Notes under the pieces: model-generated | Told to the model about the DNA's origin: nothing | The model's database searches: none | What the model saw: only the letters and a program-made list of their open reading frames with translations | Part shown: piece by piece, positions 1 through 64,000 of the stretch | How the letters are laid out: every line of letters starts with the position of its first letter | Numbering within the stretch: the first letter of the stretch is position 1 | Source of the DNA: Halalkaliarchaeum desulfuricum | GTDB taxonomy: Archaea > Halobacteriota > Halobacteria > Halobacteriales > Haloferacaceae | Reading direction: 5' to 3' | Assembly (NCBI RefSeq): GCF_002952775.1 | Contig: NZ_CP025066.1 | Location: forward strand, 2,480,001-2,544,000 | DNA length: 64,000 bases | Position numbers and translations under genes: made by a program

Positions 1-170
1 CCGGCACACGGCCTCTGATCCGACTGACGCGGTTGCCCTAACGCCGAACAGCCCGACCGTGCGCGAACCCACCTGGAGCGCACCGTGGCGACGTAACGCC
101 GCTCGATGCCTTTCTACGCCGTCCATACGCCCAACCAACCACCCCGACCGTTGGAACAGGCCGTCGTCGC

Positions 171-1274
171 CTACCCGAACAGCTCGTGGTCTGCGTACTC
201 CTCGATGGCTCTCGGGTGGAGGTACTCAATCAGATCAACCAACTCCTGGGCCATCTCACTCACCTCGATCTCGTCACCGTCGACTTCGACATCCTTGGTC
301 AGAATGCCCATCGACTGTGTGTCGTCTTCAGCTAAGGTGTACCCATCGAGTGACTCGGCGTGCGAGGCAAGGAATTGTCGAAGCTCTTCATGCTGCGCTG
401 GCTCTGCGTTCCAGAGGTTCACACGAAATCGAACCAAACCCTCTTCCTCAATGCGCGGTTGCATCCCGTATTTCAGCGGTCCAGGATGCTCCGGATGGTC
501 GGATCCAAATCCGATAGAACGCTTATGCGTCGGCGGTGCGATCCGTTCAGCGTCCTCGAAGTGTAGTTCGTCTTTAATCTGGGGGAAAACATGATCTCTA
601 ACGGCGATAATGAGCTCCGAATAGTCCTCGGAATCTGACGTGCTCGTGACGGTCCCGGTCGGTTCCTCACTCAACGGACGGCGGACACCATCGGTCGTGA
701 GCAGTTCGATACCTTTGTTCTCATCCCGATAGGTCGAGTACTCGACGGCCACGACATCGACGCCGTGTTCCCGCAGAAAGTCGGCCATATTGAGTGATAC
801 GTCCTGAAAGTCAGTTCCGACGACTACGAGCCGCTGTTCGTTGTTGAACTCCCGTTTGGAGAGCACATCATCGAGGTCGAAATACTCGCAGTGCGCCTCG
901 CGAAGGCTCAGGATGTCGTTCGGCTCGGTGTGGCCCTGCTCCTCGCGGAGAAATTGGCGGTACTGATCGTCGAGATACTCGTAGTCGACGTTCCTAATTT
1001 CAGAGGCGTATTCGAGCGCCTGTGCAACGATGTCCCGCGGGGCGCGATCACGCTTGAGTTCCACGATTACGGTATCTCCCCGCTCGTCAACGCCGAGGAT
1101 GTCGAAGATGCCGCCTTCCCCGGGACTCCCCTGACGGCCAACGTAGAGAACTTCGACTTCGCCGATTTTGGCTCCATCCGTCCGTACCAGTCGTTGTTCG
1201 AGGTTCGCTTCCGTGTCAAGTTCGGATTCAGGTACTCGTTTCATGTCATCTTGCTCCACGAGATACACTTCCAT
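171..1274 (-). CDS. PD-(D/E)XK nuclease-fold protein (NucS/DUF91-like)
   Basis: A 367-residue protein starting at MEVYLV. The open frame extends 14 codons further upstream, but the internal ATG gives a more natural N terminus. Residues about 38-95 carry the nuclease-fold signature: an aspartate in GGIFDIL (D58) and the VELK motif (E72, K74), followed by a helix with QALEYA. This is the core of the DUF91/EndoMS-NucS type PD-(D/E)XK domain. The rest, including a C-terminal half rich in acidic residues, is not recognised. Substrate is unknown; DNA cleavage or repair is an inference from the fold. It sits next to integrase debris, so it may be accessory-island cargo. Transcribed away from the winged-helix gene. 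Confidence 0.7.
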   Translation of the reverse strand: MEVYLVEQDDMKRVPESELDTEANLEQRLVRTDGAKIGEVEVLYVGRQGSPGEGGIFDILGVDERGDTVIVELKRDRAPRDIVAQALEYASEIRNVDYEYLDDQYRQFLREEQGHTEPNDILSLREAHCEYFDLDDVLSKREFNNEQRLVVVGTDFQDVSLNMADFLREHGVDVVAVEYSTYRDENKGIELLTTDGVRRPLSEEPTGTVTSTSDSEDYSELIIAVRDHVFPQIKDELHFEDAERIAPPTHKRSIGFGSDHPEHPGPLKYGMQPRIEEEGLVRFRVNLWNAEPAQHEELRQFLASHAESLDGYTLAEDDTQSMGILTKDVEVDGDEIEVSEMAQELVDLIEYLHPRAIEEYADHELFG

Positions 1275-1386
1275 GCACCGCCCATCCAACGCGACCAATA
1301 TCAAACTACTGAACAAGTCTAACTTTTAGACCGGTCTATCAATATGCTTACATCGGCTTTCCAGACCCCTCTGTAATCGTGAAGTG

Positions 1387-1593
1387 ATGGCACTCGTCGA
1401 CGAGCGGAAGGTCCAAGTTCTTGACTACATCCACGATAACGAACCAATCACGGGTTACGACATTGCGAGCGACAAAGACAACGACATCGACTACACCCAG
1501 AGCTACATCTACGACGTACTCGGCAAGTTAGAAGACGAGGGGATGATCGAGCCACGACGGACTGCGTGCGGGCTCACCGAGCTTGGACACTGA
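1387..1593 (+). CDS. Small winged-helix DNA-binding protein, possibly 3'-truncated
   Basis: A 68-residue winged-helix domain: a helical start (ERKVQVLDYI), a recognition-helix-like stretch (TQSYIYDVLGKLEDEG) and a wing ending in LTELG. It resembles haloarchaeal PadR/PhiH-type small regulators. An in-frame GTG at 1384 is an alternative start. Its last codons are the antisense of the conserved end of the neighbouring integrase, so the tail may be an accident of fusion and not the native end. LTELG is a plausible wing motif, so the gene could still be intact. Regulatory role is inferred only from the fold. Confidence 0.6.
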   Translation: MALVDERKVQVLDYIHDNEPITGYDIASDKDNDIDYTQSYIYDVLGKLEDEGMIEPRRTACGLTELGH

Positions 1594-2405
1594 CTTGCGC
1601 CGTTGTGACTGTTCGCCTCGCACTCGTTGGGATCTCGGTCGTGCGGACACTCATTCGCATAGTGACAGGGACGGGGGAGGGTGTAGATCTTGTACTGGAT
1701 AGTCGTCTTGTGGGGTCGGCCGTGAGTCGTTCCCAACAATGGCATACGGTCGTATTCATCCTCTTCCATCGGATGGTGCATATCGAGGTAGTCATCGAGC
1801 ACCTCACAGAGTCCGCTTTTCAGGGTGATCTGGCGCTCACCACGTTCTTTGTTCTTGAGCGGAGTGCCCTGTTCCGGTTGGTACGAGACGTCAAGGTACT
1901 GTTCGGCCGAGTTGTAGTCTCTGACGTCAAGAGCCCTGGCGGTCCCTGATTGAATCCCTGTATGCCACAGGAGATAGAACGTGACGTGCCTGGGGGTTGC
2001 GTACTCGTACTTCTCGCAGTATTCAAGGATCCGTTCCGCCTCCTTGGAAGTGACAAGGTCGTCCCGCGTGTCTTCACCGACGTCTATGTCTGGCATCCTC
2101 ACCCTCTCGTTGACACGCTTCGGGGCGGCTTCGATGCTTTCGCAGAACTGGAGGGAGACGCGCAGTGTCCAGAGCTGGTTCTTGAGGGTCACGTTGGCCA
2201 GCCCGTCGTCCTTGCGCCACTGTTTGTACTCCATCAGCTTCTTGCCGGAGATATCGTTCATGTTCTCGAATCCGGTCTCGTCACACCATTCAAGGAATCG
2301 CTTGAGCCGCTCGCGATGGCGGTTGTGGGTCGAGTGGGCGACATCGTCTTTCCGGTCTTTCAGGTACAGTTCAACTGCTTCTTCTGGGGTTGTTGGTTCC
2401 AGCAT
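1509..2405 (-). pseudogene. Tyrosine recombinase/integrase, 3'-truncated and probably inactive
   Basis: The frame starting at MLEPTTP gives a core-binding SAM-like domain (residues about 1-90) followed by a catalytic domain of the haloarchaeal phage-integrase family. The box II motif SPHAVRRGS is clear. Two defects are visible. The box I position that normally carries the catalytic Arg reads TGIQSG instead of TGMR-type. The frame also runs out about 11 residues after SPHAVRRGS, so the segment with the nucleophilic Tyr is missing. The last codons read antisense through the winged-helix gene. A tRNA-Ala 3'-end copy lies 195 bp upstream of the start, as expected for such an integrase. I read it as a remnant of an integrative element. 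Confidence 0.75.
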
Positions 2406-2916
2406 GCGTTGTCTCCTTGTAACCGGAACCAGGAAACGGAGGTACGAGCAACGGTGGCTGAGCTGCGCGGTCTGCGAGCGCCGAAGGCGCGAGCGAATGG
2501 ACGAGCCGCGGTACGTTTGAGCCACGGCGGCCTGACCACGCCGAGGTCTTGTGAGGCCGAAGGCCGAACGACCGAGGCTGGGAGATGGGCCCATGGTGAA
2601 AATCCCGGCGAGTCCATCCCACCGTTTTCTGCGTCGGATGACCTCGCTCCGCTCGGTCACCACTCCTCGAAAAAGCTGGACCAAAAAGCCGGACCCTCGA
2701 CCTCCGGTCTCGCGTCCGGTGAACCCCGCTCGCTTCGCTCGCGCGGATAGTACATGTCACTGCGAACATACAGTCATCATTCGATCAGAAGTTGGAGGAT
2801 ACGGATTGTCGAGATGAGCGTAATCCGTTATGACTACTTGAACTTGAAAATCAGTCAATGGACTCCGATCGGAATAGAGTTTAACCACGTCCGGCGACTA
2901 GTGTAAGGAGACTCCA
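2406..2916. other. Intergenic region with att-like site and short GC-rich repeats
   Basis: No credible gene. The reading frames here have no codon bias or family match. The segment holds the tRNA-Ala 3'-end copy at 2600-2616 and several short quasi-palindromic stretches (for example GAGCGCCGAAGGCGC near 2478 and CTCGCTCCGCTCGG near 2642) of the kind common in haloarchaeal spacer DNA. An AT-richer stretch near 2820-2880 probably carries the promoter of the following gene. Confidence 0.5.
2600..2616 (+). other. Putative att site: 3' end of tRNA-Ala
   Basis: Seventeen bases (AAATCCCGGCGAGTCCA) match the T-stem and acceptor 3' strand I recall for haloarchaeal tRNA-Ala. They include the U70 that would form the G3-U70 identity pair, and the terminal discriminator A. 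No tRNA body lies upstream: bases 5' of the match do not form an anticodon arm. This is the standard form of an attL/attR copy left by an integrase that targets a tRNA gene. The adjacent integrase remnant supports the reading. The tRNA comparison is from memory and was not searched. Confidence 0.5.
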
Positions 2917-3489
2917 ATGGAAGAACTCGACCGGGTTTTGAACAAGTACGCGACCAGCCAGAATCTCATGGATCGGATCAGATATGTTGCCGAGACATTG
3001 AGTCTGGAATTCGACAAGTGGGACGAACAGTACGTGAGTGGCCCCAGCCTCTACTTTCTCGTCGTAGCCGAAACCGATTTCGAGGCCTATACCGACCCAC
3101 TGGGAGAGAATACGTGGCCGACTGATCGATGTAATGTCGTTTTCGACTCCTCGGAGACGTTCACACGAGTCGCTCGGGATGTCGCATTCAGCCGGGATGG
3201 CGCTGTCATCGTGACCGGGGACGGAACGATTCAAAAGCAAATGGTCCGGGTTCGGAGCCCCAGCCGGGAAGAGATCCCAGCTGTTGCGGAGATCGAATAC
3301 CCAGACTGGATGGGGACCAAACACATGAGCGCACTGGAGACGTCGCTTCGCAAGAACGTCCTGTGGGCAATCACACTCAGCGAAGAAGATGGCCGTGTCA
3401 CGACGTTCGTCAATGGCACATATCAGGACTATCCGCGTGACGATATCGGTGGCCGGTGGCGGCCCGATCGTGAGCCCTCCTCGCCGTGA
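2917..3489 (+). CDS. DisA_N (diadenylate cyclase) domain protein, DacZ-like
   Basis: A 190-residue protein whose centre matches the DAC fold that condenses two ATP into cyclic di-AMP. The DGA motif is at residues 94-96. The equivalent of the RHR site reads GTKHMSALETS at 133-143, close to the form I recall in haloarchaeal DacZ. The N-terminal 90 residues contain a conserved-looking YVSGPSLYFLVV strand. The ATG is preceded by GGAG at a normal distance. The C terminus is Arg/Pro-rich and lacks an extra domain. c-di-AMP synthesis is likely but not certain; this could be a second, divergent copy. It stands alone downstream of the integrase debris. Confidence 0.7.
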   Translation: MEELDRVLNKYATSQNLMDRIRYVAETLSLEFDKWDEQYVSGPSLYFLVVAETDFEAYTDPLGENTWPTDRCNVVFDSSETFTRVARDVAFSRDGAVIVTGDGTIQKQMVRVRSPSREEIPAVAEIEYPDWMGTKHMSALETSLRKNVLWAITLSEEDGRVTTFVNGTYQDYPRDDIGGRWRPDREPSSP

Positions 3490-3623
3490 ACGGGGAGGTG
3501 ACAACCGTCTCGCTGCTATCGTCGAACTGAAAGTCGAAACGTATCGGGAGTAGTTCGTTCCCTGGCGAAGACTGTGGTGGCCATTCCATCGGAACCAGAC
3601 AGGAGAGTTCGATACTCCAGCTA

Positions 3624-5816
3624 CTACTGGGAGAACAGTTCCTGAATCGTCCAGTATGATTCTTTTCGTCGTTCCTCGTAAGTCGGTTGGGTCCAGGGCT
3701 CCCACGTGTATGCTTCCGTTATGAGCTCGCCATCCGTTACGGCCGGGACCGCGTGGGAAAGATTCGTTTGGCCCGGGATCGATCGAGCCTGCCTGTCAGT
3801 ATTCGGGGCATACGTTCCTGCGGCGACCGAAATCGATTCGAACGGCTCGTACTGGTCTACCGACCCATCCCAGAGGTTTGCCAACGCAAGGCGGCTCGAC
3901 GGATCGGCAATGTTCAACAGCAGCCACGGCAACCGGATCTCGATTGCATCAGCCTCGGTCGCCACGTACACGTCAGCAAGCGAATCGTATGTGGCTGCAT
4001 CCGGGTTTCCATTCCCGAAGCGTAATTGACCCGTTTCGACCGCTTCGAAGGGAACTTCCTCCCCAGTGGGCGGGACAGTGTAGCCTCGGTTAATGGTCAT
4101 TCTACATGGTGTAAATCGTCCTGAATCAGGTTCGCGATACTCTGAAAGGTCGAGTCCTGCTTGCTCACCGTACTCTCTGGCGAACTTGTCGTAATACGCG
4201 TCCACACGGACACGGGAACCCTCCGGACCGTTGAGACGGACGAGAAAGTCCGTCGGTGAGACCGTGGTACTCGTGGCAAACGGCAGTCGAGTACTCCCAC
4301 GTCCAGTATGTCCGAGCGCAATAATCGCATTCATTCGAGACCAATCGACCGGTTCCGGGAGCGACTCGAATTCGAGCCGGAGCGACAGGTACGCCGCATC
4401 GTGAGTGATTGCCAACCCAGTCAGTGTTCGCTGGGCATCTGCGCCGTCTTCGAGTCTGGTCGGTTGTGACCTCGGCTCGATTCGATCTGCATCGGTCCAA
4501 TCTCCCTGTGATCCGTCGAGACGGATCCGATCGGCGGAATCGAACGACAACAGTCCGAATCGCTGTTCGGGGGTCTGTGCGTTCGACCAGTAGGGTCGTC
4601 GTGAGGGGTTAGAAAACGGAGCCAGATTCCAGGTACGCTTGAACCACTCGTCTTGCCACGCGAACACGAGGCCGCCTGCCGTATCGGCCGCGATGATGTC
4701 TTCGTACATCTCGGCGACGATTTGCCCCTGTTCACGCTCAGTATGACGACCCTGGTCGCGTCCGTGTACGTGTTTGTGCGCGATCCCTCGCGATGCGGGG
4801 ACGCCGAACTCTGCGACGAGTAGCGGATGGTCGGTAGCCTCACTCAGATCATTGAGGTATCCGGCATAGCTGTTGGGCTCGCCACGATGATCGATGTAGT
4901 TGACGTACTCCGGCGTATGATTCAGGAAATCCGGATAGTACGGATACACGTGATAGGCGGCGAATACCCCGGCGTCGAAAGCGTCCGTCGAAACGACGAC
5001 ATCCGGGTCGAGCGAGACTGCATCCTCGTACCTGAACGGCTCGTACGGATGGTCGAGCGGATCCGTCGTGACCCAATTCGTGAACGCGACTGGCCGCTGT
5101 GTACCGTATTCAGTCTGGCTGTGCTCGACGACGCTATCGAGACTTTCAGCGAGCCACCGTTCGAACGGTGACCCGCCCTCCGAGCTGACGTATTGGCCGC
5201 TGTATTCGCCGGCAGGGGCACGCTCGTTTGTTTCGATCACGACTCTCGGTGGCCACTCGATCCCGATGATGTATCCGAGGAGATAGTCGCTGACGTCGGA
5301 CGTGAACTCGCCACTCGCATGGCCGGGGCGTTCCGGAAGCGTCGTCTGGCCGTGTATCACATCGACGGTTCGTTCGAGTTCCCGATGGAACGGCCCCGTA
5401 AGCTTCGTAACATCGCCGGCCTCGATGAGCTGTTCTTCACCGATCCATGTCCCTTGAAAGAGGTATATCGGCGTATCTGCAGTGCGATTGTAGGCGGCAA
5501 GTGCGTCGTAGAAAGCAGGTGGGTGGATGGTGTAGATTCTGATGGCGTTTGCATTCATCTCGCCGATTGCGGCGATCCAGCGGTCGTACTCTTCGCGTGA
5601 TATCGCAGCATGACCGGGGAACGAACCGGGTTTCGCCATCCCCATGTTGACACCTCGAATACGGAACTCCTCGAACTGGTTGCTGACCTGTCGTTCGAAG
5701 GTGTTCTCTCCGAGCCGAAATGGGAGACGCTGTCTGTCGTCAGTACGTTCGAGGCAGCCAGTGGCCCCTGTAATGCCTACGAGACTAGTCGTTCTCAGAA
5801 ATTTCCGACGGTGCAT
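3624..5816 (-). CDS. Tat-exported lipoprotein with glycoside-hydrolase-like TIM barrel
   Basis: A 730-residue protein. The N terminus MHRRKFLRTT is a twin-arginine signal, and Cys21 in ATGC forms a haloarchaeal lipobox, so it should be anchored outside the membrane. Residues about 45-430 resemble a (beta/alpha)8 glycosidase-like barrel: MNANAIRIYTIHPP, YIIGIEWPP and VAEFGVPAS, the last with a Glu in a nucleophile-like strand-7 position. Residues about 430-640 look like a beta-sandwich. The substrate is unknown; extracellular polysaccharide is an inference. It is the only gene between convergent or divergent neighbours, with no operon partner. Confidence 0.65.
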   Translation of the reverse strand: MHRRKFLRTTSLVGITGATGCLERTDDRQRLPFRLGENTFERQVSNQFEEFRIRGVNMGMAKPGSFPGHAAISREEYDRWIAAIGEMNANAIRIYTIHPPAFYDALAAYNRTADTPIYLFQGTWIGEEQLIEAGDVTKLTGPFHRELERTVDVIHGQTTLPERPGHASGEFTSDVSDYLLGYIIGIEWPPRVVIETNERAPAGEYSGQYVSSEGGSPFERWLAESLDSVVEHSQTEYGTQRPVAFTNWVTTDPLDHPYEPFRYEDAVSLDPDVVVSTDAFDAGVFAAYHVYPYYPDFLNHTPEYVNYIDHRGEPNSYAGYLNDLSEATDHPLLVAEFGVPASRGIAHKHVHGRDQGRHTEREQGQIVAEMYEDIIAADTAGGLVFAWQDEWFKRTWNLAPFSNPSRRPYWSNAQTPEQRFGLLSFDSADRIRLDGSQGDWTDADRIEPRSQPTRLEDGADAQRTLTGLAITHDAAYLSLRLEFESLPEPVDWSRMNAIIALGHTGRGSTRLPFATSTTVSPTDFLVRLNGPEGSRVRVDAYYDKFAREYGEQAGLDLSEYREPDSGRFTPCRMTINRGYTVPPTGEEVPFEAVETGQLRFGNGNPDAATYDSLADVYVATEADAIEIRLPWLLLNIADPSSRLALANLWDGSVDQYEPFESISVAAGTYAPNTDRQARSIPGQTNLSHAVPAVTDGELITEAYTWEPWTQPTYEERRKESYWTIQELFSQ

Positions 5817-5919
5817 TGGTCAATTTTGCGGGTGAGCGTAATGGAATCGTTGTAGTCGAAAAACGGTTGCGGTAAATCCAGTGTCATCGATGACATCGAC
5901 CAGTTCCGAGACGATCTGC

Positions 5920-8031
5920 TCAGTCGTCGATGAACTCCGGTTCGATGCCCCGTTCGTTCGCGCGTTCGCGTGCGGCCTCGATGAACTCCTCGGGAAGCGA
6001 CTCGATTTCGCCGGCCTGGACGCCCCACAGCTTCGCGTACAGTCCATCGCGGGCGAGCAACTCCCCGTGAGTGCCCCGCTCGACGACCGCGCCGCCCTCC
6101 AGCACCAGGATCCGGTCGGCGTCTTTGATCGTCGAGAGCCGGTGGGCGATGGCGAACGTCGTCCGATCCGCCGCGAGACGGTTCAGCGACCGTTGGATCA
6201 GCATCTCCGTCTCCGTGTCGACGGCGGACGTTGCCTCGTCGAGGATCAGGATCTCGGGATCCTGGAGCACTGTCCGGGCGATGGCGATGCGCTGTCGCTG
6301 GCCACCCGAGAGCTTCACGCCCCGCTCGCCAACGCGGGTATCGTACCCCTCCGGCAGCGAGGCGATGAACTCGTGGGCCTCGGCGGCCTTCGCGGCCTCG
6401 GTCACCTGATCGCGAACCGCCTCCGGGTCCGGAACCACCCGATCTCGATCGATCCGGCGCTTCACGCCGCCGGCGTCCACGTCGCCCCCACTGTCGCCGC
6501 CGGCGTCGACGAGCCGACGGCGGAGTCCGCCTTCGGTTTCCTCGGGATCGGCGCCGACCTCGATCGATCCCTCGTAGCGACCGTAGCGGATGTTCTCGGC
6601 GATCGTCCCGTCGAAGAGGGTCGTGTCCTGTGAGACGTACCCGATCGCGTTTCGGAGGCTCTCGACTTCCACGTCGCGGATGTCGTGGCCGTCGACGCGG
6701 ATCGATCCTTCGGTGGGTTCGTACAGCCGGAGGAGGAGTTTCAGGAGCGTGGACTTGCCGGCGCCGGTCGGACCGACGAACGCCACCGTCTCGCCGGGTT
6801 CTGCCTCGAAGGAAACGTCCGAAAGCACGTACTCGCCGGCGTCGGCTGGGTCTTGAAGCGCGTTTTCGACGTAGGCGAAGGAGACGCCCTCGTATGCGAC
6901 CCGGCCCTGCACGTCGAGGGTGATTGCGTTCGGGGCGTCGGTGATCCGAATCGGGACGTCCTGGAGGCCGAACACGCGCTCTGCGGACGCCTTCGCGTTC
7001 TCGTACTGGTCGACGATGTTCGAGACCTCCGCGAGCGGGGCGACGAACTGCTGGGTGAGAAAGACGAACGTGACGAACGCCCCGACCGAAAGCGGAAGCG
7101 TGAACGGTCCGGGCGGACCGGCGAACAGCCAGATACCGCCGACGAGGAACGTCGCCGCGAACGCCACCCCCGCGAGCAGTTCCATTCCGGGGCGGTAGAG
7201 GTAGTTGAGCTTGAGAATCGAGATCGTTCGCCGGAAGTACTCGAAAGAGGCCCGACGCACGCGCTCCGTCTCGTACGCCTCCGTGTTGCTCGTTTTGACG
7301 AGTTCGACGCCCGACAGGGCGTTTTCGAGCACAGTGTTCAGATCGCCCACCGCGGCGCGTTGTTTCACATACCGCGGCTCGATCGCGCGGATGAACCAAA
7401 CGGTGAACAGAACCATGAGCGGGATCGCGATCAGCGTGACGATCGCGAGCTGCCAGTTCAAATAAAAGAGCACGGCGGCGATCCCGAGCACCATCACGCC
7501 GAGGCGGGCGGAGTTTTGTAGCGCGTTGTCGAGGAACCGCTCGAGGTTGGTGGCGTCGTTGTTGAGGACGCTCATTACCTCACCCGTCTGCTTGTCGTCG
7601 AAGAACGTCATATCGAGTTGCTGCATCTTCGCGAACGAGTCCGTCCGGACGGCGTGCATCACCCGGTGGGCGAAGTAGTTTGCTGCGACCCCGTAGATCC
7701 AGGTGAACACCGCCGTGACGAGGAAGCCGCCGACGATGAGCCCGACCGAGAGCCAGAACTGGCCGGCCTGATCCGCCGGAAGCCACGCGTCCGGGACGAT
7801 CGGGAGCGAGAACTCGCCCTCGCCGGTGAAGACCGCGTCGATCGCCACGCCCAGCACCAGCGGCGGCACCAGGCTCGCCAGTCGGGCGATCACGTTTGCG
7901 GTCATCCCGACCGCGAGGTACGGCCACTCGGCGGTACCGTACTCGCGGAACAGCCGGGTAATCGGACGGTCGACCCGATCCCGGTACACCTCGAAGACGT
8001 TCCGGTCGTCCGCGTCCGCGTTCGTCGACAC
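5920..8031 (-). CDS. ABC transporter, fused permease and ATPase (exporter type)
   Basis: A 703-residue half-transporter of the ABCB/MsbA type. Residues about 20-330 contain the six-helix exporter domain. The nucleotide-binding domain follows, with Walker [10 protein letters not shown], signature LSGGQRQR and Walker [13 protein letters not shown]. The only reasonable start is a GTG at 8029-8031 (VSTNADADD); the upstream open frame is the antisense of the next gene. An unusual acidic and glycine-rich insertion of about 50 residues (bases about 6410-6570) lies between NIRYG and the helix before the signature. It should work as a dimer in the membrane. Substrate unknown. It diverges from the CofE-like gene across about 200 bp. 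Confidence 0.85.
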
Positions 8032-8239
8032 ATCCGTCGCTGGCTCTCGGGAGCCAAGTATCCGACGACTCCGGACAACGCGGCCCCATGTCCCCTGTTC
8101 CGTCTGGTCTGGCGGGGAGGGTGCGACAGTGGACCGGTTTTTGAGCGGTCCCGATCGGTTCGTATCGAAGTGACGAACTCTTAAAAACACGCGATTGTAG
8201 GTGTCAACTTGATCAGAACACGAACGTAAAGTCACCTGT

Positions 8240-9094
8240 ATGTCGGAACTCACGTTTCGGGGGCTCGATATCGGGAGGATCGAACCGGGTGAAGACCTCG
8301 TGGAAGCGATCCTCGAGACGACCGGCGATGAGTACCCCTTGCAGGACGGGGACGTGGTCGCGATCACGTCGAAGGTCGTCTCGACCGCCGAAAACCGGCT
8401 GGTGGACGCCGACGAGGTGGCGGTGACCGACCGCGACGAGCGGGTCGGCGACGTCACCGGTCTCGATCCCAGGGAGGTCGCCGTCATCTACGAGGAAAGC
8501 GAGGTTCTCGGGGCTATTCCGGTGGCGGACATCGGCGAGGAGCTGATCCTCGAACGTGCCGTCGATCGGGAGGCGGCCGAGGAGGCAATCGAGAAGATGC
8601 CCTCCGTGCTCGTGACCGATCGTAACGGCCGGATCTGTACGAACGCGGGTGTCGACTGGTCGAACTCCCCGGAGGGGATGATGACGGTGCTTCCCGAGGA
8701 CCCGGACGAAAGCGCGAGGCGGATCAGGGAAGAACTCGAAACACAGACCGGGGTCGACCTGGCCGTCCTGCTTGCGGATTCGGAGATCATGGGCGCGGGA
8801 ACGATGGATCTCGCCGTGGGCTGTTCCGGTATCGATGCGGTCGACAGTAACTTCGGTCGGACGGACCTGTACGGCGAACCCAAGATCGGTGGACTCGATC
8901 TCATCGCGGACGAGCTCACTGCGGGTTCTGCACTCTTGTTCGGCCAGGCCGACGAGCGCATCCCCGTGGTCGTGATCCGGGGTCTCGATTACGACGACGG
9001 CGAGGGGATACCCAACTCCGGCGGGTTGATCCGTCGAGGGCTGCGCAAAACGATCCAGCTGACGGCCCGCCTGAAGGCCCGAGAGTGGATCTGA
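8240..9094 (+). CDS. CofE-like coenzyme F420 gamma-glutamyl ligase family protein
   Basis: A 284-residue protein of the F420_ligase family. Typical segments are LQDGDVVAITSKVVSTAENR near residue 40, NAGVDWSN near 137, LPEDPDESA near 153, and an IADELTAGSALLFGQ-IPVVVIRG stretch near the end. CofE adds glutamate to F420-0 using GTP. The usual catalytic-core segment with a DTxGR motif is replaced by LADSEIMGAG. This may therefore be a paralogue that acts on another acid substrate, not the housekeeping CofE. No cofD or other F420 gene is adjacent. Start chosen at the first ATG, just after an AT-rich leader. Confidence 0.75.
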   Translation: MSELTFRGLDIGRIEPGEDLVEAILETTGDEYPLQDGDVVAITSKVVSTAENRLVDADEVAVTDRDERVGDVTGLDPREVAVIYEESEVLGAIPVADIGEELILERAVDREAAEEAIEKMPSVLVTDRNGRICTNAGVDWSNSPEGMMTVLPEDPDESARRIREELETQTGVDLAVLLADSEIMGAGTMDLAVGCSGIDAVDSNFGRTDLYGEPKIGGLDLIADELTAGSALLFGQADERIPVVVIRGLDYDDGEGIPNSGGLIRRGLRKTIQLTARLKAREWI

Positions 9095-9109
9095 CTCTCG
9101 AAGCACTGT

Positions 9110-9420
9110 CAATCGAGATCGGTCACTCCCGCACGAAAAACGCCGAGAAATCGCACGTCGGCCCGAGCAAGCTCCTTGTGCCCCTTCCAGTCAGCCACGC
9201 GAGGCCGTTGAACAGGTGGAGCCCGGCGAGAGATCCCGGGATCCAAGACGGAGACGAAAAACGTCCCCAGAAGCGTCGAGAGCTGGTCGGCGACGAACAC
9301 GAACCCGTCTCGAAGCCGTCGAGCAGTGGAGCGCATCCGAAGTACAGCGCGGGATGCAGCTCCTTCGGTTGGTCGGTGACAACGCCGACGTACAGCCCGG
9401 GGCATTCGTAGTAAATTCCA
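9110..9420 (-). pseudogene. Frameshifted remnant of a membrane sensor-type protein
   Basis: Read on the minus strand, short sensible stretches alternate between frames: YYECPGLYVGVV, then FVADQLSTLLGTFFVSVL in a second frame, then GLHLFNGLAWLTGR back in the first. Together they resemble the hydrophobic putative-sensor domain found in haloarchaea, broken by at least two frameshifts and lacking a start. No single frame gives a plausible protein. The family reading is tentative. Confidence 0.3.
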
Positions 9421-9481
9421 CTGAACCGTCATATCCACCGAGAACGGATTCATGAGTACGCTCCGACAGTAGCAGTGAGTG

Positions 9482-9565
9482 ATGCACCGACGATCCGTGC
9501 TCGCCGGGACGGGACTCTCCTTCAGCGCGACGCTTGGCGGCTATTCTCGGTTGAGTGTCGTGTAA
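9482..9565 (+). pseudogene. Orphan Tat signal peptide remnant
   Basis: A 27-codon frame begins MHRRSVLAGTGLSFSATLGG and stops almost at once. This is an intact twin-arginine signal sequence with an h-region. It would end at a lipobox if the Tyr after GG were the usual Cys. No mature protein follows, so I read it as the 5' stump of a deleted exported protein. It overlaps the leader of the HTH gene. Confidence 0.45.
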
Positions 9566-9602
9566 ACCAAAAAGAATTTATTGTATGAATCTATTACTCG
9601 GT

Positions 9603-10565
9603 ATGGTCTCCACGGAATCCGAGGCGTCAAAGGAACTGACGCCGGAGGAGGCGTTCGCGATCCTTGGGGACGAAACCAGAATCGCGATATTGCAGACGCT
9701 CTGGAGGACGTGTGACACGCCGATCCGGTTCGGGGCACTTCGACAGGAAGTCGGCCACGACGATCCCGGGAACTTCAACTACCACCTCTCGAAGCTCACC
9801 GGACAGTTCGTGCGGAAGACCGAGCAGGGGTACGAACTCCGGGAAGCGGGAAAACAGGTGATTCGGGCCGTCCTTGCGGGAACCATCAACCGAAAGCCGC
9901 GGATCGACTCCGACGTCTGTGATTCCAAGTGTCCGTACTGCGGGGCACCCGTCGAACTGCAGTACGTGGACGAGCGGGTTCTGGTTCGCTGTACGGAGTG
10001 TCCGGGGATCGGTGGCGAGGAGTACCCGGAGGGGACGTATATGCGGTTCGCGTTCCCGCCAGCGGGGATCCAGGATCGGACCCCCGAGGAGATTATCGAG
10101 GCCGCACACGCGTTTTACGACGCCAAGGTAACGCCCATGATGAGCGGGGTCTGTCCGGAGTGTGCAGGCCGGGTCGAGACGACGATCGACATCTGCCACG
10201 ATCACGATTCCGGCGATCGGGGCGTCTGTGGCGCATGCGGCTTTCGCAACCCCATCTGGGCCGACTATTCGTGTGGACACTGCGAGTACACCCGCCGGTG
10301 CATGATCTGGTTCGAGATACTGAACCACCCGGGGGTGGTCGCGTTCTACTACGAACACGGTCTCGAGGAGACGGTGCCGTTCAGTAAACTGACCTGGCGA
10401 AACGCACCGTTCATCAGCAACGTGGAGTGTGAACTGCTCGAGACAGAGCCCTTGCGGATCCGCATCAAAATCCCGGTCGACTCCGAAGAACTCCGGGTCA
10501 CGGTGAACGAGGCAGTCGAGGTCGTTACCCTGACAAGGCAGTCGATCAGTGAGCGATCGCAGTAA
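9603..10565 (+). CDS. ArsR-like HTH regulator with zinc-ribbon-like Cys clusters
   Basis: A 320-residue protein starting MVSTESEA; an upstream in-frame ATG at 9585 is possible. Residues about 10-85 form a winged helix (EAFAILGDETRIAILQTL, then a FNYHLSKL recognition helix). The middle carries CxxC pairs: CPYCG and CTEC, then CPEC, CHDHD, CGACGF and CGHCEY. This suggests one or two structural metal sites. The C-terminal part is of unknown fold. This architecture is common in haloarchaeal transcription regulators. DNA targets are unknown. No operon partner. Confidence 0.75.
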   Translation: MVSTESEASKELTPEEAFAILGDETRIAILQTLWRTCDTPIRFGALRQEVGHDDPGNFNYHLSKLTGQFVRKTEQGYELREAGKQVIRAVLAGTINRKPRIDSDVCDSKCPYCGAPVELQYVDERVLVRCTECPGIGGEEYPEGTYMRFAFPPAGIQDRTPEEIIEAAHAFYDAKVTPMMSGVCPECAGRVETTIDICHDHDSGDRGVCGACGFRNPIWADYSCGHCEYTRRCMIWFEILNHPGVVAFYYEHGLEETVPFSKLTWRNAPFISNVECELLETEPLRIRIKIPVDSEELRVTVNEAVEVVTLTRQSISERSQ

Positions 10566-10681
10566 ACGATCGCAGAGTAACTGTGCGAAAACAGTACGAC
10601 ACTACTGTCTTTTTGGTTACAGTAATGCGCTGCTGCAAACCATTATGTCGACTGCTTCGTTCCGTTTGACAGGGATAATTA

Positions 10682-11269
10682 ATGGGTAAATTACTCGCTA
10701 CGGGAGCCCTCTCGCGATCGTCGACTGAGCAGAACGACAACCGACCTACGGACACAAACGCGAACGATGAGGAAACTCTCACACCGGACGCCGTCCACCA
10801 ACTACTGAGCAACCGTCGACGACGTGACGTCCTTCAGTATCTGGAGGACATCGATTCGACGACGACTATTGGCGATCTCGCAGTCCAGATCGCGGCATGG
10901 GAACACGACGTTTCGGTTACCGAGGTTACCTCGGAGCAGCGCAAACGAGTTTACATCTCGCTGTATCAGACACATCTGCCGAAACTTGCCGCATCGGGCG
11001 TCATCGACTACGATCGAGATCGCGGCCGGATCGCACTGAATGGAGAAGCCGAGGAACTCGCCGTCTATCTCGAGGATGGCGGCCAGGTCGTTCGGAACTG
11101 GAGTAGATACTACCTGACACTGGCCTGTCTATCGCTTGGAGTGATCGGACTGGCGTGGCTGGGGGTATCGCCGTTTTCGACGTTATCTGGAATGGGGTAC
11201 GCTGGGGGGGTCGCAATCGCACTGCTGGGACTGTCCGTGATGCACCGATACCGGACTCGCCGATACTAA
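10682..11269 (+). CDS. DUF7344-type winged-helix membrane protein
   Basis: A 195-residue protein. Residues about 35-125 form a haloarchaeal winged-helix domain with the typical LLSNRRRRDVLQYL opening and a LPKLAASGVIDYD wing-proximal stretch. Two C-terminal hydrophobic segments (YYLTLACLSLGVIGLAWLGV and GGVAIALLGLSV) should insert in the membrane. The domain is typical of haloarchaeal regulators of unknown target. It stands alone with AT-rich DNA upstream. Confidence 0.7.
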   Translation: MGKLLATGALSRSSTEQNDNRPTDTNANDEETLTPDAVHQLLSNRRRRDVLQYLEDIDSTTTIGDLAVQIAAWEHDVSVTEVTSEQRKRVYISLYQTHLPKLAASGVIDYDRDRGRIALNGEAEELAVYLEDGGQVVRNWSRYYLTLACLSLGVIGLAWLGVSPFSTLSGMGYAGGVAIALLGLSVMHRYRTRRY

Positions 11270-11332
11270 AACGCTGCAAACGAACCTCGTGCCCCCAATC
11301 TTATAGTCGAACGGCGGGTTGGTAGCTGGTAG

Positions 11333-12436
11333 ATGAACGTCACAGAAATTCGTGTCTATCAGGTGGACCTTCCGATCGCCGAGGGGAGTTACGACTGGGC
11401 GGGCGGAAACTCCTACGAGGCGTTCGATTCGACGATCGTCCGTCTCGACACCGACGAGGGGGTCGTCGGCTGGGGGGAGCTGTCGACTCTCGGCACCGCC
11501 TACCTGCCCGCGTTTCCACGCGGCGCGCGAGCGGGAATCGAAGAGCTTGCAGACACCGTCCTCGGTGCCGATCCCACTCGGAGAGCGGTCCTTGCCGAAC
11601 GAATGGATCGTCGCCTCCGTGGTCACCCGTACGTGAAGTCGGCGATCGACATGGCCTGCTGGGACATCTCTGGGAAGGTGGCCGGAGCGCCCGTTGCAGA
11701 ACTCTTGGGCGGGCGATTCGGGGATGGTGCGCCACTGTATCGCGCGATCTCGCAGGGCACGCCGTCGGAGATGGCCCAACGCGTCGCGAAATATCGCGAC
11801 GAGGGATACGGGAAGTTCCAGCTCAAAGTCGGCGAGGACCCGGTGATCGACGCCGAACGGATCCGGGCAGCACGGGCGGAACTCGACGACGAACACGTCC
11901 TGGACGCCGACTGCAACACGGGACTGACCCGCCACGAGGCGGTCCGACTGGTCGAACTCGTCGAAGACGTCGACGTGTACATCGAGCAGCCGTGTCCGAC
12001 CTACGAAGAGTGTCGAGCTGTCCGGAAGCGGACGAACCACCCGTTCGTACTCGACGAGATCATCGACGGGGTCCAGCCCGTCATCAGGGGCCATCAGGAG
12101 GACGCGATGGACGTGATCAACCTCAAAATCTCGAAGGTCGGCGGGCTGACGCGGGCGAAAACCGTTCGTGATCTCTGTAGCGAACTCGGTATCGCGATGA
12201 TCGTCGAGGACACCTGGGGCAGCGAGATCGCAACGACCGCCATCGCCCATCTCGCACACAGCACCCCGCCGGACGTCTGTTTCGCCGCCACCGACTTCCA
12301 CAACTACAACGACGTGACCACCGCCGACGGCGCCCCCTCCGGAGACGATGGCACGCTCGTGGCACCGACGGATCCCGGTCTCGGCGTGGAACCCCGCGAG
12401 GACGTGCTCGGGGAGCCGATTGCGACGTACAGTTGA
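11333..12436 (+). CDS. Enolase-superfamily (mandelate racemase/MLE) enzyme
   Basis: A 367-residue enzyme of the MLE subgroup. The KxQxK motif on strand 2 (K161, K165), metal ligands D191 or D193, E218 (IEQPC) and D241/E242 (LDEI), and the opposite base K265 (INLKISK) are all present. Two facing lysines fit a racemase/epimerase or a syn-dehydratase. The segment YRAISQGTP before the barrel resembles cis-3-hydroxyproline dehydratase and hydroxyproline-betaine epimerase relatives. That assignment is only a suggestion. The corrinoid methyltransferase pair downstream would suit a methylated-amine substrate. A TATA-like ATCTTATAG lies about 30 bp before the ATG. Confidence 0.75.
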   Translation: MNVTEIRVYQVDLPIAEGSYDWAGGNSYEAFDSTIVRLDTDEGVVGWGELSTLGTAYLPAFPRGARAGIEELADTVLGADPTRRAVLAERMDRRLRGHPYVKSAIDMACWDISGKVAGAPVAELLGGRFGDGAPLYRAISQGTPSEMAQRVAKYRDEGYGKFQLKVGEDPVIDAERIRAARAELDDEHVLDADCNTGLTRHEAVRLVELVEDVDVYIEQPCPTYEECRAVRKRTNHPFVLDEIIDGVQPVIRGHQEDAMDVINLKISKVGGLTRAKTVRDLCSELGIAMIVEDTWGSEIATTAIAHLAHSTPPDVCFAATDFHNYNDVTTADGAPSGDDGTLVAPTDPGLGVEPREDVLGEPIATYS

Positions 12437-12642
12437 TCGTTCGCACTCGCGAGGATTTATCAGGAGACCGCGTCACCTCGAGTCATATCGCAGTGAAAGT
12501 CGACGACGTCGACGCCGCGTTCGGACGGATCGACCACCACGGGATTATAAAAGAGCCGGGATACCAGCCCACCGCGGGCGCCCGTACCGCGTTCCTCGAG
12601 GATCCCGACGGCTCCGTCGTCGAATTGATCGAACCGCTCTGA
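12433..12642 (+). pseudogene. C-terminal fragment of a VOC/glyoxalase-family protein
   Basis: About 70 codons encode the second half of a vicinal-oxygen-chelate domain: SSHIAVKVDDVDAAFGRI, then FLEDPDGSVVELIEPL, with the metal-ligand Glu in VELIE. The first beta-alpha-beta module is absent. The only possible start is a TTG that overlaps the stop of the preceding gene. Standing alone it cannot form the usual metal site, so a truncated gene is more likely than a functional protein. Confidence 0.5.
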
Positions 12643-12761
12643 GGAACAAGTGGATGCGAATCTGAATCCATCCGATTATAAAATCTCGTATAGTTAAACT
12701 CCAGTTGGACAATGGCAAGTCTATTACCTGTATTTCTATATCGTGAGATCGTTCTTCGGTG

Positions 12762-12769
12762 TTTATATG
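12762..12769 (+). promoter_or_regulatory. TATA box of the corrinoid methyltransferase operon
   Basis: TTTATATG in an AT-rich spacer. A start site about 25 bp downstream would fall just before the ATG at 12797, giving a nearly leaderless transcript. Confidence 0.45.
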
Positions 12770-12796
12770 ATGATCGTTGGTCATATAAATTGCATT

Positions 12797-13468
12797 ATGT
12801 CAATGGACGATTTGGTACACGCCTTAGCAGAACTCGAGGAGGAGCGTGCCGTACAGATAGCCGAGGAACGGCTGGACGCCGGCGAGGATCCCCTCGACAT
12901 CCTCGACGACCTCAAGAAGGGAATGAGGATCGTCGGAGACCGGTATGAAGCGGAGGACTACTTTATCCCAGATCTGATGTATGCCGGAGATATCATCGAG
13001 CAGATCTCGGGACTCATCCAGGAAGAGCTTCCCGAACAGGAGGAAGATACAGTCGGGACGGTAGTTCTCGGGACCGTAAAAGACGACATCCACGACATCG
13101 GGAAGGACCTGGTGTACTTCATGTTCGACCTGAACGGGTTCGACGTGATCGACCTCGGAATCGACGTCCCGGTCGAGACGTTCGTTGACGCCGTCGAGGA
13201 ACACGACCCGGATATCGTCGCCCTGAGCGGATTCCTGACCGCAGCGTTCGACTCGATGAAAGAAACCGTCGAGGCACTCGAGGAGACGGGACTCATCGAG
13301 GAGTTCGAAGAGGACGGCCTCCGCGAGGGACGTAAAGTGATGATCGGCGGCGGACAGATCACCGACGACGTTCGGGAGTACGTCCGCGCGGACGGGTTCG
13401 AAACTGACGCCCCCGGCGGGGTCAAACTCGCGAAAGAGTGGCTGCAGGCCGAAGCGGAGGTGGTATGA
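12797..13468 (+). CDS. Corrinoid protein of a cobalamin-dependent methyltransferase (MtaC/MtbC-like)
   Basis: A 223-residue two-domain protein. The N-terminal helical cap (residues 1-85, with ERLDAGEDPLDILDDLKKGM) precedes a Rossmann-like B12 domain with the cobalt-ligand motif D97-x-H99-x-x-G102 (DIHDIG). A late GGGQITDDVREYVRADGF segment closes the fold. Such proteins carry a methyl group on cobalamin between a substrate methyltransferase and an acceptor methyltransferase. The start at MSMDDLV was chosen because it matches the family N terminus and lies downstream of the TATA box. It overlaps the next gene by ATGA. The first (substrate-specific) methyltransferase is not in the window. Confidence 0.88.
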   Translation: MSMDDLVHALAELEEERAVQIAEERLDAGEDPLDILDDLKKGMRIVGDRYEAEDYFIPDLMYAGDIIEQISGLIQEELPEQEEDTVGTVVLGTVKDDIHDIGKDLVYFMFDLNGFDVIDLGIDVPVETFVDAVEEHDPDIVALSGFLTAAFDSMKETVEALEETGLIEEFEEDGLREGRKVMIGGGQITDDVREYVRADGFETDAPGGVKLAKEWLQAEAEVV

Positions 13469-14757
13469 TGTCGCTTCCCGAACCCACTCTCGAGTCGTGG
13501 ATCGGGGGCGAGGGAATCGACTTCGAGGACGAGGCGGCCAGGGAGCAGTACCGAACCCGTGCCCAGCGGTACGCCGACGCGATCCTTCGTGAGGAGCCGG
13601 ATCGCGTTCCGGTGGCCGTACTGAGCACGTTCTACCCGGCGTTTCACCACGGAATCACACCGGAGACGGCGATGAACGACGGTGAACAGCTCAGCGCCGC
13701 CCTGCTGCACTTCGTCGAAGATCTCGATCTCGACGTTCTCGCGTGGTCGACACCGCTGGTCCCGTCGGCCCGATCTCTCGAAGCGGTCGACTATCGTGGA
13801 TTCGACTGGCCGGGAGACGGCTCCTCACCGGAGACGGTCTATCAGGCGAAAGAACCCGACAGCATGACTGCAGAGGATTACGACGCGTTCATCAGGGATC
13901 CGACCGATTACCTCATCCGAAACTACCTGCCGGCAACGTTCGGTGAACTGGAGGGAATGGCGCAGTTCCCGCAGTTGATCTCGCTCAGCCTGGGGATCGC
14001 CAGTGTCCACCCGTTCGTACTCCCGTTCGGACTCCCCGAGGTCCAGGAGGCGCTGGACGCGCTCGAGGAGGCCGGCGAGGCGGCCCTGGAGTGGGAAGGC
14101 ATCGTCGGTGCCACCGTCGAAGAAATCGTTGCGTCCGGACATCCCCAGAGTGTCGGGGGTATCACGCTTGCACCCTACGACATGCTGGGGGACATGTTCC
14201 GCGGGACGCGGGGGATCATGATGGACCTGAAGCGTCAGCCTGACACCCTGCTTGAAGCGGTCGAGCGTCTCACACCGTGGGCGATCGAGCTCGGGATCAC
14301 TACCGCGCGTGTGAACAACAACCCGCATGTGTTTATTCCACTGCACAAGGGCGCAGACCGCTTCATGTCCCAAGACGAGTTCGAGGAGTTCTACTGGCCG
14401 CAGCTCCGGGAGGTGATCGAGGCGCTCCTCGAGGAAGGGCTCGTTCCCTGGCTGTTCGCCGAAGGCAGCTACGAGAACCGCCTCGAGAGCCTCACTGACC
14501 TTCCGAACGGGCCGATGGTCTGGCACTTCCAGAACACTGACATGAGCATGGCGGCGGAAGCGATCGGCGACCAGGCCTGTATCGCGGGGAACGTTCCCAC
14601 CTCACTGCTTTACACGTCCGACCCGGAGGCAGTCCGGGACTACTCGCGGAACCTCGTGGAGACAGTCGGGGAAAACGGCTTCATCCTGGCACCGGGCGTC
14701 GGCCTCGACGAGGCGAAACCGGAGAACGTGCGGGCGATGGTGAACTCCGTGCGGTAG
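13465..14757 (+). CDS. Uroporphyrinogen-decarboxylase-family methyltransferase (MtaA/CmuA-like)
   Basis: About 430 residues of the UroD fold used by methyltransferases that move a methyl group between a corrinoid protein and an acceptor such as coenzyme M or a pterin. Conserved-looking stretches are EEPDRVPVAVL near the N terminus, NNNPHVFIPLHKGADRFMS with a possible metal-site His, and VWHFQNTD near residue 355. Two adjacent ATGs (13465, 13468) are possible; the first overlaps the corrinoid gene stop. True heme-pathway HemE is about 350 residues and is not placed next to a corrinoid gene. The acceptor here is probably a tetrahydrofolate or methanopterin derivative, by inference. Confidence 0.82.
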   Translation: MMSLPEPTLESWIGGEGIDFEDEAAREQYRTRAQRYADAILREEPDRVPVAVLSTFYPAFHHGITPETAMNDGEQLSAALLHFVEDLDLDVLAWSTPLVPSARSLEAVDYRGFDWPGDGSSPETVYQAKEPDSMTAEDYDAFIRDPTDYLIRNYLPATFGELEGMAQFPQLISLSLGIASVHPFVLPFGLPEVQEALDALEEAGEAALEWEGIVGATVEEIVASGHPQSVGGITLAPYDMLGDMFRGTRGIMMDLKRQPDTLLEAVERLTPWAIELGITTARVNNNPHVFIPLHKGADRFMSQDEFEEFYWPQLREVIEALLEEGLVPWLFAEGSYENRLESLTDLPNGPMVWHFQNTDMSMAAEAIGDQACIAGNVPTSLLYTSDPEAVRDYSRNLVETVGENGFILAPGVGLDEAKPENVRAMVNSVR

Positions 14758-14792
14758 CCGGTTACACACCCGGCAACCCTCGATCGCCCCCG

Positions 14793-15710
14793 TCACTCCA
14801 GTACCTCGACGTCGAACAGGCTCCACCACCGGTATCGTCGCCCGCCCCAGACGAACGTGCGGCGGAGCAGGGCGTACGCCAGGAACGGAACCATCACCAT
14901 CACGGACGGATACGCGAGCAGGACCGTCCACCGTCGAACGCCGAAGGTGTGGTAAACGACCGCGATCAGTGCCGTCACTGCGAAAAGCGTCGGGAGGGGA
15001 AAAAACACTCCGGCGACGGTTGCGGCCCCTGCCAGGGCGCCGGTGATGGCGAATCCGGCGGGTTCGTGACGGCGGACGATCTGGGCGAACCGCACGTGGC
15101 GCTCGAGTGTTTCCCGGATGGTGCCGCCGACCGCAACCCGCCGCACCCGTTTTACCGGCGTGATGTCGACCCGATCAGTCAACAGTCCGTCGTCGCTCAC
15201 CGTCGTCCGGAGGTCGCTGAGAAACGCCGCTTCGTCCGGGAGGTCGCTCCGCTCGAACACGACAGCCCCGGCCCAGGCGACGTCGCCGAAGTACACCCCT
15301 GCGGTCCCGCCCAGGACGTACTGGGGTTCAAACAGCGTGGAAAGCGGGTCCCCTCCGACGAAAAACGGCACCTCGGTTGTCGGTCCGTGGCGGTCGTAGT
15401 CGGTCGACAGCGTCTCGAGCCAGTCGTCCGGGTGGTGGAAGTCGTCGTCTGTCCAGACGATCCGCTCGTGTCTCGCGACCTCCATCCCGGCGGCGATGGC
15501 GTTCGCCTTCCCCGAACAGCCCGTCGGCTCCCCCGCGATCACGAGCCGGATCGCGTCCTCGTCGGGAACGTCTTCTGCGATCGGATCGGACGCCGAATCA
15601 CAGATCACGAGTAGCTCGTCCGACGGACCGAGCTGATCTGCGACTTCGCCGATCGCGGGCGTCCACGCGGTCGTCGGAAGGAGCACGCTCGCCGGAGGGT
15701 CGCTGGGCAT
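14793..15710 (-). CDS. Membrane-bound family 2 glycosyltransferase
   Basis: A 305-residue protein. The N-terminal GT-A-like domain begins ASVLLPTTAWTP and carries a WTDDDFHHPDDW segment whose DDD would bind the nucleotide-sugar metal. Two or three hydrophobic segments near residues 220-285 anchor it in the membrane. The donor and acceptor are unknown. It is monocistronic and opposes the UroD-type gene. This arrangement resembles haloarchaeal GT2 enzymes annotated as ceramide-glucosyltransferase-like. Confidence 0.75.
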   Translation of the reverse strand: MPSDPPASVLLPTTAWTPAIGEVADQLGPSDELLVICDSASDPIAEDVPDEDAIRLVIAGEPTGCSGKANAIAAGMEVARHERIVWTDDDFHHPDDWLETLSTDYDRHGPTTEVPFFVGGDPLSTLFEPQYVLGGTAGVYFGDVAWAGAVVFERSDLPDEAAFLSDLRTTVSDDGLLTDRVDITPVKRVRRVAVGGTIRETLERHVRFAQIVRRHEPAGFAITGALAGAATVAGVFFPLPTLFAVTALIAVVYHTFGVRRWTVLLAYPSVMVMVPFLAYALLRRTFVWGGRRYRWWSLFDVEVLE

Positions 15711-15773
15711 GGGAACGTTTCGGGAGACGACACTGATAAACGATACGTACGAGAGCCCCGCCGGTTCAGGGAG

Positions 15774-16244
15774 TCATACGTCGAACACGACGTAGGCGTA
15801 CCACTCGCCGTCGCGTTCCTCGAGAACCATCTCGGAGTAGGTGACTGCTTTGACGTCGCGAGCGGTCACTTCCGAGAGGGGTACTCCACGTGCGCTTGCG
15901 GTGGCGACCCACTCCTCGTCGGTTTCGCCTTCCGCGTCGGTTTCGCCTTCCGCGTCGGTTTCGCCTTCCGCGTTCGTCTCTTCGACGGTGACGGTGCAGT
16001 CGTGATCCACCGGCAGCACCCCGCGGACGTCGCGTTCGTAGATGAGCCGGTCGAGATAGTCGAACAGCAGCGCTTCCCGTCCCTCGGCCCGCTCCTCGAG
16101 GGTGAACCGCTCGCCGCTGGCGGGGTGCGTTTCACACATCGCCTCGGTGAGCCCTTCCGCGACGGCCGCGAACGCATCCCCGAGCGTCGCGCCGGTCGCC
16201 TCGACGGCGACGTCGGCCGTGTGATCACGCAGCGTGTATTCCAT
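15774..16244 (-). CDS. Archease
   Basis: A 156-residue archease, the cofactor that activates the RNA-splicing ligase RtcB in tRNA splicing. The N terminus EYTLRDHTADVAVEA, with the metal-binding Asp of DHTADV, and the C-terminal VKAVTYSEMVL are diagnostic. An expanded acidic loop holds three copies of a six-residue unit (N/D)AEGET, encoded by a perfect 18-bp tandem repeat at 15921-15974. Other archeases are about 140 residues, so the expansion accounts for the extra length. No rtcB is nearby. Confidence 0.93.
   Translation of the reverse strand: MEYTLRDHTADVAVEATGATLGDAFAAVAEGLTEAMCETHPASGERFTLEERAEGREALLFDYLDRLIYERDVRGVLPVDHDCTVTVEETNAEGETDAEGETDAEGETDEEWVATASARGVPLSEVTARDVKAVTYSEMVLEERDGEWYAYVVFDV
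15921..15974. repeat. Three tandem 18-bp units inside the archease gene
   Basis: Units at 15921-15938, 15939-15956 and 15957-15974 are identical except for the last base. They are in frame and add an acidic AEGET loop. Confidence 0.95.
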
Positions 16245-16322
16245 GTGTGCGGTTTCGACGGGGGAGGTAGTATTCGCTTCGGCCCGCTGGAGTTAACTGC
16301 TATCACACAGTAGCAACGAATA

Positions 16323-16796
16323 GTGAGCGTCAGGGTGGAGAAACGGATCGACGAACCCGGAGATAGCGAGCATCTGGAGCTCGCCTGGGAGCTCAAAGAG
16401 CGGATCCGCCGGGAGGAGAACGTCCTGAAACAGCGGAAGGGCTTTTTCAGGAACGCCTATCGCCGCGCCACCACCCATCTCTACTTCGAAGACGACGAAC
16501 TGGCGGGGTTCGCCTCGGTCCGCCGGGACGGCTACATCCTGTTTCTCGCTGTCGCTCCCGAATTCCGTGGGCGAGGCTACGGCGAACGACTCGTCGCTGA
16601 CGTGGCGGAGAATCACCGAACGGTGACGTGCCACGCCCGGACCACGAACGAAAACGCCATCGAGTTCTATCGCCACCTGGGGTTCGACGTCGATCGACAC
16701 ATCCACAACTACTACGAGGACGGCGGGGACGCCTACTACCTCAAGCTCGGAGAGGGTGGGCTCACGGAGAAACTGTCGAACCTCATCCGGCGGTGA
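16323..16796 (+). CDS. GNAT-family N-acetyltransferase
   Basis: A 157-residue acetyltransferase starting at GTG. The acetyl-CoA pyrophosphate loop is RGRGYG near residue 80, preceded by the FLAVAPEF strand. The late NENAIEFYRHLGF segment is typical of RimI/GNAT enzymes that acetylate amino groups. The N-terminal KQRKGFFRNAYRR stretch is unusually basic for this proteome. The substrate is unknown. Confidence 0.85.
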   Translation: MSVRVEKRIDEPGDSEHLELAWELKERIRREENVLKQRKGFFRNAYRRATTHLYFEDDELAGFASVRRDGYILFLAVAPEFRGRGYGERLVADVAENHRTVTCHARTTNENAIEFYRHLGFDVDRHIHNYYEDGGDAYYLKLGEGGLTEKLSNLIRR

Positions 16797-16837
16797 CGTC
16801 GGGGCTGCCCACCCGACAGGTCGCCAGTACTCGTTTG

Positions 16838-17788
16838 TCAGCGCGACGCGTTCTCTTCTCGGAGTTCCGCGTACAGCTGCTCTGCTGCACGGCGGACGGC
16901 CTCGTCGCTCGACAGCTCCGGTTCGTAGCCGAGCGACGAGAGCCGTTCGACCGCCAGGCGCATCTTCGGAACGTCGCCCTCCCAGCCGCGGTCCCCGCCG
17001 GTGTACTCGTAGTCGGGATCGACTTCCATCACGTCAGCCACGACGTCGGCGATTCGGGTGACCGACGTTGTCGTTTCCGTCCCGAGATTGTACACGTTGT
17101 ACTGGTCGTCGGCGTGTTCGACGACGTGACGGATCGCGTCGACGCAGTCGGTGACGTGCATGTACGACTTCTCCTGGCGGCCGTCGCCGAGGATTTCCAG
17201 GCTTTCCGGGTCCGCGAGCAGTTTTTCGATGAAGTCCGGCACCACCGTGCCCCGCTGGTTCGGGCCGACGATGTTGGCGAACCGGAACACCCACGACTGG
17301 ATCCCGTAGGTGTGAGCGTACGTCGACGTGAGCGCCTCGTCTGCGAGTTTGGCGGAGCCGTAGACGCTGATCGGCTCGAGGGGTGCGTGGTCTTCAGGCG
17401 TGGGCCGGGGCGCCTCCCCGTAGACGGTCGAAGAGGAGGTAAAGGCGAACGCGTCGACGCCGACCTCGTCCATCCGTTCGAGCACGTTGTACGTCATCGT
17501 GGTGTTCTCCTCGAACAGCCGTCGGCCGTCCTCGAAGTTCGTGTCCGTGTACGCCGCGAGATGGAAGACGATGTCGAGATCGGACGTCACGACGTCGGCG
17601 ACGTCGCCCCGGTCGCACATGTCGGCGTCGACGAACTCCACTCCCTCGGGGAGCCGGTCGGGATCGCCCTTCGAGCAGTCGTCGGCGACGCGGACGTGGT
17701 CTGTGTCCGCGAGAAGCGCCGCCGCGAGGTGCGATCCGACCAGCCCCGCACCGCCGGTCACCAGCACGCGGGCGTCGGTGAGATCCAT
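16838..17788 (-). CDS. NAD-dependent sugar epimerase/dehydratase (extended SDR)
   Basis: A 316-residue extended short-chain dehydrogenase. It has the Rossmann motif GGAGLVGSHL, the catalytic Ser in SSSTVYGEA and the YxxxK pair in YGSAKLADE. This fits UDP-glucose 4-epimerase or a related nucleotide-sugar enzyme. An upstream in-frame ATG at 17815 would add nine residues. The C-terminal GWEGDVPKMRL segment is typical of GalE-like enzymes. Its role is probably in surface glycan synthesis. It diverges from the thiolase gene. Confidence 0.85.
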   Translation of the reverse strand: MDLTDARVLVTGGAGLVGSHLAAALLADTDHVRVADDCSKGDPDRLPEGVEFVDADMCDRGDVADVVTSDLDIVFHLAAYTDTNFEDGRRLFEENTTMTYNVLERMDEVGVDAFAFTSSSTVYGEAPRPTPEDHAPLEPISVYGSAKLADEALTSTYAHTYGIQSWVFRFANIVGPNQRGTVVPDFIEKLLADPESLEILGDGRQEKSYMHVTDCVDAIRHVVEHADDQYNVYNLGTETTTSVTRIADVVADVMEVDPDYEYTGGDRGWEGDVPKMRLAVERLSSLGYEPELSSDEAVRRAAEQLYAELREENASR

Positions 17789-17917
17789 GTCCGGGCGATC
17801 CGTGCCGGGCGACAAGTGTATTCCGATCGACGATCCAGTCGGCGACAGGCTCCTGCGGGAGACCCAGGGACCGCCACGTGCCGAAAGCTATACCGGCCTG
17901 CCCAACGGCCTCCGCGT

Positions 17918-19075
17918 ATGGATCGCGTAGCGATAATCGGCGCGTCGATGACGCGGTTCGGCGACCGCGAGGCGTGGATCAGGGAACTGCTCGCGGAGGC
18001 GGGCGCGGCGTGTCTCGAGGACGCCGGCGTCTCCCCCGACGAACTCGAGCATCTGTACGTCTCGAACATGGCGAGCGGCGAGTTCGAGGGACAGACAGGG
18101 GTGGTGAACGCGCTGGCTCACGACCTCTCGGCGCTGCCGGCGTACACCCAGCGCATCGACCAGACGTCCTCCTCCGGGGGTGCCGGCGTGTACGCCGCCT
18201 GGCAGTCCGTCGCCTCTGGCGCCTCCGAGATGACGCTTCTCGTGGGCGGCGAGAAGATGACACACCGATCGACCGCGGAGGCGACCGACGTGATCGCGTC
18301 GCTCACCCACCCGGTCGAGTACAAACACGGCGTCACACTCCCCTCGTTTGCGGGCCTTACCGCACGGCTGTATCTCCACGAGTACGACGCCCCGCGGGAG
18401 AGCCTTGGCAAGGTGGCAGTGAAAAACCACCGCAACGGCGTCGACAACCCGCACGCGCAGTTCCGCAAGGAGGTGGACCTGGAGACCGTACTCGAGTCGC
18501 CGATCGTCGCCGATCCCCTCCGCTTGTACGACTTCTGTCCGATCACGGACGGCTCTGCGGCGCTTTTGTTCTGTCCGGAATCGATCGCCCGAGAGCGCGG
18601 ACTCGATCACGTCGTCGTCTCGGGGATCGGCGGGGCGACGGACACCCACGTCGTCCACGAACGGGACGACCCGACAACGATGCGCGGGGTCGTCGAATCG
18701 TCGGAGATTGCCTACCAGATGGCAGATCGAACTCCCGACGACGTCGACGTGGCCGAACTCCACGACATGTTCACGATCCTCGAGTTCCTCCAGAGTGAGG
18801 ATCTCGGGTTCTTCCAGAAGGGCAAGGGGTGGAGAGCTGTCGAGGAAGGCGTCACCGACCGCGGCGGGGAGATCCCGATCAATACCTCCGGGGGCCTCAA
18901 ATCCAAGGGACACCCCCTCGGGGCGTCCGGCGTCGCACAGGTGTACGAGATATACACACAGCTGCTCGGTGAGGCTGGCAACCGACAGGTCGATGCTGAC
19001 GTCGGACTCGCCTGTAACGTCGGCGGGTTCGGAAACTGTGTGACGACCACGATCATGGAGGCCGGCGATGTCTGA
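17918..19075 (+). CDS. Thiolase-family acyltransferase with Ser at the nucleophile position
   Basis: A 385-residue archaeal thiolase. The usual CxSG nucleophile site reads SSSG (Ser84 in QTSSSGG), while the GHP motif (KGHPLGASG) and the late CNVGGFGN loop are kept. A Ser-for-Cys change has been described for a haloarchaeal beta-ketothiolase subunit, so this may be a working enzyme and not a decayed one. It should act on acyl-CoA and acetyl-CoA. It overlaps the OB-fold partner by 8 nt, which fits a two-subunit complex. The long upstream open frame is antisense of the epimerase and was ignored; the ATG matches the family start. Confidence 0.85.
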   Translation: MDRVAIIGASMTRFGDREAWIRELLAEAGAACLEDAGVSPDELEHLYVSNMASGEFEGQTGVVNALAHDLSALPAYTQRIDQTSSSGGAGVYAAWQSVASGASEMTLLVGGEKMTHRSTAEATDVIASLTHPVEYKHGVTLPSFAGLTARLYLHEYDAPRESLGKVAVKNHRNGVDNPHAQFRKEVDLETVLESPIVADPLRLYDFCPITDGSAALLFCPESIARERGLDHVVVSGIGGATDTHVVHERDDPTTMRGVVESSEIAYQMADRTPDDVDVAELHDMFTILEFLQSEDLGFFQKGKGWRAVEEGVTDRGGEIPINTSGGLKSKGHPLGASGVAQVYEIYTQLLGEAGNRQVDADVGLACNVGGFGNCVTTTIMEAGDV

Positions 19076-19457
19076 GCAAGAGCGAACGACGTTGACGGCG
19101 ATTCGGTACGACGACGGTACGATCACCTATCCGGGTCATCCGGTCGGACCAGACGGCGGCGAACCCGTCGAGGAAATCGATCTGAGCGATTGCACTGCGA
19201 CGGTCGTAACCTGGACCACCTCGACGGCGACCCCGCCCGGCGTCCCCGAGCCGAACCACCTCGCGATCGTCGAATTCGACATCGACGGTGAGCCGGTTCG
19301 GGCGATCGGCCAGCTCACATCCGGCGACGTCGAGATCGGCGACCGGGTCGAGCCGGTCTACTGCGAGCAGCTTCGCGATCCCGAGGCGGGCATCCGGGAG
19401 GCCGACAGTCAGGAGTGGGACGGCTTCAGGTTCGAACCCGTGGCGGACGACTCCTAG
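19068..19457 (+). CDS. DUF35/OB-fold partner of the thiolase
   Basis: A 129-residue OB-fold protein of the DUF35/ChsH2 type that forms complexes with archaeal thiolases. The N-terminal zinc-ribbon cysteines found in many relatives are absent. The fold is seen in SDCTATVVTWTTS and FDIDGEPVRAIGQL, ending with GDRVEPVYC. It is translated from an ATG inside the thiolase 3' end, so the two are co-translated. It probably stabilises the thiolase and channels substrate. Confidence 0.8.
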   Translation: MSEQERTTLTAIRYDDGTITYPGHPVGPDGGEPVEEIDLSDCTATVVTWTTSTATPPGVPEPNHLAIVEFDIDGEPVRAIGQLTSGDVEIGDRVEPVYCEQLRDPEAGIREADSQEWDGFRFEPVADDS

Positions 19458-19469
19458 CTCTGGTTGCGG

Positions 19470-22181
19470 CTACGTCGACGCGAACTCGACGCCTGTGATC
19501 TCGAAGCGCGCACCCCCATCCGTGCTCTCGGTGACGCGGATCCCCCACTCGTGGGCCTCGACGATCTCCTTGACGATGCTCAGTCCGAATCCGGTTCCGT
19601 TGCGGCTCGACGAATATCCCGCTTCGAACACCTGCTCGCGTTCGTCTTCCGGGATCCCGGGGCCGTCGTCCTCGAGATAAAAGCCGTCGTCCAATTCGCC
19701 GACGGTCACGACAACGTCTTCACCCCCGTGCTCGACTGCGTTGCGGAACAGGTTCTCGAACACCTGCTTGAGTCTGCTCTCGTCGGCCAGAACCCTCCTG
19801 TCGAGGTCTGTCACGACTGTCGCATCCGCGGTTTCGACAGTCCCGAAACAGTTTTCGACGATCGCCACGAGATCGACCGGGTCGGGGTCGGTTACAGTTT
19901 TGCCTTCACGCGCCAGCGTGAGGAGATCCTCGATCAGGCTCTCGATACGATCGTGCATTCGATGGACGTGATCGATGTGTTCGTTGTCACACTCCTCTCG
20001 GGCGAGTTCGAGCCGGCCCTGGGCAACGCTCAACGGGTTGCGGAGGTCGTGTGACACGATCGACGTGAACGCGTCGAGCCGTTCGTTCTGTCGTTCGAGT
20101 TCCTGCTCGCGTCGTTTCCTGTCGTCGATGTCGAGATGGATTCCGACTGCCCGTTTCGGCTCCCCGTCTTCGTCCCAGTCGACGACTCTGCCGATGTCGC
20201 GGATCCATTTCCAGTCGCCGTCGGCTGTTCCCAGCCGATGCTCACAATCGTAGTAGTCGGTCCGCCCTTCGATATGGTCACTGAGGGCCGCGTCGACATC
20301 CCCTTCGTCCGCTGGATGGACACGCCGTTCCCATTCACTGAGGTGTGGCTCGATCTCCTCGGGCGAGTGGCCGATCATCGTGGCCCACTGCTCGTTGAAC
20401 TCCACCTCGTCGGTTTGCATGTTCCAGTCCCAGACGCCGAGGTTCGCTCCGTCGACGGCGAGTTCGAACCGGTTTTTCAGGTTCCGGAGTTCCGTTTCCC
20501 GCTCGGTTCGCTCGGTCACGTCCCGATACACCCACAGATTGGCGTCGCTTTCCGGGAGTTCGATCGGACGGTAGCTCCGTTCTACCGTTCGGCCATCGGC
20601 AAGGGTGAACTCCTCGTTGTCGACAGCCTCGCGCGTCGCAACCAGTCTGTCGGTTCGGTCGAGGAACCGTTCGGAGTTCTCGAACTGCTCGCTTACCTCC
20701 TCGGCCAAGCGGCCACAGTCCGCGCCGACGATGTCTTCGGGCGATCCCGGGAACGCAAATAGGTCGAACATCCGCTGGTTGGTCGTCAGCACCTCGCGCG
20801 AGTCGTCCTCGACGATGATCCCCACCGGGAGCGCATCGAACAGGGTCGACAGCAGGGCGTTCGTCCATTCGAGCTCCTGTACCTGCTTTTCCTCCGTGAT
20901 GTCGAGATAAATCCCTTGAGTTCCGATGATCTCGCCATCCGGGTCCCGGCGGGGAACCGCCCGCAGTACGGTGAGTACTTCCTCCCCCTCGCGCGTCACA
21001 AGCGTCCGCTGTTCGCGAACGAATTCCCCGGTTAACGCCCGTTGGTACCCGTTCTCGCCGAGAAGTTCATCGGCGGATTCCTCGGAATAATACTCTGCCA
21101 GCGGAGTTCCTTGAAGCTCCGACTGCGAGTAGCCGAGCCGGTCGGCGAACGCCTGGTTGCAGTCGTCGATGATCGGTTCGCCGTCGACCACCTCCGTGAA
21201 CGCGACCATCACCGGAGCCTCGTCAAACAGGACTCGGTACTGCTCTGTGTACTGGTGCTGGAGTTCGATCCGGTGATACGAGTGGGCGATCGTGTCGCCG
21301 AGGTTCGAAAGCAGTTCCCGCTCGCGTTCGTCGAACGCCCGAATTCGGTCTGAATACACGTTCAAAACACCATACAGGGTGTCCTCGTAGACGATGGGAA
21401 CCGCCGCACTGGATCGATAGCCGCGTTCGAGCGCCTCCTCACGCCAGGGCTCGTACTCCGGATCCTCGGGGATGTTCTGCATCACGGCCACCTCGCGATT
21501 TTTCACCGCACGGCCGGTTGGTCCGCGTCCGGTCGGACTCTCGTCGGTGGTTATCTCGACGTTCTCGAGATACTCATCGCCGATCCCCGCCGCGAATCGG
21601 GGTTCGATGATGCGGGATTCTGCGTCGTGTTCCCCGATCCAGGCGAACCGATACGGCTCCGCGTCGGCGATGATCTGACAGACGTGCTCGTCAATCTCCG
21701 ATCGGGTTGTGGCGCGTGCGAGGGCATCGTTTATTTCCCGGACGACCGTATGTGCAAGGTTATGTCCCGTCGTTTTGAACTCGGCTCGAGCCGCGGTGAC
21801 GGCGTCACGAATCCGGTCTGCGAGTTTCGACTGATGATCGGTTCGTGAGTCCTTCGGGAGGTAGTCGGTCACCCCGTTCGAGATCGCTTCGCTTGCTACC
21901 TCCTCCGACCCGTTGTCTGTATAGAGGATGAACGGCAGGTCCGGATACGTCCCCCTGACTGATTCCAGGAACTCGATCCCGTCTTGCGTGGGCATCTCAT
22001 ATGCCGACACAATGCAGTCGACGCGCTCGTTCGAAAGCGTATCGAGCGCATCGTCGACAGTGGATTCAGTCAGTACTGAAAGACGCTCATCCTTGCGTTC
22101 GAGATTGCTCGCACTCGTCTCAGCGATATCTCCCCCATCATCGACGTAAAGCACGTGGATCGTATCGGGTATTGATGGCAT
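19470..22181 (-). CDS. Hybrid sensor histidine kinase with degenerate receiver, GAF and PAS domains
   Basis: A 903-residue soluble kinase. Residues 8-120 are a receiver domain with the acidic pair D14/D15 and Lys110, but the phosphoacceptor is Ala60 (CIVSAYEMP in place of the usual Asp). A GAF domain spans about 150-305, followed by three PAS domains (about 315-440, 450-560, 570-690). The HisKA phosphorylation site is in IVSHDLRNPL near residue 711, and the ATPase domain has NAVEHGG, DDGPGIP and GTGFGLSIV. The kinase core is intact. The receiver probably acts as a non-phosphorylated interaction module. No response regulator is adjacent. The signal is unknown. Confidence 0.9.
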   Translation of the reverse strand: MPSIPDTIHVLYVDDGGDIAETSASNLERKDERLSVLTESTVDDALDTLSNERVDCIVSAYEMPTQDGIEFLESVRGTYPDLPFILYTDNGSEEVASEAISNGVTDYLPKDSRTDHQSKLADRIRDAVTAARAEFKTTGHNLAHTVVREINDALARATTRSEIDEHVCQIIADAEPYRFAWIGEHDAESRIIEPRFAAGIGDEYLENVEITTDESPTGRGPTGRAVKNREVAVMQNIPEDPEYEPWREEALERGYRSSAAVPIVYEDTLYGVLNVYSDRIRAFDERERELLSNLGDTIAHSYHRIELQHQYTEQYRVLFDEAPVMVAFTEVVDGEPIIDDCNQAFADRLGYSQSELQGTPLAEYYSEESADELLGENGYQRALTGEFVREQRTLVTREGEEVLTVLRAVPRRDPDGEIIGTQGIYLDITEEKQVQELEWTNALLSTLFDALPVGIIVEDDSREVLTTNQRMFDLFAFPGSPEDIVGADCGRLAEEVSEQFENSERFLDRTDRLVATREAVDNEEFTLADGRTVERSYRPIELPESDANLWVYRDVTERTERETELRNLKNRFELAVDGANLGVWDWNMQTDEVEFNEQWATMIGHSPEEIEPHLSEWERRVHPADEGDVDAALSDHIEGRTDYYDCEHRLGTADGDWKWIRDIGRVVDWDEDGEPKRAVGIHLDIDDRKRREQELERQNERLDAFTSIVSHDLRNPLSVAQGRLELAREECDNEHIDHVHRMHDRIESLIEDLLTLAREGKTVTDPDPVDLVAIVENCFGTVETADATVVTDLDRRVLADESRLKQVFENLFRNAVEHGGEDVVVTVGELDDGFYLEDDGPGIPEDEREQVFEAGYSSSRNGTGFGLSIVKEIVEAHEWGIRVTESTDGGARFEITGVEFAST

Positions 22182-22339
22182 GAATTAGATCGCCTGGGGA
22201 TTGCTGCAGCGACAGTACACATAACCTGTCGCTGCGTTTATCTATTTTGTAAACGTTGATCGCCTGTTATCAATCTACCCTTTTTGTCCCTGCCGACCGA
22301 GGGGTTTCCTTGAGCTATCGGATCACCGATTGAGAGGGT

Positions 22340-24220
22340 TCAGCTCCGCCGTTGGATCTCCTCTCGCAACACGTCACTCACGAGTTCGCCGTCAGCTTTC
22401 CCCCGAAGCGCGCCCATACACTCCCCCATCAGGCCGGAGAACGCACCCATCCCCTCAGACTCGACCTGCTCTGCGTTCCGCTCGACGACCTCGACGACCG
22501 CTTCCCTGACTTCGGCCTCGTCGACGCCGGCGACGCCCGCCTCTTCGATGGCAGTCTCGATGGAAAGCGCCGGATCGTCCGCGAGCACACGGAGCACGTC
22601 CTCGACGCCCTCTTTTGCGATATCGCCGTCCTCGACGCGTTGCAGTACCTCCAGGTAGTGATCGTCTTCGAGGTTCTCGACGGGGACACCGTCGCGGCGG
22701 AGTTCGGTCGTGGTACTCTCGAGAACCGACGCCGCAAACGTCGGATCGACGCCCGCCTCGATCGCCGACTCGAAAAGCGGCATCCGACGACCGTACGCCA
22801 CCTGCCGGGCCAGCCCCGCGTCGAGACCCAGTTCGTCCCGATAGCGCTCGAGTTTCTCCGTGAGCAGTTCGGGCGTTTCGACGTCGGAGGGATCCGGCTC
22901 GACCGGCGGCACGTCGGTCTCCGGGTACATTCGGGCCGCCCCGGGGAGCGGCCGGAGGTAGCGTGTCGTCCCGTCGTCGTTGGCTCCCCGGGTTTCCTCG
23001 GGGACGCCCCCGACGGCTGTTTCCGCCCGATCGGCGACCGCATCGATCGCCAGCTCCGCGGTCTCGGTTTCGTCGGCGACGATCGCGACCGCGTCGTCCG
23101 GTTCGGCGTCGACGGCCCCCCGGAGCGTCTCGACTTCGGATTCGGTCACCCCGTAGGCGGGCAACTCGTCGGTGTGGAAGATTCCGCCGGCGCCGTGGCG
23201 CTTCGCGTGATCGGAAAGTTCCGTGCCCAGCCGGCGATCCGGCTGGATCTCCCTGCCGACGAGCCCGTCGAACCCCTCCAGGCGGACCGCGTACACGCTC
23301 CCGCCGCCCTCGATGGCTCCACGAATGACCCCCGAGTCGGTGTCGACGAACGCGTCCGTCACGTCGACGGGATCGGCGATGCTCGCGTCCCGTTCGGCCA
23401 GTTTGTCGGCGATCTCCAGCAGCTCGACCTGTCGCTTCACTTCCAGTTCGACGATGTCGGCGATCCCGCCGAGCTCCTGGACGCCCTTGATTTCCACGCG
23501 AGCACCCCTCGCGATCGACACGTTGACGTCCTGTCGGATGGTTCCGAGCCCCCGCTTTACGCGGCCGGTCGATCGGAGCAACATCCCGATCCGCTCTGCG
23601 GCCTCCTGGGCCTGTTCCGGCGACCGGATGTCGGGGGCGGTCCCGATCTCCACGAGCGGGATTCCGAGTCTGTCGAGACTGTAGACGACCCCGCGGTCCG
23701 TCTCTTCGACGCGCTGTGCCGACTCCTCTTCGAGCAGGAGATCCTCGACCGAGACCGATCCCTCGCTCGTCTCGATTTCGCCGCTCTGTCCGAGCAGCAT
23801 CGATCGCTGGAACCCGGAGGTGTTCGACCCGTCGATGACGAGTTTGCGCATCACGTGCGCCTGGTCGACAACCGCCACGTCCAGCAGGTCGGCGATCTGC
23901 AGCGCGACCTCGAGCGCCTCCTCGTCGACCCGCCGGGGCGGCTCGTCGTCCTCCTCGACGAGGCAGGTGGTGTCGTACGCGAGGTACTCGAACTCCCTGT
24001 CGACGCGGCTCTCCTCGAGTGCCGCCTCGTCGAGCTCGCCGAGTTCGCTTTTCGTCGGATGGAGATACCGCGTGATCGTCCGCTCGGCCTCCTCGGGTTC
24101 GCGAAGCTCCGTCGGCGATTCACAGAAGAGCTTCGTCTCGGTGTCGAGCTGCTGGTGGATCTCGAGTCCGGCCACGAGCCCGAGATCCCCGTAGTCGTAC
24201 GCGGAGTCGGTGTCGGTCAT
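22340..24220 (-). CDS. gatE: Glutamyl-tRNA(Gln) amidotransferase subunit E
   Basis: A 626-residue GatE, the archaeal tRNA-binding subunit that, with GatD, converts Glu-tRNA(Gln) to Gln-tRNA(Gln). The N terminus has GLVAGLEIHQQLDTETKLFC, the GatB/GatE signature. Central motifs include VMRKLVIDGSNTSGFQRS and a segment with GTIRQDVNVSIARG. An AspRS-like insert and the C-terminal YqeY tail (LMGECMGALRGKADG) complete the architecture. Length fits the family. gatD is not adjacent. Confidence 0.96.
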   Translation of the reverse strand: MTDTDSAYDYGDLGLVAGLEIHQQLDTETKLFCESPTELREPEEAERTITRYLHPTKSELGELDEAALEESRVDREFEYLAYDTTCLVEEDDEPPRRVDEEALEVALQIADLLDVAVVDQAHVMRKLVIDGSNTSGFQRSMLLGQSGEIETSEGSVSVEDLLLEEESAQRVEETDRGVVYSLDRLGIPLVEIGTAPDIRSPEQAQEAAERIGMLLRSTGRVKRGLGTIRQDVNVSIARGARVEIKGVQELGGIADIVELEVKRQVELLEIADKLAERDASIADPVDVTDAFVDTDSGVIRGAIEGGGSVYAVRLEGFDGLVGREIQPDRRLGTELSDHAKRHGAGGIFHTDELPAYGVTESEVETLRGAVDAEPDDAVAIVADETETAELAIDAVADRAETAVGGVPEETRGANDDGTTRYLRPLPGAARMYPETDVPPVEPDPSDVETPELLTEKLERYRDELGLDAGLARQVAYGRRMPLFESAIEAGVDPTFAASVLESTTTELRRDGVPVENLEDDHYLEVLQRVEDGDIAKEGVEDVLRVLADDPALSIETAIEEAGVAGVDEAEVREAVVEVVERNAEQVESEGMGAFSGLMGECMGALRGKADGELVSDVLREEIQRRS

Positions 24221-24353
24221 TATCGGACGTGTACAGTCGGACAGTAAAAAGGTGCCTCGTTACGCTCCCCGAAAACACACTACATCGTTGGCGGTACGTC
24301 TCGGTCGATTCCGTCCTGCCCAACGTAAACTCGTTTATAACTCACACAAAGAA

Positions 24354-24360
24354 TTTTATA
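24354..24360 (+). promoter_or_regulatory. TATA box of the usp gene
   Basis: TTTTATA in an AT-rich spacer about 40 bp before the ATG, giving a short leader. Confidence 0.35.
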
Positions 24361-24397
24361 AGCGGTGTCAGTTGTTTCACCTGTACGTGTAACCCCT

Positions 24398-24841
24398 ATG
24401 TACCGAAAGATTCTGATCCCGACGGACGGGAGCGACGAAGCCGAAGCTGCTGCCGAAAAGGGTGTCGAACTGGCCGCCGAGCTCGGCGCACAGGTTCACG
24501 CCCTGTACGTGATCGATCCGGAAGTCGGCGGGCAACCGTTCAAGTTGCAGCGCAAGGAGGAGGGAATAGAGGAGCTTCGCGAACGTGGATTGGAGCTAAC
24601 CGGCCGGGTCGCCGACATCGCAGCGGAGGCGGGCGTCGACTGCGAGCAGGCAGTCGAACAGGGCAAGCCCTACGACGCGATCGTCGACTACACCGAGGAG
24701 AACGATCTCGACGCGATCGTCATTGGAACGCGGGGCCGCGGAAACATCGAAAGCTTCCTCGTCGGCAACGTCACGGAGAAAGTCATGCGGACCGCCGACG
24801 TGCCGGTGATGACGGTTCGAACGTCCGAAAAACCGGTGTGA
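24398..24841 (+). CDS. Universal stress protein (UspA family)
   Basis: A 147-residue UspA domain starting MYRKILIPTDGS. The ATP-binding loop GTRGRGN followed by GNVTEKVMR matches the GxxG-x9-G(S/T) pattern, so it is an ATP-binding type. The protein is cytoplasmic and its exact role is unknown. A GTG eleven codons upstream is in frame but lies too close to the TATA box. Confidence 0.93.
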   Translation: MYRKILIPTDGSDEAEAAAEKGVELAAELGAQVHALYVIDPEVGGQPFKLQRKEEGIEELRERGLELTGRVADIAAEAGVDCEQAVEQGKPYDAIVDYTEENDLDAIVIGTRGRGNIESFLVGNVTEKVMRTADVPVMTVRTSEKPV

Positions 24842-24893
24842 CATCCGGGAACTTCTCCCGTCGACTTATGTAGGAAAGCGTCGAAATCCCCAC

Positions 24894-26345
24894 GTGAATA
24901 GCACTCGGTCATCCCCCGCCGGTGGCGGAACGAATTCGGGTCGATCCGATTCGCGTCTCTCGCGGTCTGTTGGCCTGATACGTGACGTCGCAACCGTCGT
25001 GCAAAACGAGCAGGTTACGTTTCTCGCCGCCAGCGTCGCCTACTACGCGTTCGTTTCGCTTTTTCCGGCTCTTCTGCTGCTTTTCGCGCTCTCTACGACG
25101 TTCTTCGGCGAACAGATCGCAGCGACGTTCGTGGGTCTCGTCGCCGGAATACTCACGCCGGAAGGCGAGCAGATAATCCTGGAAGCGATCGCCGGCGCGG
25201 AAGGCCGAGTCGGGGCGACGGTCGTCGGAGTCGTCGTGCTGGTCTGGTCGACACTGAAGGTGTTTCGCGGGCTCGACGCCGCCTTCGTGCGCGTCTACGG
25301 CGCCGAGAAGACGATCGGCATCCTCGATGAACTCCTGGATGCAGTTCTCGTCGCCACAAGCATCGGTCTGGGCGCGGCGCTCATGATCGTCACGGCGGGC
25401 GTGATCGCCGCCCTGGATCCCGGTCCGCTGTACGGGATCACGAGCGTGCTCGCGCTGCCGGTCGTACTCGCGGTCGTCTTCTTCCCGCTTTATTATCTGC
25501 TACCGTATGCGGAAGTGACCGTGCGTGAAGTGCTTCCCGGAACGGCATTCGCCGCGGTCGGCTGGACGTTGCTGCAGGCCGGGTTCCAGGTGTACGCCGC
25601 CGCAGCCGGCCAGTATCAGGTGTACGGGTTCGTCGGCGGGATCCTGTTGATCGTCACCTGGCTGTACTTTGCGGCGATCGTGCTCCTTGTGGGGGCAGCT
25701 ATCAACGCCGTTCTCGACGGCGATAGCGACCACAAGGGGGACGGCGAACAGCCGGATGGGGAGTCTTCGCCGTCACGAGGGGTCAGTCGGTTGCGCGATA
25801 CGTTCTTCCGCCGCGGTGGCGCTCGCCGACGGCCCAACGGGACGACGGACCGGCAACTACAACAGTCCCCCGTTCGTGAGGGGGCACGTATGGCGGACGA
25901 CGACCGCGACGACGGCGAACCGACGGGGGCGTCCGACGACCCCACGTCCGCGGACTCCCGCGACGGCGTTCAGGGTGCCCCGGACGTGGCGGCGATGCAG
26001 GCGGAACTGGAGGAACTACGCGCACGGCTCGAGGAGTTCGAAGGCGACGTCGAACGGCGGACCGTCGAGAAGCCGGAGCTCGAGGCGGAACTGAAACGGT
26101 ACGTTCGTTCGCGTCTCCGGCGCGGACACGCCCGTGGGTGGGGGCCGTATCTCGTGTTGCTGTACGGGGTGATACTCACGCTCGGGGCGTTTTACTACCT
26201 GTCGGGCGGGTGGGCGATCGCCGCGATGATCGTGCTGTTCCTCTCGACGCTGGGGCTGTACGTGCTGTTCGTCCTTGCCGGTATTGGACTGAACGCGCTC
26301 GACACGCCCGGGAAAGCGATCGATTACGTTCGCGACAGGCGGTGA
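24894..26345 (+). CDS. YihY/BrkB-family membrane protein with fused C-terminal coiled-coil membrane domain
   Basis: A 483-residue protein. Residues about 35-285 form the six-helix YihY/BrkB domain (YYAFVSLFPALLLLFALS, PLYYLLPYAEV, GGILLIVTWLYFAAIVLL). A charged linker with many Arg and Pro follows. From MADDDRDD (ATG at 25890) a second module begins: an acidic stretch, a short coiled coil (MQAELEELRARLEEFEGD) and two transmembrane helices. No stop separates them, so they are read as one fusion, but internal initiation at 25890 is possible. Function is unknown; transport has been suggested for the family. Confidence 0.7.
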   Translation: MNSTRSSPAGGGTNSGRSDSRLSRSVGLIRDVATVVQNEQVTFLAASVAYYAFVSLFPALLLLFALSTTFFGEQIAATFVGLVAGILTPEGEQIILEAIAGAEGRVGATVVGVVVLVWSTLKVFRGLDAAFVRVYGAEKTIGILDELLDAVLVATSIGLGAALMIVTAGVIAALDPGPLYGITSVLALPVVLAVVFFPLYYLLPYAEVTVREVLPGTAFAAVGWTLLQAGFQVYAAAAGQYQVYGFVGGILLIVTWLYFAAIVLLVGAAINAVLDGDSDHKGDGEQPDGESSPSRGVSRLRDTFFRRGGARRRPNGTTDRQLQQSPVREGARMADDDRDDGEPTGASDDPTSADSRDGVQGAPDVAAMQAELEELRARLEEFEGDVERRTVEKPELEAELKRYVRSRLRRGHARGWGPYLVLLYGVILTLGAFYYLSGGWAIAAMIVLFLSTLGLYVLFVLAGIGLNALDTPGKAIDYVRDRR

Positions 26346-26393
26346 GCCGATCGAGCGAAAACTCGTCCGTTTGCAGGCGTGAGCGGAGGGGGC

Positions 26394-26540
26394 TTACTCC
26401 CCGCCGCTACGGTAAAGCGTCAACTCCTCGACCTCGTAGATGTTGATCAGTTCGTTGATTATCTCGTCGTACTCCTCGTCCTCCTGTCGGAGCGAGTCGA
26501 GACGCTCGATCGTTTCTTCGTCGAGGTGTACCTGTGGCAT
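26394..26540 (-). CDS. Small CopG/ribbon-helix-helix-like protein
   Basis: A 48-residue protein, MPQVHLDEETIERL onward, with a short strand then two helices (EEYDEIINELINIYEVEEL). It resembles small haloarchaeal proteins of the antitoxin-like DUF7557 type. The open frame extends upstream but MPQVHLD is the natural start. No toxin gene is adjacent. DNA binding is an inference from the fold. Confidence 0.55.
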   Translation of the reverse strand: MPQVHLDEETIERLDSLRQEDEEYDEIINELINIYEVEELTLYRSGGE

Positions 26541-26601
26541 CTTGTCTGCGGAAACGGTGCCCGACGATAAAAGGCTGCGGGTGAAGGTCGCTTTCGACGG
26601 A

Positions 26602-27105
26602 TCAGTCGGCAACGGCAGGCTCGAGCGTCTCTGCGGTCAGTTCGCGGAGATATCCCTGCAGATACGCGCCGAGGAACATTCCGGCGATCCCGTACAGGAT
26701 GATCACGTTCCCGATTCCCAGGCTGGCGTACGCAGCCCCCGGACAGATCCCGGACAGCCCCCAGCCGACGCCGAAGATTCCGCCACCCACCAGGACGTTT
26801 CTGTCCATCGACTTCAACCGCCGCCGGTACGGGTCGCCGGTAAGCGGCGCGCGCCGTCCGGAGTTGACCAATCCGAAGACGGTGATCCCGACGACGACCG
26901 CCGCCCCGCCCATGACGAAAACCAAGCCGAGATCCCGGAACTGCAGGAACTCGAGGACGATCTCCGGGCGCGCCATCTGACTCACTGCCAGGCCGGCTCC
27001 GAAGACGACCCCGCCGAGGAAGACGACCGGGAGAAACAGCGGGTGCTGGTCGGATCCCCGATCGTCCGTTTCCTCGAGAGCACCGTCGCCTGTGGGATCA
27101 CTCAT
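26602..27105 (-). CDS. YeeE/YedE-family (DUF6691) membrane protein, second half
   Basis: A 167-residue protein with four hydrophobic segments and the GLSGICPGAAY motif, which carries the conserved Cys thought to relay thiosulfate or sulfide in the YeeE/TsuA fold. It starts MSDPTGDG and overlaps its partner by 4 nt. The two small proteins together should form one transporter equivalent to the single-chain bacterial form. Physiological substrate is probably a reduced sulfur compound. Confidence 0.8.
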   Translation of the reverse strand: MSDPTGDGALEETDDRGSDQHPLFLPVVFLGGVVFGAGLAVSQMARPEIVLEFLQFRDLGLVFVMGGAAVVVGITVFGLVNSGRRAPLTGDPYRRRLKSMDRNVLVGGGIFGVGWGLSGICPGAAYASLGIGNVIILYGIAGMFLGAYLQGYLRELTAETLEPAVAD

Positions 27106-27617
27106 GGCCGCACCCCCATCGCGAACAGCAGTTGTGCCACGCCGATCGCGACGAGCATGAACACCGCGACGTTGAGGATCGAGGTCCGTGACCCGGACCC
27201 GACCCCACAGACGCCGTGTCCCGACGTACAACCCTTCCCGATGCGGGTTCCGACCCCGATGAGGATTCCGCCGACGAACAGCCGCCAGGGCTGCACGTCG
27301 GTCAACCAGACGAATTCCCCGGCGACAACGGAGTATCCCGCGGCGCCCGCGACGATCCCCACCGTGAACACGACTCGCCAGTCCCGGGAACTGACGAATC
27401 GGGGCTGCTGGAAACGCCGGAGCCGGGAGGCGTACGACAGCGTCGATTCCAGAAACGTGCTCGCGCCGGCCGGGATCGCCGTCGCCGCGTAGATGATCGC
27501 GGTCCCCAGCCCGATGAACAGCCCGCCGAGGAGGTAGTGTTCCCACCCGCGGGGAAACAGCTCCGAACCCAGGAGGGCGATCACCGTCTCCCCCAGTTGT
27601 ACGGTCGCGTCGATCAT
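27102..27617 (-). CDS. YeeE/YedE-family membrane protein, first half
   Basis: A 171-residue membrane protein with the GKGCTSGHGVCGVG motif near residue 130, which is the first-half YeeE signature with two Cys. It is transcribed ahead of its DUF6691 partner and overlaps it by ATGA. The pair probably imports thiosulfate or another sulfur species. Sulfur supply might serve the relay proteins encoded further along, but this is only a guess from co-location. Confidence 0.82.
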   Translation of the reverse strand: MIDATVQLGETVIALLGSELFPRGWEHYLLGGLFIGLGTAIIYAATAIPAGASTFLESTLSYASRLRRFQQPRFVSSRDWRVVFTVGIVAGAAGYSVVAGEFVWLTDVQPWRLFVGGILIGVGTRIGKGCTSGHGVCGVGSGSRTSILNVAVFMLVAIGVAQLLFAMGVRP

Positions 27618-27695
27618 GGTCTCTCGTCAGTACCCGAGGGAGCGACAGGCAAAAATCACACGTCAGGTGCGCCGGTTGCCGCCGTCGATGACGAA

Positions 27696-28868
27696 CTACT
27701 CGTCGGGTCGTTCCCGCGACAGCTCCCGAAACAAAAGCGTCGGAAACAGGGGTTCGATCCGGCTTGGCGGTCGCCCCCGACTCCCGGCCCCGTCTACCGG
27801 CTGCCGGTCCAGAATTCCCTCCTCGGCGAGTTCGTACAGCATCCGCCGTATGGTTCCCTCCGAGAGATCGATCCCGGAAGTCGTGGCGATCGCTGCCGTC
27901 GCCGATGTCACCGACATCCGGTCGTCAGGCGACAGCTCGACGAGCCCGGCGAGCACGTGTTGCCAGTTCGTCGGCAACGCGAGCACCCGCCCGAGGGCGA
28001 CACACGGACGGGGTACCGCCCCGATGCCGGCGTCGAGGTCCGACGGGAGTATCGTGTCGTGACCGTTCTGTTCGGCGACGACCGCCCCACCGAACACAGC
28101 CGCCAGCGCGTCGTGTGCGTCGCCGTCGGCCCAGACGGCGAGTTCCCGGAGTTGTTCGTGTGTCAACGCGTCGCGGGAAAGCCCCACTGACGTTCTCTCG
28201 GAGAGGATATCGACCAACGCGTGTCGACGGTACGCCGACATCTCCACGACCTGATCCGGGTCGATCGAATGCGATCCAGGGGGGTCCCGACCGACGCCGA
28301 CCCAGACGAACGTTCCCTCCAGGCTCGACAGCGTTTCCGCGACCGACGAGAGTTCGTGTGTGCGCGGCTCTCCGAGGTGGTCGACGGCGACGACGACGCC
28401 ATCGCGCCCGTCGATCACCTGGGAGATCTGTTCCCGGATCCGCCCGGTGCTCACTCCCTGCGTGGGTGCGGGACGCTCGAGCAGTCCGTTCAGTACCGCC
28501 GCGAGCAGTGAGAACTCGCTGTCGGCCTCGCGTGCGTCGACGTAGACGAACGGGGGCGTTTGCGGCCGCTCCGTTCTCGTCGTCGTGTGGATTCCCCTGT
28601 GTTGTTCCCGCGAAACGCCGGCGAGAACGTCGAACGTGGCTTTCACCAGGGCGGTTTTTCCTGCACCTTTCGGCCCCCAGACGTACGCCGACGGCGGAAG
28701 TTCCCCGGAGAACGCCGGCTGCAGGGTGTCCAGCAACCGCTCGAGTGCCGCCTCCCGTGAGACCGGCTCCGACGGATGAGAGACCGGACTGAACGCGGCG
28801 TAATCCCGGACGAGCTGTCGGCTCCGGTTCCGGCGTAGCCGTCGGATGATGCGTTCCTCGAAGTTCAT
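27696..28868 (-). CDS. Orc1/Cdc6-like AAA+ ATPase
   Basis: A 390-residue protein starting MNFEERIIRRL. The Walker A is GPKGAGKTAL near residue 70. The strand in the Walker B position reads VVVAVDHLGE, so the usual DE pair is DH. The sensor region and a C-terminal winged helix (VTSATAAIATTSGIDLSEGTIRRMLYEL) follow. It is related to replication initiator Orc1/Cdc6 proteins, but the altered Walker B suggests weak or regulatory ATPase activity. No origin-type repeats are seen near it. It ends close to the YeeE genes and faces glpK on the same strand. Confidence 0.75.
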   Translation of the reverse strand: MNFEERIIRRLRRNRSRQLVRDYAAFSPVSHPSEPVSREAALERLLDTLQPAFSGELPPSAYVWGPKGAGKTALVKATFDVLAGVSREQHRGIHTTTRTERPQTPPFVYVDAREADSEFSLLAAVLNGLLERPAPTQGVSTGRIREQISQVIDGRDGVVVAVDHLGEPRTHELSSVAETLSSLEGTFVWVGVGRDPPGSHSIDPDQVVEMSAYRRHALVDILSERTSVGLSRDALTHEQLRELAVWADGDAHDALAAVFGGAVVAEQNGHDTILPSDLDAGIGAVPRPCVALGRVLALPTNWQHVLAGLVELSPDDRMSVTSATAAIATTSGIDLSEGTIRRMLYELAEEGILDRQPVDGAGSRGRPPSRIEPLFPTLLFRELSRERPDE

Positions 28869-28905
28869 GTGTCGGGTGGGAACCGGCGTGCTGCTCGTTT
28901 CGAAC

Positions 28906-30441
28906 TCACTCGTCGGGGTCGACCGCCCAGCCTTTCGCGCGGTCGACTGCTTCCTGCCATCGGTCGTATCGCCGTTCGATCTCGCGTCTGTCCCCTCCCG
29001 GTTCGAAGGTCCTGTCGATCCGCCAGTTCTCCCGGAGTTCCTCGAGATCCTCCCAGTAACCGACTGCGAGACCGGCTGCGTACGCAGCACCCAGTGCGGT
29101 CGTCTCGTCGACCTCCGGCCTGACGATCTCCATGTCGACGATGTCGGCCTGGATCCCGCACAGGAAGTTGTTCTTTACCGCGCCGCCGTCGACGCGTAGC
29201 TGTTCCGGTTCGACGTCGGCGTCGGCAGCCATCGCCTCGGCGACGTCCCGCGTCTGGTAGGCGATCGACTCGATGGTTGCCCGAACGAGATGTTCTTTTC
29301 GGGTACCGCGTGTCATGCCGACGATCGTCCCCCGCGCCCGCTGGTCCCAGTGGGGCGCACCCAGGCCCGTAAACGCCGGCACCAGATACACCCCGTCGGT
29401 CGATTCGACCGACCGTGCGAGTTCCTCCGACTGGGCGGGACTCTCGATCAGGTCGACGTCCTCCAGCCACTCGATCGCCGCGCCCGTGATGAAGATCGAC
29501 CCCTCGAGTGCGTACTGGATCGGCTCGCCCGAACGCTGGAACGCCACGGTCGTGAGCAGGCCGTGTTCGGAGTCGACTGCCTCCTCGCCGGTGTTCATGA
29601 GGAAGAAACTCCCCGTACCGTAGGTGTTTTTTGCCTCGCCGGGGGTGAAACACGTCTGCCCGAACAGCGCCGCCTGCTGGTCACCAAGGGCGCCGGCGAC
29701 GGGCACTTCCGCACCGAGGAAGCCGTCCGGGTCCGTCGTACCGTACGTCTCCTCGTCGGAGGAGGGCCGCACCTCCGGGAGTATCTCGCGGGGCAGCGAA
29801 AACTCCGCGAGGAGTTCCTCGTCCCATTCGCCCGCCCGGATGTCGTACAGCATCGTCCGGGAGGCGTTCGTCACGTCGGTCACGTGCTCCTCCGTGAGGT
29901 TCCAGATCAGCCACGTGTCGATGGTTCCAAACAGGATCTCGCCCTTCTCGGCCCGTTCGCGAACGTCCTCGTGGCGGGGGGGCTCAACCTCGATCGGGTC
30001 GGCGTTCTCCAGTAGCCATTCCGCTTTCGTCGCCGAAAAGTACGCGTCGGGCTCCAGCCCCGTCTTCTTTCGTATTTTCTCCTCCCAGCCGTTTTCGCGC
30101 AGTTGTTCGATCCGTTCTGTCGTTCGTCGATCCTGCCAGACGATAGCGTTCTGGATCGGCCGTCCGGAGTCTTGCTCCCACAGAAGCGTCGTCTCCCGCT
30201 GGTTCGTCACGCCGATCGCAGCCAACTCCTCCGGTTGCACGCCCGCTCTCGAGAGCGCACGCTCGATGACGGCCTTCGTTTTCTCCCAGATCTCCGCTGG
30301 ATCGTGTTCGACCCAGCCCGGGGAGGGGTACAGCTGCTCGTGTTTCCGGTACGCGTTTCCGACAACCACCCCGTCGTGGTCGAACAGCATGAACCGCGTC
30401 CCGGTCGTCCCCTGGTCGATCGCTCCGACGTATCGTGGCAT
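28906..30441 (-). CDS. glpK: Glycerol kinase
   Basis: A 511-residue FGGY kinase that makes glycerol 3-phosphate from glycerol and ATP. The N terminus reads YVGAIDQGTTGTRFMLFD, with the typical phosphate-binding loop. GALGDQQAALFGQ and GTGSFFLMNTG follow in the middle, and GGAVKNNFLCGIQADI near the end. The length is that of GlpK. It diverges from glpABC across 181 bp, the normal haloarchaeal glycerol regulon layout. Confidence 0.97.
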   Translation of the reverse strand: MPRYVGAIDQGTTGTRFMLFDHDGVVVGNAYRKHEQLYPSPGWVEHDPAEIWEKTKAVIERALSRAGVQPEELAAIGVTNQRETTLLWEQDSGRPIQNAIVWQDRRTTERIEQLRENGWEEKIRKKTGLEPDAYFSATKAEWLLENADPIEVEPPRHEDVRERAEKGEILFGTIDTWLIWNLTEEHVTDVTNASRTMLYDIRAGEWDEELLAEFSLPREILPEVRPSSDEETYGTTDPDGFLGAEVPVAGALGDQQAALFGQTCFTPGEAKNTYGTGSFFLMNTGEEAVDSEHGLLTTVAFQRSGEPIQYALEGSIFITGAAIEWLEDVDLIESPAQSEELARSVESTDGVYLVPAFTGLGAPHWDQRARGTIVGMTRGTRKEHLVRATIESIAYQTRDVAEAMAADADVEPEQLRVDGGAVKNNFLCGIQADIVDMEIVRPEVDETTALGAAYAAGLAVGYWEDLEELRENWRIDRTFEPGGDRREIERRYDRWQEAVDRAKGWAVDPDE

Positions 30442-30622
30442 GGTTCGTTACGCTCGATGAAGCGTTACCGATAACTGTCGTGGAATGGGGGCATAATCTT
30501 TCCCCTGTCCGGCGGCAAAACGGGGGCGACCGCGCGGAAGTTCCGGTGAAACTGAAAACGTTATCGACGCTCCGGAATCGGAGATAACATAAAGTGCGTG
30601 CGCACGAACCCTCGAAACAGAA

Positions 30623-32341
30623 ATGACCCAATCAGCCGACGTGATCGTCGTCGGCGGCGGATCGACCGGCTGCGGTATCGTCAGGGATCTGGCGATGCGC
30701 GGGCTGGACGCCGCCCTCGTCGAGAAGGGGAACCTGACTCACGGGACGACCGGGCGAATGCACGGGCTGCTCCACAGCGGGGGACGCTACGCGGTGTCGG
30801 ACCGGAAGAGCGCCCGGGAATGTATGGCGGAAAACCGGGTTCTGCGGGAGATCGCCGGCCACTGCATCGAGGAGACAGGCGGGCTGTTCGTGAAACGCCC
30901 CGAGGACAGCGAGGAGTACTTCGAACAGAAGCTCGAGGGATGCAGGGAGTGTGACATTCCGGCGGAGGTTATCTCCGGCGAGGAGGCCCGACGGCGGGAG
31001 CCGTATCTCGCGGCGGACGTCGACAAAGCCATCACCGTTCCCGACGCGGCGATCGACCCCTTCCGGCTGTGTGTTGCCAACGCTGCCGACGCACAGGACC
31101 ACGGGGCCCGGATCGAAACCCACGCCGAAGTCGTCGACGTGCTCGTCGAAGACGGGGAAGTCGTCGGCGTGGAGGTCGAACACGACTCGGGACCGGGGAA
31201 ACGAGTCCATCGGACGCCGGGCACGACCGAGCGCATCTATGCCGACCACGTGGTGAACGCGACCGGCGCGTGGGCCGGCCGGATCGGCGAGCACGCGGGC
31301 GTCGACATCGAGGTCAGACCGTCGAAGGGCGTGATGACGGTGATGAACGTCCGGCAGGTCGACACCGTCATCAACCGGTGTCGTCCCAAGGGCGACGCCG
31401 ACATCGTCGTCCCCCACGAGACGGCGTGCATCCTCGGCACCACCGACGAGGAAGTCGACGACCCCGAGGAGTATCCGGAAGAGCAGTGGGAAGTCGACCT
31501 GATGATCGACACGCTTGCAGAGCTGCTTCCGGTGCTCCGGGAGTCGCGAACACTGCGGTCGTTCTGGGGCGTCCGGCCGCTTTATGAACCCCCGGGAACG
31601 GGGACCGACGACCCGACCGATATTACCAGGGACTACTTCCTTTTGGATCACGACGAGCGGGACGACCTCCCCGGATTGACGACTGTCGTCGGCGGAAAGC
31701 TCACCACCTACCGCCTGATGGCCGAGGACGTCACAGACCACGTCTGCGATCGCCTGGGGATCGACGCCGACTGTGAAACTGCGGATCGGCCGCTCCCCGG
31801 TTCCGAGGACCCCATGGCGCTCGAGAAGTATATGAATCAGTTCGGCCTGCGTTCGCCGGTGAGTCGGCGGAGCGTCCAGCGGCTCGGATCGCGGTCGCCC
31901 GACGTGCTCGACACCGACGACCCGAACCCGGTCGTCTGCGAGTGCGAGGCGGTCACCCGCGCGGAACTCCAGGACGCGATAACGCAGGCGGGATCTGACC
32001 TCAACGCGGTTCGTCTCCGTACCCGGGCCTCGATGGGGAACTGTCAGGGCGGCTTCTGTAGCCATCGGATGGCGGCAGAACTGTATCCGGAGTACGGGGA
32101 GGCTGTCGCCCGTGAGGCGCGCGAGGAGCTGTATCGGGAGCGGTTTAAAGGCGTCAGACACTCGCTTTGGGGCGAACAACTCTCGCAGGCGATGCTCACG
32201 CACATGCTCCATGCGACGACGATGAATCACGACTGTGATCCTGCCGGCCGGCGGGAAGAAGCGGGTGGATCGGGGATCGACTTCGGCGAGTTCGACCATG
32301 GAGCCGAACGCGACGCGTCGGGAGGGAGCCATGGCGCTTGA
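30623..32341 (+). CDS. glpA: Glycerol-3-phosphate dehydrogenase subunit A (FAD)
   Basis: A 572-residue FAD-dependent dehydrogenase that oxidises glycerol 3-phosphate to dihydroxyacetone phosphate. The FAD motif [21 protein letters not shown] is at the N terminus. The C-terminal BFD-like [2Fe-2S] domain shows [11 protein letters not shown] and later MGNCQGGFC. It is first of a three-gene operon; the stop lies 11 nt inside glpB. A TATA-like AACATAAA lies about 30 bp before the ATG. Confidence 0.96.
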
Positions 32342-33722
32342 AAGCGACGTACTAGTGATCGGGGGTGGGCTCGCGGGAACGACAGCCGCAATCGCGGCCA
32401 CACGAGAGGGTGCAGACGTCAGACTCGTCTCGTACAAGAAAAGCACCCTCCGACAGTCGTCCGGACTCATTGATGCGCTCGGGTACGTTCCCGAACGCGA
32501 TGGCGACAGTGTCGACTCCGAACGCGATGGCGACAGTGTCGATTCCGGTTCAGGCACCGCGCTCCGCGGTCCGATCGTCGATCCGTTCGGCGCGATCGAC
32601 GATCTTCCCGAGGAGCACCCCTACTCGGTCGTCGGCGCAGACGCCGTCGAAGCTGGGTTCGCGCTGTTCGACGACCTCGTCGGCGACGCTTACCGGGGGG
32701 GACACACCGATACCAACGCGCTCTTCCCGACGTTCGGCGGGACCATCAAACCGACCGCCCGGTATCCGGCGGCGACGGCGGCCGGGGTGGCGAGCGACGA
32801 TCGCCCGATGTTCGTCGTCGGGTTCCGGTCGCTCACGGCGTACGACGCGGGCGCCCTCGCTGACGGACTGTCGTCGTCGGGTGTCCCGTTCCCGGTGTCG
32901 GGCGCGGAGGTCGAGTTCGCCGCGGCGTTCCGGGACGACGCGAAGATCACCCGATTCGCCAGGGCGCTCGACGACGACGAGCCGATCGAGGGGGTTCCCG
33001 CCCGAAAAGCGCTGGCGGCGGCGGTCGAACCGCACCTCTCGGAGTTCACCGATTCGGTTGCCGACACCGCCGAAATCCGGGTCGGATTCCCCGCGTTCCT
33101 CGGCGAGGACAGGGCTGCCGACGTCCGGGAGGAACTCGGGGATCGACTCGGGGCAGCCGTGTTCGAGATCCCGATGGGACCGCCGAACCTCCCGGGACTC
33201 CGACTCGAAGCCCTGTTGCTCGAGGAACTGGACGCGGCGGGAGTCAGCTTCGAGACGGGCGTGAAAGCCGTCGATCGAACGGTCGGAGCAGACGGCGCCG
33301 TCGAGGCGGTCCTCGTCGATCGGAACGGAACCCGGGTCCCCTACGCCGCCGACGCCGTCGTTCTCGCGACGGGTGGGCTGATCGGCAAGGGGCTCCAATC
33401 GGATCGCAAACGGGTGACCGAACCCGTCTTCGACTGTCCGGTCTCCCACCCGGCCGACCGGTACGATTGGTTCGTCGACGACGCGTTCGGCGGCCATCCG
33501 TTCGCCCGGTTCGGCCTCGCGACGGACGACCGGCTCCGCCCCGTCGATCCGACCGGAAACGGCGACCCGGAGTATCCGAACCTGTTTGCCGCCGGCGCAG
33601 TGCTCGGCGGTGCCGACGTCGCCCGGGAGAAGTCGGCAAGCGGTGTCTCCCTGGCCACCGGCGTCGTCGCCGGGAGGGGTGCAGCCGCTGTCGCGAACGA
33701 CACACTGGAGGCAAACCGATGA
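32331..33722 (+). CDS. glpB: Glycerol-3-phosphate dehydrogenase subunit B
   Basis: A 463-residue flavoprotein subunit, starting [16 protein letters not shown] after the overlap with glpA. It joins GlpA and passes electrons to GlpC. A duplicated nine-residue acidic unit (ERDGDSVDS) lies near residue 60, from a 27-bp tandem duplication at 32491-32544. Otherwise length and motifs fit the family. The downstream gene starts in the ATGA overlap. Confidence 0.93.
32491..32544. repeat. 27-bp tandem duplication inside glpB
   Basis: Two adjacent copies (32491-32517 and 32518-32544) differ at one base. The duplication keeps frame and adds nine residues to a surface loop after the FAD-binding region. 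Confidence 0.95.
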
Positions 33723-35008
33723 GCAAACACCAGCCACCATGCGACGACGAGGCGACCGAACCGATCGAGGTGTTCCCCGAGGGGGCACTGGATCTCCGGG
33801 CGGGCGCGGACGCCTGCTACAAGTGTACGACCTGCGAGACGTCGTGTCCGGTCGCGGAGGTAGACGACGAGTTCCCCGGGCCGAAGTTCCAGGGGCCCGA
33901 ACAGTGGCGGCTCAAGCGGAAGGAGGATCAAGACATCGACGATTCGATCCTCTCGTGCTCGAACTGCCTCCGCTGTGATAACGCCTGTCCCTCGGAGGTG
34001 CCACTGTCTCAGATGCACAACGAGGCCCGGGGCGAGTACGTCGACGAACAGATGACCAAACTCTCCCGGGAGTACGTCCGGAACCGGATCCTGGCGAACT
34101 ACGGGTTGCTTGCAGGTATCGGAAGCAAGGTCCCGCGGTTGGTCAACTTCGTCATGGGATTGGGCGTGACCCGAAAGCTCAACGAGAAACTGCTCGGCCT
34201 CCCGAGCGAGCGGGAGTTCCCGGCGTTCGCGACACAGACGTTCCGGGAGTGGTGGCGCAAGCGTGGCGGCGCGCAGGTCGAAAGCGACGACAAGCGGGTG
34301 GCGTACTTCCACGGCTGTTATTCCAACTACAACACCCCCGAAGTCGGCAAGGCGATGGTTCGGGTGTTCGAGGCGTTCGGGTACGAGGTACTCGTTCCCG
34401 AACAGCGGTGTTCGGGGACGCCGATGTTCGCAAATGGGATGCTTTCGGACGCACGGCGGGCCGCCGAAACGAACGTCGAGTCGCTCGCGGCGGCGATCGA
34501 CGACGGGGCCGACGTCGTCGCCTCCTGTACCTCGTGTTCGCTCTCCCTGCGCACGGAGTATCCCGAACTGTTCGACATCGACCGGATCGACGACGTCTCC
34601 GAGCACACCTACGAGGCGCTCGAGTATCTCCGGATCCACGAGGACCTCGAATCGGCTGTCGCGGACGCCGAGGTCGACCATCCTGCGCTGGCGTATCACG
34701 CGCCCTGTCACGCGCGAAACCAGGGGCTCGACCGACAGGCTGTCGAACTGTTCCGCGAGGTCGACGGCGTCTCGATCGAGGACGTCGGCGACTCCTGTTC
34801 GGGGATCTCGGGAACGTACGGCTGGAAGGCCGAGAAGTACGAGGCGTCGATGGCGATCGGCGAGGAGATGTTCCACCACATGGAAGCGGCCGACGGCGAG
34901 GTCGGCATGACCGAATGTCCGACCTGCGCGATGCAGATGGAACACGGAACCGGCTACGAGATCAAACATCCGTTGCAGGTGCTCGAGGCGGCGCTGGTCC
35001 CGGAGTGA
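33719..35008 (+). CDS. glpC: Glycerol-3-phosphate dehydrogenase subunit C (Fe-S, membrane anchor)
   Basis: A 429-residue protein with two ferredoxin-like cluster motifs at the N terminus (CYKCTTCETSCP and CSNCLRCDNACP) and CCG-domain cysteines (FHGCYSNYN, CPTCAMQMEHG). It carries electrons from GlpAB to the quinone pool at the membrane. It is translationally coupled to glpB by ATGA. Haloarchaeal GlpC proteins share this layout. Confidence 0.95.
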   Translation: MSKHQPPCDDEATEPIEVFPEGALDLRAGADACYKCTTCETSCPVAEVDDEFPGPKFQGPEQWRLKRKEDQDIDDSILSCSNCLRCDNACPSEVPLSQMHNEARGEYVDEQMTKLSREYVRNRILANYGLLAGIGSKVPRLVNFVMGLGVTRKLNEKLLGLPSEREFPAFATQTFREWWRKRGGAQVESDDKRVAYFHGCYSNYNTPEVGKAMVRVFEAFGYEVLVPEQRCSGTPMFANGMLSDARRAAETNVESLAAAIDDGADVVASCTSCSLSLRTEYPELFDIDRIDDVSEHTYEALEYLRIHEDLESAVADAEVDHPALAYHAPCHARNQGLDRQAVELFREVDGVSIEDVGDSCSGISGTYGWKAEKYEASMAIGEEMFHHMEAADGEVGMTECPTCAMQMEHGTGYEIKHPLQVLEAALVPE

Positions 35009-35113
35009 CCTCGGATTGGTCGGTCTCTCGACCGTCGCTTGCGGTTCGATACATGGTTCATATCTGTGAGGTTAACCCGTGTGTTCTTATCCGGTGACCT
35101 GTGAGGGCGGGGT

Positions 35114-36535
35114 ATGTTCCGAGACGTCTCCGACCGCCTGGTCGACGACGGGGCGATGCGCGGCTACGGTGCTGCGGTGACCCCGGGGCGGCGGGGACCG
35201 ATCGCATTCGTCTGCGGGTACGATGGAGCCAATCGGTTGTACCAGCCCGCAGACGGTTCCGACACCGGCGGAAACCTGGTCGATGTCGCCTGTGGGATCG
35301 TCGCCGATTCGGGGCGACACGCCATCGGCGTCGCCGCCGCGGATCTCGACGCCGACGGCTGTGAGGAGCTGTACGTCCACAACACCGACACGTTCGACGG
35401 AGTGACCGCCGACGGTGACTTACTTCTGGATCGGGCCTCGGCCGACCGCGACGTCTGGCGGGACGTGTTCGCACTCGACGTAAACGAGGGCCGGGAGAAC
35501 TTCCGATCCGGGCGCTCCGTCGCCGCAGTCGACCGGTTCGGAACCGGGCAGTACGGCGTGGCGATCGCCTCCCACGGCAGCGAACTCCGTTACTACGAAC
35601 TCGGCGAGGACGGGGAGCTGACCGACATGGCACCGGCGCTCGGCGTCGATGTCGTCTGTGAGGGACGATCGGTGTGTGCGGGACCGGTCGTCTCGGAGGG
35701 AATGGACCTCTATCTCGGGGTCGAGGGGGGCCCCAACCGCCTCTTCGAAAACGGCGGCGGGAGCTTCACGGAAATCGACGCCGGAGTCGGCCTCGCGGAT
35801 CCGAGCGAGAACGCCAGGGGCCTCGCGCTCGTCGGGACCACGGATTCGGTCGACGCCGGAGAGACCACGCAGCCGCCTCGGCGTGCAGACGCGGGTGCGT
35901 TCGAACTCGCGGTCGGTAACTGGGAGGGTCCGGGCCGAATCTTTCGAGCGTCCGATTCGGGATTCGAGGACGTTGCGCCGTCGGGGTTTTCCCGCCCTGC
36001 CTCCACCCGGACGTTGATCGCTGCCGACTTCGACAACGACGGGCACGTGGAACTGTTCCGGAACTGCCTGGGCGAACCGAACGGGCTGTTCCGCCGGAGA
36101 CCCGACGGCTGGACGGAACTCGATACGGGCGACGCACTGGAGCCTGACGGGTTCGGGACGGGGGCGGTCGTCGCGGATTTCGACCGCGACGGGACGCTGG
36201 AACTGCTCGTCGTCCACGGAGAGGTTACTGCACAGCCACCCAGTCTCTATGACGTCCCAAACGAAAACGACTGGCTCCGGGTGGCGCCCAAAACAGTTCA
36301 CGGGGCGCCCGCACGGGGTGCGGTCGTCGAACTCGAGACGGACGATGTCCGGACGCGACGACTCGTTGCGGCCGGCTCCAACTACCTCTGCCAGTCTGAA
36401 CCGGTTGCACACTTCGGCCTGGGGAAGGCGGCCCCGCGACGTGTACGTGTGTGGTGGCCCGGCGGATACGAGACGACGATCGACTCGCCCGAGACCTGTC
36501 GGGAACTCGTCGTCGACCATCCACGAGATCGATAG
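35114..36535 (+). CDS. VCBS/FG-GAP repeat protein with ASPIC/UnbV domain
   Basis: A 473-residue protein built from beta-propeller repeats, visible as AAADLDADGCEELYVHN and AADFDNDGHVELFRN, where the Asp-rich loops resemble calcium-binding blades. The C-terminal ASPIC/UnbV module is WLRVAPKTVHGAPARG and later VWWPGG. No signal peptide is present, unusual for a fold mostly found outside the cell. A cytoplasmic or non-classically exported protein is possible. Function is unknown. Confidence 0.8.
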   Translation: MFRDVSDRLVDDGAMRGYGAAVTPGRRGPIAFVCGYDGANRLYQPADGSDTGGNLVDVACGIVADSGRHAIGVAAADLDADGCEELYVHNTDTFDGVTADGDLLLDRASADRDVWRDVFALDVNEGRENFRSGRSVAAVDRFGTGQYGVAIASHGSELRYYELGEDGELTDMAPALGVDVVCEGRSVCAGPVVSEGMDLYLGVEGGPNRLFENGGGSFTEIDAGVGLADPSENARGLALVGTTDSVDAGETTQPPRRADAGAFELAVGNWEGPGRIFRASDSGFEDVAPSGFSRPASTRTLIAADFDNDGHVELFRNCLGEPNGLFRRRPDGWTELDTGDALEPDGFGTGAVVADFDRDGTLELLVVHGEVTAQPPSLYDVPNENDWLRVAPKTVHGAPARGAVVELETDDVRTRRLVAAGSNYLCQSEPVAHFGLGKAAPRRVRVWWPGGYETTIDSPETCRELVVDHPRDR

Positions 36536-37129
36536 CGGTTCGACCACCGAAAACAGGGCCACCGCACAGTTGACCCCAACTTTCGCGAGCGTGACGGGTC
36601 CGAAATCTCACCGTAGGCGGCACGTCTGGTTCAAGGTAAATAATTTGATTATACGACCTTATTATAACTTTTCATAGTATAGTTTGCGGACGTATGATAC
36701 CGCTCATTCTTCGGACAGATCAGACACCTCAAAAGAGGGAGTCGGGTTATACACGAGGATTTCGAAAGATCCTCAATAGCGATGTGTTCGTTGGAAGTAA
36801 TCCCACTAATTAACCTAAAACATCGGCTTAAAGGCAACAATTTTTCAGTTTTTAATATTTTAGTGGAGAATGTGGCTGTTGTTCCTGGCGCATATGGCCG
36901 ATCAAAAGCCCAGTAGACGTCGTTCGCTGCTGTCGAATGAGCCAGTAGACGTCGTTCGCTGCTGTCGAACCAGTCGACGACGATCGTGGCTGTCGAATGA
37001 GACAACACACGGAGTGCACTGTGTCATTATTATAAATACACATAGTATTATTTTATTCTGATAGTATTGGAAATACAGCGAGAACACATACGTTCGACAG
37101 GCTTCGCTATGCGCAGGATGCAGTGCCGA
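36536..37129. other. AT-rich non-coding stretch
   Basis: This spacer is much richer in A and T than the window on either side and has no gene I can support. Short minus-strand frames reading through the direct repeats at 36910-37001 look fortuitous. Long A/T runs occur near 36650-36700, 36840-36870 and 37030-37070. It looks like foreign or degraded DNA. Confidence 0.6.
36910..37001. repeat. Three direct repeats of about 30 bp
   Basis: Copy 1 (36910-36941) and copy 2 (36942-36969) share 28 identical bases beginning CCAGTAGACGTCGTTC. Copy 3 (36970-37001) is diverged but keeps the ends (CCAGT and GGCTGTCGAATGAG-like). They lie in the AT-rich spacer, have no unique spacers between them, and so are not a CRISPR array. 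The sequence itself is GC-rich, unlike its surroundings. Confidence 0.9.
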
Positions 37130-37327
37130 CTACCGCGAGGGCTGCGTCTGCCGTTGTTTTTTTCTCGTAATGTAGCCAGCTACTCGATTTCGCACCCGCT
37201 TTGACCCGATATCAGTCAGACGCTCTACATGAGTCTTGTTCTCGCCGAAATCCTCGTCGAACGTGTCCGGATTGTTCCGCAGCAGTTCGTCACCGATCGT
37301 TATCACGTCGGTTGGATCGATAGACAT
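37130..37327 (-). CDS. eS17 ribosomal protein, divergent copy
   Basis: A 65-residue protein matching archaeal/eukaryotic ribosomal protein S17e: IGDELLRNNPDTFDEDFGENK, then LTDIGSKRVRNRVAGYITRK. The family form in haloarchaea begins AIKPAYVKKTG and has fewer differences from other archaea; here the N terminus is SIDPTDVITIG. An upstream in-frame ATG at 37393 would add 22 residues unlike the family. It stands alone in an AT-rich island. This could be a second copy or a diverged sole copy; the window cannot tell. Confidence 0.8.
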   Translation of the reverse strand: MSIDPTDVITIGDELLRNNPDTFDEDFGENKTHVERLTDIGSKRVRNRVAGYITRKKQRQTQPSR

Positions 37328-37461
37328 GTAATTTGTAGGGGCTTTCTCGGATCCAGCTATTGAATCTTCCGCTGCTCCGACGTTCGAGGGCATGCTGTGA
37401 ATCTGATCCCTTTTATCGCACCCGGGTTATGAAGAGTTCGATCCGGTCTGCTGGCTTCATA

Positions 37462-37537
37462 ATGATTATTCTAGGCCGTAACCGGACGATCGGCCACCCG
37501 ATGGGCCGATCGACCGGTAAATCGCTACAATAATCAT
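37462..37537. repeat. Nested inverted repeats, possible terminator or mini-element
   Basis: Outer arms ATGATTATT (37462-37470) and AATAATCAT (37529-37537) are perfect complements. Inside them a GC-rich imperfect palindrome (37478-37521) has 9-bp perfect inner arms CGATCGGCC/GGCCGATCG around an 8-nt loop, extended by CCGG on both sides. It sits just beyond the 3' end of the mocA-type gene. It could end that transcript, or be a tiny mobile element with terminal repeats; no target duplication is obvious. Confidence 0.6.
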
Positions 37538-37561
37538 GACCAGTCGACGCGTGGGCCACCG

Positions 37562-38161
37562 TCAGTCGAGATCCGTTTCACGATCGACGTCCCGTATGAC
37601 GCCGGGGTCGTCGACGGGCACGGGCGTCGATCCGGGGTGTGTCTCCACCAGCCGTCGCCCGCCGCGGTCGCCGGTAACGGATCGCAGGGCGTCGAAATGT
37701 TCACCGGAAAACAGCACCGGATTCCCTCTCTCCCCCTCGAAGCTCGGCCACAGTATCGATCCCTCACTGTTCTCGTGGGCTTCGATCAGGGAGTCGACGG
37801 TGGTGGGGTCCACGAACGGCATGTCCCCGAGCCCGAAGACGGCGGCGGACCAGCCGCGATCGACAGCGTGATCCACGCCCGTTCGAACCGACGTGCTCTG
37901 ACCCTCGCTGAACCGTTCGTTTCGTCTCACCGCCACTGGAAGGTCCTCGACGAGCGCCGCGATCCGATCCGCCTCGAATCCCACGATGACGACCACTTCC
38001 TCGAGTCGGGATCGGAGGAGGCAACGCGTCGCACGGCGGACGATCGGTTCTCCGTCGAGTTCCACTGCGAGTTTGTTTCCTCCCTCGAATCGGGATGACG
38101 TTCCGGCGGCAAGCACGACACCACCCACCTCCACTGTGTCGCTGCCGCTGTTTCGGGTCAT
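37562..38161 (-). CDS. MocA/YgfJ-type molybdenum-cofactor nucleotidyltransferase
   Basis: A 199-residue GT-A-fold nucleotidyltransferase. The N-terminal GVVLAAGTSSRF loop and the FGLGDMPFVDP metal-site Asp are those of MobA-like enzymes. MocA adds CMP to molybdopterin for enzymes of the xanthine dehydrogenase family. The SDMH-linked subfamily (E. coli YgfJ) always accompanies Mo hydroxylases, as here. Its start overlaps the moeA stop by 4 nt, so the two are one operon. Confidence 0.9.
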   Translation of the reverse strand: MTRNSGSDTVEVGGVVLAAGTSSRFEGGNKLAVELDGEPIVRRATRCLLRSRLEEVVVIVGFEADRIAALVEDLPVAVRRNERFSEGQSTSVRTGVDHAVDRGWSAAVFGLGDMPFVDPTTVDSLIEAHENSEGSILWPSFEGERGNPVLFSGEHFDALRSVTGDRGGRRLVETHPGSTPVPVDDPGVIRDVDRETDLD

Positions 38162-39378
38162 GGCTCCAGAACGGTGTGCGGTGTCACATCAACGGTCGAT
38201 CCCTGCTCGAAGCCGTCTTCCGTCAGGACGAATCCGTCGGCCCGCGTCGCACGTGTACTCGAGGAGAGAACGCTCGGATCGAACGTGTCCCCGTACACGT
38301 CCAGTTCCGACGTGGCGTGTCCCAACGGGATTGCGTCGCCGTCGCGCAACCGCACGGGAATCGCGTACTCGAATCCCGGGACGGACACGGTCACGTCGGC
38401 GGCGGCGGTCGCCGGTATCGTCGCGATGTCGTCGGTTTCCGTGAAGAACGGCCGCACGACCAGCGACGCCACCGTGTGTGCACCGACAGGTTTTCCCGGA
38501 ATCGCGAACGCGACCGCGTCGTGGTCGGGGAGCCGAGCCGCAGCGAGCGGCTTCCCGGGTCGAATACGCACCCGGTGAAAGATGACTTCGCCGAGGGAAT
38601 CCAGGGCGCGAATCACGTGGTCCTTCTTGCCCACGCTCGTTCCGCCGGTCGTCATGACGACGTCGTGGGACGCAGCCGTCTCCTCGATCGCACGGACGAC
38701 GCGATCGTATTCGTCGGGAGCTGAGCCTTCGACAGTCGGGACGTGTCCCCACGATCGAACGAGCGCTGCGAGCATGGGGCTATCGAGATCTCGCGATCGC
38801 CCCTCGTGGATCTCCGTGCCCGTCGCGACGAGTCCGACATCGAAGGGATCGCAGGTACTGACGGACTCGATTCCGAGATCATGGAGGAGTATGGCGTCCC
38901 GTGGGGCCAGTTGCTCTCCCGGTTCGAACAGTTGTTCGCCCGCCGAGACGTTGCTTCCCTGCTCGTAGACGTAGGTGCCAGGTTCGATCTCCGGACCGGA
39001 GAGTGTCCCGTTCTCGACGGTCGCTTCCTCCTTTTTGAGTACGGCGTTCGCACGCTCGGGGATCGGCGCCCCGGTGGCGACCCGAACAGCCTGGTCGACC
39101 TCGATCGTCGGCGGGTCGTCCTCCGGGAACACCGCAAACTCGACGACCTCGAACGGGTACGCCTCGGTCGCGTCGAACGCGTACCCGTCCATGGTGGCTG
39201 TGGACCGCGTCGGATCGTCGCGCTGTGCTCGAACGGACTCTGCGAGCACGCGGCCGGAGCACGCCTCGGTGACGGACACCCGCCTCGCTTTTCGCCCCTC
39301 GAGGGATTCCTCCCGGAGGGTCTCCACGAGGGACACAGCCTCCCGTCGGGTCACCATCTCATCGTGACTGTGAGTCAT
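38158..39378 (-). CDS. moeA: Molybdopterin molybdotransferase MoeA
   Basis: A 406-residue MoeA that inserts molybdate into adenylated molybdopterin. STATMDGYAF, the GLVATGTEI strand, the MTTGGTSVGKKD loop and the AFAIPGKPVGA segment are present in order. Domain IV at the C terminus is complete. It is read together with the nucleotidyltransferase downstream. It probably serves the two Mo hydroxylases in the cluster. A housekeeping moeA may exist elsewhere. Confidence 0.93.
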   Translation of the reverse strand: MTHSHDEMVTRREAVSLVETLREESLEGRKARRVSVTEACSGRVLAESVRAQRDDPTRSTATMDGYAFDATEAYPFEVVEFAVFPEDDPPTIEVDQAVRVATGAPIPERANAVLKKEEATVENGTLSGPEIEPGTYVYEQGSNVSAGEQLFEPGEQLAPRDAILLHDLGIESVSTCDPFDVGLVATGTEIHEGRSRDLDSPMLAALVRSWGHVPTVEGSAPDEYDRVVRAIEETAASHDVVMTTGGTSVGKKDHVIRALDSLGEVIFHRVRIRPGKPLAAARLPDHDAVAFAIPGKPVGAHTVASLVVRPFFTETDDIATIPATAAADVTVSVPGFEYAIPVRLRDGDAIPLGHATSELDVYGDTFDPSVLSSSTRATRADGFVLTEDGFEQGSTVDVTPHTVLEP

Positions 39379-39474
39379 ACTTGCACATTATACAGCAGGA
39401 ATAAATCGATTCCGGCTCCCCGATCGCCGCAGATCGGCGTCTCGGTGCTTACTGGTGCTGCTTGTGCCGGCCGA

Positions 39475-40521
39475 TCACTCGATGATGTCCCAGCCGCTCT
39501 GGTACTCCTCGAGCACGGATTTCGAGTAGTCGTCGAGGGGGTGTTCCCGGTCGGGAACCTCTACCTCGTAGTCGGGTTCGAAGAGCTTCGTGGTAAAGTA
39601 GCGGTGACCGGTGTCACAGATGATGGTGACGACCTCGTCGATCTCCTCCCGCTCGTTTGCGAGTCGGATCGCGCCCTCGATGTTCGCACCGCTGGAGATT
39701 CCACAGAAGACACCCTCCTCTTCGGCGAGGGTGCGGGAACGGTCGATCGCGGCCTGGCTCTCTACTGTAACGACGCCGTCCATGATCTCGGGATCCAGGT
39801 TCTCCGGGACGAACCCGTCGCCGATGCCTTCGATCTCGTGGGATCCCCACTCGCGACAGCGCAACAGGGGGGCCTCCTTCGGCTCGAGCGCGTAGATGGC
39901 CGCGTCGGGGTCCTCTTCCTGGAGCACTCGACCGACACCGGTCATCGTTCCGCCGGTACCCTGCCCGGCAACGAACGCGTCGGGGGCGTGTCCCAGCTGA
40001 TCGAGGATCTCCGGACCGGTCGTTTTCTCGTGTGCAAGGGGGTTGTCCTCGTTCGTGAACTGGTTCGGGAACCAGTAGCGATCCGGCTCCTCCTCGAGCA
40101 TTTCTTCGACCTTCTCGAGGGAGAGGTCGACGTCGCTTTCTGCGCCCGGGGTCTCGACGAGCTCCCCGCCGAACGCCCGGATCACCTTCTTTCGTTCCTC
40201 ACTCATCCCTTCCGGCATCACGACGGTAACGTCGTATCCCAGTCGGGTTCCGACGAACGTACACGCGATACCGGCGTTGCCGGTCGACGTCTCCAGGATC
40301 TCCATCCCGGGTTCGAGGTCGCCCCGCTCCTGTGCGGCGGTGATCATCTCCCGGTAGATCCGGTCTTTGATGCTCGAGGACGGGTTGAAGTACTCGAGCT
40401 TCCCGTAAATCCGTCCGTCCGCCTCTTGGCTTGCGCTCTCGATTTCGATCAGCGGCGTGTTTCCGATCGTGGAGAAAATGTCAGGCTGACTATCGTCAGT
40501 GTCACTACTGGTTTCGCTCAT
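39475..40521 (-). CDS. Cysteine synthase family PLP enzyme
   Basis: A 348-residue fold-type II PLP enzyme. The Schiff-base Lys is in NPSSSIKDRI, the phosphate loop in ETSTGNAGIA, and the GTGGTMTGVG loop binds PLP phosphate. It makes cysteine from O-acetylserine (or O-phosphoserine) and sulfide. A short acidic N-terminal extension is haloarchaeal. Its place in the SDMH cluster suggests a supply of cysteine as a sulfur or selenium carrier, but a general role is equally likely. E. coli has YgeX here, a different PLP enzyme. Confidence 0.88.
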   Translation of the reverse strand: MSETSSDTDDSQPDIFSTIGNTPLIEIESASQEADGRIYGKLEYFNPSSSIKDRIYREMITAAQERGDLEPGMEILETSTGNAGIACTFVGTRLGYDVTVVMPEGMSEERKKVIRAFGGELVETPGAESDVDLSLEKVEEMLEEEPDRYWFPNQFTNEDNPLAHEKTTGPEILDQLGHAPDAFVAGQGTGGTMTGVGRVLQEEDPDAAIYALEPKEAPLLRCREWGSHEIEGIGDGFVPENLDPEIMDGVVTVESQAAIDRSRTLAEEEGVFCGISSGANIEGAIRLANEREEIDEVVTIICDTGHRYFTTKLFEPDYEVEVPDREHPLDDYSKSVLEEYQSGWDIIE

Positions 40522-40557
40522 ACCCAGTCGAATCGACGGTGTGGCGGTACTTATAGG

Positions 40558-41316
40558 TTAGTTCTCCGGGACTGGTTCGAGCCAATCCTCGACGAACGAG
40601 GAGACGAACCCGGCAGAGAAGGCGTCCGTGCGCCGAAACGTCTCCCGAACGAGACTGCGGGCGAGGTGTCGCTGCTCCGTCGTATCTGCCTTGTTCACGA
40701 GGAGAACGGCCCTCGCGCGCTCCGGGATGTCTTTGGCGCCGCCGCGTTCGCTCGCGAGTACCGCTGCCATCGACTCCGGCGAGAGTGGATCGCCTCTCTC
40801 GATCCCCGCGATCTCGGCGACGCGTTCGGGGCGGTGCACACAGCCCGTATCGTTGGGTCGACCGGCGGCTGTAACCGAGGCAACCACCACAACGACCGTA
40901 CTTCGGGTCGGAATAACCGGCTCCCCCGGACCGGGAGCTTTGAATTCGCGGCGGCGCGCCCCGTCGGCTTTGACGAGCACCCAGTCCAGCGCGTTGCTGT
41001 CGTACAGGTCGTCGATCGACTCGGGATCGAAGCCTCGAACCTTCTTATCTGCTCGATCGGGGTCGAAAACCCATTCGCTCGCGACCGCGATCGGCGCAGT
41101 TCGTCCGGAAACCGCGGAGGACACCGTTTCCGGCGGGACACAAACGAGAGGAATCTCCGGTGGCGGCGGCATGTGTGTCGTCGTCGTGTATCCGGGAACC
41201 AGCCCCCGTGAATCCGCTTCCCGGGCGAGTTTCCCCATCGCGGTCTTCTTGCCCCCCGCCCCGACGAAGGAGACGAGTTCCCGGTCGCCGAGTTCGAGGG
41301 CGTCGGAGAGGTTCAT
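40558..41316 (-). CDS. yqeC: Selenium-dependent Mo-hydroxylase maturation protein YqeC
   Basis: A 252-residue protein starting MNLSDALELGD. Its P-loop-like SFVGAGGKKTAMGKLA, a strand ending in LVKADGARRREFKAPGPGEP and the late LLVNKADT match the YqeC family. YqeC is confined to genomes with the SDMH trait and is thought to prepare the Mo cofactor for selenium; its reaction is unknown. It diverges from the tusA-selD pair. The upstream 15 codons of the open frame were left out. Confidence 0.88.
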   Translation of the reverse strand: MNLSDALELGDRELVSFVGAGGKKTAMGKLAREADSRGLVPGYTTTTHMPPPPEIPLVCVPPETVSSAVSGRTAPIAVASEWVFDPDRADKKVRGFDPESIDDLYDSNALDWVLVKADGARRREFKAPGPGEPVIPTRSTVVVVVASVTAAGRPNDTGCVHRPERVAEIAGIERGDPLSPESMAAVLASERGGAKDIPERARAVLLVNKADTTEQRHLARSLVRETFRRTDAFSAGFVSSFVEDWLEPVPEN

Positions 41317-41386
41317 ACGTCCGGGTTCGGGTGTTCGGGGATTAATCTTACGCGGGGGCATACCCAGGGATCGATCGGGACAACAG

Positions 41387-41393
41387 CATTATA
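41387..41393 (+). promoter_or_regulatory. TATA box of tusA-selD
   Basis: CATTATA about 28 bp before the ATG at 41418, which implies a leaderless transcript. Confidence 0.45.
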
Positions 41394-41417
41394 GTTCCGC
41401 TCGGCCTACCTCGGGAC

Positions 41418-41660
41418 ATGAAACGCGTGGACGTAACGGGAGAGATCTGTCCGAGGCCGGCGCTCATCGTTCGGGAGGAGTTGGCCTCGATGGAGACCGG
41501 CGACGAGCTGCTCGTCGAAGGTGATTACCCGCCCGCCGAGGACAACCTGCGCCGAGCCTGCACGAGACACGGCTTCGAGGTCGAATCCGCTGACGGTTCC
41601 GACGACACGTTCGAACTCAAGATCAGGGCGACCGACGACGCGTCGATCCCGGAGGCGTGA
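41418..41660 (+). CDS. TusA/YedF-like sulfur (selenium) carrier
   Basis: An 80-residue TusA-fold protein. The active Cys11 lies in ITxCPRP-like form (GEICPRPALIVREEL), followed by the typical GDELLVEGDYPPAEDNLRR strand-helix. TusA proteins carry persulfide. YedF, a relative, is often found beside selD. Only 3 bp separate it from selD, so it is read in the same transcript. A selenium-handling role is inferred from this pairing. Confidence 0.85.
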   Translation: MKRVDVTGEICPRPALIVREELASMETGDELLVEGDYPPAEDNLRRACTRHGFEVESADGSDDTFELKIRATDDASIPEA

Positions 41661-41663
41661 CTG

Positions 41664-42719
41664 ATGCAATCAGAAAAGAGAGATGACGGCTCCGACGACA
41701 ACGACCGTGACGGTTCCCCCCGACTGACCCAGTACGCCGAACTACACGGCTGTTCCTGTAAGGTCGGTCAGGACGATCTCGACGCACTGCTGGCGGAGAC
41801 GGGGCCGTTCGACCCGAACGACGATCTTCTGTTCGGGGTCGGCGAAGACGCCGCGGCGCGGCAGCTAACTGAGGACCTGGCCATGGTAACGACGATCGAC
41901 TTCTTCACGCCGATCGTCGACGACCCGTACGACTTCGGACGCGTGGCGGCGTGCAACGCCGCGAGCGACGCGTTCGCCACGGGGGCGGTCGACAACCTCA
42001 CCGGTCTGGTAGCGATGGGGCTGCCCCGCGAACTGACCGACACCGCAGCGGAGATCCTCGCCGGGATCGTCGACGCGTTCGAAGCGATGGACGGCGTCGT
42101 CGCCGGGGGTCACACGACCCTGAACCCGTGGCCGTTTGCGGGCGCGGCAGTGACGGCGACGGCGTCGCCGGACGACCTTCTCACCGCATCCGGTGCCTCG
42201 CCCGGCGAGAGGCTCTATCTCACCAAACCGCTGGGGACCCAGCCGGCGATGGGGAGTCTCCGCGTCCGGGATGAGGAGTTCGAAGCGACCGTCAAGAACG
42301 CCTGTCCGCGGCCGGTCGAGGACGTCGGCCGGGAGGCGATAGAGTGGATGACGTCGCCGAACCGGGAGGGGGCCCGGATCGTTCGCGAGTACGCAACGAC
42401 GGCGACCGACGTCACGGGGTTCGGTCTGCTCGGTCAGGCGCGAATCATCGCGGAGCGATCCGGGGTCGGCATCGAGATCACCGAGTTCCCGGTCATCGAG
42501 GGAACCCTGGAACTCTCCCGGCTCTTCGGCTACGGCCTCGAATCGGGCGAAAGCGCGGAAACCAGCGGGGGGCTCCTCGTTTCAGTCCCGGCCGACCGGG
42601 CTGAACAACTGGAGGCCTCCCTCTCCCGTGCGGACGTGTTCTTCCATCCGATCGGGCGCGTGACCGACGGGGAGAACGCCTCCATCGCAGATCCGTCGAT
42701 TTCCGAAGTCACCCGATAG
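41664..42719 (+). CDS. selD: Selenide, water dikinase (selenophosphate synthetase), Cys form
   Basis: A 351-residue SelD that makes selenophosphate from selenide and ATP. The N-terminal active site reads HGCSCK with Cys30, Cys32 and Lys33, which align with Cys17, Cys19 and Lys20 of E. coli SelD. Further motifs are VTTIDFFTPIVDDPYDFG, AACNAASDAFATGA and GGHTTLNPW. No in-frame TGA is used, so no selenocysteine is needed. No selA, selB or ybbB-like gene is in the window. This fits an orphan SelD that serves only the Mo hydroxylase pathway. Confidence 0.95.
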   Translation: MQSEKRDDGSDDNDRDGSPRLTQYAELHGCSCKVGQDDLDALLAETGPFDPNDDLLFGVGEDAAARQLTEDLAMVTTIDFFTPIVDDPYDFGRVAACNAASDAFATGAVDNLTGLVAMGLPRELTDTAAEILAGIVDAFEAMDGVVAGGHTTLNPWPFAGAAVTATASPDDLLTASGASPGERLYLTKPLGTQPAMGSLRVRDEEFEATVKNACPRPVEDVGREAIEWMTSPNREGARIVREYATTATDVTGFGLLGQARIIAERSGVGIEITEFPVIEGTLELSRLFGYGLESGESAETSGGLLVSVPADRAEQLEASLSRADVFFHPIGRVTDGENASIADPSISEVTR

Positions 42720-42723
42720 CGTT

Positions 42724-42750
42724 CACTCGGTCACTCGGTCACTCGGTCAC
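42724..42750. repeat. Short tandem repeat between convergent genes
   Basis: CACTCGGT is repeated three times, with a degenerate fourth unit, between the ends of selD and the xdhC-yqeB fusion. No fold or function is obvious. Confidence 0.7.
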
Positions 42751-42754
42751 CCGT

Positions 42755-44335
42755 TCATCCGAGCCGAAGCGCGGCCTCGAGCGCTCCGCCACCCAGACAC
42801 AGCGCCTTGTCGGAGATTTTCTCTGGATCGACGTCCTCGCCGCGCGGATCGACGTCCCCTGCCTTCTCCCCGTCTTCGAGGACGACCCCGTCGTGGACCA
42901 GTCCGCGAATCAGTCCGTCGATCTCCGTTCGTACGGGTTCGTCCCCGACGGTGCCGACGACGTCGTCCGCCTCGACGAGGTCGCCGATTTCGGCGTCCGA
43001 TTCGAAGCGCCCGTCGGTGGGTGCACGGAGCACGCGTTCGTGGGTGTATCCTCGTCGCTCGCCCGGTTCCCCGTCGTAGGGGCTGGCGGTCCCCTCGTAG
43101 ATGACCCGACCGAGTTCGTGTCCCCTGTCCGTCTCGACGACGGCGTCGACGTCATCCCCCGCCTCGAACCCGGGGCCGAGTCCGATCACGACGTCTGCGT
43201 CCCCGCGTCGCGTTCCAGTGTCGTACTTCCCCTTCGCCATGATCGCGTCGACGAGGACCTTCGCGTCGAACTCCTCGAGCAGTTTCGCGTCGGGATCCTC
43301 CAGGACGGGGACGTCCCCCTCTTCCAGCACGGCGAGGGCTTCCTCGACGTCGCCGGCCCGCCGGGCAGCCACCCCTTCGATTTCGACGTCCGCTTCGTAC
43401 ATCGCGGAGGCGAACGCGACGGCGCGGCGAACCACGGTCGGCTTCGCAACTTCCGTGACCACGACCGGATACCCCGCCTGGTGGAACCGGTAGGCAACGC
43501 CGCTGCCGAGGTCCCCGCCGCCACGAATCACGACCAGGTCGTCGATGTTCAGCCGAGTGGTGGGTTCCGCCGATGCGTCGTGACGGACTACGTTTATCTC
43601 TGCGAGAATCGAAAGCGCGATGTCCTCGGGCGTGCCGCCACCCAGATCCAGGCCGATCGGTGAGCGGACGCGAACGAGGTCGGATCGATCGTACCCCTCG
43701 TCGTGGAGGGAGTCCATAATCCGTTCGGCCTTCCGGTCGCTGGCAACGATTCCGACGTAGCCGGCGCCCCCATCGATGGCGGCGGCGGCTGCTCTCCCGT
43801 CGAAGGTGCCGCTCCGCGTGGCGACGGCCACCGAGGCGTCAGCTCCCATCGGCTGTTCCCGCAAAACCTCGCCGTAGTTCCCCCGAATGACGTCGACGCT
43901 GTCGGGGAAGTCTGCTGGGTCCGAATACTCCTCGCGATCGTCGACGACCGTTACGTCGTATCCGAGCTGCTCACCCATCGTCGCCAACTCCTGGCCGATG
44001 TGGCCGCCGCCAGCGACGTAAAGCCGCGATGGGCCCTGGATCCGGTCGATGAACACGTCCATCGTACCGCCACAGACCATGCCCGTGTTGCCGCCGGGGT
44101 CGAGTTCGTACTCCCGAACGCCCGGCTCCTCCCTGCCGGTCAGCACGTCCCGCGCGGCCTCGATCGCCAGCGCTTCGACGGTGCCTCCCCCGATCGTCCC
44201 GTACTCGTCTTCGGGTGTGACGACCATCCTGGCACCGACATCACGGGGGGCGCTCCCCTCTTTCCCGACGACAGTGATCATCGCCGCTTGCTCGCCGTTC
44301 TCCAGGAGGTCGACGGTGTCGTTGAAAACCTTCAT
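42755..44335 (-). CDS. XdhC-YqeB fusion, maturation factor of Se-Mo hydroxylase
   Basis: A 526-residue fusion. Residues 1-265 are XdhC/CoxI: MITVVGKEGSAPRDVGARM, the conserved CGGTMDVF and the Rossmann loop VAGGGHIGQELA. XdhC proteins bind the Mo cofactor and mediate its sulfuration. Residues 270-526 are YqeB (the EF2563 family): VVIRGGGDLGSGVAYRFHQAG, later DVVIGLGPGFEAG. YqeB is specific to the SDMH trait. Fusion places cofactor binding and the selenium-specific step in one protein. Its start overlaps the DsrH-like gene by 4 nt, which couples it to the relay trio. Confidence 0.93.
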   Translation of the reverse strand: MKVFNDTVDLLENGEQAAMITVVGKEGSAPRDVGARMVVTPEDEYGTIGGGTVEALAIEAARDVLTGREEPGVREYELDPGGNTGMVCGGTMDVFIDRIQGPSRLYVAGGGHIGQELATMGEQLGYDVTVVDDREEYSDPADFPDSVDVIRGNYGEVLREQPMGADASVAVATRSGTFDGRAAAAAIDGGAGYVGIVASDRKAERIMDSLHDEGYDRSDLVRVRSPIGLDLGGGTPEDIALSILAEINVVRHDASAEPTTRLNIDDLVVIRGGGDLGSGVAYRFHQAGYPVVVTEVAKPTVVRRAVAFASAMYEADVEIEGVAARRAGDVEEALAVLEEGDVPVLEDPDAKLLEEFDAKVLVDAIMAKGKYDTGTRRGDADVVIGLGPGFEAGDDVDAVVETDRGHELGRVIYEGTASPYDGEPGERRGYTHERVLRAPTDGRFESDAEIGDLVEADDVVGTVGDEPVRTEIDGLIRGLVHDGVVLEDGEKAGDVDPRGEDVDPEKISDKALCLGGGALEAALRLG

Positions 44336-44604
44336 ACGAAACTTTTCACCCCATCTTCGATAACGAGGCGCATCAATCTGTCGTACGTGATCGGTTCGAT
44401 CTCGGGCGGGAGGTCGACGCCGCGAACTTCGACGTCCCGTTCGACGGCGTACACCGGAACATCAACTGCCGGAACGGATTCACCCGGTTCCAGCAACACG
44501 CCGTCCTGTATCAAGACGAGTGTGACCTCCTGGTTCCCCTGGGCGGTTCTGAACGCAACCTCCGCAGACGGCTTGTCGACGAGGTAAATCATTGGTTGAA
44601 TCAA
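44332..44604 (-). CDS. DsrH/TusB-like small relay protein
   Basis: A 90-residue protein of the DsrE/DsrF/DsrH fold. The N-terminal strand IYLVDKPSAE is followed by VTLVLIQDGVLL and a VPVYAVERDVEVRG segment, as in DsrH/TusB. The conserved Cys of TusB is not evident here. It sits last in a trio, overlapping both the DsrF-like gene and xdhC-yqeB by 4 nt. It probably forms a complex with the two proteins before it. Confidence 0.7.
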   Translation of the reverse strand: MIQPMIYLVDKPSAEVAFRTAQGNQEVTLVLIQDGVLLEPGESVPAVDVPVYAVERDVEVRGVDLPPEIEPITYDRLMRLVIEDGVKSFV

Positions 44605-44954
44605 AACGTGAGCACGTGGTCCGCTTTTTCGAACAGTTCGGCAACCCGATCCTCCGTGAGAACGTCGATGTCGTCGTCGACGTCCTCGGCGTCGATCCCC
44701 CTGCTGTCGAGCGCCCCGGCATCCACCGCAAGGTTGCCGTCCTGTTCGACGAGTCCGGCGACATGGCCGTCCATGTCCAGCGCGTCCCTGTCGGCGGCTT
44801 CTCTTGCGGCGTAGACGCTGTCCTCGGTGAACAGGACGGTCACGTCGTGCCGGTCGAATCCGGAAGCGACGCCGTAGGCTGCCCGGATCCCCTCCGGCAC
44901 GTGAACGCGCCCGTACGGTGCCCGCGTCAACGCGACGACAACCGTGCGCTTCAA
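44601..44954 (-). CDS. DsrF/TusC-like small relay protein
   Basis: A 117-residue DsrE-superfamily protein. It starts at a TTG that overlaps the previous stop (TTGA), giving MKRTVVVALTRAPYG. The fold is seen in VTVLFTEDSVYAAR and the C-terminal ADHVLTF. A start at ATG further upstream would read the antisense of the preceding gene. It is the middle member of the trio. Confidence 0.72.
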   Translation of the reverse strand: MKRTVVVALTRAPYGRVHVPEGIRAAYGVASGFDRHDVTVLFTEDSVYAAREAADRDALDMDGHVAGLVEQDGNLAVDAGALDSRGIDAEDVDDDIDVLTEDRVAELFEKADHVLTF

Positions 44955-45322
44955 AGCGAGATCACCCTGTCTGCCTCCCCGAGCAGATCGGCCAGATCCG
45001 ACAGCAGTCCGACCTCGATCCCTTCGGGATAGGCCGTGTCGGGATCGATACCACGGGCGTCGATACAGAGCCCACAGCAGATCACCTCGGCGCCGGCCTC
45101 GATCAGTTCCTGGAACTTCTCCGTCGGCATGTCGCCGTAGAGCCCCTCCGTCGAGCCGTCCGGAAACTCCTGGCCGTCGATCGGGACGTAGATCCCGTCG
45201 AGGTAGTGAAAAAAAGTCACGTCGTGATCGTCCGAAAGCGCCGCCCGGCCCAGTTCGTAGGCCGTTCTCCACCGCTGGCTGTCGAACGGTCCCCCTGTAA
45301 GCACGATACCTACGTGTGACAT
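44951..45322 (-). CDS. DsrE/TusD-like relay protein with CxxC
   Basis: A 123-residue DsrE-family protein. It starts MSHVGIVLTGGPFDSQRW. The active-site segment EVICCGLCIDARGI has the conserved Cys of DsrE/TusD, which carries persulfide. Bacterial TusBCD relays sulfur from TusA for tRNA thiolation, and DsrEFH acts in sulfur oxidation. Neither system is present here. The trio lies 53 bp after the Mo hydroxylase large subunit, on the same strand, so it is likely in that operon. A role in chalcogen delivery to the Mo cofactor is inferred. Confidence 0.8.
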   Translation of the reverse strand: MSHVGIVLTGGPFDSQRWRTAYELGRAALSDDHDVTFFHYLDGIYVPIDGQEFPDGSTEGLYGDMPTEKFQELIEAGAEVICCGLCIDARGIDPDTAYPEGIEVGLLSDLADLLGEADRVISL

Positions 45323-45375
45323 AACGGGATATTAGTTGCCCCGGTTAAGAATCGTTCGCCGAACCGCCGGCAGTA

Positions 45376-47805
45376 TCAGTCGTCGCGCTCCTCGAGGGCC
45401 GCTTTCACGTCTTCGGGTTCGATCGGAAGCGACGTGAGACGCACGCCGACGGCGTCACGGATGGCGTTCGACAGCGCCGGCGCGACCCCGTTGGTCGGTA
45501 TCTCGCCGATCGATTTGGCGCCGAACGGGCCGGTCGGCTCGTGAGTCTCGACCAGGATCGTCTCCATCGGCGGGTGGTCGGTGGTCCGGGGCATCCCGTA
45601 CTGGCGGAACCCCAGCGTCTGGGGGTTTCCATCCTCGTCGAACTCCAGCGTACCACTTGTTGCGAACTCCAGGCTCATGTGCTCGCCACCTTCGACCTGC
45701 CCTTCCGCCAGTGGCGGGTTGATGGCGACACCACAGTCGACCGCACACACCAGCTTGTTGATCTCGTACTCGCCAGTTCGCTCGTCGACGGTGACATCGA
45801 CGAACTGCGCGGCGAACGGCGGCGGGCTTTCGTCGGTCGAGTGATGTCCCTTTCCGAGGATCTGTTCGCGCTCGTCGTCGCCGTAGGTCGCCTCGTAGCC
45901 TATTTCCTCCAGCGTGACCGACTCCCCGGTTTCCTCGCTGTACACCTCGCCGTCGGCGGTTTCGAGGTTCTCCGGCGACTCGTCGAGCAGCTTTGCTCCC
46001 CAGTACAGTAGCCGTTCTCTGGCGTCCTCGGCGGCCTCCTTGACCGCGCGGCCGCTGATGTAGGTCGTCGAGGAGGCGTACGACCCGTAGTCGAACGGCG
46101 TGAGGTCGGTGTCAGAAGAGGTGACCACGACGTCCTCGGGGGGACAGCCGAGCACCTCTGACGTAATCTGGGCGAACATGGTGTCGTTCCCCTGGCCGAG
46201 GTCGACACCGCCGACCTCCAAGTGGAACGACCCGTCCTCGTTCATCCGGATCTGCGCTGCGCCGAGTTCTTTGCCCGCGACCCCACTGCCCTGTGCGGCA
46301 AGGGCGACCCCGACACCGCGGTGGCGGTGCTCGGCCGCAGGCTGTTCGATGTCCTCCCAGCCGATCGCTTCCATCCCCCGGTCGATGCACTCCCGGATCC
46401 CACAGGAGCGAATGCGCCTGGCGAAGCGGTCGTTGTCATCGAGTATCGCTGCTATTTTGTCGAGATCGCCCTCGCGGACCGCGTTCCGCTTCCGGAACGC
46501 GATCGGGTCATCGCCGATCTCTCGCGCGAGTTCGTCGATGTGTGTCTCCAGCGCGAAGTGACCCTGGGGCGCACCGTAGCCACGCATCGCAGCTCCCATC
46601 GGCAGGTTCGTGTGGACCACGTCACCGACGAACCGAACGTTCGGCGTTCCGGCGTACACGGGCATCGACTTCGTCCCCGCGACGCCGGCGACTGTCATCC
46701 CGTGGGTGCCGTACGCGCCGGCGTTCGACGTAATGTCGAGTTCGACGGCTTCGAGCTCGCCCCCCTCGTTTGCGGCCGAGCGCACCCGGAGCTTCATCGG
46801 GTGACGGAACCGCATCGCGTAGAACTCTTCCCGCCGGGTTACCTCGACTGCGACCGGAACGCCGGCCTTCCGGTGCAGTGCCAGCGCTATCGGCTCGAGC
46901 ACCATCTCCTGTTTCGCGCCGAAACCCGCGCCGATCCGGGGTTTGATGACCCGAATATCGCGGATCGGGATGTCGAACACGTGTGACAGTTGCCGCCGCG
47001 TATGGTTCGGAACCTGGGTTGCCGTGATGAACGTGTACCGACCGTCCTCGTCCGTGTACGCGATCGTCGTGTGCGGTTCGGGGACGCAGTGTGACTGGTA
47101 GGGCGTCTCGGCTACTGTCTCGAGGGTGTACTCCTCGTCTGCTTCGGTGATGGCTGCGTCGACGTCGCCGATCTCTCCCTCGAAGTGCGACTCCAGGTTT
47201 CGCTCGTAGTCGGCACCCGACTGCTGGTTTTCGACCTCGTCGTCCTCGAACAACCGAGGCGCGTCCGGCTCCGTCGCCTCCTCCACGTCGAGAACGTAAT
47301 CGAGTTCCTCGTACTCGACGTCGATCTTGCGGGCCGCCCGATCTGCCGTCTCCGTGTCCTCGGCGGCCACCGCTGCGACCGGGTCGCCGACGAACCGGAC
47401 GTGCTTCCGGAGCACCCGCATGTCCCAGGGGCTCGGTTCGGGGTACGACTGTCCCGAACTGGAATACAGCGTGTCCGGTACCTCCTCGTCGAACGGCGTG
47501 AGGACCGCGTAGACGCCGTCCATCGCTTCGGCCTCGCTTGTGTCGACGTCCGTGACGTACCCGTGGGCGACGTCGCTCCTGACGATCGTCGCCTCCGCGA
47601 GTTCGGGGAACCGGTCGCGGAAGTCGCCGGTGTACCGCGCCTCGCCGGTGACGATCTTCCGTGCGTCGCTTTTCTCCTCGTCGTTCGTGATCGCGTCGCG
47701 TTCTTCGGGATCCGTTCGGTTGTTCTCTGGCTCGTCCCACTCGAGGGGGTGTTGCTCGTCGTCCGACGCGTCGCTCTCGTGGGTCGGCTCGTCGGGCTTG
47801 CTCAT
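45376..47805 (-). CDS. Mo-binding subunit of a xanthine dehydrogenase-family hydroxylase (copy 1)
   Basis: An 809-residue molybdopterin-cytosine-dinucleotide subunit. Typical motifs are GEARYTGDF, the GAGFGAKQ loop near the cofactor, AMRGYGAPQG with the substrate-site Arg, GGVDLGQGNDTM and the catalytic Glu768 in GPFGAKSIGE. It should hydroxylate a purine or related heterocycle. A 45-residue acidic N-terminal leader precedes the first domain. It overlaps its [2Fe-2S] subunit by 4 nt. No FAD subunit gene is found. Co-location with SelD, YqeB and YqeC marks it as a probable selenium-dependent enzyme. Confidence 0.94.
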   Translation of the reverse strand: MSKPDEPTHESDASDDEQHPLEWDEPENNRTDPEERDAITNDEEKSDARKIVTGEARYTGDFRDRFPELAEATIVRSDVAHGYVTDVDTSEAEAMDGVYAVLTPFDEEVPDTLYSSSGQSYPEPSPWDMRVLRKHVRFVGDPVAAVAAEDTETADRAARKIDVEYEELDYVLDVEEATEPDAPRLFEDDEVENQQSGADYERNLESHFEGEIGDVDAAITEADEEYTLETVAETPYQSHCVPEPHTTIAYTDEDGRYTFITATQVPNHTRRQLSHVFDIPIRDIRVIKPRIGAGFGAKQEMVLEPIALALHRKAGVPVAVEVTRREEFYAMRFRHPMKLRVRSAANEGGELEAVELDITSNAGAYGTHGMTVAGVAGTKSMPVYAGTPNVRFVGDVVHTNLPMGAAMRGYGAPQGHFALETHIDELAREIGDDPIAFRKRNAVREGDLDKIAAILDDNDRFARRIRSCGIRECIDRGMEAIGWEDIEQPAAEHRHRGVGVALAAQGSGVAGKELGAAQIRMNEDGSFHLEVGGVDLGQGNDTMFAQITSEVLGCPPEDVVVTSSDTDLTPFDYGSYASSTTYISGRAVKEAAEDARERLLYWGAKLLDESPENLETADGEVYSEETGESVTLEEIGYEATYGDDEREQILGKGHHSTDESPPPFAAQFVDVTVDERTGEYEINKLVCAVDCGVAINPPLAEGQVEGGEHMSLEFATSGTLEFDEDGNPQTLGFRQYGMPRTTDHPPMETILVETHEPTGPFGAKSIGEIPTNGVAPALSNAIRDAVGVRLTSLPIEPEDVKAALEERDD

Positions 47806-48314
47806 CGGTTCTCACCTCCGCCGCCGTCGGCGACGATCTTCGATTCCGCTCCCATGCGGTCTGCGGCGTCCAGCACCGCCTCGACGATCTTCTTGTAGCC
47901 GGTACACCGACAGAGGTTCTCCGAGAGCGCCTCGCGAACCTCCGCTTCCGTCGGGTCGGGGTTTTCCTCGAGCAACGCCGTCGACCGCATTACCATGCCC
48001 GGGATGCAAAAGCCGCACTGGAGCGCGCTGTTGTCGACGAACGCCTGCTGTACCGGATGGAGATCGTCCTGATCGCCCAGTCCCTCGATGGTTCGGACCG
48101 ACGACCCGTCGGCCTTCGCCGCCGGCACGACACACGACGTTTCGGGTTCGCCGTCCACGAGAACCGTACAGAACCCACAGGCACCGGTGTCACACCCCCG
48201 CTTTGCCCCGGTGTAGCCGCTTTCTCGGAGGACGTCCAATAAACTATCCGTTTTCGATGCCTGGAGCGTGTGTTCGGCTCCGTTGATTTCGAGCGTGACT
48301 TGCAATTGGATCAC
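47802..48314 (-). CDS. [2Fe-2S] subunit of Mo hydroxylase (copy 1)
   Basis: A protein of about 170 residues. The plant-type cluster motif GCDTGACGFC and a downstream Cys (ETSC) are complete. The second cluster cysteines are CGFC and CRCTGY. It passes electrons from the Mo centre to an acceptor. Two non-ATG starts are possible: GTG at 48314 and TTG at 48305. Both lie downstream of the promoter at 48362-48369, which excludes the ATG at 48389. It is first in the operon with its large subunit. Confidence 0.9.
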   Translation of the reverse strand: MIQLQVTLEINGAEHTLQASKTDSLLDVLRESGYTGAKRGCDTGACGFCTVLVDGEPETSCVVPAAKADGSSVRTIEGLGDQDDLHPVQQAFVDNSALQCGFCIPGMVMRSTALLEENPDPTEAEVREALSENLCRCTGYKKIVEAVLDAADRMGAESKIVADGGGGENR

Positions 48315-48361
48315 CCGGATCGCATCCGCGACCGTTATGCCTCCCGGTTCGAAGCGAGAGC

Positions 48362-48369
48362 TTAAAAAT
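48362..48369 (-). promoter_or_regulatory. TATA box of the copy-1 hydroxylase operon
   Basis: TTTTTAAG on the minus strand. A start site near 48340 would precede the GTG start of the [2Fe-2S] subunit. It lies in the spacer after the adenine deaminase gene. Confidence 0.4.
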
Positions 48370-48401
48370 CCCTTGCGAGAATATCTCACAATTAAAATCC
48401 G

Positions 48402-50102
48402 TCACACTCGCTGGTCGCCGACGACGACATCGACGTGATCGAAGGAGCCGACGTCGACAAGCCCCCTGTTCGTCAACCGGTATTCCGGGATGACTTCCAG
48501 CGCCAGGAACGACAGCTCCATCAGTCCCCCCTCGTGTGTCAATCCAATGTCTCGGGCGGCTGATTCGACGGATTCGAAGACGTCCTTCACCGCTGTCAAC
48601 TGTTGGTCCGACATCAACCCGGCGACCGGAAGTGCGAGCGAGGTCACTTCGTCCGTGGTCGGGTCGTAGGCCGCGATTCCCCCATCGATGCTTCGGAGAT
48701 GATTCGCCACCCGCGTCATGGCCTCGTGAGAAGCTCCGGCGACGATACAGTTGTGCGCGTCGTGGGCGACGGTCGAACCCACGGCCCCGCGTTCGATCCC
48801 CAGCCGGTGGACGAACCCGCGGCCGATCTCTCCCTGGTTGCCGTGACGCTCGATGACGGCAAGCGGGATGACGTCCGCGTCGGTATCGGCCACCAGTGCG
48901 CCGTCGAGGCCCTCAGGGGGTGACGTGGTTTCGACCGGGACGGTCGTTTCCATACGGGCAGTCTGTAGCCCGCCGACCGCGTCGACGACGCGAACCGTGA
49001 CCGGCCCGGAGCCGGCGTGTTCGATCGCGAGGTCTGCAGGCTCGAGTGGATCGAATCGAACGGTGTCGGTTTCGATCTCCGAAGCGGGGGGCTCGTCGGC
49101 ACCCTCCGTGGGAATGACCTCGCCGTCGATGACGACGTGGTCGACATCCCAGTCTTCCAGATCGGACAACAGTACCAGGTCAGCGGGAACTCCGGGGGTG
49201 ATCCGGCCGAACGGTAGATCGTAACTCTCGGCGGTGTTTATCGTCGCCATCTGGACGGCCTCGACGGGGTCGACGCCCAGCGACATCGCCTTCTCGACGA
49301 CGAAGTCGATCCCCCCCTTTTCGACCAGGTCGACGACGTCCCTGTCGTCGGTACAAAGCGAGAGCCGCCTCGTGTCGACTTCCTCGACCAGCCCGACGAG
49401 GTCCTTGAGGTTTCTGCTGGCCGATCCCTCCCTGAGGTACACCCGAAGCCCGGCTTTGACCTTCTCGCGGGCCTCCTCGATCGCGATGCTCTCGTGGTCG
49501 TTGTCGAGATGCCGCGCGACTTCCTGGAGGTCGCTTCCCGTGACACGCGGGGCGTGGCCGTCCACGGTCATATCCCGCTCGCGGGCCGCCCTGATCTTCC
49601 GCATGACAGTTTCGTCACCGGCGAGCACGCCGGGAACGTTCATGACTTCCCCGAGCGCGACCGTTTTCGGTTCGTCCAGCAGGGCTGCGACCTCCTCCGG
49701 GCCGACTGCCGCACCCGCGTCCTGGAGGTGGGACGCCGGCACCGACGACGGAACTGTAAACCGTGCTTTGAGCGGAGTGTGTTCCGCGTCGGAAAGCAGT
49801 GCCCGAACCCCGTCGGCCCCGAGGACGTTTGCTATCTCGTGGGGATCGTGGATCACGCTCGTCACGCCGCGTGGAACGACAGCGGCACCGTATCGAGGGA
49901 GCGTCACCATCGACGATTCGACGTGCATGTGTGCGTCGATCAGCCCTGGCGCCACGTACGCCGTCTCTATCTCGCGCTCTGCCGGACGTTCTTCGAGCGC
50001 AACGATCTCCCCGTCGTCGACCGCAACCGCACCGTCGTCGAGCGTTCCCGCGGTCACGTTGACGAGCCTGCCCCGTATGAGGAGGTCGACGGTGTCACCC
50101 AT
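48402..50102 (-). CDS. ade: Adenine deaminase
   Basis: A 566-residue two-domain amidohydrolase that converts adenine to hypoxanthine and ammonia. The metal site has PGLIDAHMHVESSM, a HDPHEIANVLG segment, DGHAPRV and a SLCTDDRDV strand. The C-terminal domain ends in a HEGGLMEL-SFLALEVIPEYRLTN stretch typical of Ade. It starts at ATG 50102. It lies between the two hydroxylase operons, on the same strand. Its product would be the substrate of a purine hydroxylase. Confidence 0.95.
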   Translation of the reverse strand: MGDTVDLLIRGRLVNVTAGTLDDGAVAVDDGEIVALEERPAEREIETAYVAPGLIDAHMHVESSMVTLPRYGAAVVPRGVTSVIHDPHEIANVLGADGVRALLSDAEHTPLKARFTVPSSVPASHLQDAGAAVGPEEVAALLDEPKTVALGEVMNVPGVLAGDETVMRKIRAARERDMTVDGHAPRVTGSDLQEVARHLDNDHESIAIEEAREKVKAGLRVYLREGSASRNLKDLVGLVEEVDTRRLSLCTDDRDVVDLVEKGGIDFVVEKAMSLGVDPVEAVQMATINTAESYDLPFGRITPGVPADLVLLSDLEDWDVDHVVIDGEVIPTEGADEPPASEIETDTVRFDPLEPADLAIEHAGSGPVTVRVVDAVGGLQTARMETTVPVETTSPPEGLDGALVADTDADVIPLAVIERHGNQGEIGRGFVHRLGIERGAVGSTVAHDAHNCIVAGASHEAMTRVANHLRSIDGGIAAYDPTTDEVTSLALPVAGLMSDQQLTAVKDVFESVESAARDIGLTHEGGLMELSFLALEVIPEYRLTNRGLVDVGSFDHVDVVVGDQRV

Positions 50103-50242
50103 GACGACCACCTGCCGTTTCGCCGCAGCACCTGTAGGCGCTGGTATCCAGCATAGTAAATGCTGGAACAACCGCGCACATATAATTTGCCTCCGGGGAG
50201 ATCGACGGTGGAAAACAAGACCCAAAAACGCCGGGTGCGATC

Positions 50243-52678
50243 TCAGTCGGAGCGTTCGGATCCGTCGAGGCCGGCCTTGATCTTCTCTGCGGTGATCGGC
50301 ATCTCCGAGATCCGGACTCCGACGGCGTCCCTGATCGCGTTCGACAGCGCAGGGGGGACGGTGTTCGTCGGGACCTCCGCGACCGACTTCGCGCCGAACG
50401 GACCGGTCGGTTCGTGGGTCTCGACCAGGATCGCCTCGATCGACGGCGTTTCGCTGGCCGACGGGATGTCGTACTCGCTGTAGGCAGTGACTTCCGGGCG
50501 CCCGTTCTCGTCGAAAGTGACCCCTTCACCGACCGCCATCTCGTAGCTCATGTGATTGGCGCCCTCGATTTGCCCCTCCGCCATGCCGGGGTTGATCGCG
50601 ACGCCACAGTCGACCGCGACGGCGAGGTCGTTCACTTCGAATTCGCCCGTGCGCTCGTCGACGGTGACGTCGACGAACTGTGCGGCGAACGGTGGCGGGC
50701 TCTCCTCGGTGCAGTGGCTTCCCTTCCCGAGAATGTGTTCGCGCTCGTCGTCGCCGTACGCCGCCTCGAAGCCGACTTCCTCCAGGGGCAGCGACCCGCC
50801 GGTCTCCTCGCTGTACACCTCGCTGTCGGCGGTTTCGAGGTTCTCCACCGGCTCGTCGAGGAGTTTGCCCGCCCACTCGAGGATCCGCTCTTTGGCATCC
50901 TCCGCGGCCTTCTTCACCGCCATGCCGCTGATGTAGGTCGTCGACGAGGCGTACGCGCCGTAATCGAACGGGGTGACGTCGGTGTCGGCTGCCTTGATGA
51001 CGATGTCGTCTTCGGGGCAGCCGAGCACCTCCGCCGCGATCTGAATCATCGCGGTGTCTGCTCCGGTTCCGATGTCGACGCCACCGACGTGCAGGTGGAA
51101 CGACCCGTCTTCGTTCATCATGATCTGGGCCGCCCCGAGTTCGTCGCCCGCCACACCGGTGCCCTGGGCCGACAGCGCGACACCCTGGCCTCGATGGAGG
51201 TGTGGCTCGTCGGGCTCATCGTACTCGCCCCACCCGATCGCCTCCATGCCGCGCTCGATACATTCGTCCAGCCCACACGAGCGGATTATCCGATCGGCGC
51301 CTTCCCCGCCCATGGCTCCGGCGATCTCGTCGACGTCTCCGACCTCCATGTAGTGTTTCTGTCGGAACGCGATCGGGTCGAACCCGAGATCCCTCGCGAC
51401 TTCGTCGAGGTGCCCCTCGACTGCCAGGGTTCCCTGCGGGGCGCCGTACCCGCGCATCGCGCCCGTCTGCGGGGTATTCGTGTGAACGATGTCCGCAACG
51501 AACCGCACGTTGGGAACCTTCGAGTACATCGGCAGGGGCTTTGCGCCGACGTTGCCGGCGACAGTCATCCCGTGGCTCCCGTACGCCCCGGTGTTCGAGA
51601 GCGCGTACAGTTCGATCGCCTCGATGTCGCCGTCGTCGGTAACCGCGGTCCGGGTCCGGAGTCGCATTGGATGGCGCCGCCGCATGGCGTGGAACTCCTC
51701 TTTCCGACTCGCCTCGTACATGACGGGCCGGCCGATCGCGAGCGATAGCGTCATCGGAATCGGCTCGATGACCATGGCCTGTTTGCCGCCGAATCCACCG
51801 CCGACGCGCGGCTTCTTGACCCGGATGTCCCGGATGGGAACGTCGAAGAGGTGCGCGAGCTGCCGGCGCGTGTGGTTCGGCACCTGGGTGCTCGTGATGA
51901 CCACGATGCGGTCGTCCTCGTCGGTGTACACCAGGGACGTGTGTTTCTCCAGTTGAGCGTGGACCTGCGGGCTCGATTCCCACTCGGTTTCGTGGACGTG
52001 GACGTCGTCACGCTCGAACTGCTCGCGGGCGTCCCCGAGTTCGCCCTCGATGTGCGACATCCGGTTCCGCTCGTAGTCGTGTCCGACGATCTTGTTTTCG
52101 ACCTCGTCGTCGTCGAACAGTTGCGGGGCATCGGGATCGAACGCCTCCTCCGGATCGAGCACGTAGTCGTACTCCTCGTACTCGATGTCGACCGTTTCCG
52201 CCGCGCTATCGGCGGTTTCCTGGCTTTCGGCCGCGATAGCCACGATCGGATCGCCCACGTACCGGACGGTCTCGTTGAGCACGTTCATGTCCCACGGACT
52301 CGGCTCCGGATACGACTGTCCCGCGCTGGTGTACTTGTTGTCGGGGACCTCCTCGGACCACGGGGTGAGCACGGCGAGGACCCCGTCCATCTCCTCGGCC
52401 TCCTCGGTGTGTATCTCCGTCACCTTGCCGTGAGGGATCTCGCTTCGGACGACCGCCGCGTGCGCCAGGTCGGGGAACTGCTCTGCATAGTCTGCGGTAA
52501 ACTTCGCGTCGCCCGTGACGAGTTTGGGATCGTCGTACTTCGGCGGCGACCGCGAAACGCTCAGTCGTTCCTCCGGGTCTTTGCGGTTGTTCTCCGATTC
52601 GTCCCACTCCAGCAACGGCTCTTCTGCGGTCACTTCCTCTGCTGTACCGCCGTCGGACACTGTATCGTTGTCATCCAT
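50243..52678 (-). CDS. Mo-binding subunit of a xanthine dehydrogenase-family hydroxylase (copy 2)
   Basis: An 811-residue paralogue of copy 1, aligned over its whole length, including the LLEWDESENN leader. It has GGGFGGKQ, AMRGYGAPQG, GGVDIGTGADTA and Glu768 in GPFGAKSVAE. Sequence differences around the substrate pocket (for example AESSPQVHAQ-type region in place of VAETPYQSHC) suggest a different purine or heterocycle. It starts 5 nt after its [2Fe-2S] subunit. Like copy 1 it lacks a FAD subunit. Confidence 0.94.
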   Translation of the reverse strand: MDDNDTVSDGGTAEEVTAEEPLLEWDESENNRKDPEERLSVSRSPPKYDDPKLVTGDAKFTADYAEQFPDLAHAAVVRSEIPHGKVTEIHTEEAEEMDGVLAVLTPWSEEVPDNKYTSAGQSYPEPSPWDMNVLNETVRYVGDPIVAIAAESQETADSAAETVDIEYEEYDYVLDPEEAFDPDAPQLFDDDEVENKIVGHDYERNRMSHIEGELGDAREQFERDDVHVHETEWESSPQVHAQLEKHTSLVYTDEDDRIVVITSTQVPNHTRRQLAHLFDVPIRDIRVKKPRVGGGFGGKQAMVIEPIPMTLSLAIGRPVMYEASRKEEFHAMRRRHPMRLRTRTAVTDDGDIEAIELYALSNTGAYGSHGMTVAGNVGAKPLPMYSKVPNVRFVADIVHTNTPQTGAMRGYGAPQGTLAVEGHLDEVARDLGFDPIAFRQKHYMEVGDVDEIAGAMGGEGADRIIRSCGLDECIERGMEAIGWGEYDEPDEPHLHRGQGVALSAQGTGVAGDELGAAQIMMNEDGSFHLHVGGVDIGTGADTAMIQIAAEVLGCPEDDIVIKAADTDVTPFDYGAYASSTTYISGMAVKKAAEDAKERILEWAGKLLDEPVENLETADSEVYSEETGGSLPLEEVGFEAAYGDDEREHILGKGSHCTEESPPPFAAQFVDVTVDERTGEFEVNDLAVAVDCGVAINPGMAEGQIEGANHMSYEMAVGEGVTFDENGRPEVTAYSEYDIPSASETPSIEAILVETHEPTGPFGAKSVAEVPTNTVPPALSNAIRDAVGVRISEMPITAEKIKAGLDGSERSD

Positions 52679-52683
52679 GGGTC

Positions 52684-53229
52684 TCACTCTCCGGTCGTGT
52701 GTTCGGTTCCCGTTCGGGACGGTTCGTCGTTCGTCTCGGCCACACCGCCGTCCGCCACGACGGTCGGATCGTCCTGTAGCCGTTCGGCGGCGTCCTGGAT
52801 GGCCTCGACCGGCTTCTGGTATCCCGTACAGCGACAATAGTTGTCCGAAAGCGCTTCACGTATCTGCTCTTCGGTGGGCGAGGGTTCCTCCTCGAGCAGT
52901 TCGACCGCCTGGATGATCATCCCGGGCGTACAGAACCCACACTGGACCGCGAAGTGGTCCACGAACGCCTGTTGAATCGGGTGGAGATCCCGCTGGGTTC
53001 CGAGCCCTTCAATAGTCACGATTTCTCCCCCGTCGACCTCCTCGACGGTCGTGCCGCAGGCCATCTTCGCCTGCCCGTCGATCAGTACCTTCGATGCCCC
53101 ACACTCTCCGCCGTCACACCCACACTTGACTCCGGTGTATCCGTTGTGTCGTAACGCGGTGGCCAGATCTGCGTCGCGAGGGGCTGAAAGGGTTGTAGAT
53201 TCGCCGTTGATTGTAAGTTCGGTATTCAC
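52684..53229 (-). CDS. [2Fe-2S] subunit of Mo hydroxylase (copy 2), one cluster Cys replaced
   Basis: A 181-residue subunit starting at GTG 53229, with a perfect AGGAGGT 7 nt upstream. The first cluster motif reads CGCDGGECGASK: the third of the usual four ligands (CGxC) is Ser, codon TCG. An extra Cys lies two residues before the first ligand. The second cluster (CGFC, CRCTGY) is intact. The change could alter redox potential, or the extra Cys could substitute. It is first in a two-gene operon. Confidence 0.92.
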   Translation of the reverse strand: MNTELTINGESTTLSAPRDADLATALRHNGYTGVKCGCDGGECGASKVLIDGQAKMACGTTVEEVDGGEIVTIEGLGTQRDLHPIQQAFVDHFAVQCGFCTPGMIIQAVELLEEEPSPTEEQIREALSDNYCRCTGYQKPVEAIQDAAERLQDDPTVVADGGVAETNDEPSRTGTEHTTGE

Positions 53230-53236
53230 TGTGTGT

Positions 53237-53243
53237 ACCTCCT
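53237..53243 (-). promoter_or_regulatory. Strong ribosome binding site that fixes the GTG start
   Basis: AGGAGGT on the minus strand, 7 nt before GTG. Such a strong site is rare in this window and decides the start of the copy-2 [2Fe-2S] gene. Confidence 0.8.
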
Positions 53244-53273
53244 GAATGTAAAGGTGAGTTAGAGACAGGAACA

Positions 53274-53280
53274 CATATAA
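53274..53280 (-). promoter_or_regulatory. TATA box of the copy-2 hydroxylase operon
   Basis: TTATATG on the minus strand, about 45 bp before the GTG. It leaves a leader of about 20 nt that includes the ribosome binding site. Confidence 0.5.
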
Positions 53281-53361
53281 CTGAGGGTGAGTTCCCAGTG
53301 GCTCCGGACACGTTAACGGTCATGCGTAACCTCTTTGATAACGGCGCATCATCTATGTCCC

Positions 53362-54030
53362 ATGCGGATCGCGCTACTAGGCGGTACTGGAGACATCGGT
53401 GAGGGACTCGCACTGCGATGGGCACACGACACGGACCACACCATCGTCATCGGGTCACGGAACGAGGAGAAAGCACAACAACGGGCCGAGGACTACCGCG
53501 AAACCCTCGACGAACGGGACAAAAGCTACGACATCGAGGGGACACGGAACGCGGCTGCAACCGAGGGGGCCGACGTCGTCGTCGTGAGCGTTCCCCCCGA
53601 ATACGCGACCGATACCGTCGGCGCCGTCACCGACGCGCTCGACGACGACGCCGTCCTCGTCAGCCCCGCAGTCCGGATGAACCGTGACGGTGCGGGGTTC
53701 CACTACGATCAACCCGAACTCGGCTCGGTCGCCGAAGAGATCGCTGCAGTCGCCCCGGAACAGATCCCCGTCGTCGGCGCGTTCCAGAACGTCGCAGCCG
53801 GCGCGTTGACGAACCTCGACGGTGACCTTTCGGCGGACATCGTCGTCACCGGCGACGACGACGAAGCGAAACAGACCGTGACCCATCTCGCGGAAGAGAT
53901 AGTCGGGATCCGGGCGCTCGACGGGGGGCCCCTGGCGACGAGCGCGCTGGTCGAAAGCGTGACGCCGCTTTTGATCAACCTCGCGATGAACAACGACGGA
54001 ATGCACGACCTGGGCGTCAGGTTCCAGTAG
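53362..54030 (+). CDS. npdG: NADPH-dependent F420 reductase
   Basis: A 222-residue Rossmann protein of the Fno/NpdG family that passes hydride between F420 and NADP. MRIALLGGTGDIGEGLALRWA is the dinucleotide loop, and VIGSRNEEKAQ the NADP-specific strand. VESVTPLLINLAMNN ends the fold. The start was set at MRIALL, nine residues into the open frame. It diverges from the copy-2 hydroxylase operon and could be an electron acceptor route, by inference. Confidence 0.92.
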   Translation: MRIALLGGTGDIGEGLALRWAHDTDHTIVIGSRNEEKAQQRAEDYRETLDERDKSYDIEGTRNAAATEGADVVVVSVPPEYATDTVGAVTDALDDDAVLVSPAVRMNRDGAGFHYDQPELGSVAEEIAAVAPEQIPVVGAFQNVAAGALTNLDGDLSADIVVTGDDDEAKQTVTHLAEEIVGIRALDGGPLATSALVESVTPLLINLAMNNDGMHDLGVRFQ

Positions 54031-54043
54031 CCGACGGACGACG

Positions 54044-54050
54044 TTTTTTT
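54044..54050 (+). terminator. T7 tract after npdG
   Basis: Seven consecutive T 13 bp after the npdG stop. A T tract without a hairpin is the usual archaeal termination signal. Confidence 0.5.
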
Positions 54051-54090
54051 CCGACCCGCAGTCACTCTTGCCGACCCGCAGTCACTCTTC
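54051..54090. repeat. 20-bp tandem duplication at the 3' end of the SufU-like gene
   Basis: 54051-54070 and 54071-54090 differ only at the last base. The second copy contains the stop codon and last codon of the SufU-like gene; the first copy is an extra untranslated copy. Confidence 0.9.
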
Positions 54091-54462
54091 GAGGGCACGT
54101 TGTGCGACCTGTCTGGGGAAAAGCGCACACCGTCTCCGCATCGGACTGATCTCCACTTGCAGGATATCCTCGATCATCTCCTCGCGGTCGATTTCGAAGG
54201 CCCGTTGGACTGGTTCACCCTGGAGTTCCTCGGTGAGCATCGAAGCGGACGCCCGAGTGATCGCGCAGCTATCGCTTTCGAACCTGATGTCGTCGATCGA
54301 ATCGCCGTCGTCCGTGAGGGCGATATCGAACCGGAGCGTATCGCCGCAGTTGGGATTTTCCTCCTCCAGCGAACGGTCCGGATCCGGCAGCCGTCCGGCG
54401 TTGCGTGGGTTCTCGTTGTGATCGAGGAGTCGTTCCCGGTATATTTCCGCGGGGGTGCACAT
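54082..54462 (-). CDS. SufU/IscU-like iron-sulfur scaffold protein
   Basis: A 126-residue protein of the IscU/SufU fold. The three conserved Cys are in NPNCGD, DSCAITRASASML and RRRCALFP. SufU-type proteins bind zinc or a nascent cluster and accept sulfur from a cysteine desulfurase. Its placement among purine genes suggests cluster or sulfur supply for the hydroxylases. The C-terminal end is short. No desulfurase gene is in the window. Confidence 0.85.
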   Translation of the reverse strand: MCTPAEIYRERLLDHNENPRNAGRLPDPDRSLEEENPNCGDTLRFDIALTDDGDSIDDIRFESDSCAITRASASMLTEELQGEPVQRAFEIDREEMIEDILQVEISPMRRRCALFPRQVAQRALEE

Positions 54463-54529
54463 CCTATATAAAAGTAGATATCCTGTCGTGAAGAAAGTTA
54501 TCCCCCCTCCACGGCGTCGACGACGGTCG

Positions 54530-54829
54530 TCACGTCGACCCGAGCGACGACCCGAGCGACGACAGTTCGGTAACGCGGATCCTGAGGGCGAACTCCCCGT
54601 TTTCCCCTTCGGTCGACTCCTCGCTCACGTCGAACCCGTGCGTGAGACAGGCTCGCCGGATACTGTCCTTTGCTGGAGGATAGTCGCCGACGACGACCAG
54701 TTCCTCGCCCGGCTCCATCGTCTCGAGCCGCCGGCGGACTTCGCGTACCGGAACGGGACAGACCAGCCCGGTGACGTCCACTTTCACTTTTCGATCTTTG
54801 AGCCGCCCGCCTATAACGTTCACGTCCAT
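54530..54829 (-). CDS. TusA-like sulfur carrier, second copy
   Basis: A 99-residue TusA-fold protein with Cys24 in GLVCPVPVREV and the following GEELVVVGDYPPAKDSIRRA. It is clearly related to the selD-linked copy. The N-terminal extension of about 15 residues and a Ser/Gly-rich tail are extra. It lies upstream of the SufU-like gene on the same strand. A second carrier suggests two acceptors or two chalcogens. Confidence 0.85.
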   Translation of the reverse strand: MDVNVIGGRLKDRKVKVDVTGLVCPVPVREVRRRLETMEPGEELVVVGDYPPAKDSIRRACLTHGFDVSEESTEGENGEFALRIRVTELSSLGSSLGST

Positions 54830-54870
54830 ACCGCTTCACGTCAGCTCCAGTCACGGCTTGATTGCTTGCC

Positions 54871-56199
54871 TCACGGCTTGACCTGCCTGGCAGACTCGCG
54901 TGCGTCCTCGAGGTCGAGATCGATCTCGCCGGCCTCGCGGCGGATCTCGTCGGCGTCGACAGCCGTCACCTCGCCGTCATCCATGAGCACGTCGCCGTCG
55001 ACCATCGTGAAGACGACGTCGTCGCCGTGTGCCGCAAACACCAGGTGCGAGAGGACGTCGTGCAGTGGTGTCGCCCGAGTGATATCGGTCCGGAGCCCGA
55101 TGACGTCGGCACGCCAGTCTTCCTCGAGTTTACCGAGTTTCTCGAAGCCTGCTGCCTTCGCGCCGTTGACCGTCGCCATCTCGAAGATGTCCTGTGCCGG
55201 TGCGGCTGTCGGGTCGAGGCGGTCGACTTTCTGGAGGAGACTGGCCTGCCGCATCTCGGTGAAGGGGTCGAGCGTGTTGTTACAGGGGGGTCCGTCGTTT
55301 CCGAGCGCCACGTTGATCCCCCGGTCGAGGTAGTCCCAGATCGGCGCGATCCCCGACGCCAACTTCATGTTCGAAGACGGGCAGTGCGTGACGTGAGTAC
55401 CCGTCTCCGCTAACACTTCCCGCTCGGACTCGTCGGTCCACACGCAGTGAGCGAGAACCACGTCCTCGCCGGTCAGACCGACCTCGTCGAGCCAGTGGAT
55501 GTTGCGCATCCCGGTGTCCGCCTCGACGGTTTCGATCTCGCTTCTGTTCTCGCTTGCGTGGGTGTGGATGCGGACGCCGTCGTATTCGTCGGCCAACTCC
55601 CGGGCACCGCGCAGACACTCCTCGGTGCAGGAGACCGCGAACCGTGGCGTCACGGCGTACCGGATCCGGTCGTCGAACGCACCGTGGTACTCGCGGATGA
55701 GTTCCTCGGTCTCGTCGAGCGCGCGATCCGTCTCCTCGAGCAGCCCGTCTGGAGACCGCCGGTCCATCAGCACTTTGCCCATCAGCCCACGGATACCGAT
55801 CTCTCCTGCGGCTTCGAACGCCCGGTCGGCGTGGGCGACCGACAGGTGATCGATCGCGGTTGTCGTCCCGCTCTCGACGAGTTCGAGATAGCCGAGTTTG
55901 GCGGCGATCTCCATCTCCCGTTCGGTCAAGGTCGCCTCCATGGGGAGGACGTAGTCGAACAGCCAGTCCAGAAGCTCCGTGTCGTCCGCGATCCCTCGCC
56001 CGAGGCTCTGGACGGAATGGACGTGTGCCCCGACCGTTCCGGGCATCAAGACGTCACACTCCACCCGTTCGTGGTCCGGATACGTCTCGACAAGCTCGCG
56101 CCGTTCCCCGACTGCCTCGATACGCGATCCCGTCGTGACGAGGGCGCCGTCGGGTATCACTGTCGACGCGTCGGCGACCACTGTTCCGGAGAGTAACAT
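54871..56199 (-). CDS. SsnA-like amidohydrolase (purine/aminohydrolase group)
   Basis: A 442-residue metal-dependent amidohydrolase. Metal and catalytic residues lie in GAHVHSVQS (HxH), IHTHASEN and VVLAHCVW, with the Asp in ALGNDGPPCNN. This is the guanine/8-oxoguanine/SAH deaminase group that includes SsnA of the bacterial SDMH cluster. It may deaminate guanine or another aminopurine. Start at MLLSGTV. Same strand and close to the carbamoyl hydrolase. Confidence 0.85.
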   Translation of the reverse strand: MLLSGTVVADASTVIPDGALVTTGSRIEAVGERRELVETYPDHERVECDVLMPGTVGAHVHSVQSLGRGIADDTELLDWLFDYVLPMEATLTEREMEIAAKLGYLELVESGTTTAIDHLSVAHADRAFEAAGEIGIRGLMGKVLMDRRSPDGLLEETDRALDETEELIREYHGAFDDRIRYAVTPRFAVSCTEECLRGARELADEYDGVRIHTHASENRSEIETVEADTGMRNIHWLDEVGLTGEDVVLAHCVWTDESEREVLAETGTHVTHCPSSNMKLASGIAPIWDYLDRGINVALGNDGPPCNNTLDPFTEMRQASLLQKVDRLDPTAAPAQDIFEMATVNGAKAAGFEKLGKLEEDWRADVIGLRTDITRATPLHDVLSHLVFAAHGDDVVFTMVDGDVLMDDGEVTAVDADEIRREAGEIDLDLEDARESARQVKP

Positions 56200-56269
56200 A
56201 CCATCACCGACAATGCGGGGCTCGATTAAAGGCTTTTCTTCCGGCCGGTTTCGGGATGGCGTCGGCAGT

Positions 56270-57502
56270 TCACTCCGCGGCTTTCTGTCGAACCACCTCA
56301 CACAGCACTTCGACCCCCGCGACGACGTCCGACCACTCGGTGAACTCGCTTTCCCGGTGGCTGACACCCTCGAGGCTCGGAACGAACACCATTCCGGTCG
56401 GACAGACGTCGTCGAGGTAGCTCGCGTCGTGTCCGGCCCCGGAAACCAGCCTGGTACCCTCGTATCCTGCAGCTTCAATGGCTGCCTCGACCGTTTCGAC
56501 GCAGTCGGTGTCGAACGTGCGTGGTTCGATCCGCATCAGCTCCTCGAGCCGGTAGTCGATCCCCTCGCGCTCGGCTGCCCACTCGACCTCCCGTCGGATC
56601 CGGTCGACCGCCGACGAGACGACGTCATCGTCGTGGGATCGGAGATCGACGGTGAGTTCGACAGTCTCCGGGATGACGTTGATCGCGTCGGGCTCCACCT
56701 CGAGGCTCCCGACGGTCCCGACCAGATCCTCGCCCCCGCTCGCGGTGAGCCGGCGGACGGCACCGACGACGTCGCTTGCGGCCACCAGCGCGTCTTCCCG
56801 TTCGTGCATCGGCGTCGGGCCGGCGTGGTCGGCCATCCCCTCGAAGGTGACGCTGAGCCACGCGAAACCGTAGACCCCTTCGACGGCGGCGACCGACAGC
56901 CCACGGCGTTCGAGCCGCGGTCCCTGCTCGACGTGCAGTTCGAAATAGCAGTGCAGGTCCCGCGGCCGACACGGCTCGTCGCCGGCGTAGCCGATCCGTT
57001 CGAGCTCTTCGCCGAACGTGTTCCCCTCGCCGTCCGCACGCGAGAGTGCGAACTCGAGGTCGAAGGCGCCGGCGAAGACGCCGCTGCCGAGCATGTCTGG
57101 CTGGAATCGGACCCCTTCCTCGTTGCTCCAGGAGACGACCTCGATAGGCCGCCGGGTCCGTTCTCCGGCGTCGGAAAGTGCCTCGACGATTTCGAGACCG
57201 CCCAGAACCCCGATCACCCCGTCGTACTGACCGCCGTTGTACTGGCTGTCGACGTGGGAGCCGATCAGTACCGGTGGGAGGTCGTCGCGTTCGCCCTCCC
57301 GTCGACCGAAAACGTTGCCCATCTCGTCGATAGTCACTTCGAGACCGGCCTCCCGGAACCATTCGCAGAGTCTGTCACGGGCGCTGCGGTTGGCGTCCGA
57401 AAGCGCCGGACGGTTCACCCCACCCTGCTCCGTTGCACCGATTCGATTGAACTCCTCGAACCGATCGTACAACCTGTCTGGATCGATCTCGACGTCGTCC
57501 AT
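56270..57502 (-). CDS. N-carbamoyl-L-amino acid/ureidoglycolate-type amidohydrolase (M20 fold)
   Basis: A 410-residue enzyme of the HyuC/AllC group. The zinc ligands are in GSHVDSQYNGGQYDG, a WSNEEGVRF segment and a FELHVEQGPRL strand, with GAGHDASYLDD near the end. Enzymes of this group release ammonia and CO2 from an N-carbamoyl or ureido compound. Purine ring degradation yields such ureido intermediates, so it fits the pathway. Starts at MDDVEID, 119 bp from the divergent ygeY gene. Confidence 0.88.
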   Translation of the reverse strand: MDDVEIDPDRLYDRFEEFNRIGATEQGGVNRPALSDANRSARDRLCEWFREAGLEVTIDEMGNVFGRREGERDDLPPVLIGSHVDSQYNGGQYDGVIGVLGGLEIVEALSDAGERTRRPIEVVSWSNEEGVRFQPDMLGSGVFAGAFDLEFALSRADGEGNTFGEELERIGYAGDEPCRPRDLHCYFELHVEQGPRLERRGLSVAAVEGVYGFAWLSVTFEGMADHAGPTPMHEREDALVAASDVVGAVRRLTASGGEDLVGTVGSLEVEPDAINVIPETVELTVDLRSHDDDVVSSAVDRIRREVEWAAEREGIDYRLEELMRIEPRTFDTDCVETVEAAIEAAGYEGTRLVSGAGHDASYLDDVCPTGMVFVPSLEGVSHRESEFTEWSDVVAGVEVLCEVVRQKAAE

Positions 57503-57582
57503 ACCCGGGTCTCGACGCCGACACCCTTGAACGTTCCACCCGGGAGGCAGAACACCACTGTCTGGTCGCCGCGGAACAGTAG

Positions 57583-57589
57583 TTATATA
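57583..57589 (+). promoter_or_regulatory. TATA box of ygeY
   Basis: TTATATA about 35 bp before the ATG at 57621. Confidence 0.45.
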
Positions 57590-57620
57590 GTGCCCACCGG
57601 AATAGATTCTCCCGTCTACG

Positions 57621-58850
57621 ATGAGCCTAGAGACAGCCAAGCCGCAGTTCGAAGAGTGGGTCGAACAGCACCGCGATGACTGCATCGAGTTCCTCCGCGA
57701 TCTCGTCTCGATCCCGTCGGCGACCACCGTCGGCGAGGACGAAGAAGAGGTCGCAAAGCGCATCAAAGCCGAGATGGAAGAGTTGGGCTACGACGAGGCG
57801 TACATCGACGACTTCGGCAACGTCCACGGCGTGATAGAGGGCGAAAAGGACGGCGCCGTCATGCTCAATTCCCACATCGACACCGTCGGCTACGGCGACC
57901 GCGACCAGTGGGACTACGATCCCTACGAGGGCGAAATCGATGACGGAGAGATGTACGGCCTCGGGACCGCGGACATGAAATGCGCCATGGCCTCGATGGT
58001 CTACGGCGGCGGCGCACTCGCGAACAGCGACGTCACGCCCGAACACGACGTCTACGTTACCGGCGAGCTCATGGAGGAAGTGAGCGAAGGCCACGCGATG
58101 CGGTACGTCATCGAGGAGACCGACATCGACCTCGAGGCAGTCGTCATCGGCGAGGCCTCCGAGATGAACGTAAAGCGGGGCCACCGCGGCCGGTGTGAGC
58201 TCAAGATCGAACTCGATGGCTCCTCCTGTCACGCCAGCGCCCCCGAACGCGGGATCAACCCGCTGTATCACGCCTCCAACATCCTCGAGCGGATCGAGGA
58301 GCTCAACGAGGAAACGGAAGTCCACGATTTCCTCGGCAAGGGAACGATCGCCGCGACGAAAGTCGAGACGGACACGCCGTCGAACAACGCCGTCCCCGCC
58401 GCCGCGACGATCTACGTCGACCGCCGGCTGACCATCGGCGAGGACGAAGACCGCGCTTACTCGGAACTCCAGGACGCGATCGACGCCGCCATCGAGGAGT
58501 ACGGCGACGAGGTCGAGGCCGCCGTCGAAACCCTGACGTTCGACACCCCCACCTGGACGGGATACGAGATGGAGTCGAAGAAGTACTACCCGACCTGGCT
58601 GCTCGAGGAGGATCACCCGCTCGTCCAGGACACCTACGAGGTGGTCGACTCCGTCCTCGACAGCGACGTCGAGATCACCAAGTGGACCTTCTCCACCAGC
58701 GGGAACTACACGATGGGCGTCGCCGAGATCCCGACGATCGGGTTCGGCCCGTCCGAGGAGAAGTGGGCACACGCGTCCGACGAACGGGTCGACGTCGAGA
58801 ACGTCGTCCGCGCGTGTGAAGTCTACGCGGGCCTCGGGCTCGAACTGTAA
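57621..58850 (+). CDS. ygeY: YgeY-family selenium-metabolism-linked hydrolase
   Basis: A 409-residue M20 metallohydrolase. The metal site is seen in NSHIDTVGYGD, GLGTADMKCAM and TGELMEEVSEG (catalytic Glu pair), and GEASEMNVKRGHRGR. This subfamily accompanies the SDMH trait, and in gut bacteria is part of the uric-acid-inducible cluster. Its exact substrate in the pathway, probably a diamino or ureido acid, is not fixed. It diverges from the carbamoyl hydrolase and converges on arcC. Confidence 0.92.
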   Translation: MSLETAKPQFEEWVEQHRDDCIEFLRDLVSIPSATTVGEDEEEVAKRIKAEMEELGYDEAYIDDFGNVHGVIEGEKDGAVMLNSHIDTVGYGDRDQWDYDPYEGEIDDGEMYGLGTADMKCAMASMVYGGGALANSDVTPEHDVYVTGELMEEVSEGHAMRYVIEETDIDLEAVVIGEASEMNVKRGHRGRCELKIELDGSSCHASAPERGINPLYHASNILERIEELNEETEVHDFLGKGTIAATKVETDTPSNNAVPAAATIYVDRRLTIGEDEDRAYSELQDAIDAAIEEYGDEVEAAVETLTFDTPTWTGYEMESKKYYPTWLLEEDHPLVQDTYEVVDSVLDSDVEITKWTFSTSGNYTMGVAEIPTIGFGPSEEKWAHASDERVDVENVVRACEVYAGLGLEL

Positions 58851-58897
58851 CAGACGTCGATCCCTCGCACAATCGAACTCCTTGCGAAAAACGCTTT

Positions 58898-59941
58898 TTA
58901 AGTCGGCTCGACGACGTGGGTGCCCTCGCCGTCTTCGAGTGCCGCGACCGCTTTGTCGAGGGACGTGATGATCGCCGTCCGGTCGCGGCGCGACTCGCCT
59001 TCGACGAACCGGAGGGCCGCCTCGACCTTCGGACCCATACTCCCCTCGGGGAACTGGCCGTCATCGTAGTACTCGCGGAGTTCGTCCGCGTCGACGGTAT
59101 CGAGCCGTCGCTCGTCTTCGGTCCCGAAGTCGACGTACACGCCGTCGACATCGGTGAGAACCAGGAGGTAGTCCGCGTCGAGCCTGTGGCCGATCACCTG
59201 TGTCAGTCGGTCCTTGTCGATGACGGCGTCGTGGCCGGAGATCTCGCCACGGCCGCGTGTGACCGGAACGCCGCCACCGCCGCCACAGATCACGAGGTCA
59301 CGTTGGTCGATCAGTCGCTTGACTGGAACCTCCTCGACGATTCCCTTCGGTTCGGGGGAGGGAACCACGCGACGGTAGTCGCGATTGCCCGTGTCGCGGA
59401 CCTTCTTGACCTGCATCCCCTCGGCCCGCATCTCTTCGGCGCGTTCGGCGTCGACGAACGGGCCGATCGGTTTCGTCGGCTCCTCCAGTGCCGGATCCTC
59501 GGGATCGATGATCGTCTGAGTGACGATGCTCGCGACGGGGACGTGTTTCCACTTCCGCTCGAGGGCCTGGTACATCTGCTGGGTGAGCATGTACCCGATC
59601 TGCCCCTGGGTCATCGCCCCGCACACTTCCAGCGGCTGGGCGGGGGGTTCGCCCTGTTCCTGCTGGAGCAGCAGGGAGCCGACCTGGGGGCCGTTACCGT
59701 GGGTGAGTACGACCTTGTAACCTGCCTGCATCACGTCGACGATGCCCTCTGCGGTTCGCCCGACAGCGCTCATCTGCTCTTCGAACGTCCCCTCGGAGTC
59801 GGCGGGGTCGATCGCGTTGCCGCCCAGCGCGATCATACACAGTGGTTTTTCCCGTGGCGTCCCCCAGAACTCCGGCGCCTCGACGTCCAACTCGAACTGC
59901 GGCGACTCGGAGATGGGCTTGAATTCGCCGTCCTCGCTCAT
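58898..59941 (-). CDS. arcC: Carbamate kinase
   Basis: A 347-residue carbamate kinase that makes ATP from carbamoyl phosphate and ADP. CMIALGGNAI, VLTHGNGPQVG, GGGGGVPVTR and ITSLDKAVAAL are diagnostic. A 35-residue acidic N-terminal extension precedes the usual start. It overlaps ygeW by ATGA, so carbamoyl phosphate made by YgeW would be used directly. This is the likely energy-conserving step of the pathway. Confidence 0.95.
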   Translation of the reverse strand: MSEDGEFKPISESPQFELDVEAPEFWGTPREKPLCMIALGGNAIDPADSEGTFEEQMSAVGRTAEGIVDVMQAGYKVVLTHGNGPQVGSLLLQQEQGEPPAQPLEVCGAMTQGQIGYMLTQQMYQALERKWKHVPVASIVTQTIIDPEDPALEEPTKPIGPFVDAERAEEMRAEGMQVKKVRDTGNRDYRRVVPSPEPKGIVEEVPVKRLIDQRDLVICGGGGGVPVTRGRGEISGHDAVIDKDRLTQVIGHRLDADYLLVLTDVDGVYVDFGTEDERRLDTVDADELREYYDDGQFPEGSMGPKVEAALRFVEGESRRDRTAIITSLDKAVAALEDGEGTHVVEPT

Positions 59942-60966
59942 CGTCCGCTTCCGTAGCCGCGGCCGCCCATCGTCAGGAGCATGAGCCCCTTCTGGGCGTG
60001 CATCCGGTTTTCGGCCTGGTCGTAGATGACCGACTGTGGGCCGTCCATCACGGCGTCGGTTGCCTCGAACCCGCGCTTGGCGGGCAGACAGTGCATGTAG
60101 TTGGCGTCGTCGTTGGCGTTCGAGAGCATCTCCTCGTCACAGATCCAGTCTTGGTTCTGGTCGTGGATCTCCTTTTCCGCCTCGGTCCCGCGCTCGCCGA
60201 CCTTGTAGGAGACCCAGTGTTTCGGGTAGACGATGTCGGCGTCGCGGAAGCCCCGCTCCATGTCGTGTTCGACGGTGAAGTCGACGTTCGCCTTGTCGGC
60301 GTTCTCTTCGGCCTGCTCGACGATCTCTGGGTCGAGTTCGATGTCCTCGGGATGTGCGAGCGTCACGTTTGCACCCATCTTCGTGAACCCGAGGATCGAC
60401 GAGTGCGGGACGCTGACGGGCCGGCGGACCTCGGGCGCATAGGCGTACGAGATCGTGAAGTTGATGTCCTCGATGCTTCCCTTCCGTTCCCGGACGGTCT
60501 GGAGGTCGGCCAGCGTCTGACACGGGTGGTAGGTGTCACACTGCATGTTGTACACCGGGATGTCGGCACCCTCCTGGTAGTCCCGGATGATCTCGGTTCC
60601 GCGGGGATACTCGAAGTCGACGGCCCCGCCCAGGACGCGCACCGCGAGTGCGTGTCCGTACCGCGAGAGGACCTTCGCCGTCTCCTTTGCGGATTCGCCG
60701 TGTTCCAGCTGGAGCTGGTCCGGCGACATGATGTGCGGGTAGCCCCCGAGCTGGTTGATTCCGGCCTCGAAGGAGTTGCGCGTCCGCGTCGAGGTGTTGT
60801 AGAACAGTTCGAAAAGCGAGTAGCCGGTCAACGCGTCGTGATGCGCCCACTGGTCGGCCGCGAATTCGGCCTTCAGCTGGTCGGCGACATCCAGTACCGA
60901 TTCCAGTTCCGCTTTGCTCCACTCCTGTGTCGTGATCAGATCCTTTCCGCGTAGGTCAGTTTTCAT
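59938..60966 (-). CDS. ygeW: YgeW-type carbamoyltransferase
   Basis: A 342-residue aspartate/ornithine carbamoyltransferase homologue. The carbamoyl-phosphate loop reads FYNTSTRTRNSFE, with DTYHPCQTLAD and MHCLPAKRG. The HCLPA form and the INQLGGYPHIMS loop fit the YgeW group, not the anabolic ArgF. In SDMH clusters YgeW is thought to release carbamoyl phosphate from an oxamate- or ureido-type compound. Upstream spacer is short and it is first of the two-gene operon. Confidence 0.9.
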   Translation of the reverse strand: MKTDLRGKDLITTQEWSKAELESVLDVADQLKAEFAADQWAHHDALTGYSLFELFYNTSTRTRNSFEAGINQLGGYPHIMSPDQLQLEHGESAKETAKVLSRYGHALAVRVLGGAVDFEYPRGTEIIRDYQEGADIPVYNMQCDTYHPCQTLADLQTVRERKGSIEDINFTISYAYAPEVRRPVSVPHSSILGFTKMGANVTLAHPEDIELDPEIVEQAEENADKANVDFTVEHDMERGFRDADIVYPKHWVSYKVGERGTEAEKEIHDQNQDWICDEEMLSNANDDANYMHCLPAKRGFEATDAVMDGPQSVIYDQAENRMHAQKGLMLLTMGGRGYGSGR

Positions 60967-61077
60967 GGTGGTTGCACTCCTGGTGCGAGGCTGTGCACTC
61001 TGTGCGTCTCTGCGCCCTTCAATAAAACTTCCGCCAGCAGGGCAACCCAGACACCCCGGTGATACGTCCGCAGTTCG

Positions 61078-61248
61078 TTACCGTTCGACGCCGCGGCGGA
61101 GATACCAGGCTCCATACGCGATCCCGACTGCCAACCCGAGAACGGTGCCCACCTGCCAGTCGATTCCGTAGTAGACGTACCCGCCGAAACCCCCGAGGAC
61201 GGTGAAACTCGCGATCGCGACGACGGCGATTGCGCGCGGATCTGTCAT
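61078..61248 (-). CDS. Small membrane protein
   Basis: A 56-residue frame starting MTDPRAIAVVAIASF has two hydrophobic segments (AIAVVAIASFTVLGGFGGYV and VGTVLGLAVGIAYGAWYL) and a basic end (LRRGVER). Codon use is that of the surrounding genes, with GC-rich third positions. It lies between the permease and ygeW on the same strand. Such short two-helix proteins are common in haloarchaea. Function unknown; a partner of the NCS2 permease is only a guess. Confidence 0.6.
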   Translation of the reverse strand: MTDPRAIAVVAIASFTVLGGFGGYVYYGIDWQVGTVLGLAVGIAYGAWYLRRGVER

Positions 61249-61348
61249 CGGTACTGTCCTCTCGGAGGGGGATAATCACGTTGCCGGTTTCGGTCAAAAA
61301 ATGCCCCCTACGTCGAGGGCTTCGTCCGCCTCAGTCGTCGTCTTCGAC

Positions 61349-62722
61349 CTAATCTGCCAGGGTCGGATCCTCAGTGTCCTCGGGTTTGTCGAACAGCGGG
61401 CTCGACTCGCCGGGCACGAACGTATTGAGGATCAGCCCGGACAGTGCAGTCATGATGACGGCCTCTCCGAAGAACGTCTGTGCTGCCTGGGGGAGCCCCT
61501 GCAGCGCGTCCGGACGGACGGCGACGCCGAGGCCGAGTCCGATGGCCGTCGCGATGATGACCATGTTCCGCCGGTTCATCTCCACGTTCAGGAAGATCAG
61601 CCGCATCCCGCTTGCGGCCACCATGGCGACCATGATCAGCACGGCGCCGCCGAACACGGGGTCCGGCGTCGCCGCGACGGTGGCACCGATCTTGGGGATC
61701 AGGCCGAGTACAGCCAGCACGATGCCGCCGATAAGGACGACCCAGCGGCTCATCACGCCGGTGAAGTTGACGATCCCGACGTTCTGTGAGAAGGACGTCA
61801 CCGGGAACGAACTGAACAGCGCGCCGATCGAACTCATGATACCGTCGGCAAAGATGCCGCCGCGGAACTCATCCCGTGTCGGGTTACGTCCCTCGGCTGC
61901 AGTAATGCCGGCCATGTCTCCGACCGTCTCCATCGCGGACACGAGGAACAGGAACCCGAAGGTGATTATCGCGATCGGCTCGATCACGAACCCGAACTCG
62001 CCGGGGCGCGGAATCGCGAACCAGGACGCCTCGAAGATCGGGCTGAAGTCGACGATGCCGAGCGCAGCAGCGACGACGTAGCCGACCGCGATCCCGATAA
62101 TGATGCTCAACAGCCGCCAGATCCCCTTCAAGAAGAGGTTGAACAGGACGGCGATACCCAACACCAGCGAGGCGAGCGCGAGGTTCAGCATCGAACCGTA
62201 GTCCTCGGCTCCGACACCGCCCGCGGAGTAGTCCATCCCGACCGGGATGAGATACAGCCCGATCACGACCACGATCAGGCCGGTCACCAGCGGCGGGAAG
62301 TACGGTTTGATTCGGTCGAACTGCCAGCCGATGATCCCCTCGACGACGATTCCCGTAATCGCAAGCGAGGCGAACACAGCTCCGAGACCGTGTTCGCCAC
62401 CGACGGCGATGGCAGCGCCGACGAAAGTAAAGCTCGTCCCCATGACGATCGGGAGCTTCGCCCCGACCGGCCCGATACCGTACGCCTGAACGATCGTCGC
62501 GAGACCGGCGAACAGCAGCACCATCTGGACGAGGTACGCTGTATCGCCGGTTCCCAGTCCGATCGCGCCGGCAACGATGAACGCCACCGCCGTCGACGGA
62601 ACGATCATCACCGAAACGTGCTGGATTCCCAGCAGTATCGATTTGGGTAACGGCGGCTTCTCCTCCAATTCGTATGACAGTTCTATCTCTCCACTCGTTT
62701 CGCCGCTGGTCTCTTCTGTCAT
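61349..62722 (-). CDS. NCS2-family purine/uracil-xanthine permease
   Basis: A 457-residue permease of the NCS2 family with about 12-14 membrane helices. The substrate-site motif QNVGIVNFTGVMSR and the MGTSFTFVGAAIAVGGEHG segment are present. NCS2 members import xanthine, urate or uracil with protons or sodium. It is the likely entry point for the purine substrate. It heads the leftward gene group. Confidence 0.9.
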   Translation of the reverse strand: MTEETSGETSGEIELSYELEEKPPLPKSILLGIQHVSVMIVPSTAVAFIVAGAIGLGTGDTAYLVQMVLLFAGLATIVQAYGIGPVGAKLPIVMGTSFTFVGAAIAVGGEHGLGAVFASLAITGIVVEGIIGWQFDRIKPYFPPLVTGLIVVVIGLYLIPVGMDYSAGGVGAEDYGSMLNLALASLVLGIAVLFNLFLKGIWRLLSIIIGIAVGYVVAAALGIVDFSPIFEASWFAIPRPGEFGFVIEPIAIITFGFLFLVSAMETVGDMAGITAAEGRNPTRDEFRGGIFADGIMSSIGALFSSFPVTSFSQNVGIVNFTGVMSRWVVLIGGIVLAVLGLIPKIGATVAATPDPVFGGAVLIMVAMVAASGMRLIFLNVEMNRRNMVIIATAIGLGLGVAVRPDALQGLPQAAQTFFGEAVIMTALSGLILNTFVPGESSPLFDKPEDTEDPTLAD

Positions 62723-62751
62723 GGAATAGCATGGGCAACGTCACCGACGAG

Positions 62752-62759
62752 TTATTTAA
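62752..62759 (-). promoter_or_regulatory. TATA box of the permease gene
   Basis: TTAAATAA on the minus strand about 30 bp before the permease ATG, giving a nearly leaderless transcript. Confidence 0.5.
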
Positions 62760-62911
62760 TATTTATGCAGGTAATTGTAGCCATATATTGCTTCGTGGTT
62801 CGCCCGGCAGGAGCGCGTCACTCGTTCCTCCGTTTCGTTGCGGTGCGTGGAATACAGTCGAGAGCAACCGGAGCGTTCTGTCGCACTGTCGCGGACATCC
62901 AGAGAGACTCT

Positions 62912-62945
62912 GTCGAACACCATTATTATATATGAGGTGTTCGAC
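62912..62945. promoter_or_regulatory. Operator: perfect 10-bp inverted repeat around a TATA box
   Basis: GTCGAACACC (62912-62921) and GGTGTTCGAC (62936-62945) are exact complements. The 14-bp gap contains ATTATATAT, the TATA box of the F420-type gene. A dimeric repressor bound here would block TBP directly. The arms are not seen around other promoters I inspected. Confidence 0.7.
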
Positions 62946-62961
62946 GTTACCAACGGAGCCC

Positions 62962-63999
62962 ATGAGCGACACCAAGAGAGTCAGCGACAGAGGCGATCGA
63001 GTCGGGATCTACCTCCAGGACAAGCGGCCGTTGGAGGAGAACCTCGAATTGGTTCAGTATGCAGAACAGCAGGGGTTCGACGAGGTCTGGCAGGCGGAGT
63101 CCAGGCTCGCCCGGGACGCGATCACCCCGATGGGGGCCTACGCCGCCGTCACTGACGACATCAAGATCGGTGCCGGGGTCATCAACAACTGGACCCGCAA
63201 CACCGCCTTGATCGCCCAGACGATGAGTACGCTCGAGGAACTGGCCGGCCGCGACCGGATCCTCTGTGGGATCGGCGCCTGGTGGGAACCGCTGGCGTCG
63301 AAAGTCGGCGTCGACCGACGCAAACCGCTGCGCGCGATGCGGGAAACCGTCGAGGTGACGAAGCGTCTCCTCGAGATGGAGAACGTCACCTACGACGGGG
63401 AGTTCGTGAACGTCGAGGACATCGAACTCGATGTCGTCCACGGCGACACCGGCCCCCGCTCGGTTCCGGTGTACGTCGGCGGGACCGGCTTCAAGATGCT
63501 CGAACTGACGGGTCATTTCGCCGACGGGGCATTGCTGAACTACCTGGTGAGTCCGGAATACAACCAGAAAGCCCTCGACGCGCTCGAAAACGGTGCCGAA
63601 CGCGGCGGCCGATCGCTGGAAGACATCGACCGCCCGCAACTGGTCGTCTGTTCGATGGATCACGACGCCGACAAGGCACTGGACAACGCCCGGGAGCTCA
63701 TCACCCAGTATCTCGGTCAGCAGCCCCACATCATGAAAGCCAGCGGCGTGAGCCAGGACCTCATCGACGAGGTAGGGGAGGCGATCGGCGGGTGGCCGGC
63801 GGACGCCGACGACATCGAGAAGGGGATGGATCTCATTCCGGACGAGGTCGTCCACAAACTCACCGCCAGCGGTACCCCCGAACAGTGCCGCGAGAAGGTC
63901 CGGGAGTACGCCGAGAACGGCTGTCAGTGTCCGGTCCTCTACCCGCTGGGCGAGGATCGCGAACTGATGATCGACGAGTTCGCCGACGGCTACATGTAA
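62962..63999 (+). CDS. F420-dependent luciferase-like (LLM) oxidoreductase, Mer-like
   Basis: A 345-residue TIM-barrel enzyme of the bacterial-luciferase superfamily. It has GVINNWTRN and CGIGAWWEP, two F420-type segments, and PVYVGGTGFKMLELTG. Mer-type enzymes reduce methylene-H4MPT with F420H2. Other LLM enzymes act on sulfonates and alkanes. The C-terminal GTPEQCREKVREYAENG is a common LLM end. The gene is complete: the stop falls one base before the window end. It is under the operator at 62912-62945. Confidence 0.85.
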   Translation: MSDTKRVSDRGDRVGIYLQDKRPLEENLELVQYAEQQGFDEVWQAESRLARDAITPMGAYAAVTDDIKIGAGVINNWTRNTALIAQTMSTLEELAGRDRILCGIGAWWEPLASKVGVDRRKPLRAMRETVEVTKRLLEMENVTYDGEFVNVEDIELDVVHGDTGPRSVPVYVGGTGFKMLELTGHFADGALLNYLVSPEYNQKALDALENGAERGGRSLEDIDRPQLVVCSMDHDADKALDNARELITQYLGQQPHIMKASGVSQDLIDEVGEAIGGWPADADDIEKGMDLIPDEVVHKLTASGTPEQCREKVREYAENGCQCPVLYPLGEDRELMIDEFADGYM

Positions 64000-64000
64000 T

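Follow-up and report, generated by a model that had tools for sequence, protein, structure and literature searches.

A stretch of 64,000 nucleotides of the Halalkaliarchaeum desulfuricum chromosome (positions 2,480,001 to 2,544,000 of NZ_CP025066.1, here called the window; the replicon is a haloarchaeal chromosome of 3.3 Mb in one contig) raises the question of why three genes resembling dsrE, dsrF and dsrH should stand between a molybdenum (Mo) hydroxylase and a gene for an XdhC–YqeB fusion protein. A preliminary description of the locus proposed that the three proteins form a relay delivering sulfide or selenide to the Mo cofactor (Moco) held by XdhC–YqeB. Here we examine what the genes are, with which partners they travel and which cargo their setting favours.

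Transcription runs on the minus strand from the FeS subunit through the Mo subunit, DsrE, DsrF and DsrH to XdhC–YqeB. A [2Fe-2S] subunit (47802..48389; PF01799, PF00111) and a molybdopterin subunit of 809 residues (45376..47805; PF02738 and PF20256, with XdhA as the best NCBIfam model, under its cut-off) are followed, after a gap of 53 nt, by a DsrE-like protein of 123 residues with the motif C82-C83-G-L-C86 (44951..45322; PF02635, 76 bits), a DsrF-like protein of 117 residues with a TTG start (44601..44954; PF02635, 35 bits; solved DsrF 2hy5_B, E=1.2e-6), a DsrH-like protein of 86 residues from a conserved ATG (44332..44592; PF04077, 25.2 bits; TM0979, PDB 1rhx, E=5e-7) and the 526-residue XdhC–YqeB fusion (42755..44335; TIGR03309, 352 bits against a cut-off of 220; PF13478, 124 bits). 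DsrE and DsrF score above the Pfam DsrE cut-off and DsrH barely above that of PF04077 (24.4), and the Pfam matches, with those to profiles of solved structures, place DsrE, DsrF and DsrH folds in three adjacent genes. The genes, their order, their families and the 53-bp spacing from the Mo subunit are as first described.

The preliminary description had also read a 4-nt overlap at each junction from DsrE to XdhC–YqeB and had taken the overlaps as an argument for the relay. The DsrE/DsrF overlap (TTGA) and the DsrH/XdhC overlap (ATGA) both measure 4 nt and are kept in all 29 relatives compared; two metagenome-assembled relatives outside the 29 (L094, L099) instead leave some 20 nt between DsrE and DsrF. 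A 4-nt overlap between DsrF and DsrH needs a TTG start at 44604. Because relatives start DsrH at an ATG 1–3 nt past the DsrF stop, and the equivalent ATG here lies at 44592 and leaves an 8-nt gap, this third overlap is probably not real on sequence comparison, and the argument is weakened to the two junctions that hold. The interval 45323–45382, as in many relatives, is AT-rich with a TATA-like stretch, recognized by eye, that precedes the DsrE ATG by some 30 nt; the trio and XdhC–YqeB may thus have their own promoter.

Just beyond the genes covered by that description, and not named in it, lie SelD, the selenophosphate synthetase (41664..42719, plus strand; TIGR00476, 265 bits, cut-off 125), a TusA-like sulfurtransferase with a CPxP motif (41418..41660, plus strand; PF01206, 63 bits) and YqeC, a marker of selenium-dependent Mo hydroxylases (SDMH) (40558..41361, minus strand; TIGR03172, 187 bits, cut-off 73). 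tusA is just upstream of selD, and the two are convergent with XdhC–YqeB. Since SelD, TusA and YqeC adjoin XdhC–YqeB, the locus reads as a selenium locus; by the published marker rule for the selenium-cofactor trait, namely SelD, YqeB and YqeC together (PMC9312934), all of which here exceed their curated cut-offs within 4 kb, it is an SDMH locus as judged from sequence. Beyond YqeC follow a cysteine-synthase-like gene (39475..40521, between moeA and yqeC), a MoeA-like molybdenum insertase (38158..39378, minus strand; PF03453, PF00994) that overlaps mocA, and a MocA-like Mo cofactor cytidylyltransferase (37562..38161, minus strand; TIGR03310, 135 bits, under the cut-off of 186). At 35114–36535, upstream of the selenium locus, lies a gene whose product combines FG-GAP repeats with an ASPIC/UnbV domain.

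Two FeS+Mo subunit pairs of xanthine oxidase-family hydroxylases lie close by, at 45376–48389 and about 50243–53274. The second falls within a purine and ureide catabolic island (48402–62722) that also encodes an adenine deaminase, a 5'-deoxyadenosine deaminase, an allantoate amidohydrolase-type enzyme, YgeY and carbamate kinase (both over cut-off), an OTC/YgeW-like carbamoyltransferase and a xanthine-type permease. Because this island resembles the ygeW–ygfO region of E. coli (PMC2276186), the analogy suggests that the enzymes served are purine hydroxylases.

SDMH loci with an orphan SelD, including that of Haloarcula marismortui, were predicted in 2008 (Haft and Self, PMC2276186; Zhang, PMC2432076), and plasmid pNG700 of H. 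marismortui (L112) carries the same locus in identical gene order. SelD, a TusA/SirA-like protein, YqeC, the XdhC–YqeB fusion, MocA and Mo hydroxylase subunits are common to those descriptions and the window; the trio, in contrast, is absent from both texts. Neither DsrE nor DsrH turned up when PMC2276186 was searched, and PMC2432076 names DsrE only for the C-terminal domain of EF2566. The H. marismortui trio is annotated as two copies of 'DsrE family protein' and a 'hypothetical protein'. In the literature that we searched, with subscription papers outside its scope, no report of the trio in a selenium-cofactor role was found. The earlier remark that no precedent was known thus stands for the trio and falls for the SDMH locus, published in 2008, and for the link of the related protein YedF to selenium (PMC5322559).

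How tightly the trio keeps to this setting emerges from 391 Halobacteria genomes, in each of which we looked for XdhC, SelD, YqeB and the DsrE subfamily of the window. Scores over the cut-off were obtained for YqeB in 30 genomes and for SelD in 30; a profile of the window-type DsrE scores 217–257 bits in 30, with the next full-length match at 33 bits. The three lists, compared by hand, are the identical 30 genomes, a coincidence with a chance of about 1e-45 if genomes were independent, which they are not. These genomes span nine genera and five families, several of which also hold negatives, and the identity of the sets rules out chance or an annotation artefact. XdhC_C, by comparison, is over cut-off in 166 of the 391. 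Because some 136 genomes with XdhC and without YqeB or SelD also do without the trio, the trio is tied to selenium and not to XdhC generally, a candidate association that these genomes rule out. The preliminary wording had left sulfide and selenide side by side; this exact tracking of SelD and YqeB favours selenium.

Gene order points the same way. The arrangement E-F-H-XdhC-YqeB, with the trio directly 5' of the fusion, is kept in 30 of 30 genomes. In 23 of 29 relatives the trio is immediately preceded by the Mo subunit, at a gap of 48–111 nt; four of the other six have adenine deaminase there instead, and two have neither gene adjacent. Since the trio stays even where no Mo subunit adjoins it, it goes with XdhC–YqeB and SelD, and a tie to the Mo subunit itself is ruled out. 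Fifteen haloarchaeal plasmid records with YqeB also carry the DsrE gene. A separate contig scan with strict patterns returned only 18 Halobacteria loci, a count that is no proof of absence elsewhere, and distance correlations calculated between the genes reflect only the co-inheritance of linked genes. That the trio belongs to the selenium-cofactor module is strongly supported, and, with no full-length exception among the 391 genomes, it offers specific, testable proteins and residues tied to this trait. The association with XdhC–YqeB and Mo hydroxylase maturation first put forward for it is borne out, with every one of the 30 full occurrences at a yqeB locus and not among dsr or tRNA-thiolation genes.

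This context bears on whether the trio could be an ordinary sulfur relay, serving either dissimilatory sulfur metabolism or the thiolation of tRNA, that came to lie in the SDMH block by chance. The family resemblance to DsrEFH and TusBCD would be expected of such a relay; yet in the window genome DsrC/TusE (PF04358) was not found and no MnmA exceeded its cut-off, wherever the class has the trio in full it stands at a yqeB locus, and the three proteins fall far under the NCBIfam cut-offs for TusD, TusC and TusB (for the set TIGR03010/03011/03012, scores over cut-offs of 32/94, 27/49 and 21/89 bits). The missing partners and the yqeB context largely refute either role, and we regard this reading as extremely improbable.

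The locus is chromosomal in the window genome, whereas many relatives carry it on a plasmid or secondary replicon, and the only sampled congener (G318) lacks YqeB, SelD and the trio; congener absence and plasmid location suggest recent transfer. Genes that share a mobile block may co-occur through linkage as well as through function, and both facts would also suit a trio with a separate, non-selenium role that merely travels on a plasmid-borne block. Against such hitchhiking, adenine deaminase, Mo subunits, CysK and MoeA vary among the loci whereas the trio is constant in 30 of 30, and no full-length DsrE copy occurs outside yqeB genomes, so that we consider it very unlikely. Among the variable genes, the cysteine-synthase-like gene (inside the locus in some relatives only, also L049 and L054) could serve selenium or sulfur supply.

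A decayed copy of the locus is preserved in Natronococcus jeotgali (G130, contig_102, L110). There, only residues 1–34 of DsrE remain, and codon 34 runs straight into 47 nt that match about codons 37–52 of the xdhC of a relative (L110 6001–6200); after the junction comes a Mo subunit gene on the opposite strand. Neither YqeB nor SelD was found over cut-off in this genome. As read from the junction, a deletion removed the remainder of the trio together with the XdhC–YqeB gene. This shared loss is, with gene content, order, co-occurrence and the conserved cysteines, a direct observation.

Outside Halobacteria, the picture changes. No trio adjoins yqeB in the loci of E. coli, Peptoclostridium acidaminophilum or Collinsella. 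In two genomes from another lineage of the phylum (L121, L122), YqeB lies beside separate XdhC, MocA and Mo hydroxylase genes; the trio was not found within the 16–18 kb examined, and DsrE-family genes lie on other contigs. SelD is over cut-off in one of these two genomes; the other (G565, 95% complete) has none over cut-off. Across archaeal yqeB neighbourhoods, the trio is accordingly present in 30 of 30 Halobacteria and not in these two. A universal SDMH role for it is rejected by the YqeB loci examined that lack it, and as far as we searched the trio marks a haloarchaeal form of the SDMH system. These YqeB systems without an adjacent trio, bacterial and archaeal, count against the mechanism proposed below.

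Which residues could carry a cargo is indicated by conservation. In DsrE, the motif CCGLC is present in 30 of 30 sequences; in a second set C82 varies, and C83 and C86 are invariant. C83 and C86 align with the CxxC of YchN (1jx7), and their match to DsrE Cys78 is by inspection only. An alignment of 30 sequences shows no conserved cysteine in DsrF or DsrH. Such a distribution fits DsrEFH and TusBCD, in which the DsrE/TusD cysteine (Cys78 in DsrE) is the only one to bind sulfur and pass it on in vitro (PMC3397948). Among the putative partners, TusA C11 (in CPxP), SelD C30 and C32, and XdhC C88 are invariant in relatives. YqeB C513, near the C terminus, is present in 30 of 30 of the first set, is serine in one metagenome-assembled genome (L094) and is absent from four bacterial YqeB proteins (E. 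coli, Peptoclostridium, Collinsella and E. faecalis); from its conservation, we regard it as a candidate acceptor. The structure model of DsrE has low confidence (pLDDT 58), with DsrEFH as its best PDB match (E=0.004), and that of XdhC–YqeB confirms the XdhC fold (against 2we8 and 3on5) with a whole-chain pTM of 0.48, too low for C88–C513 distances. Residues 434–500, in the C-terminal part of YqeB, are predicted to form a beta-rich domain (pLDDT about 71–94); a biotin-carrier-like resemblance has been noted for C. difficile YqeB (PMC11448449).

We propose, with somewhat more confidence than doubt, that the trio together with TusA passes selenium to Moco on XdhC–YqeB, acting as a DsrEFH-type complex that is a constant component of the selenium-cofactor module. 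SelD would make selenophosphate, or TusA would carry selenium or sulfur as perselenide or persulfide, and DsrE would take the atom over from TusA on its CGLC cysteines. DsrF and DsrH, with no conserved cysteine, would act as scaffold and docking partners, and the EFH complex would dock on XdhC–YqeB, the product of the next gene in the operon. From there the atom would move to molybdopterin on the XdhC half, possibly via YqeB C513 or XdhC C88, and the selenated cofactor would pass to the nearby two-subunit Mo hydroxylases, probably purine hydroxylases. That the complex forms, which way the atom moves, that the cargo is selenium and not sulfur, and which residues take part are inferred here. Three published observations make a selenium-passing role the most likely one: Moco acquires its equatorial sulfur while on XdhC, ahead of insertion (PMC2997495), TusA and type II DsrEFH exchange sulfur through the DsrE cysteine (PMC13293266), and yqeB and selD mutants of C. 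difficile have like phenotypes on xanthine and urate (PMC11448449).

The same setting admits an earlier point of action, at which the trio would work before SelD in selenite or selenide reduction, in trafficking to SelD or in buffering toxic selenide. Co-occurrence with SelD is as exact as that with YqeB, CGxC looks redox-active, tusA is beside selD, and YedF is also found with SelD outside SDMH systems and has been proposed for selenium-related redox processes (PMC5322559). However, the conserved 4-nt overlaps join the trio to XdhC–YqeB, and selD is on the other strand; we judge this placement unlikely, though it deserves serious weight. Somewhat less probable still is that the trio delivers sulfur, either for a sulfido-Mo intermediate on XdhC–YqeB that later exchanges it for selenium or for a sulfido enzyme. 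The characterized DsrEFH and TusBCD complexes of the studies consulted carry sulfur (PMC3397948, PMC13293266), ordinary XdhC-bound Moco is sulfurated (PMC2997495) and moeA and yqeC are separated by a cysteine-synthase-like gene, but the roughly 136 XdhC genomes without YqeB or SelD manage without this DsrE subfamily. Under the selenium-passing reading, the trio is probably a haloarchaeal, selenium-dedicated member of the DsrE/F/H family with an (EFH)2-type complex. The broader claim, that such a dedicated carrier supplies the missing transfer step of the selenium cofactor and is the first DsrE/F/H complex with selenium as cargo, is one that we advance tentatively, at slightly less than even confidence. 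The haloarchaea concerned are reported to be without the selenocysteine and selenouridine traits (PMC5322559).

Set beside known systems, the trio shares with type I DsrEFH and TusBCD its three genes in the order E-F-H, a conserved DsrE cysteine and matches of its DsrF and DsrH profiles to DsrF and DsrH-like folds; it differs from them in scoring under all of TIGR03010–03012, in the CGLC of its DsrE, in its selenium locus and, relative to type I DsrEFH, in having no equivalent of DsrH Cys20. Type II DsrEFH (PMC13293266), compared by description only, is likewise a divergent DsrEFH with TusA nearby, and tusA here is near the trio on the opposite strand; the type II partners, however, are YeeE/YedE and reductive dsr genes rather than XdhC–YqeB and SelD. 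The proposed route resembles that of XdhC and NifS4 in Rhodobacter capsulatus (PMC2997495) in placing the final ligand onto XdhC-bound Moco, whereas the donor there is a cysteine desulfurase and the ligand sulfur, in place of the DsrEFH-type complex proposed here. YedF (TIGR03527) is a TusA–DsrE fusion of bacteria for which a link to selenium had been made before (PMC5322559). Its E. faecalis gene sits between selD and yqeC-yqeB, and the DsrE domain carries CGAC, with which CGLC aligns, although as a whole the two profiles match poorly (hhalign probability 13%) and mainly in the motif. Both systems have TusA and a DsrE with CGxC by selD and yqeC-yqeB; in the haloarchaea, by contrast, TusA and DsrE are separate genes, TusA scores only 31 bits against the YedF model (cut-off 110), and DsrF and DsrH are added. 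By analogy of motif and position, we suggest that the bacterial TusA–DsrE fusion parallels haloarchaeal TusA and DsrE, with DsrF and DsrH, and the trio's link to the selenium-cofactor trait thereby hints at the role of YedF in bacteria.
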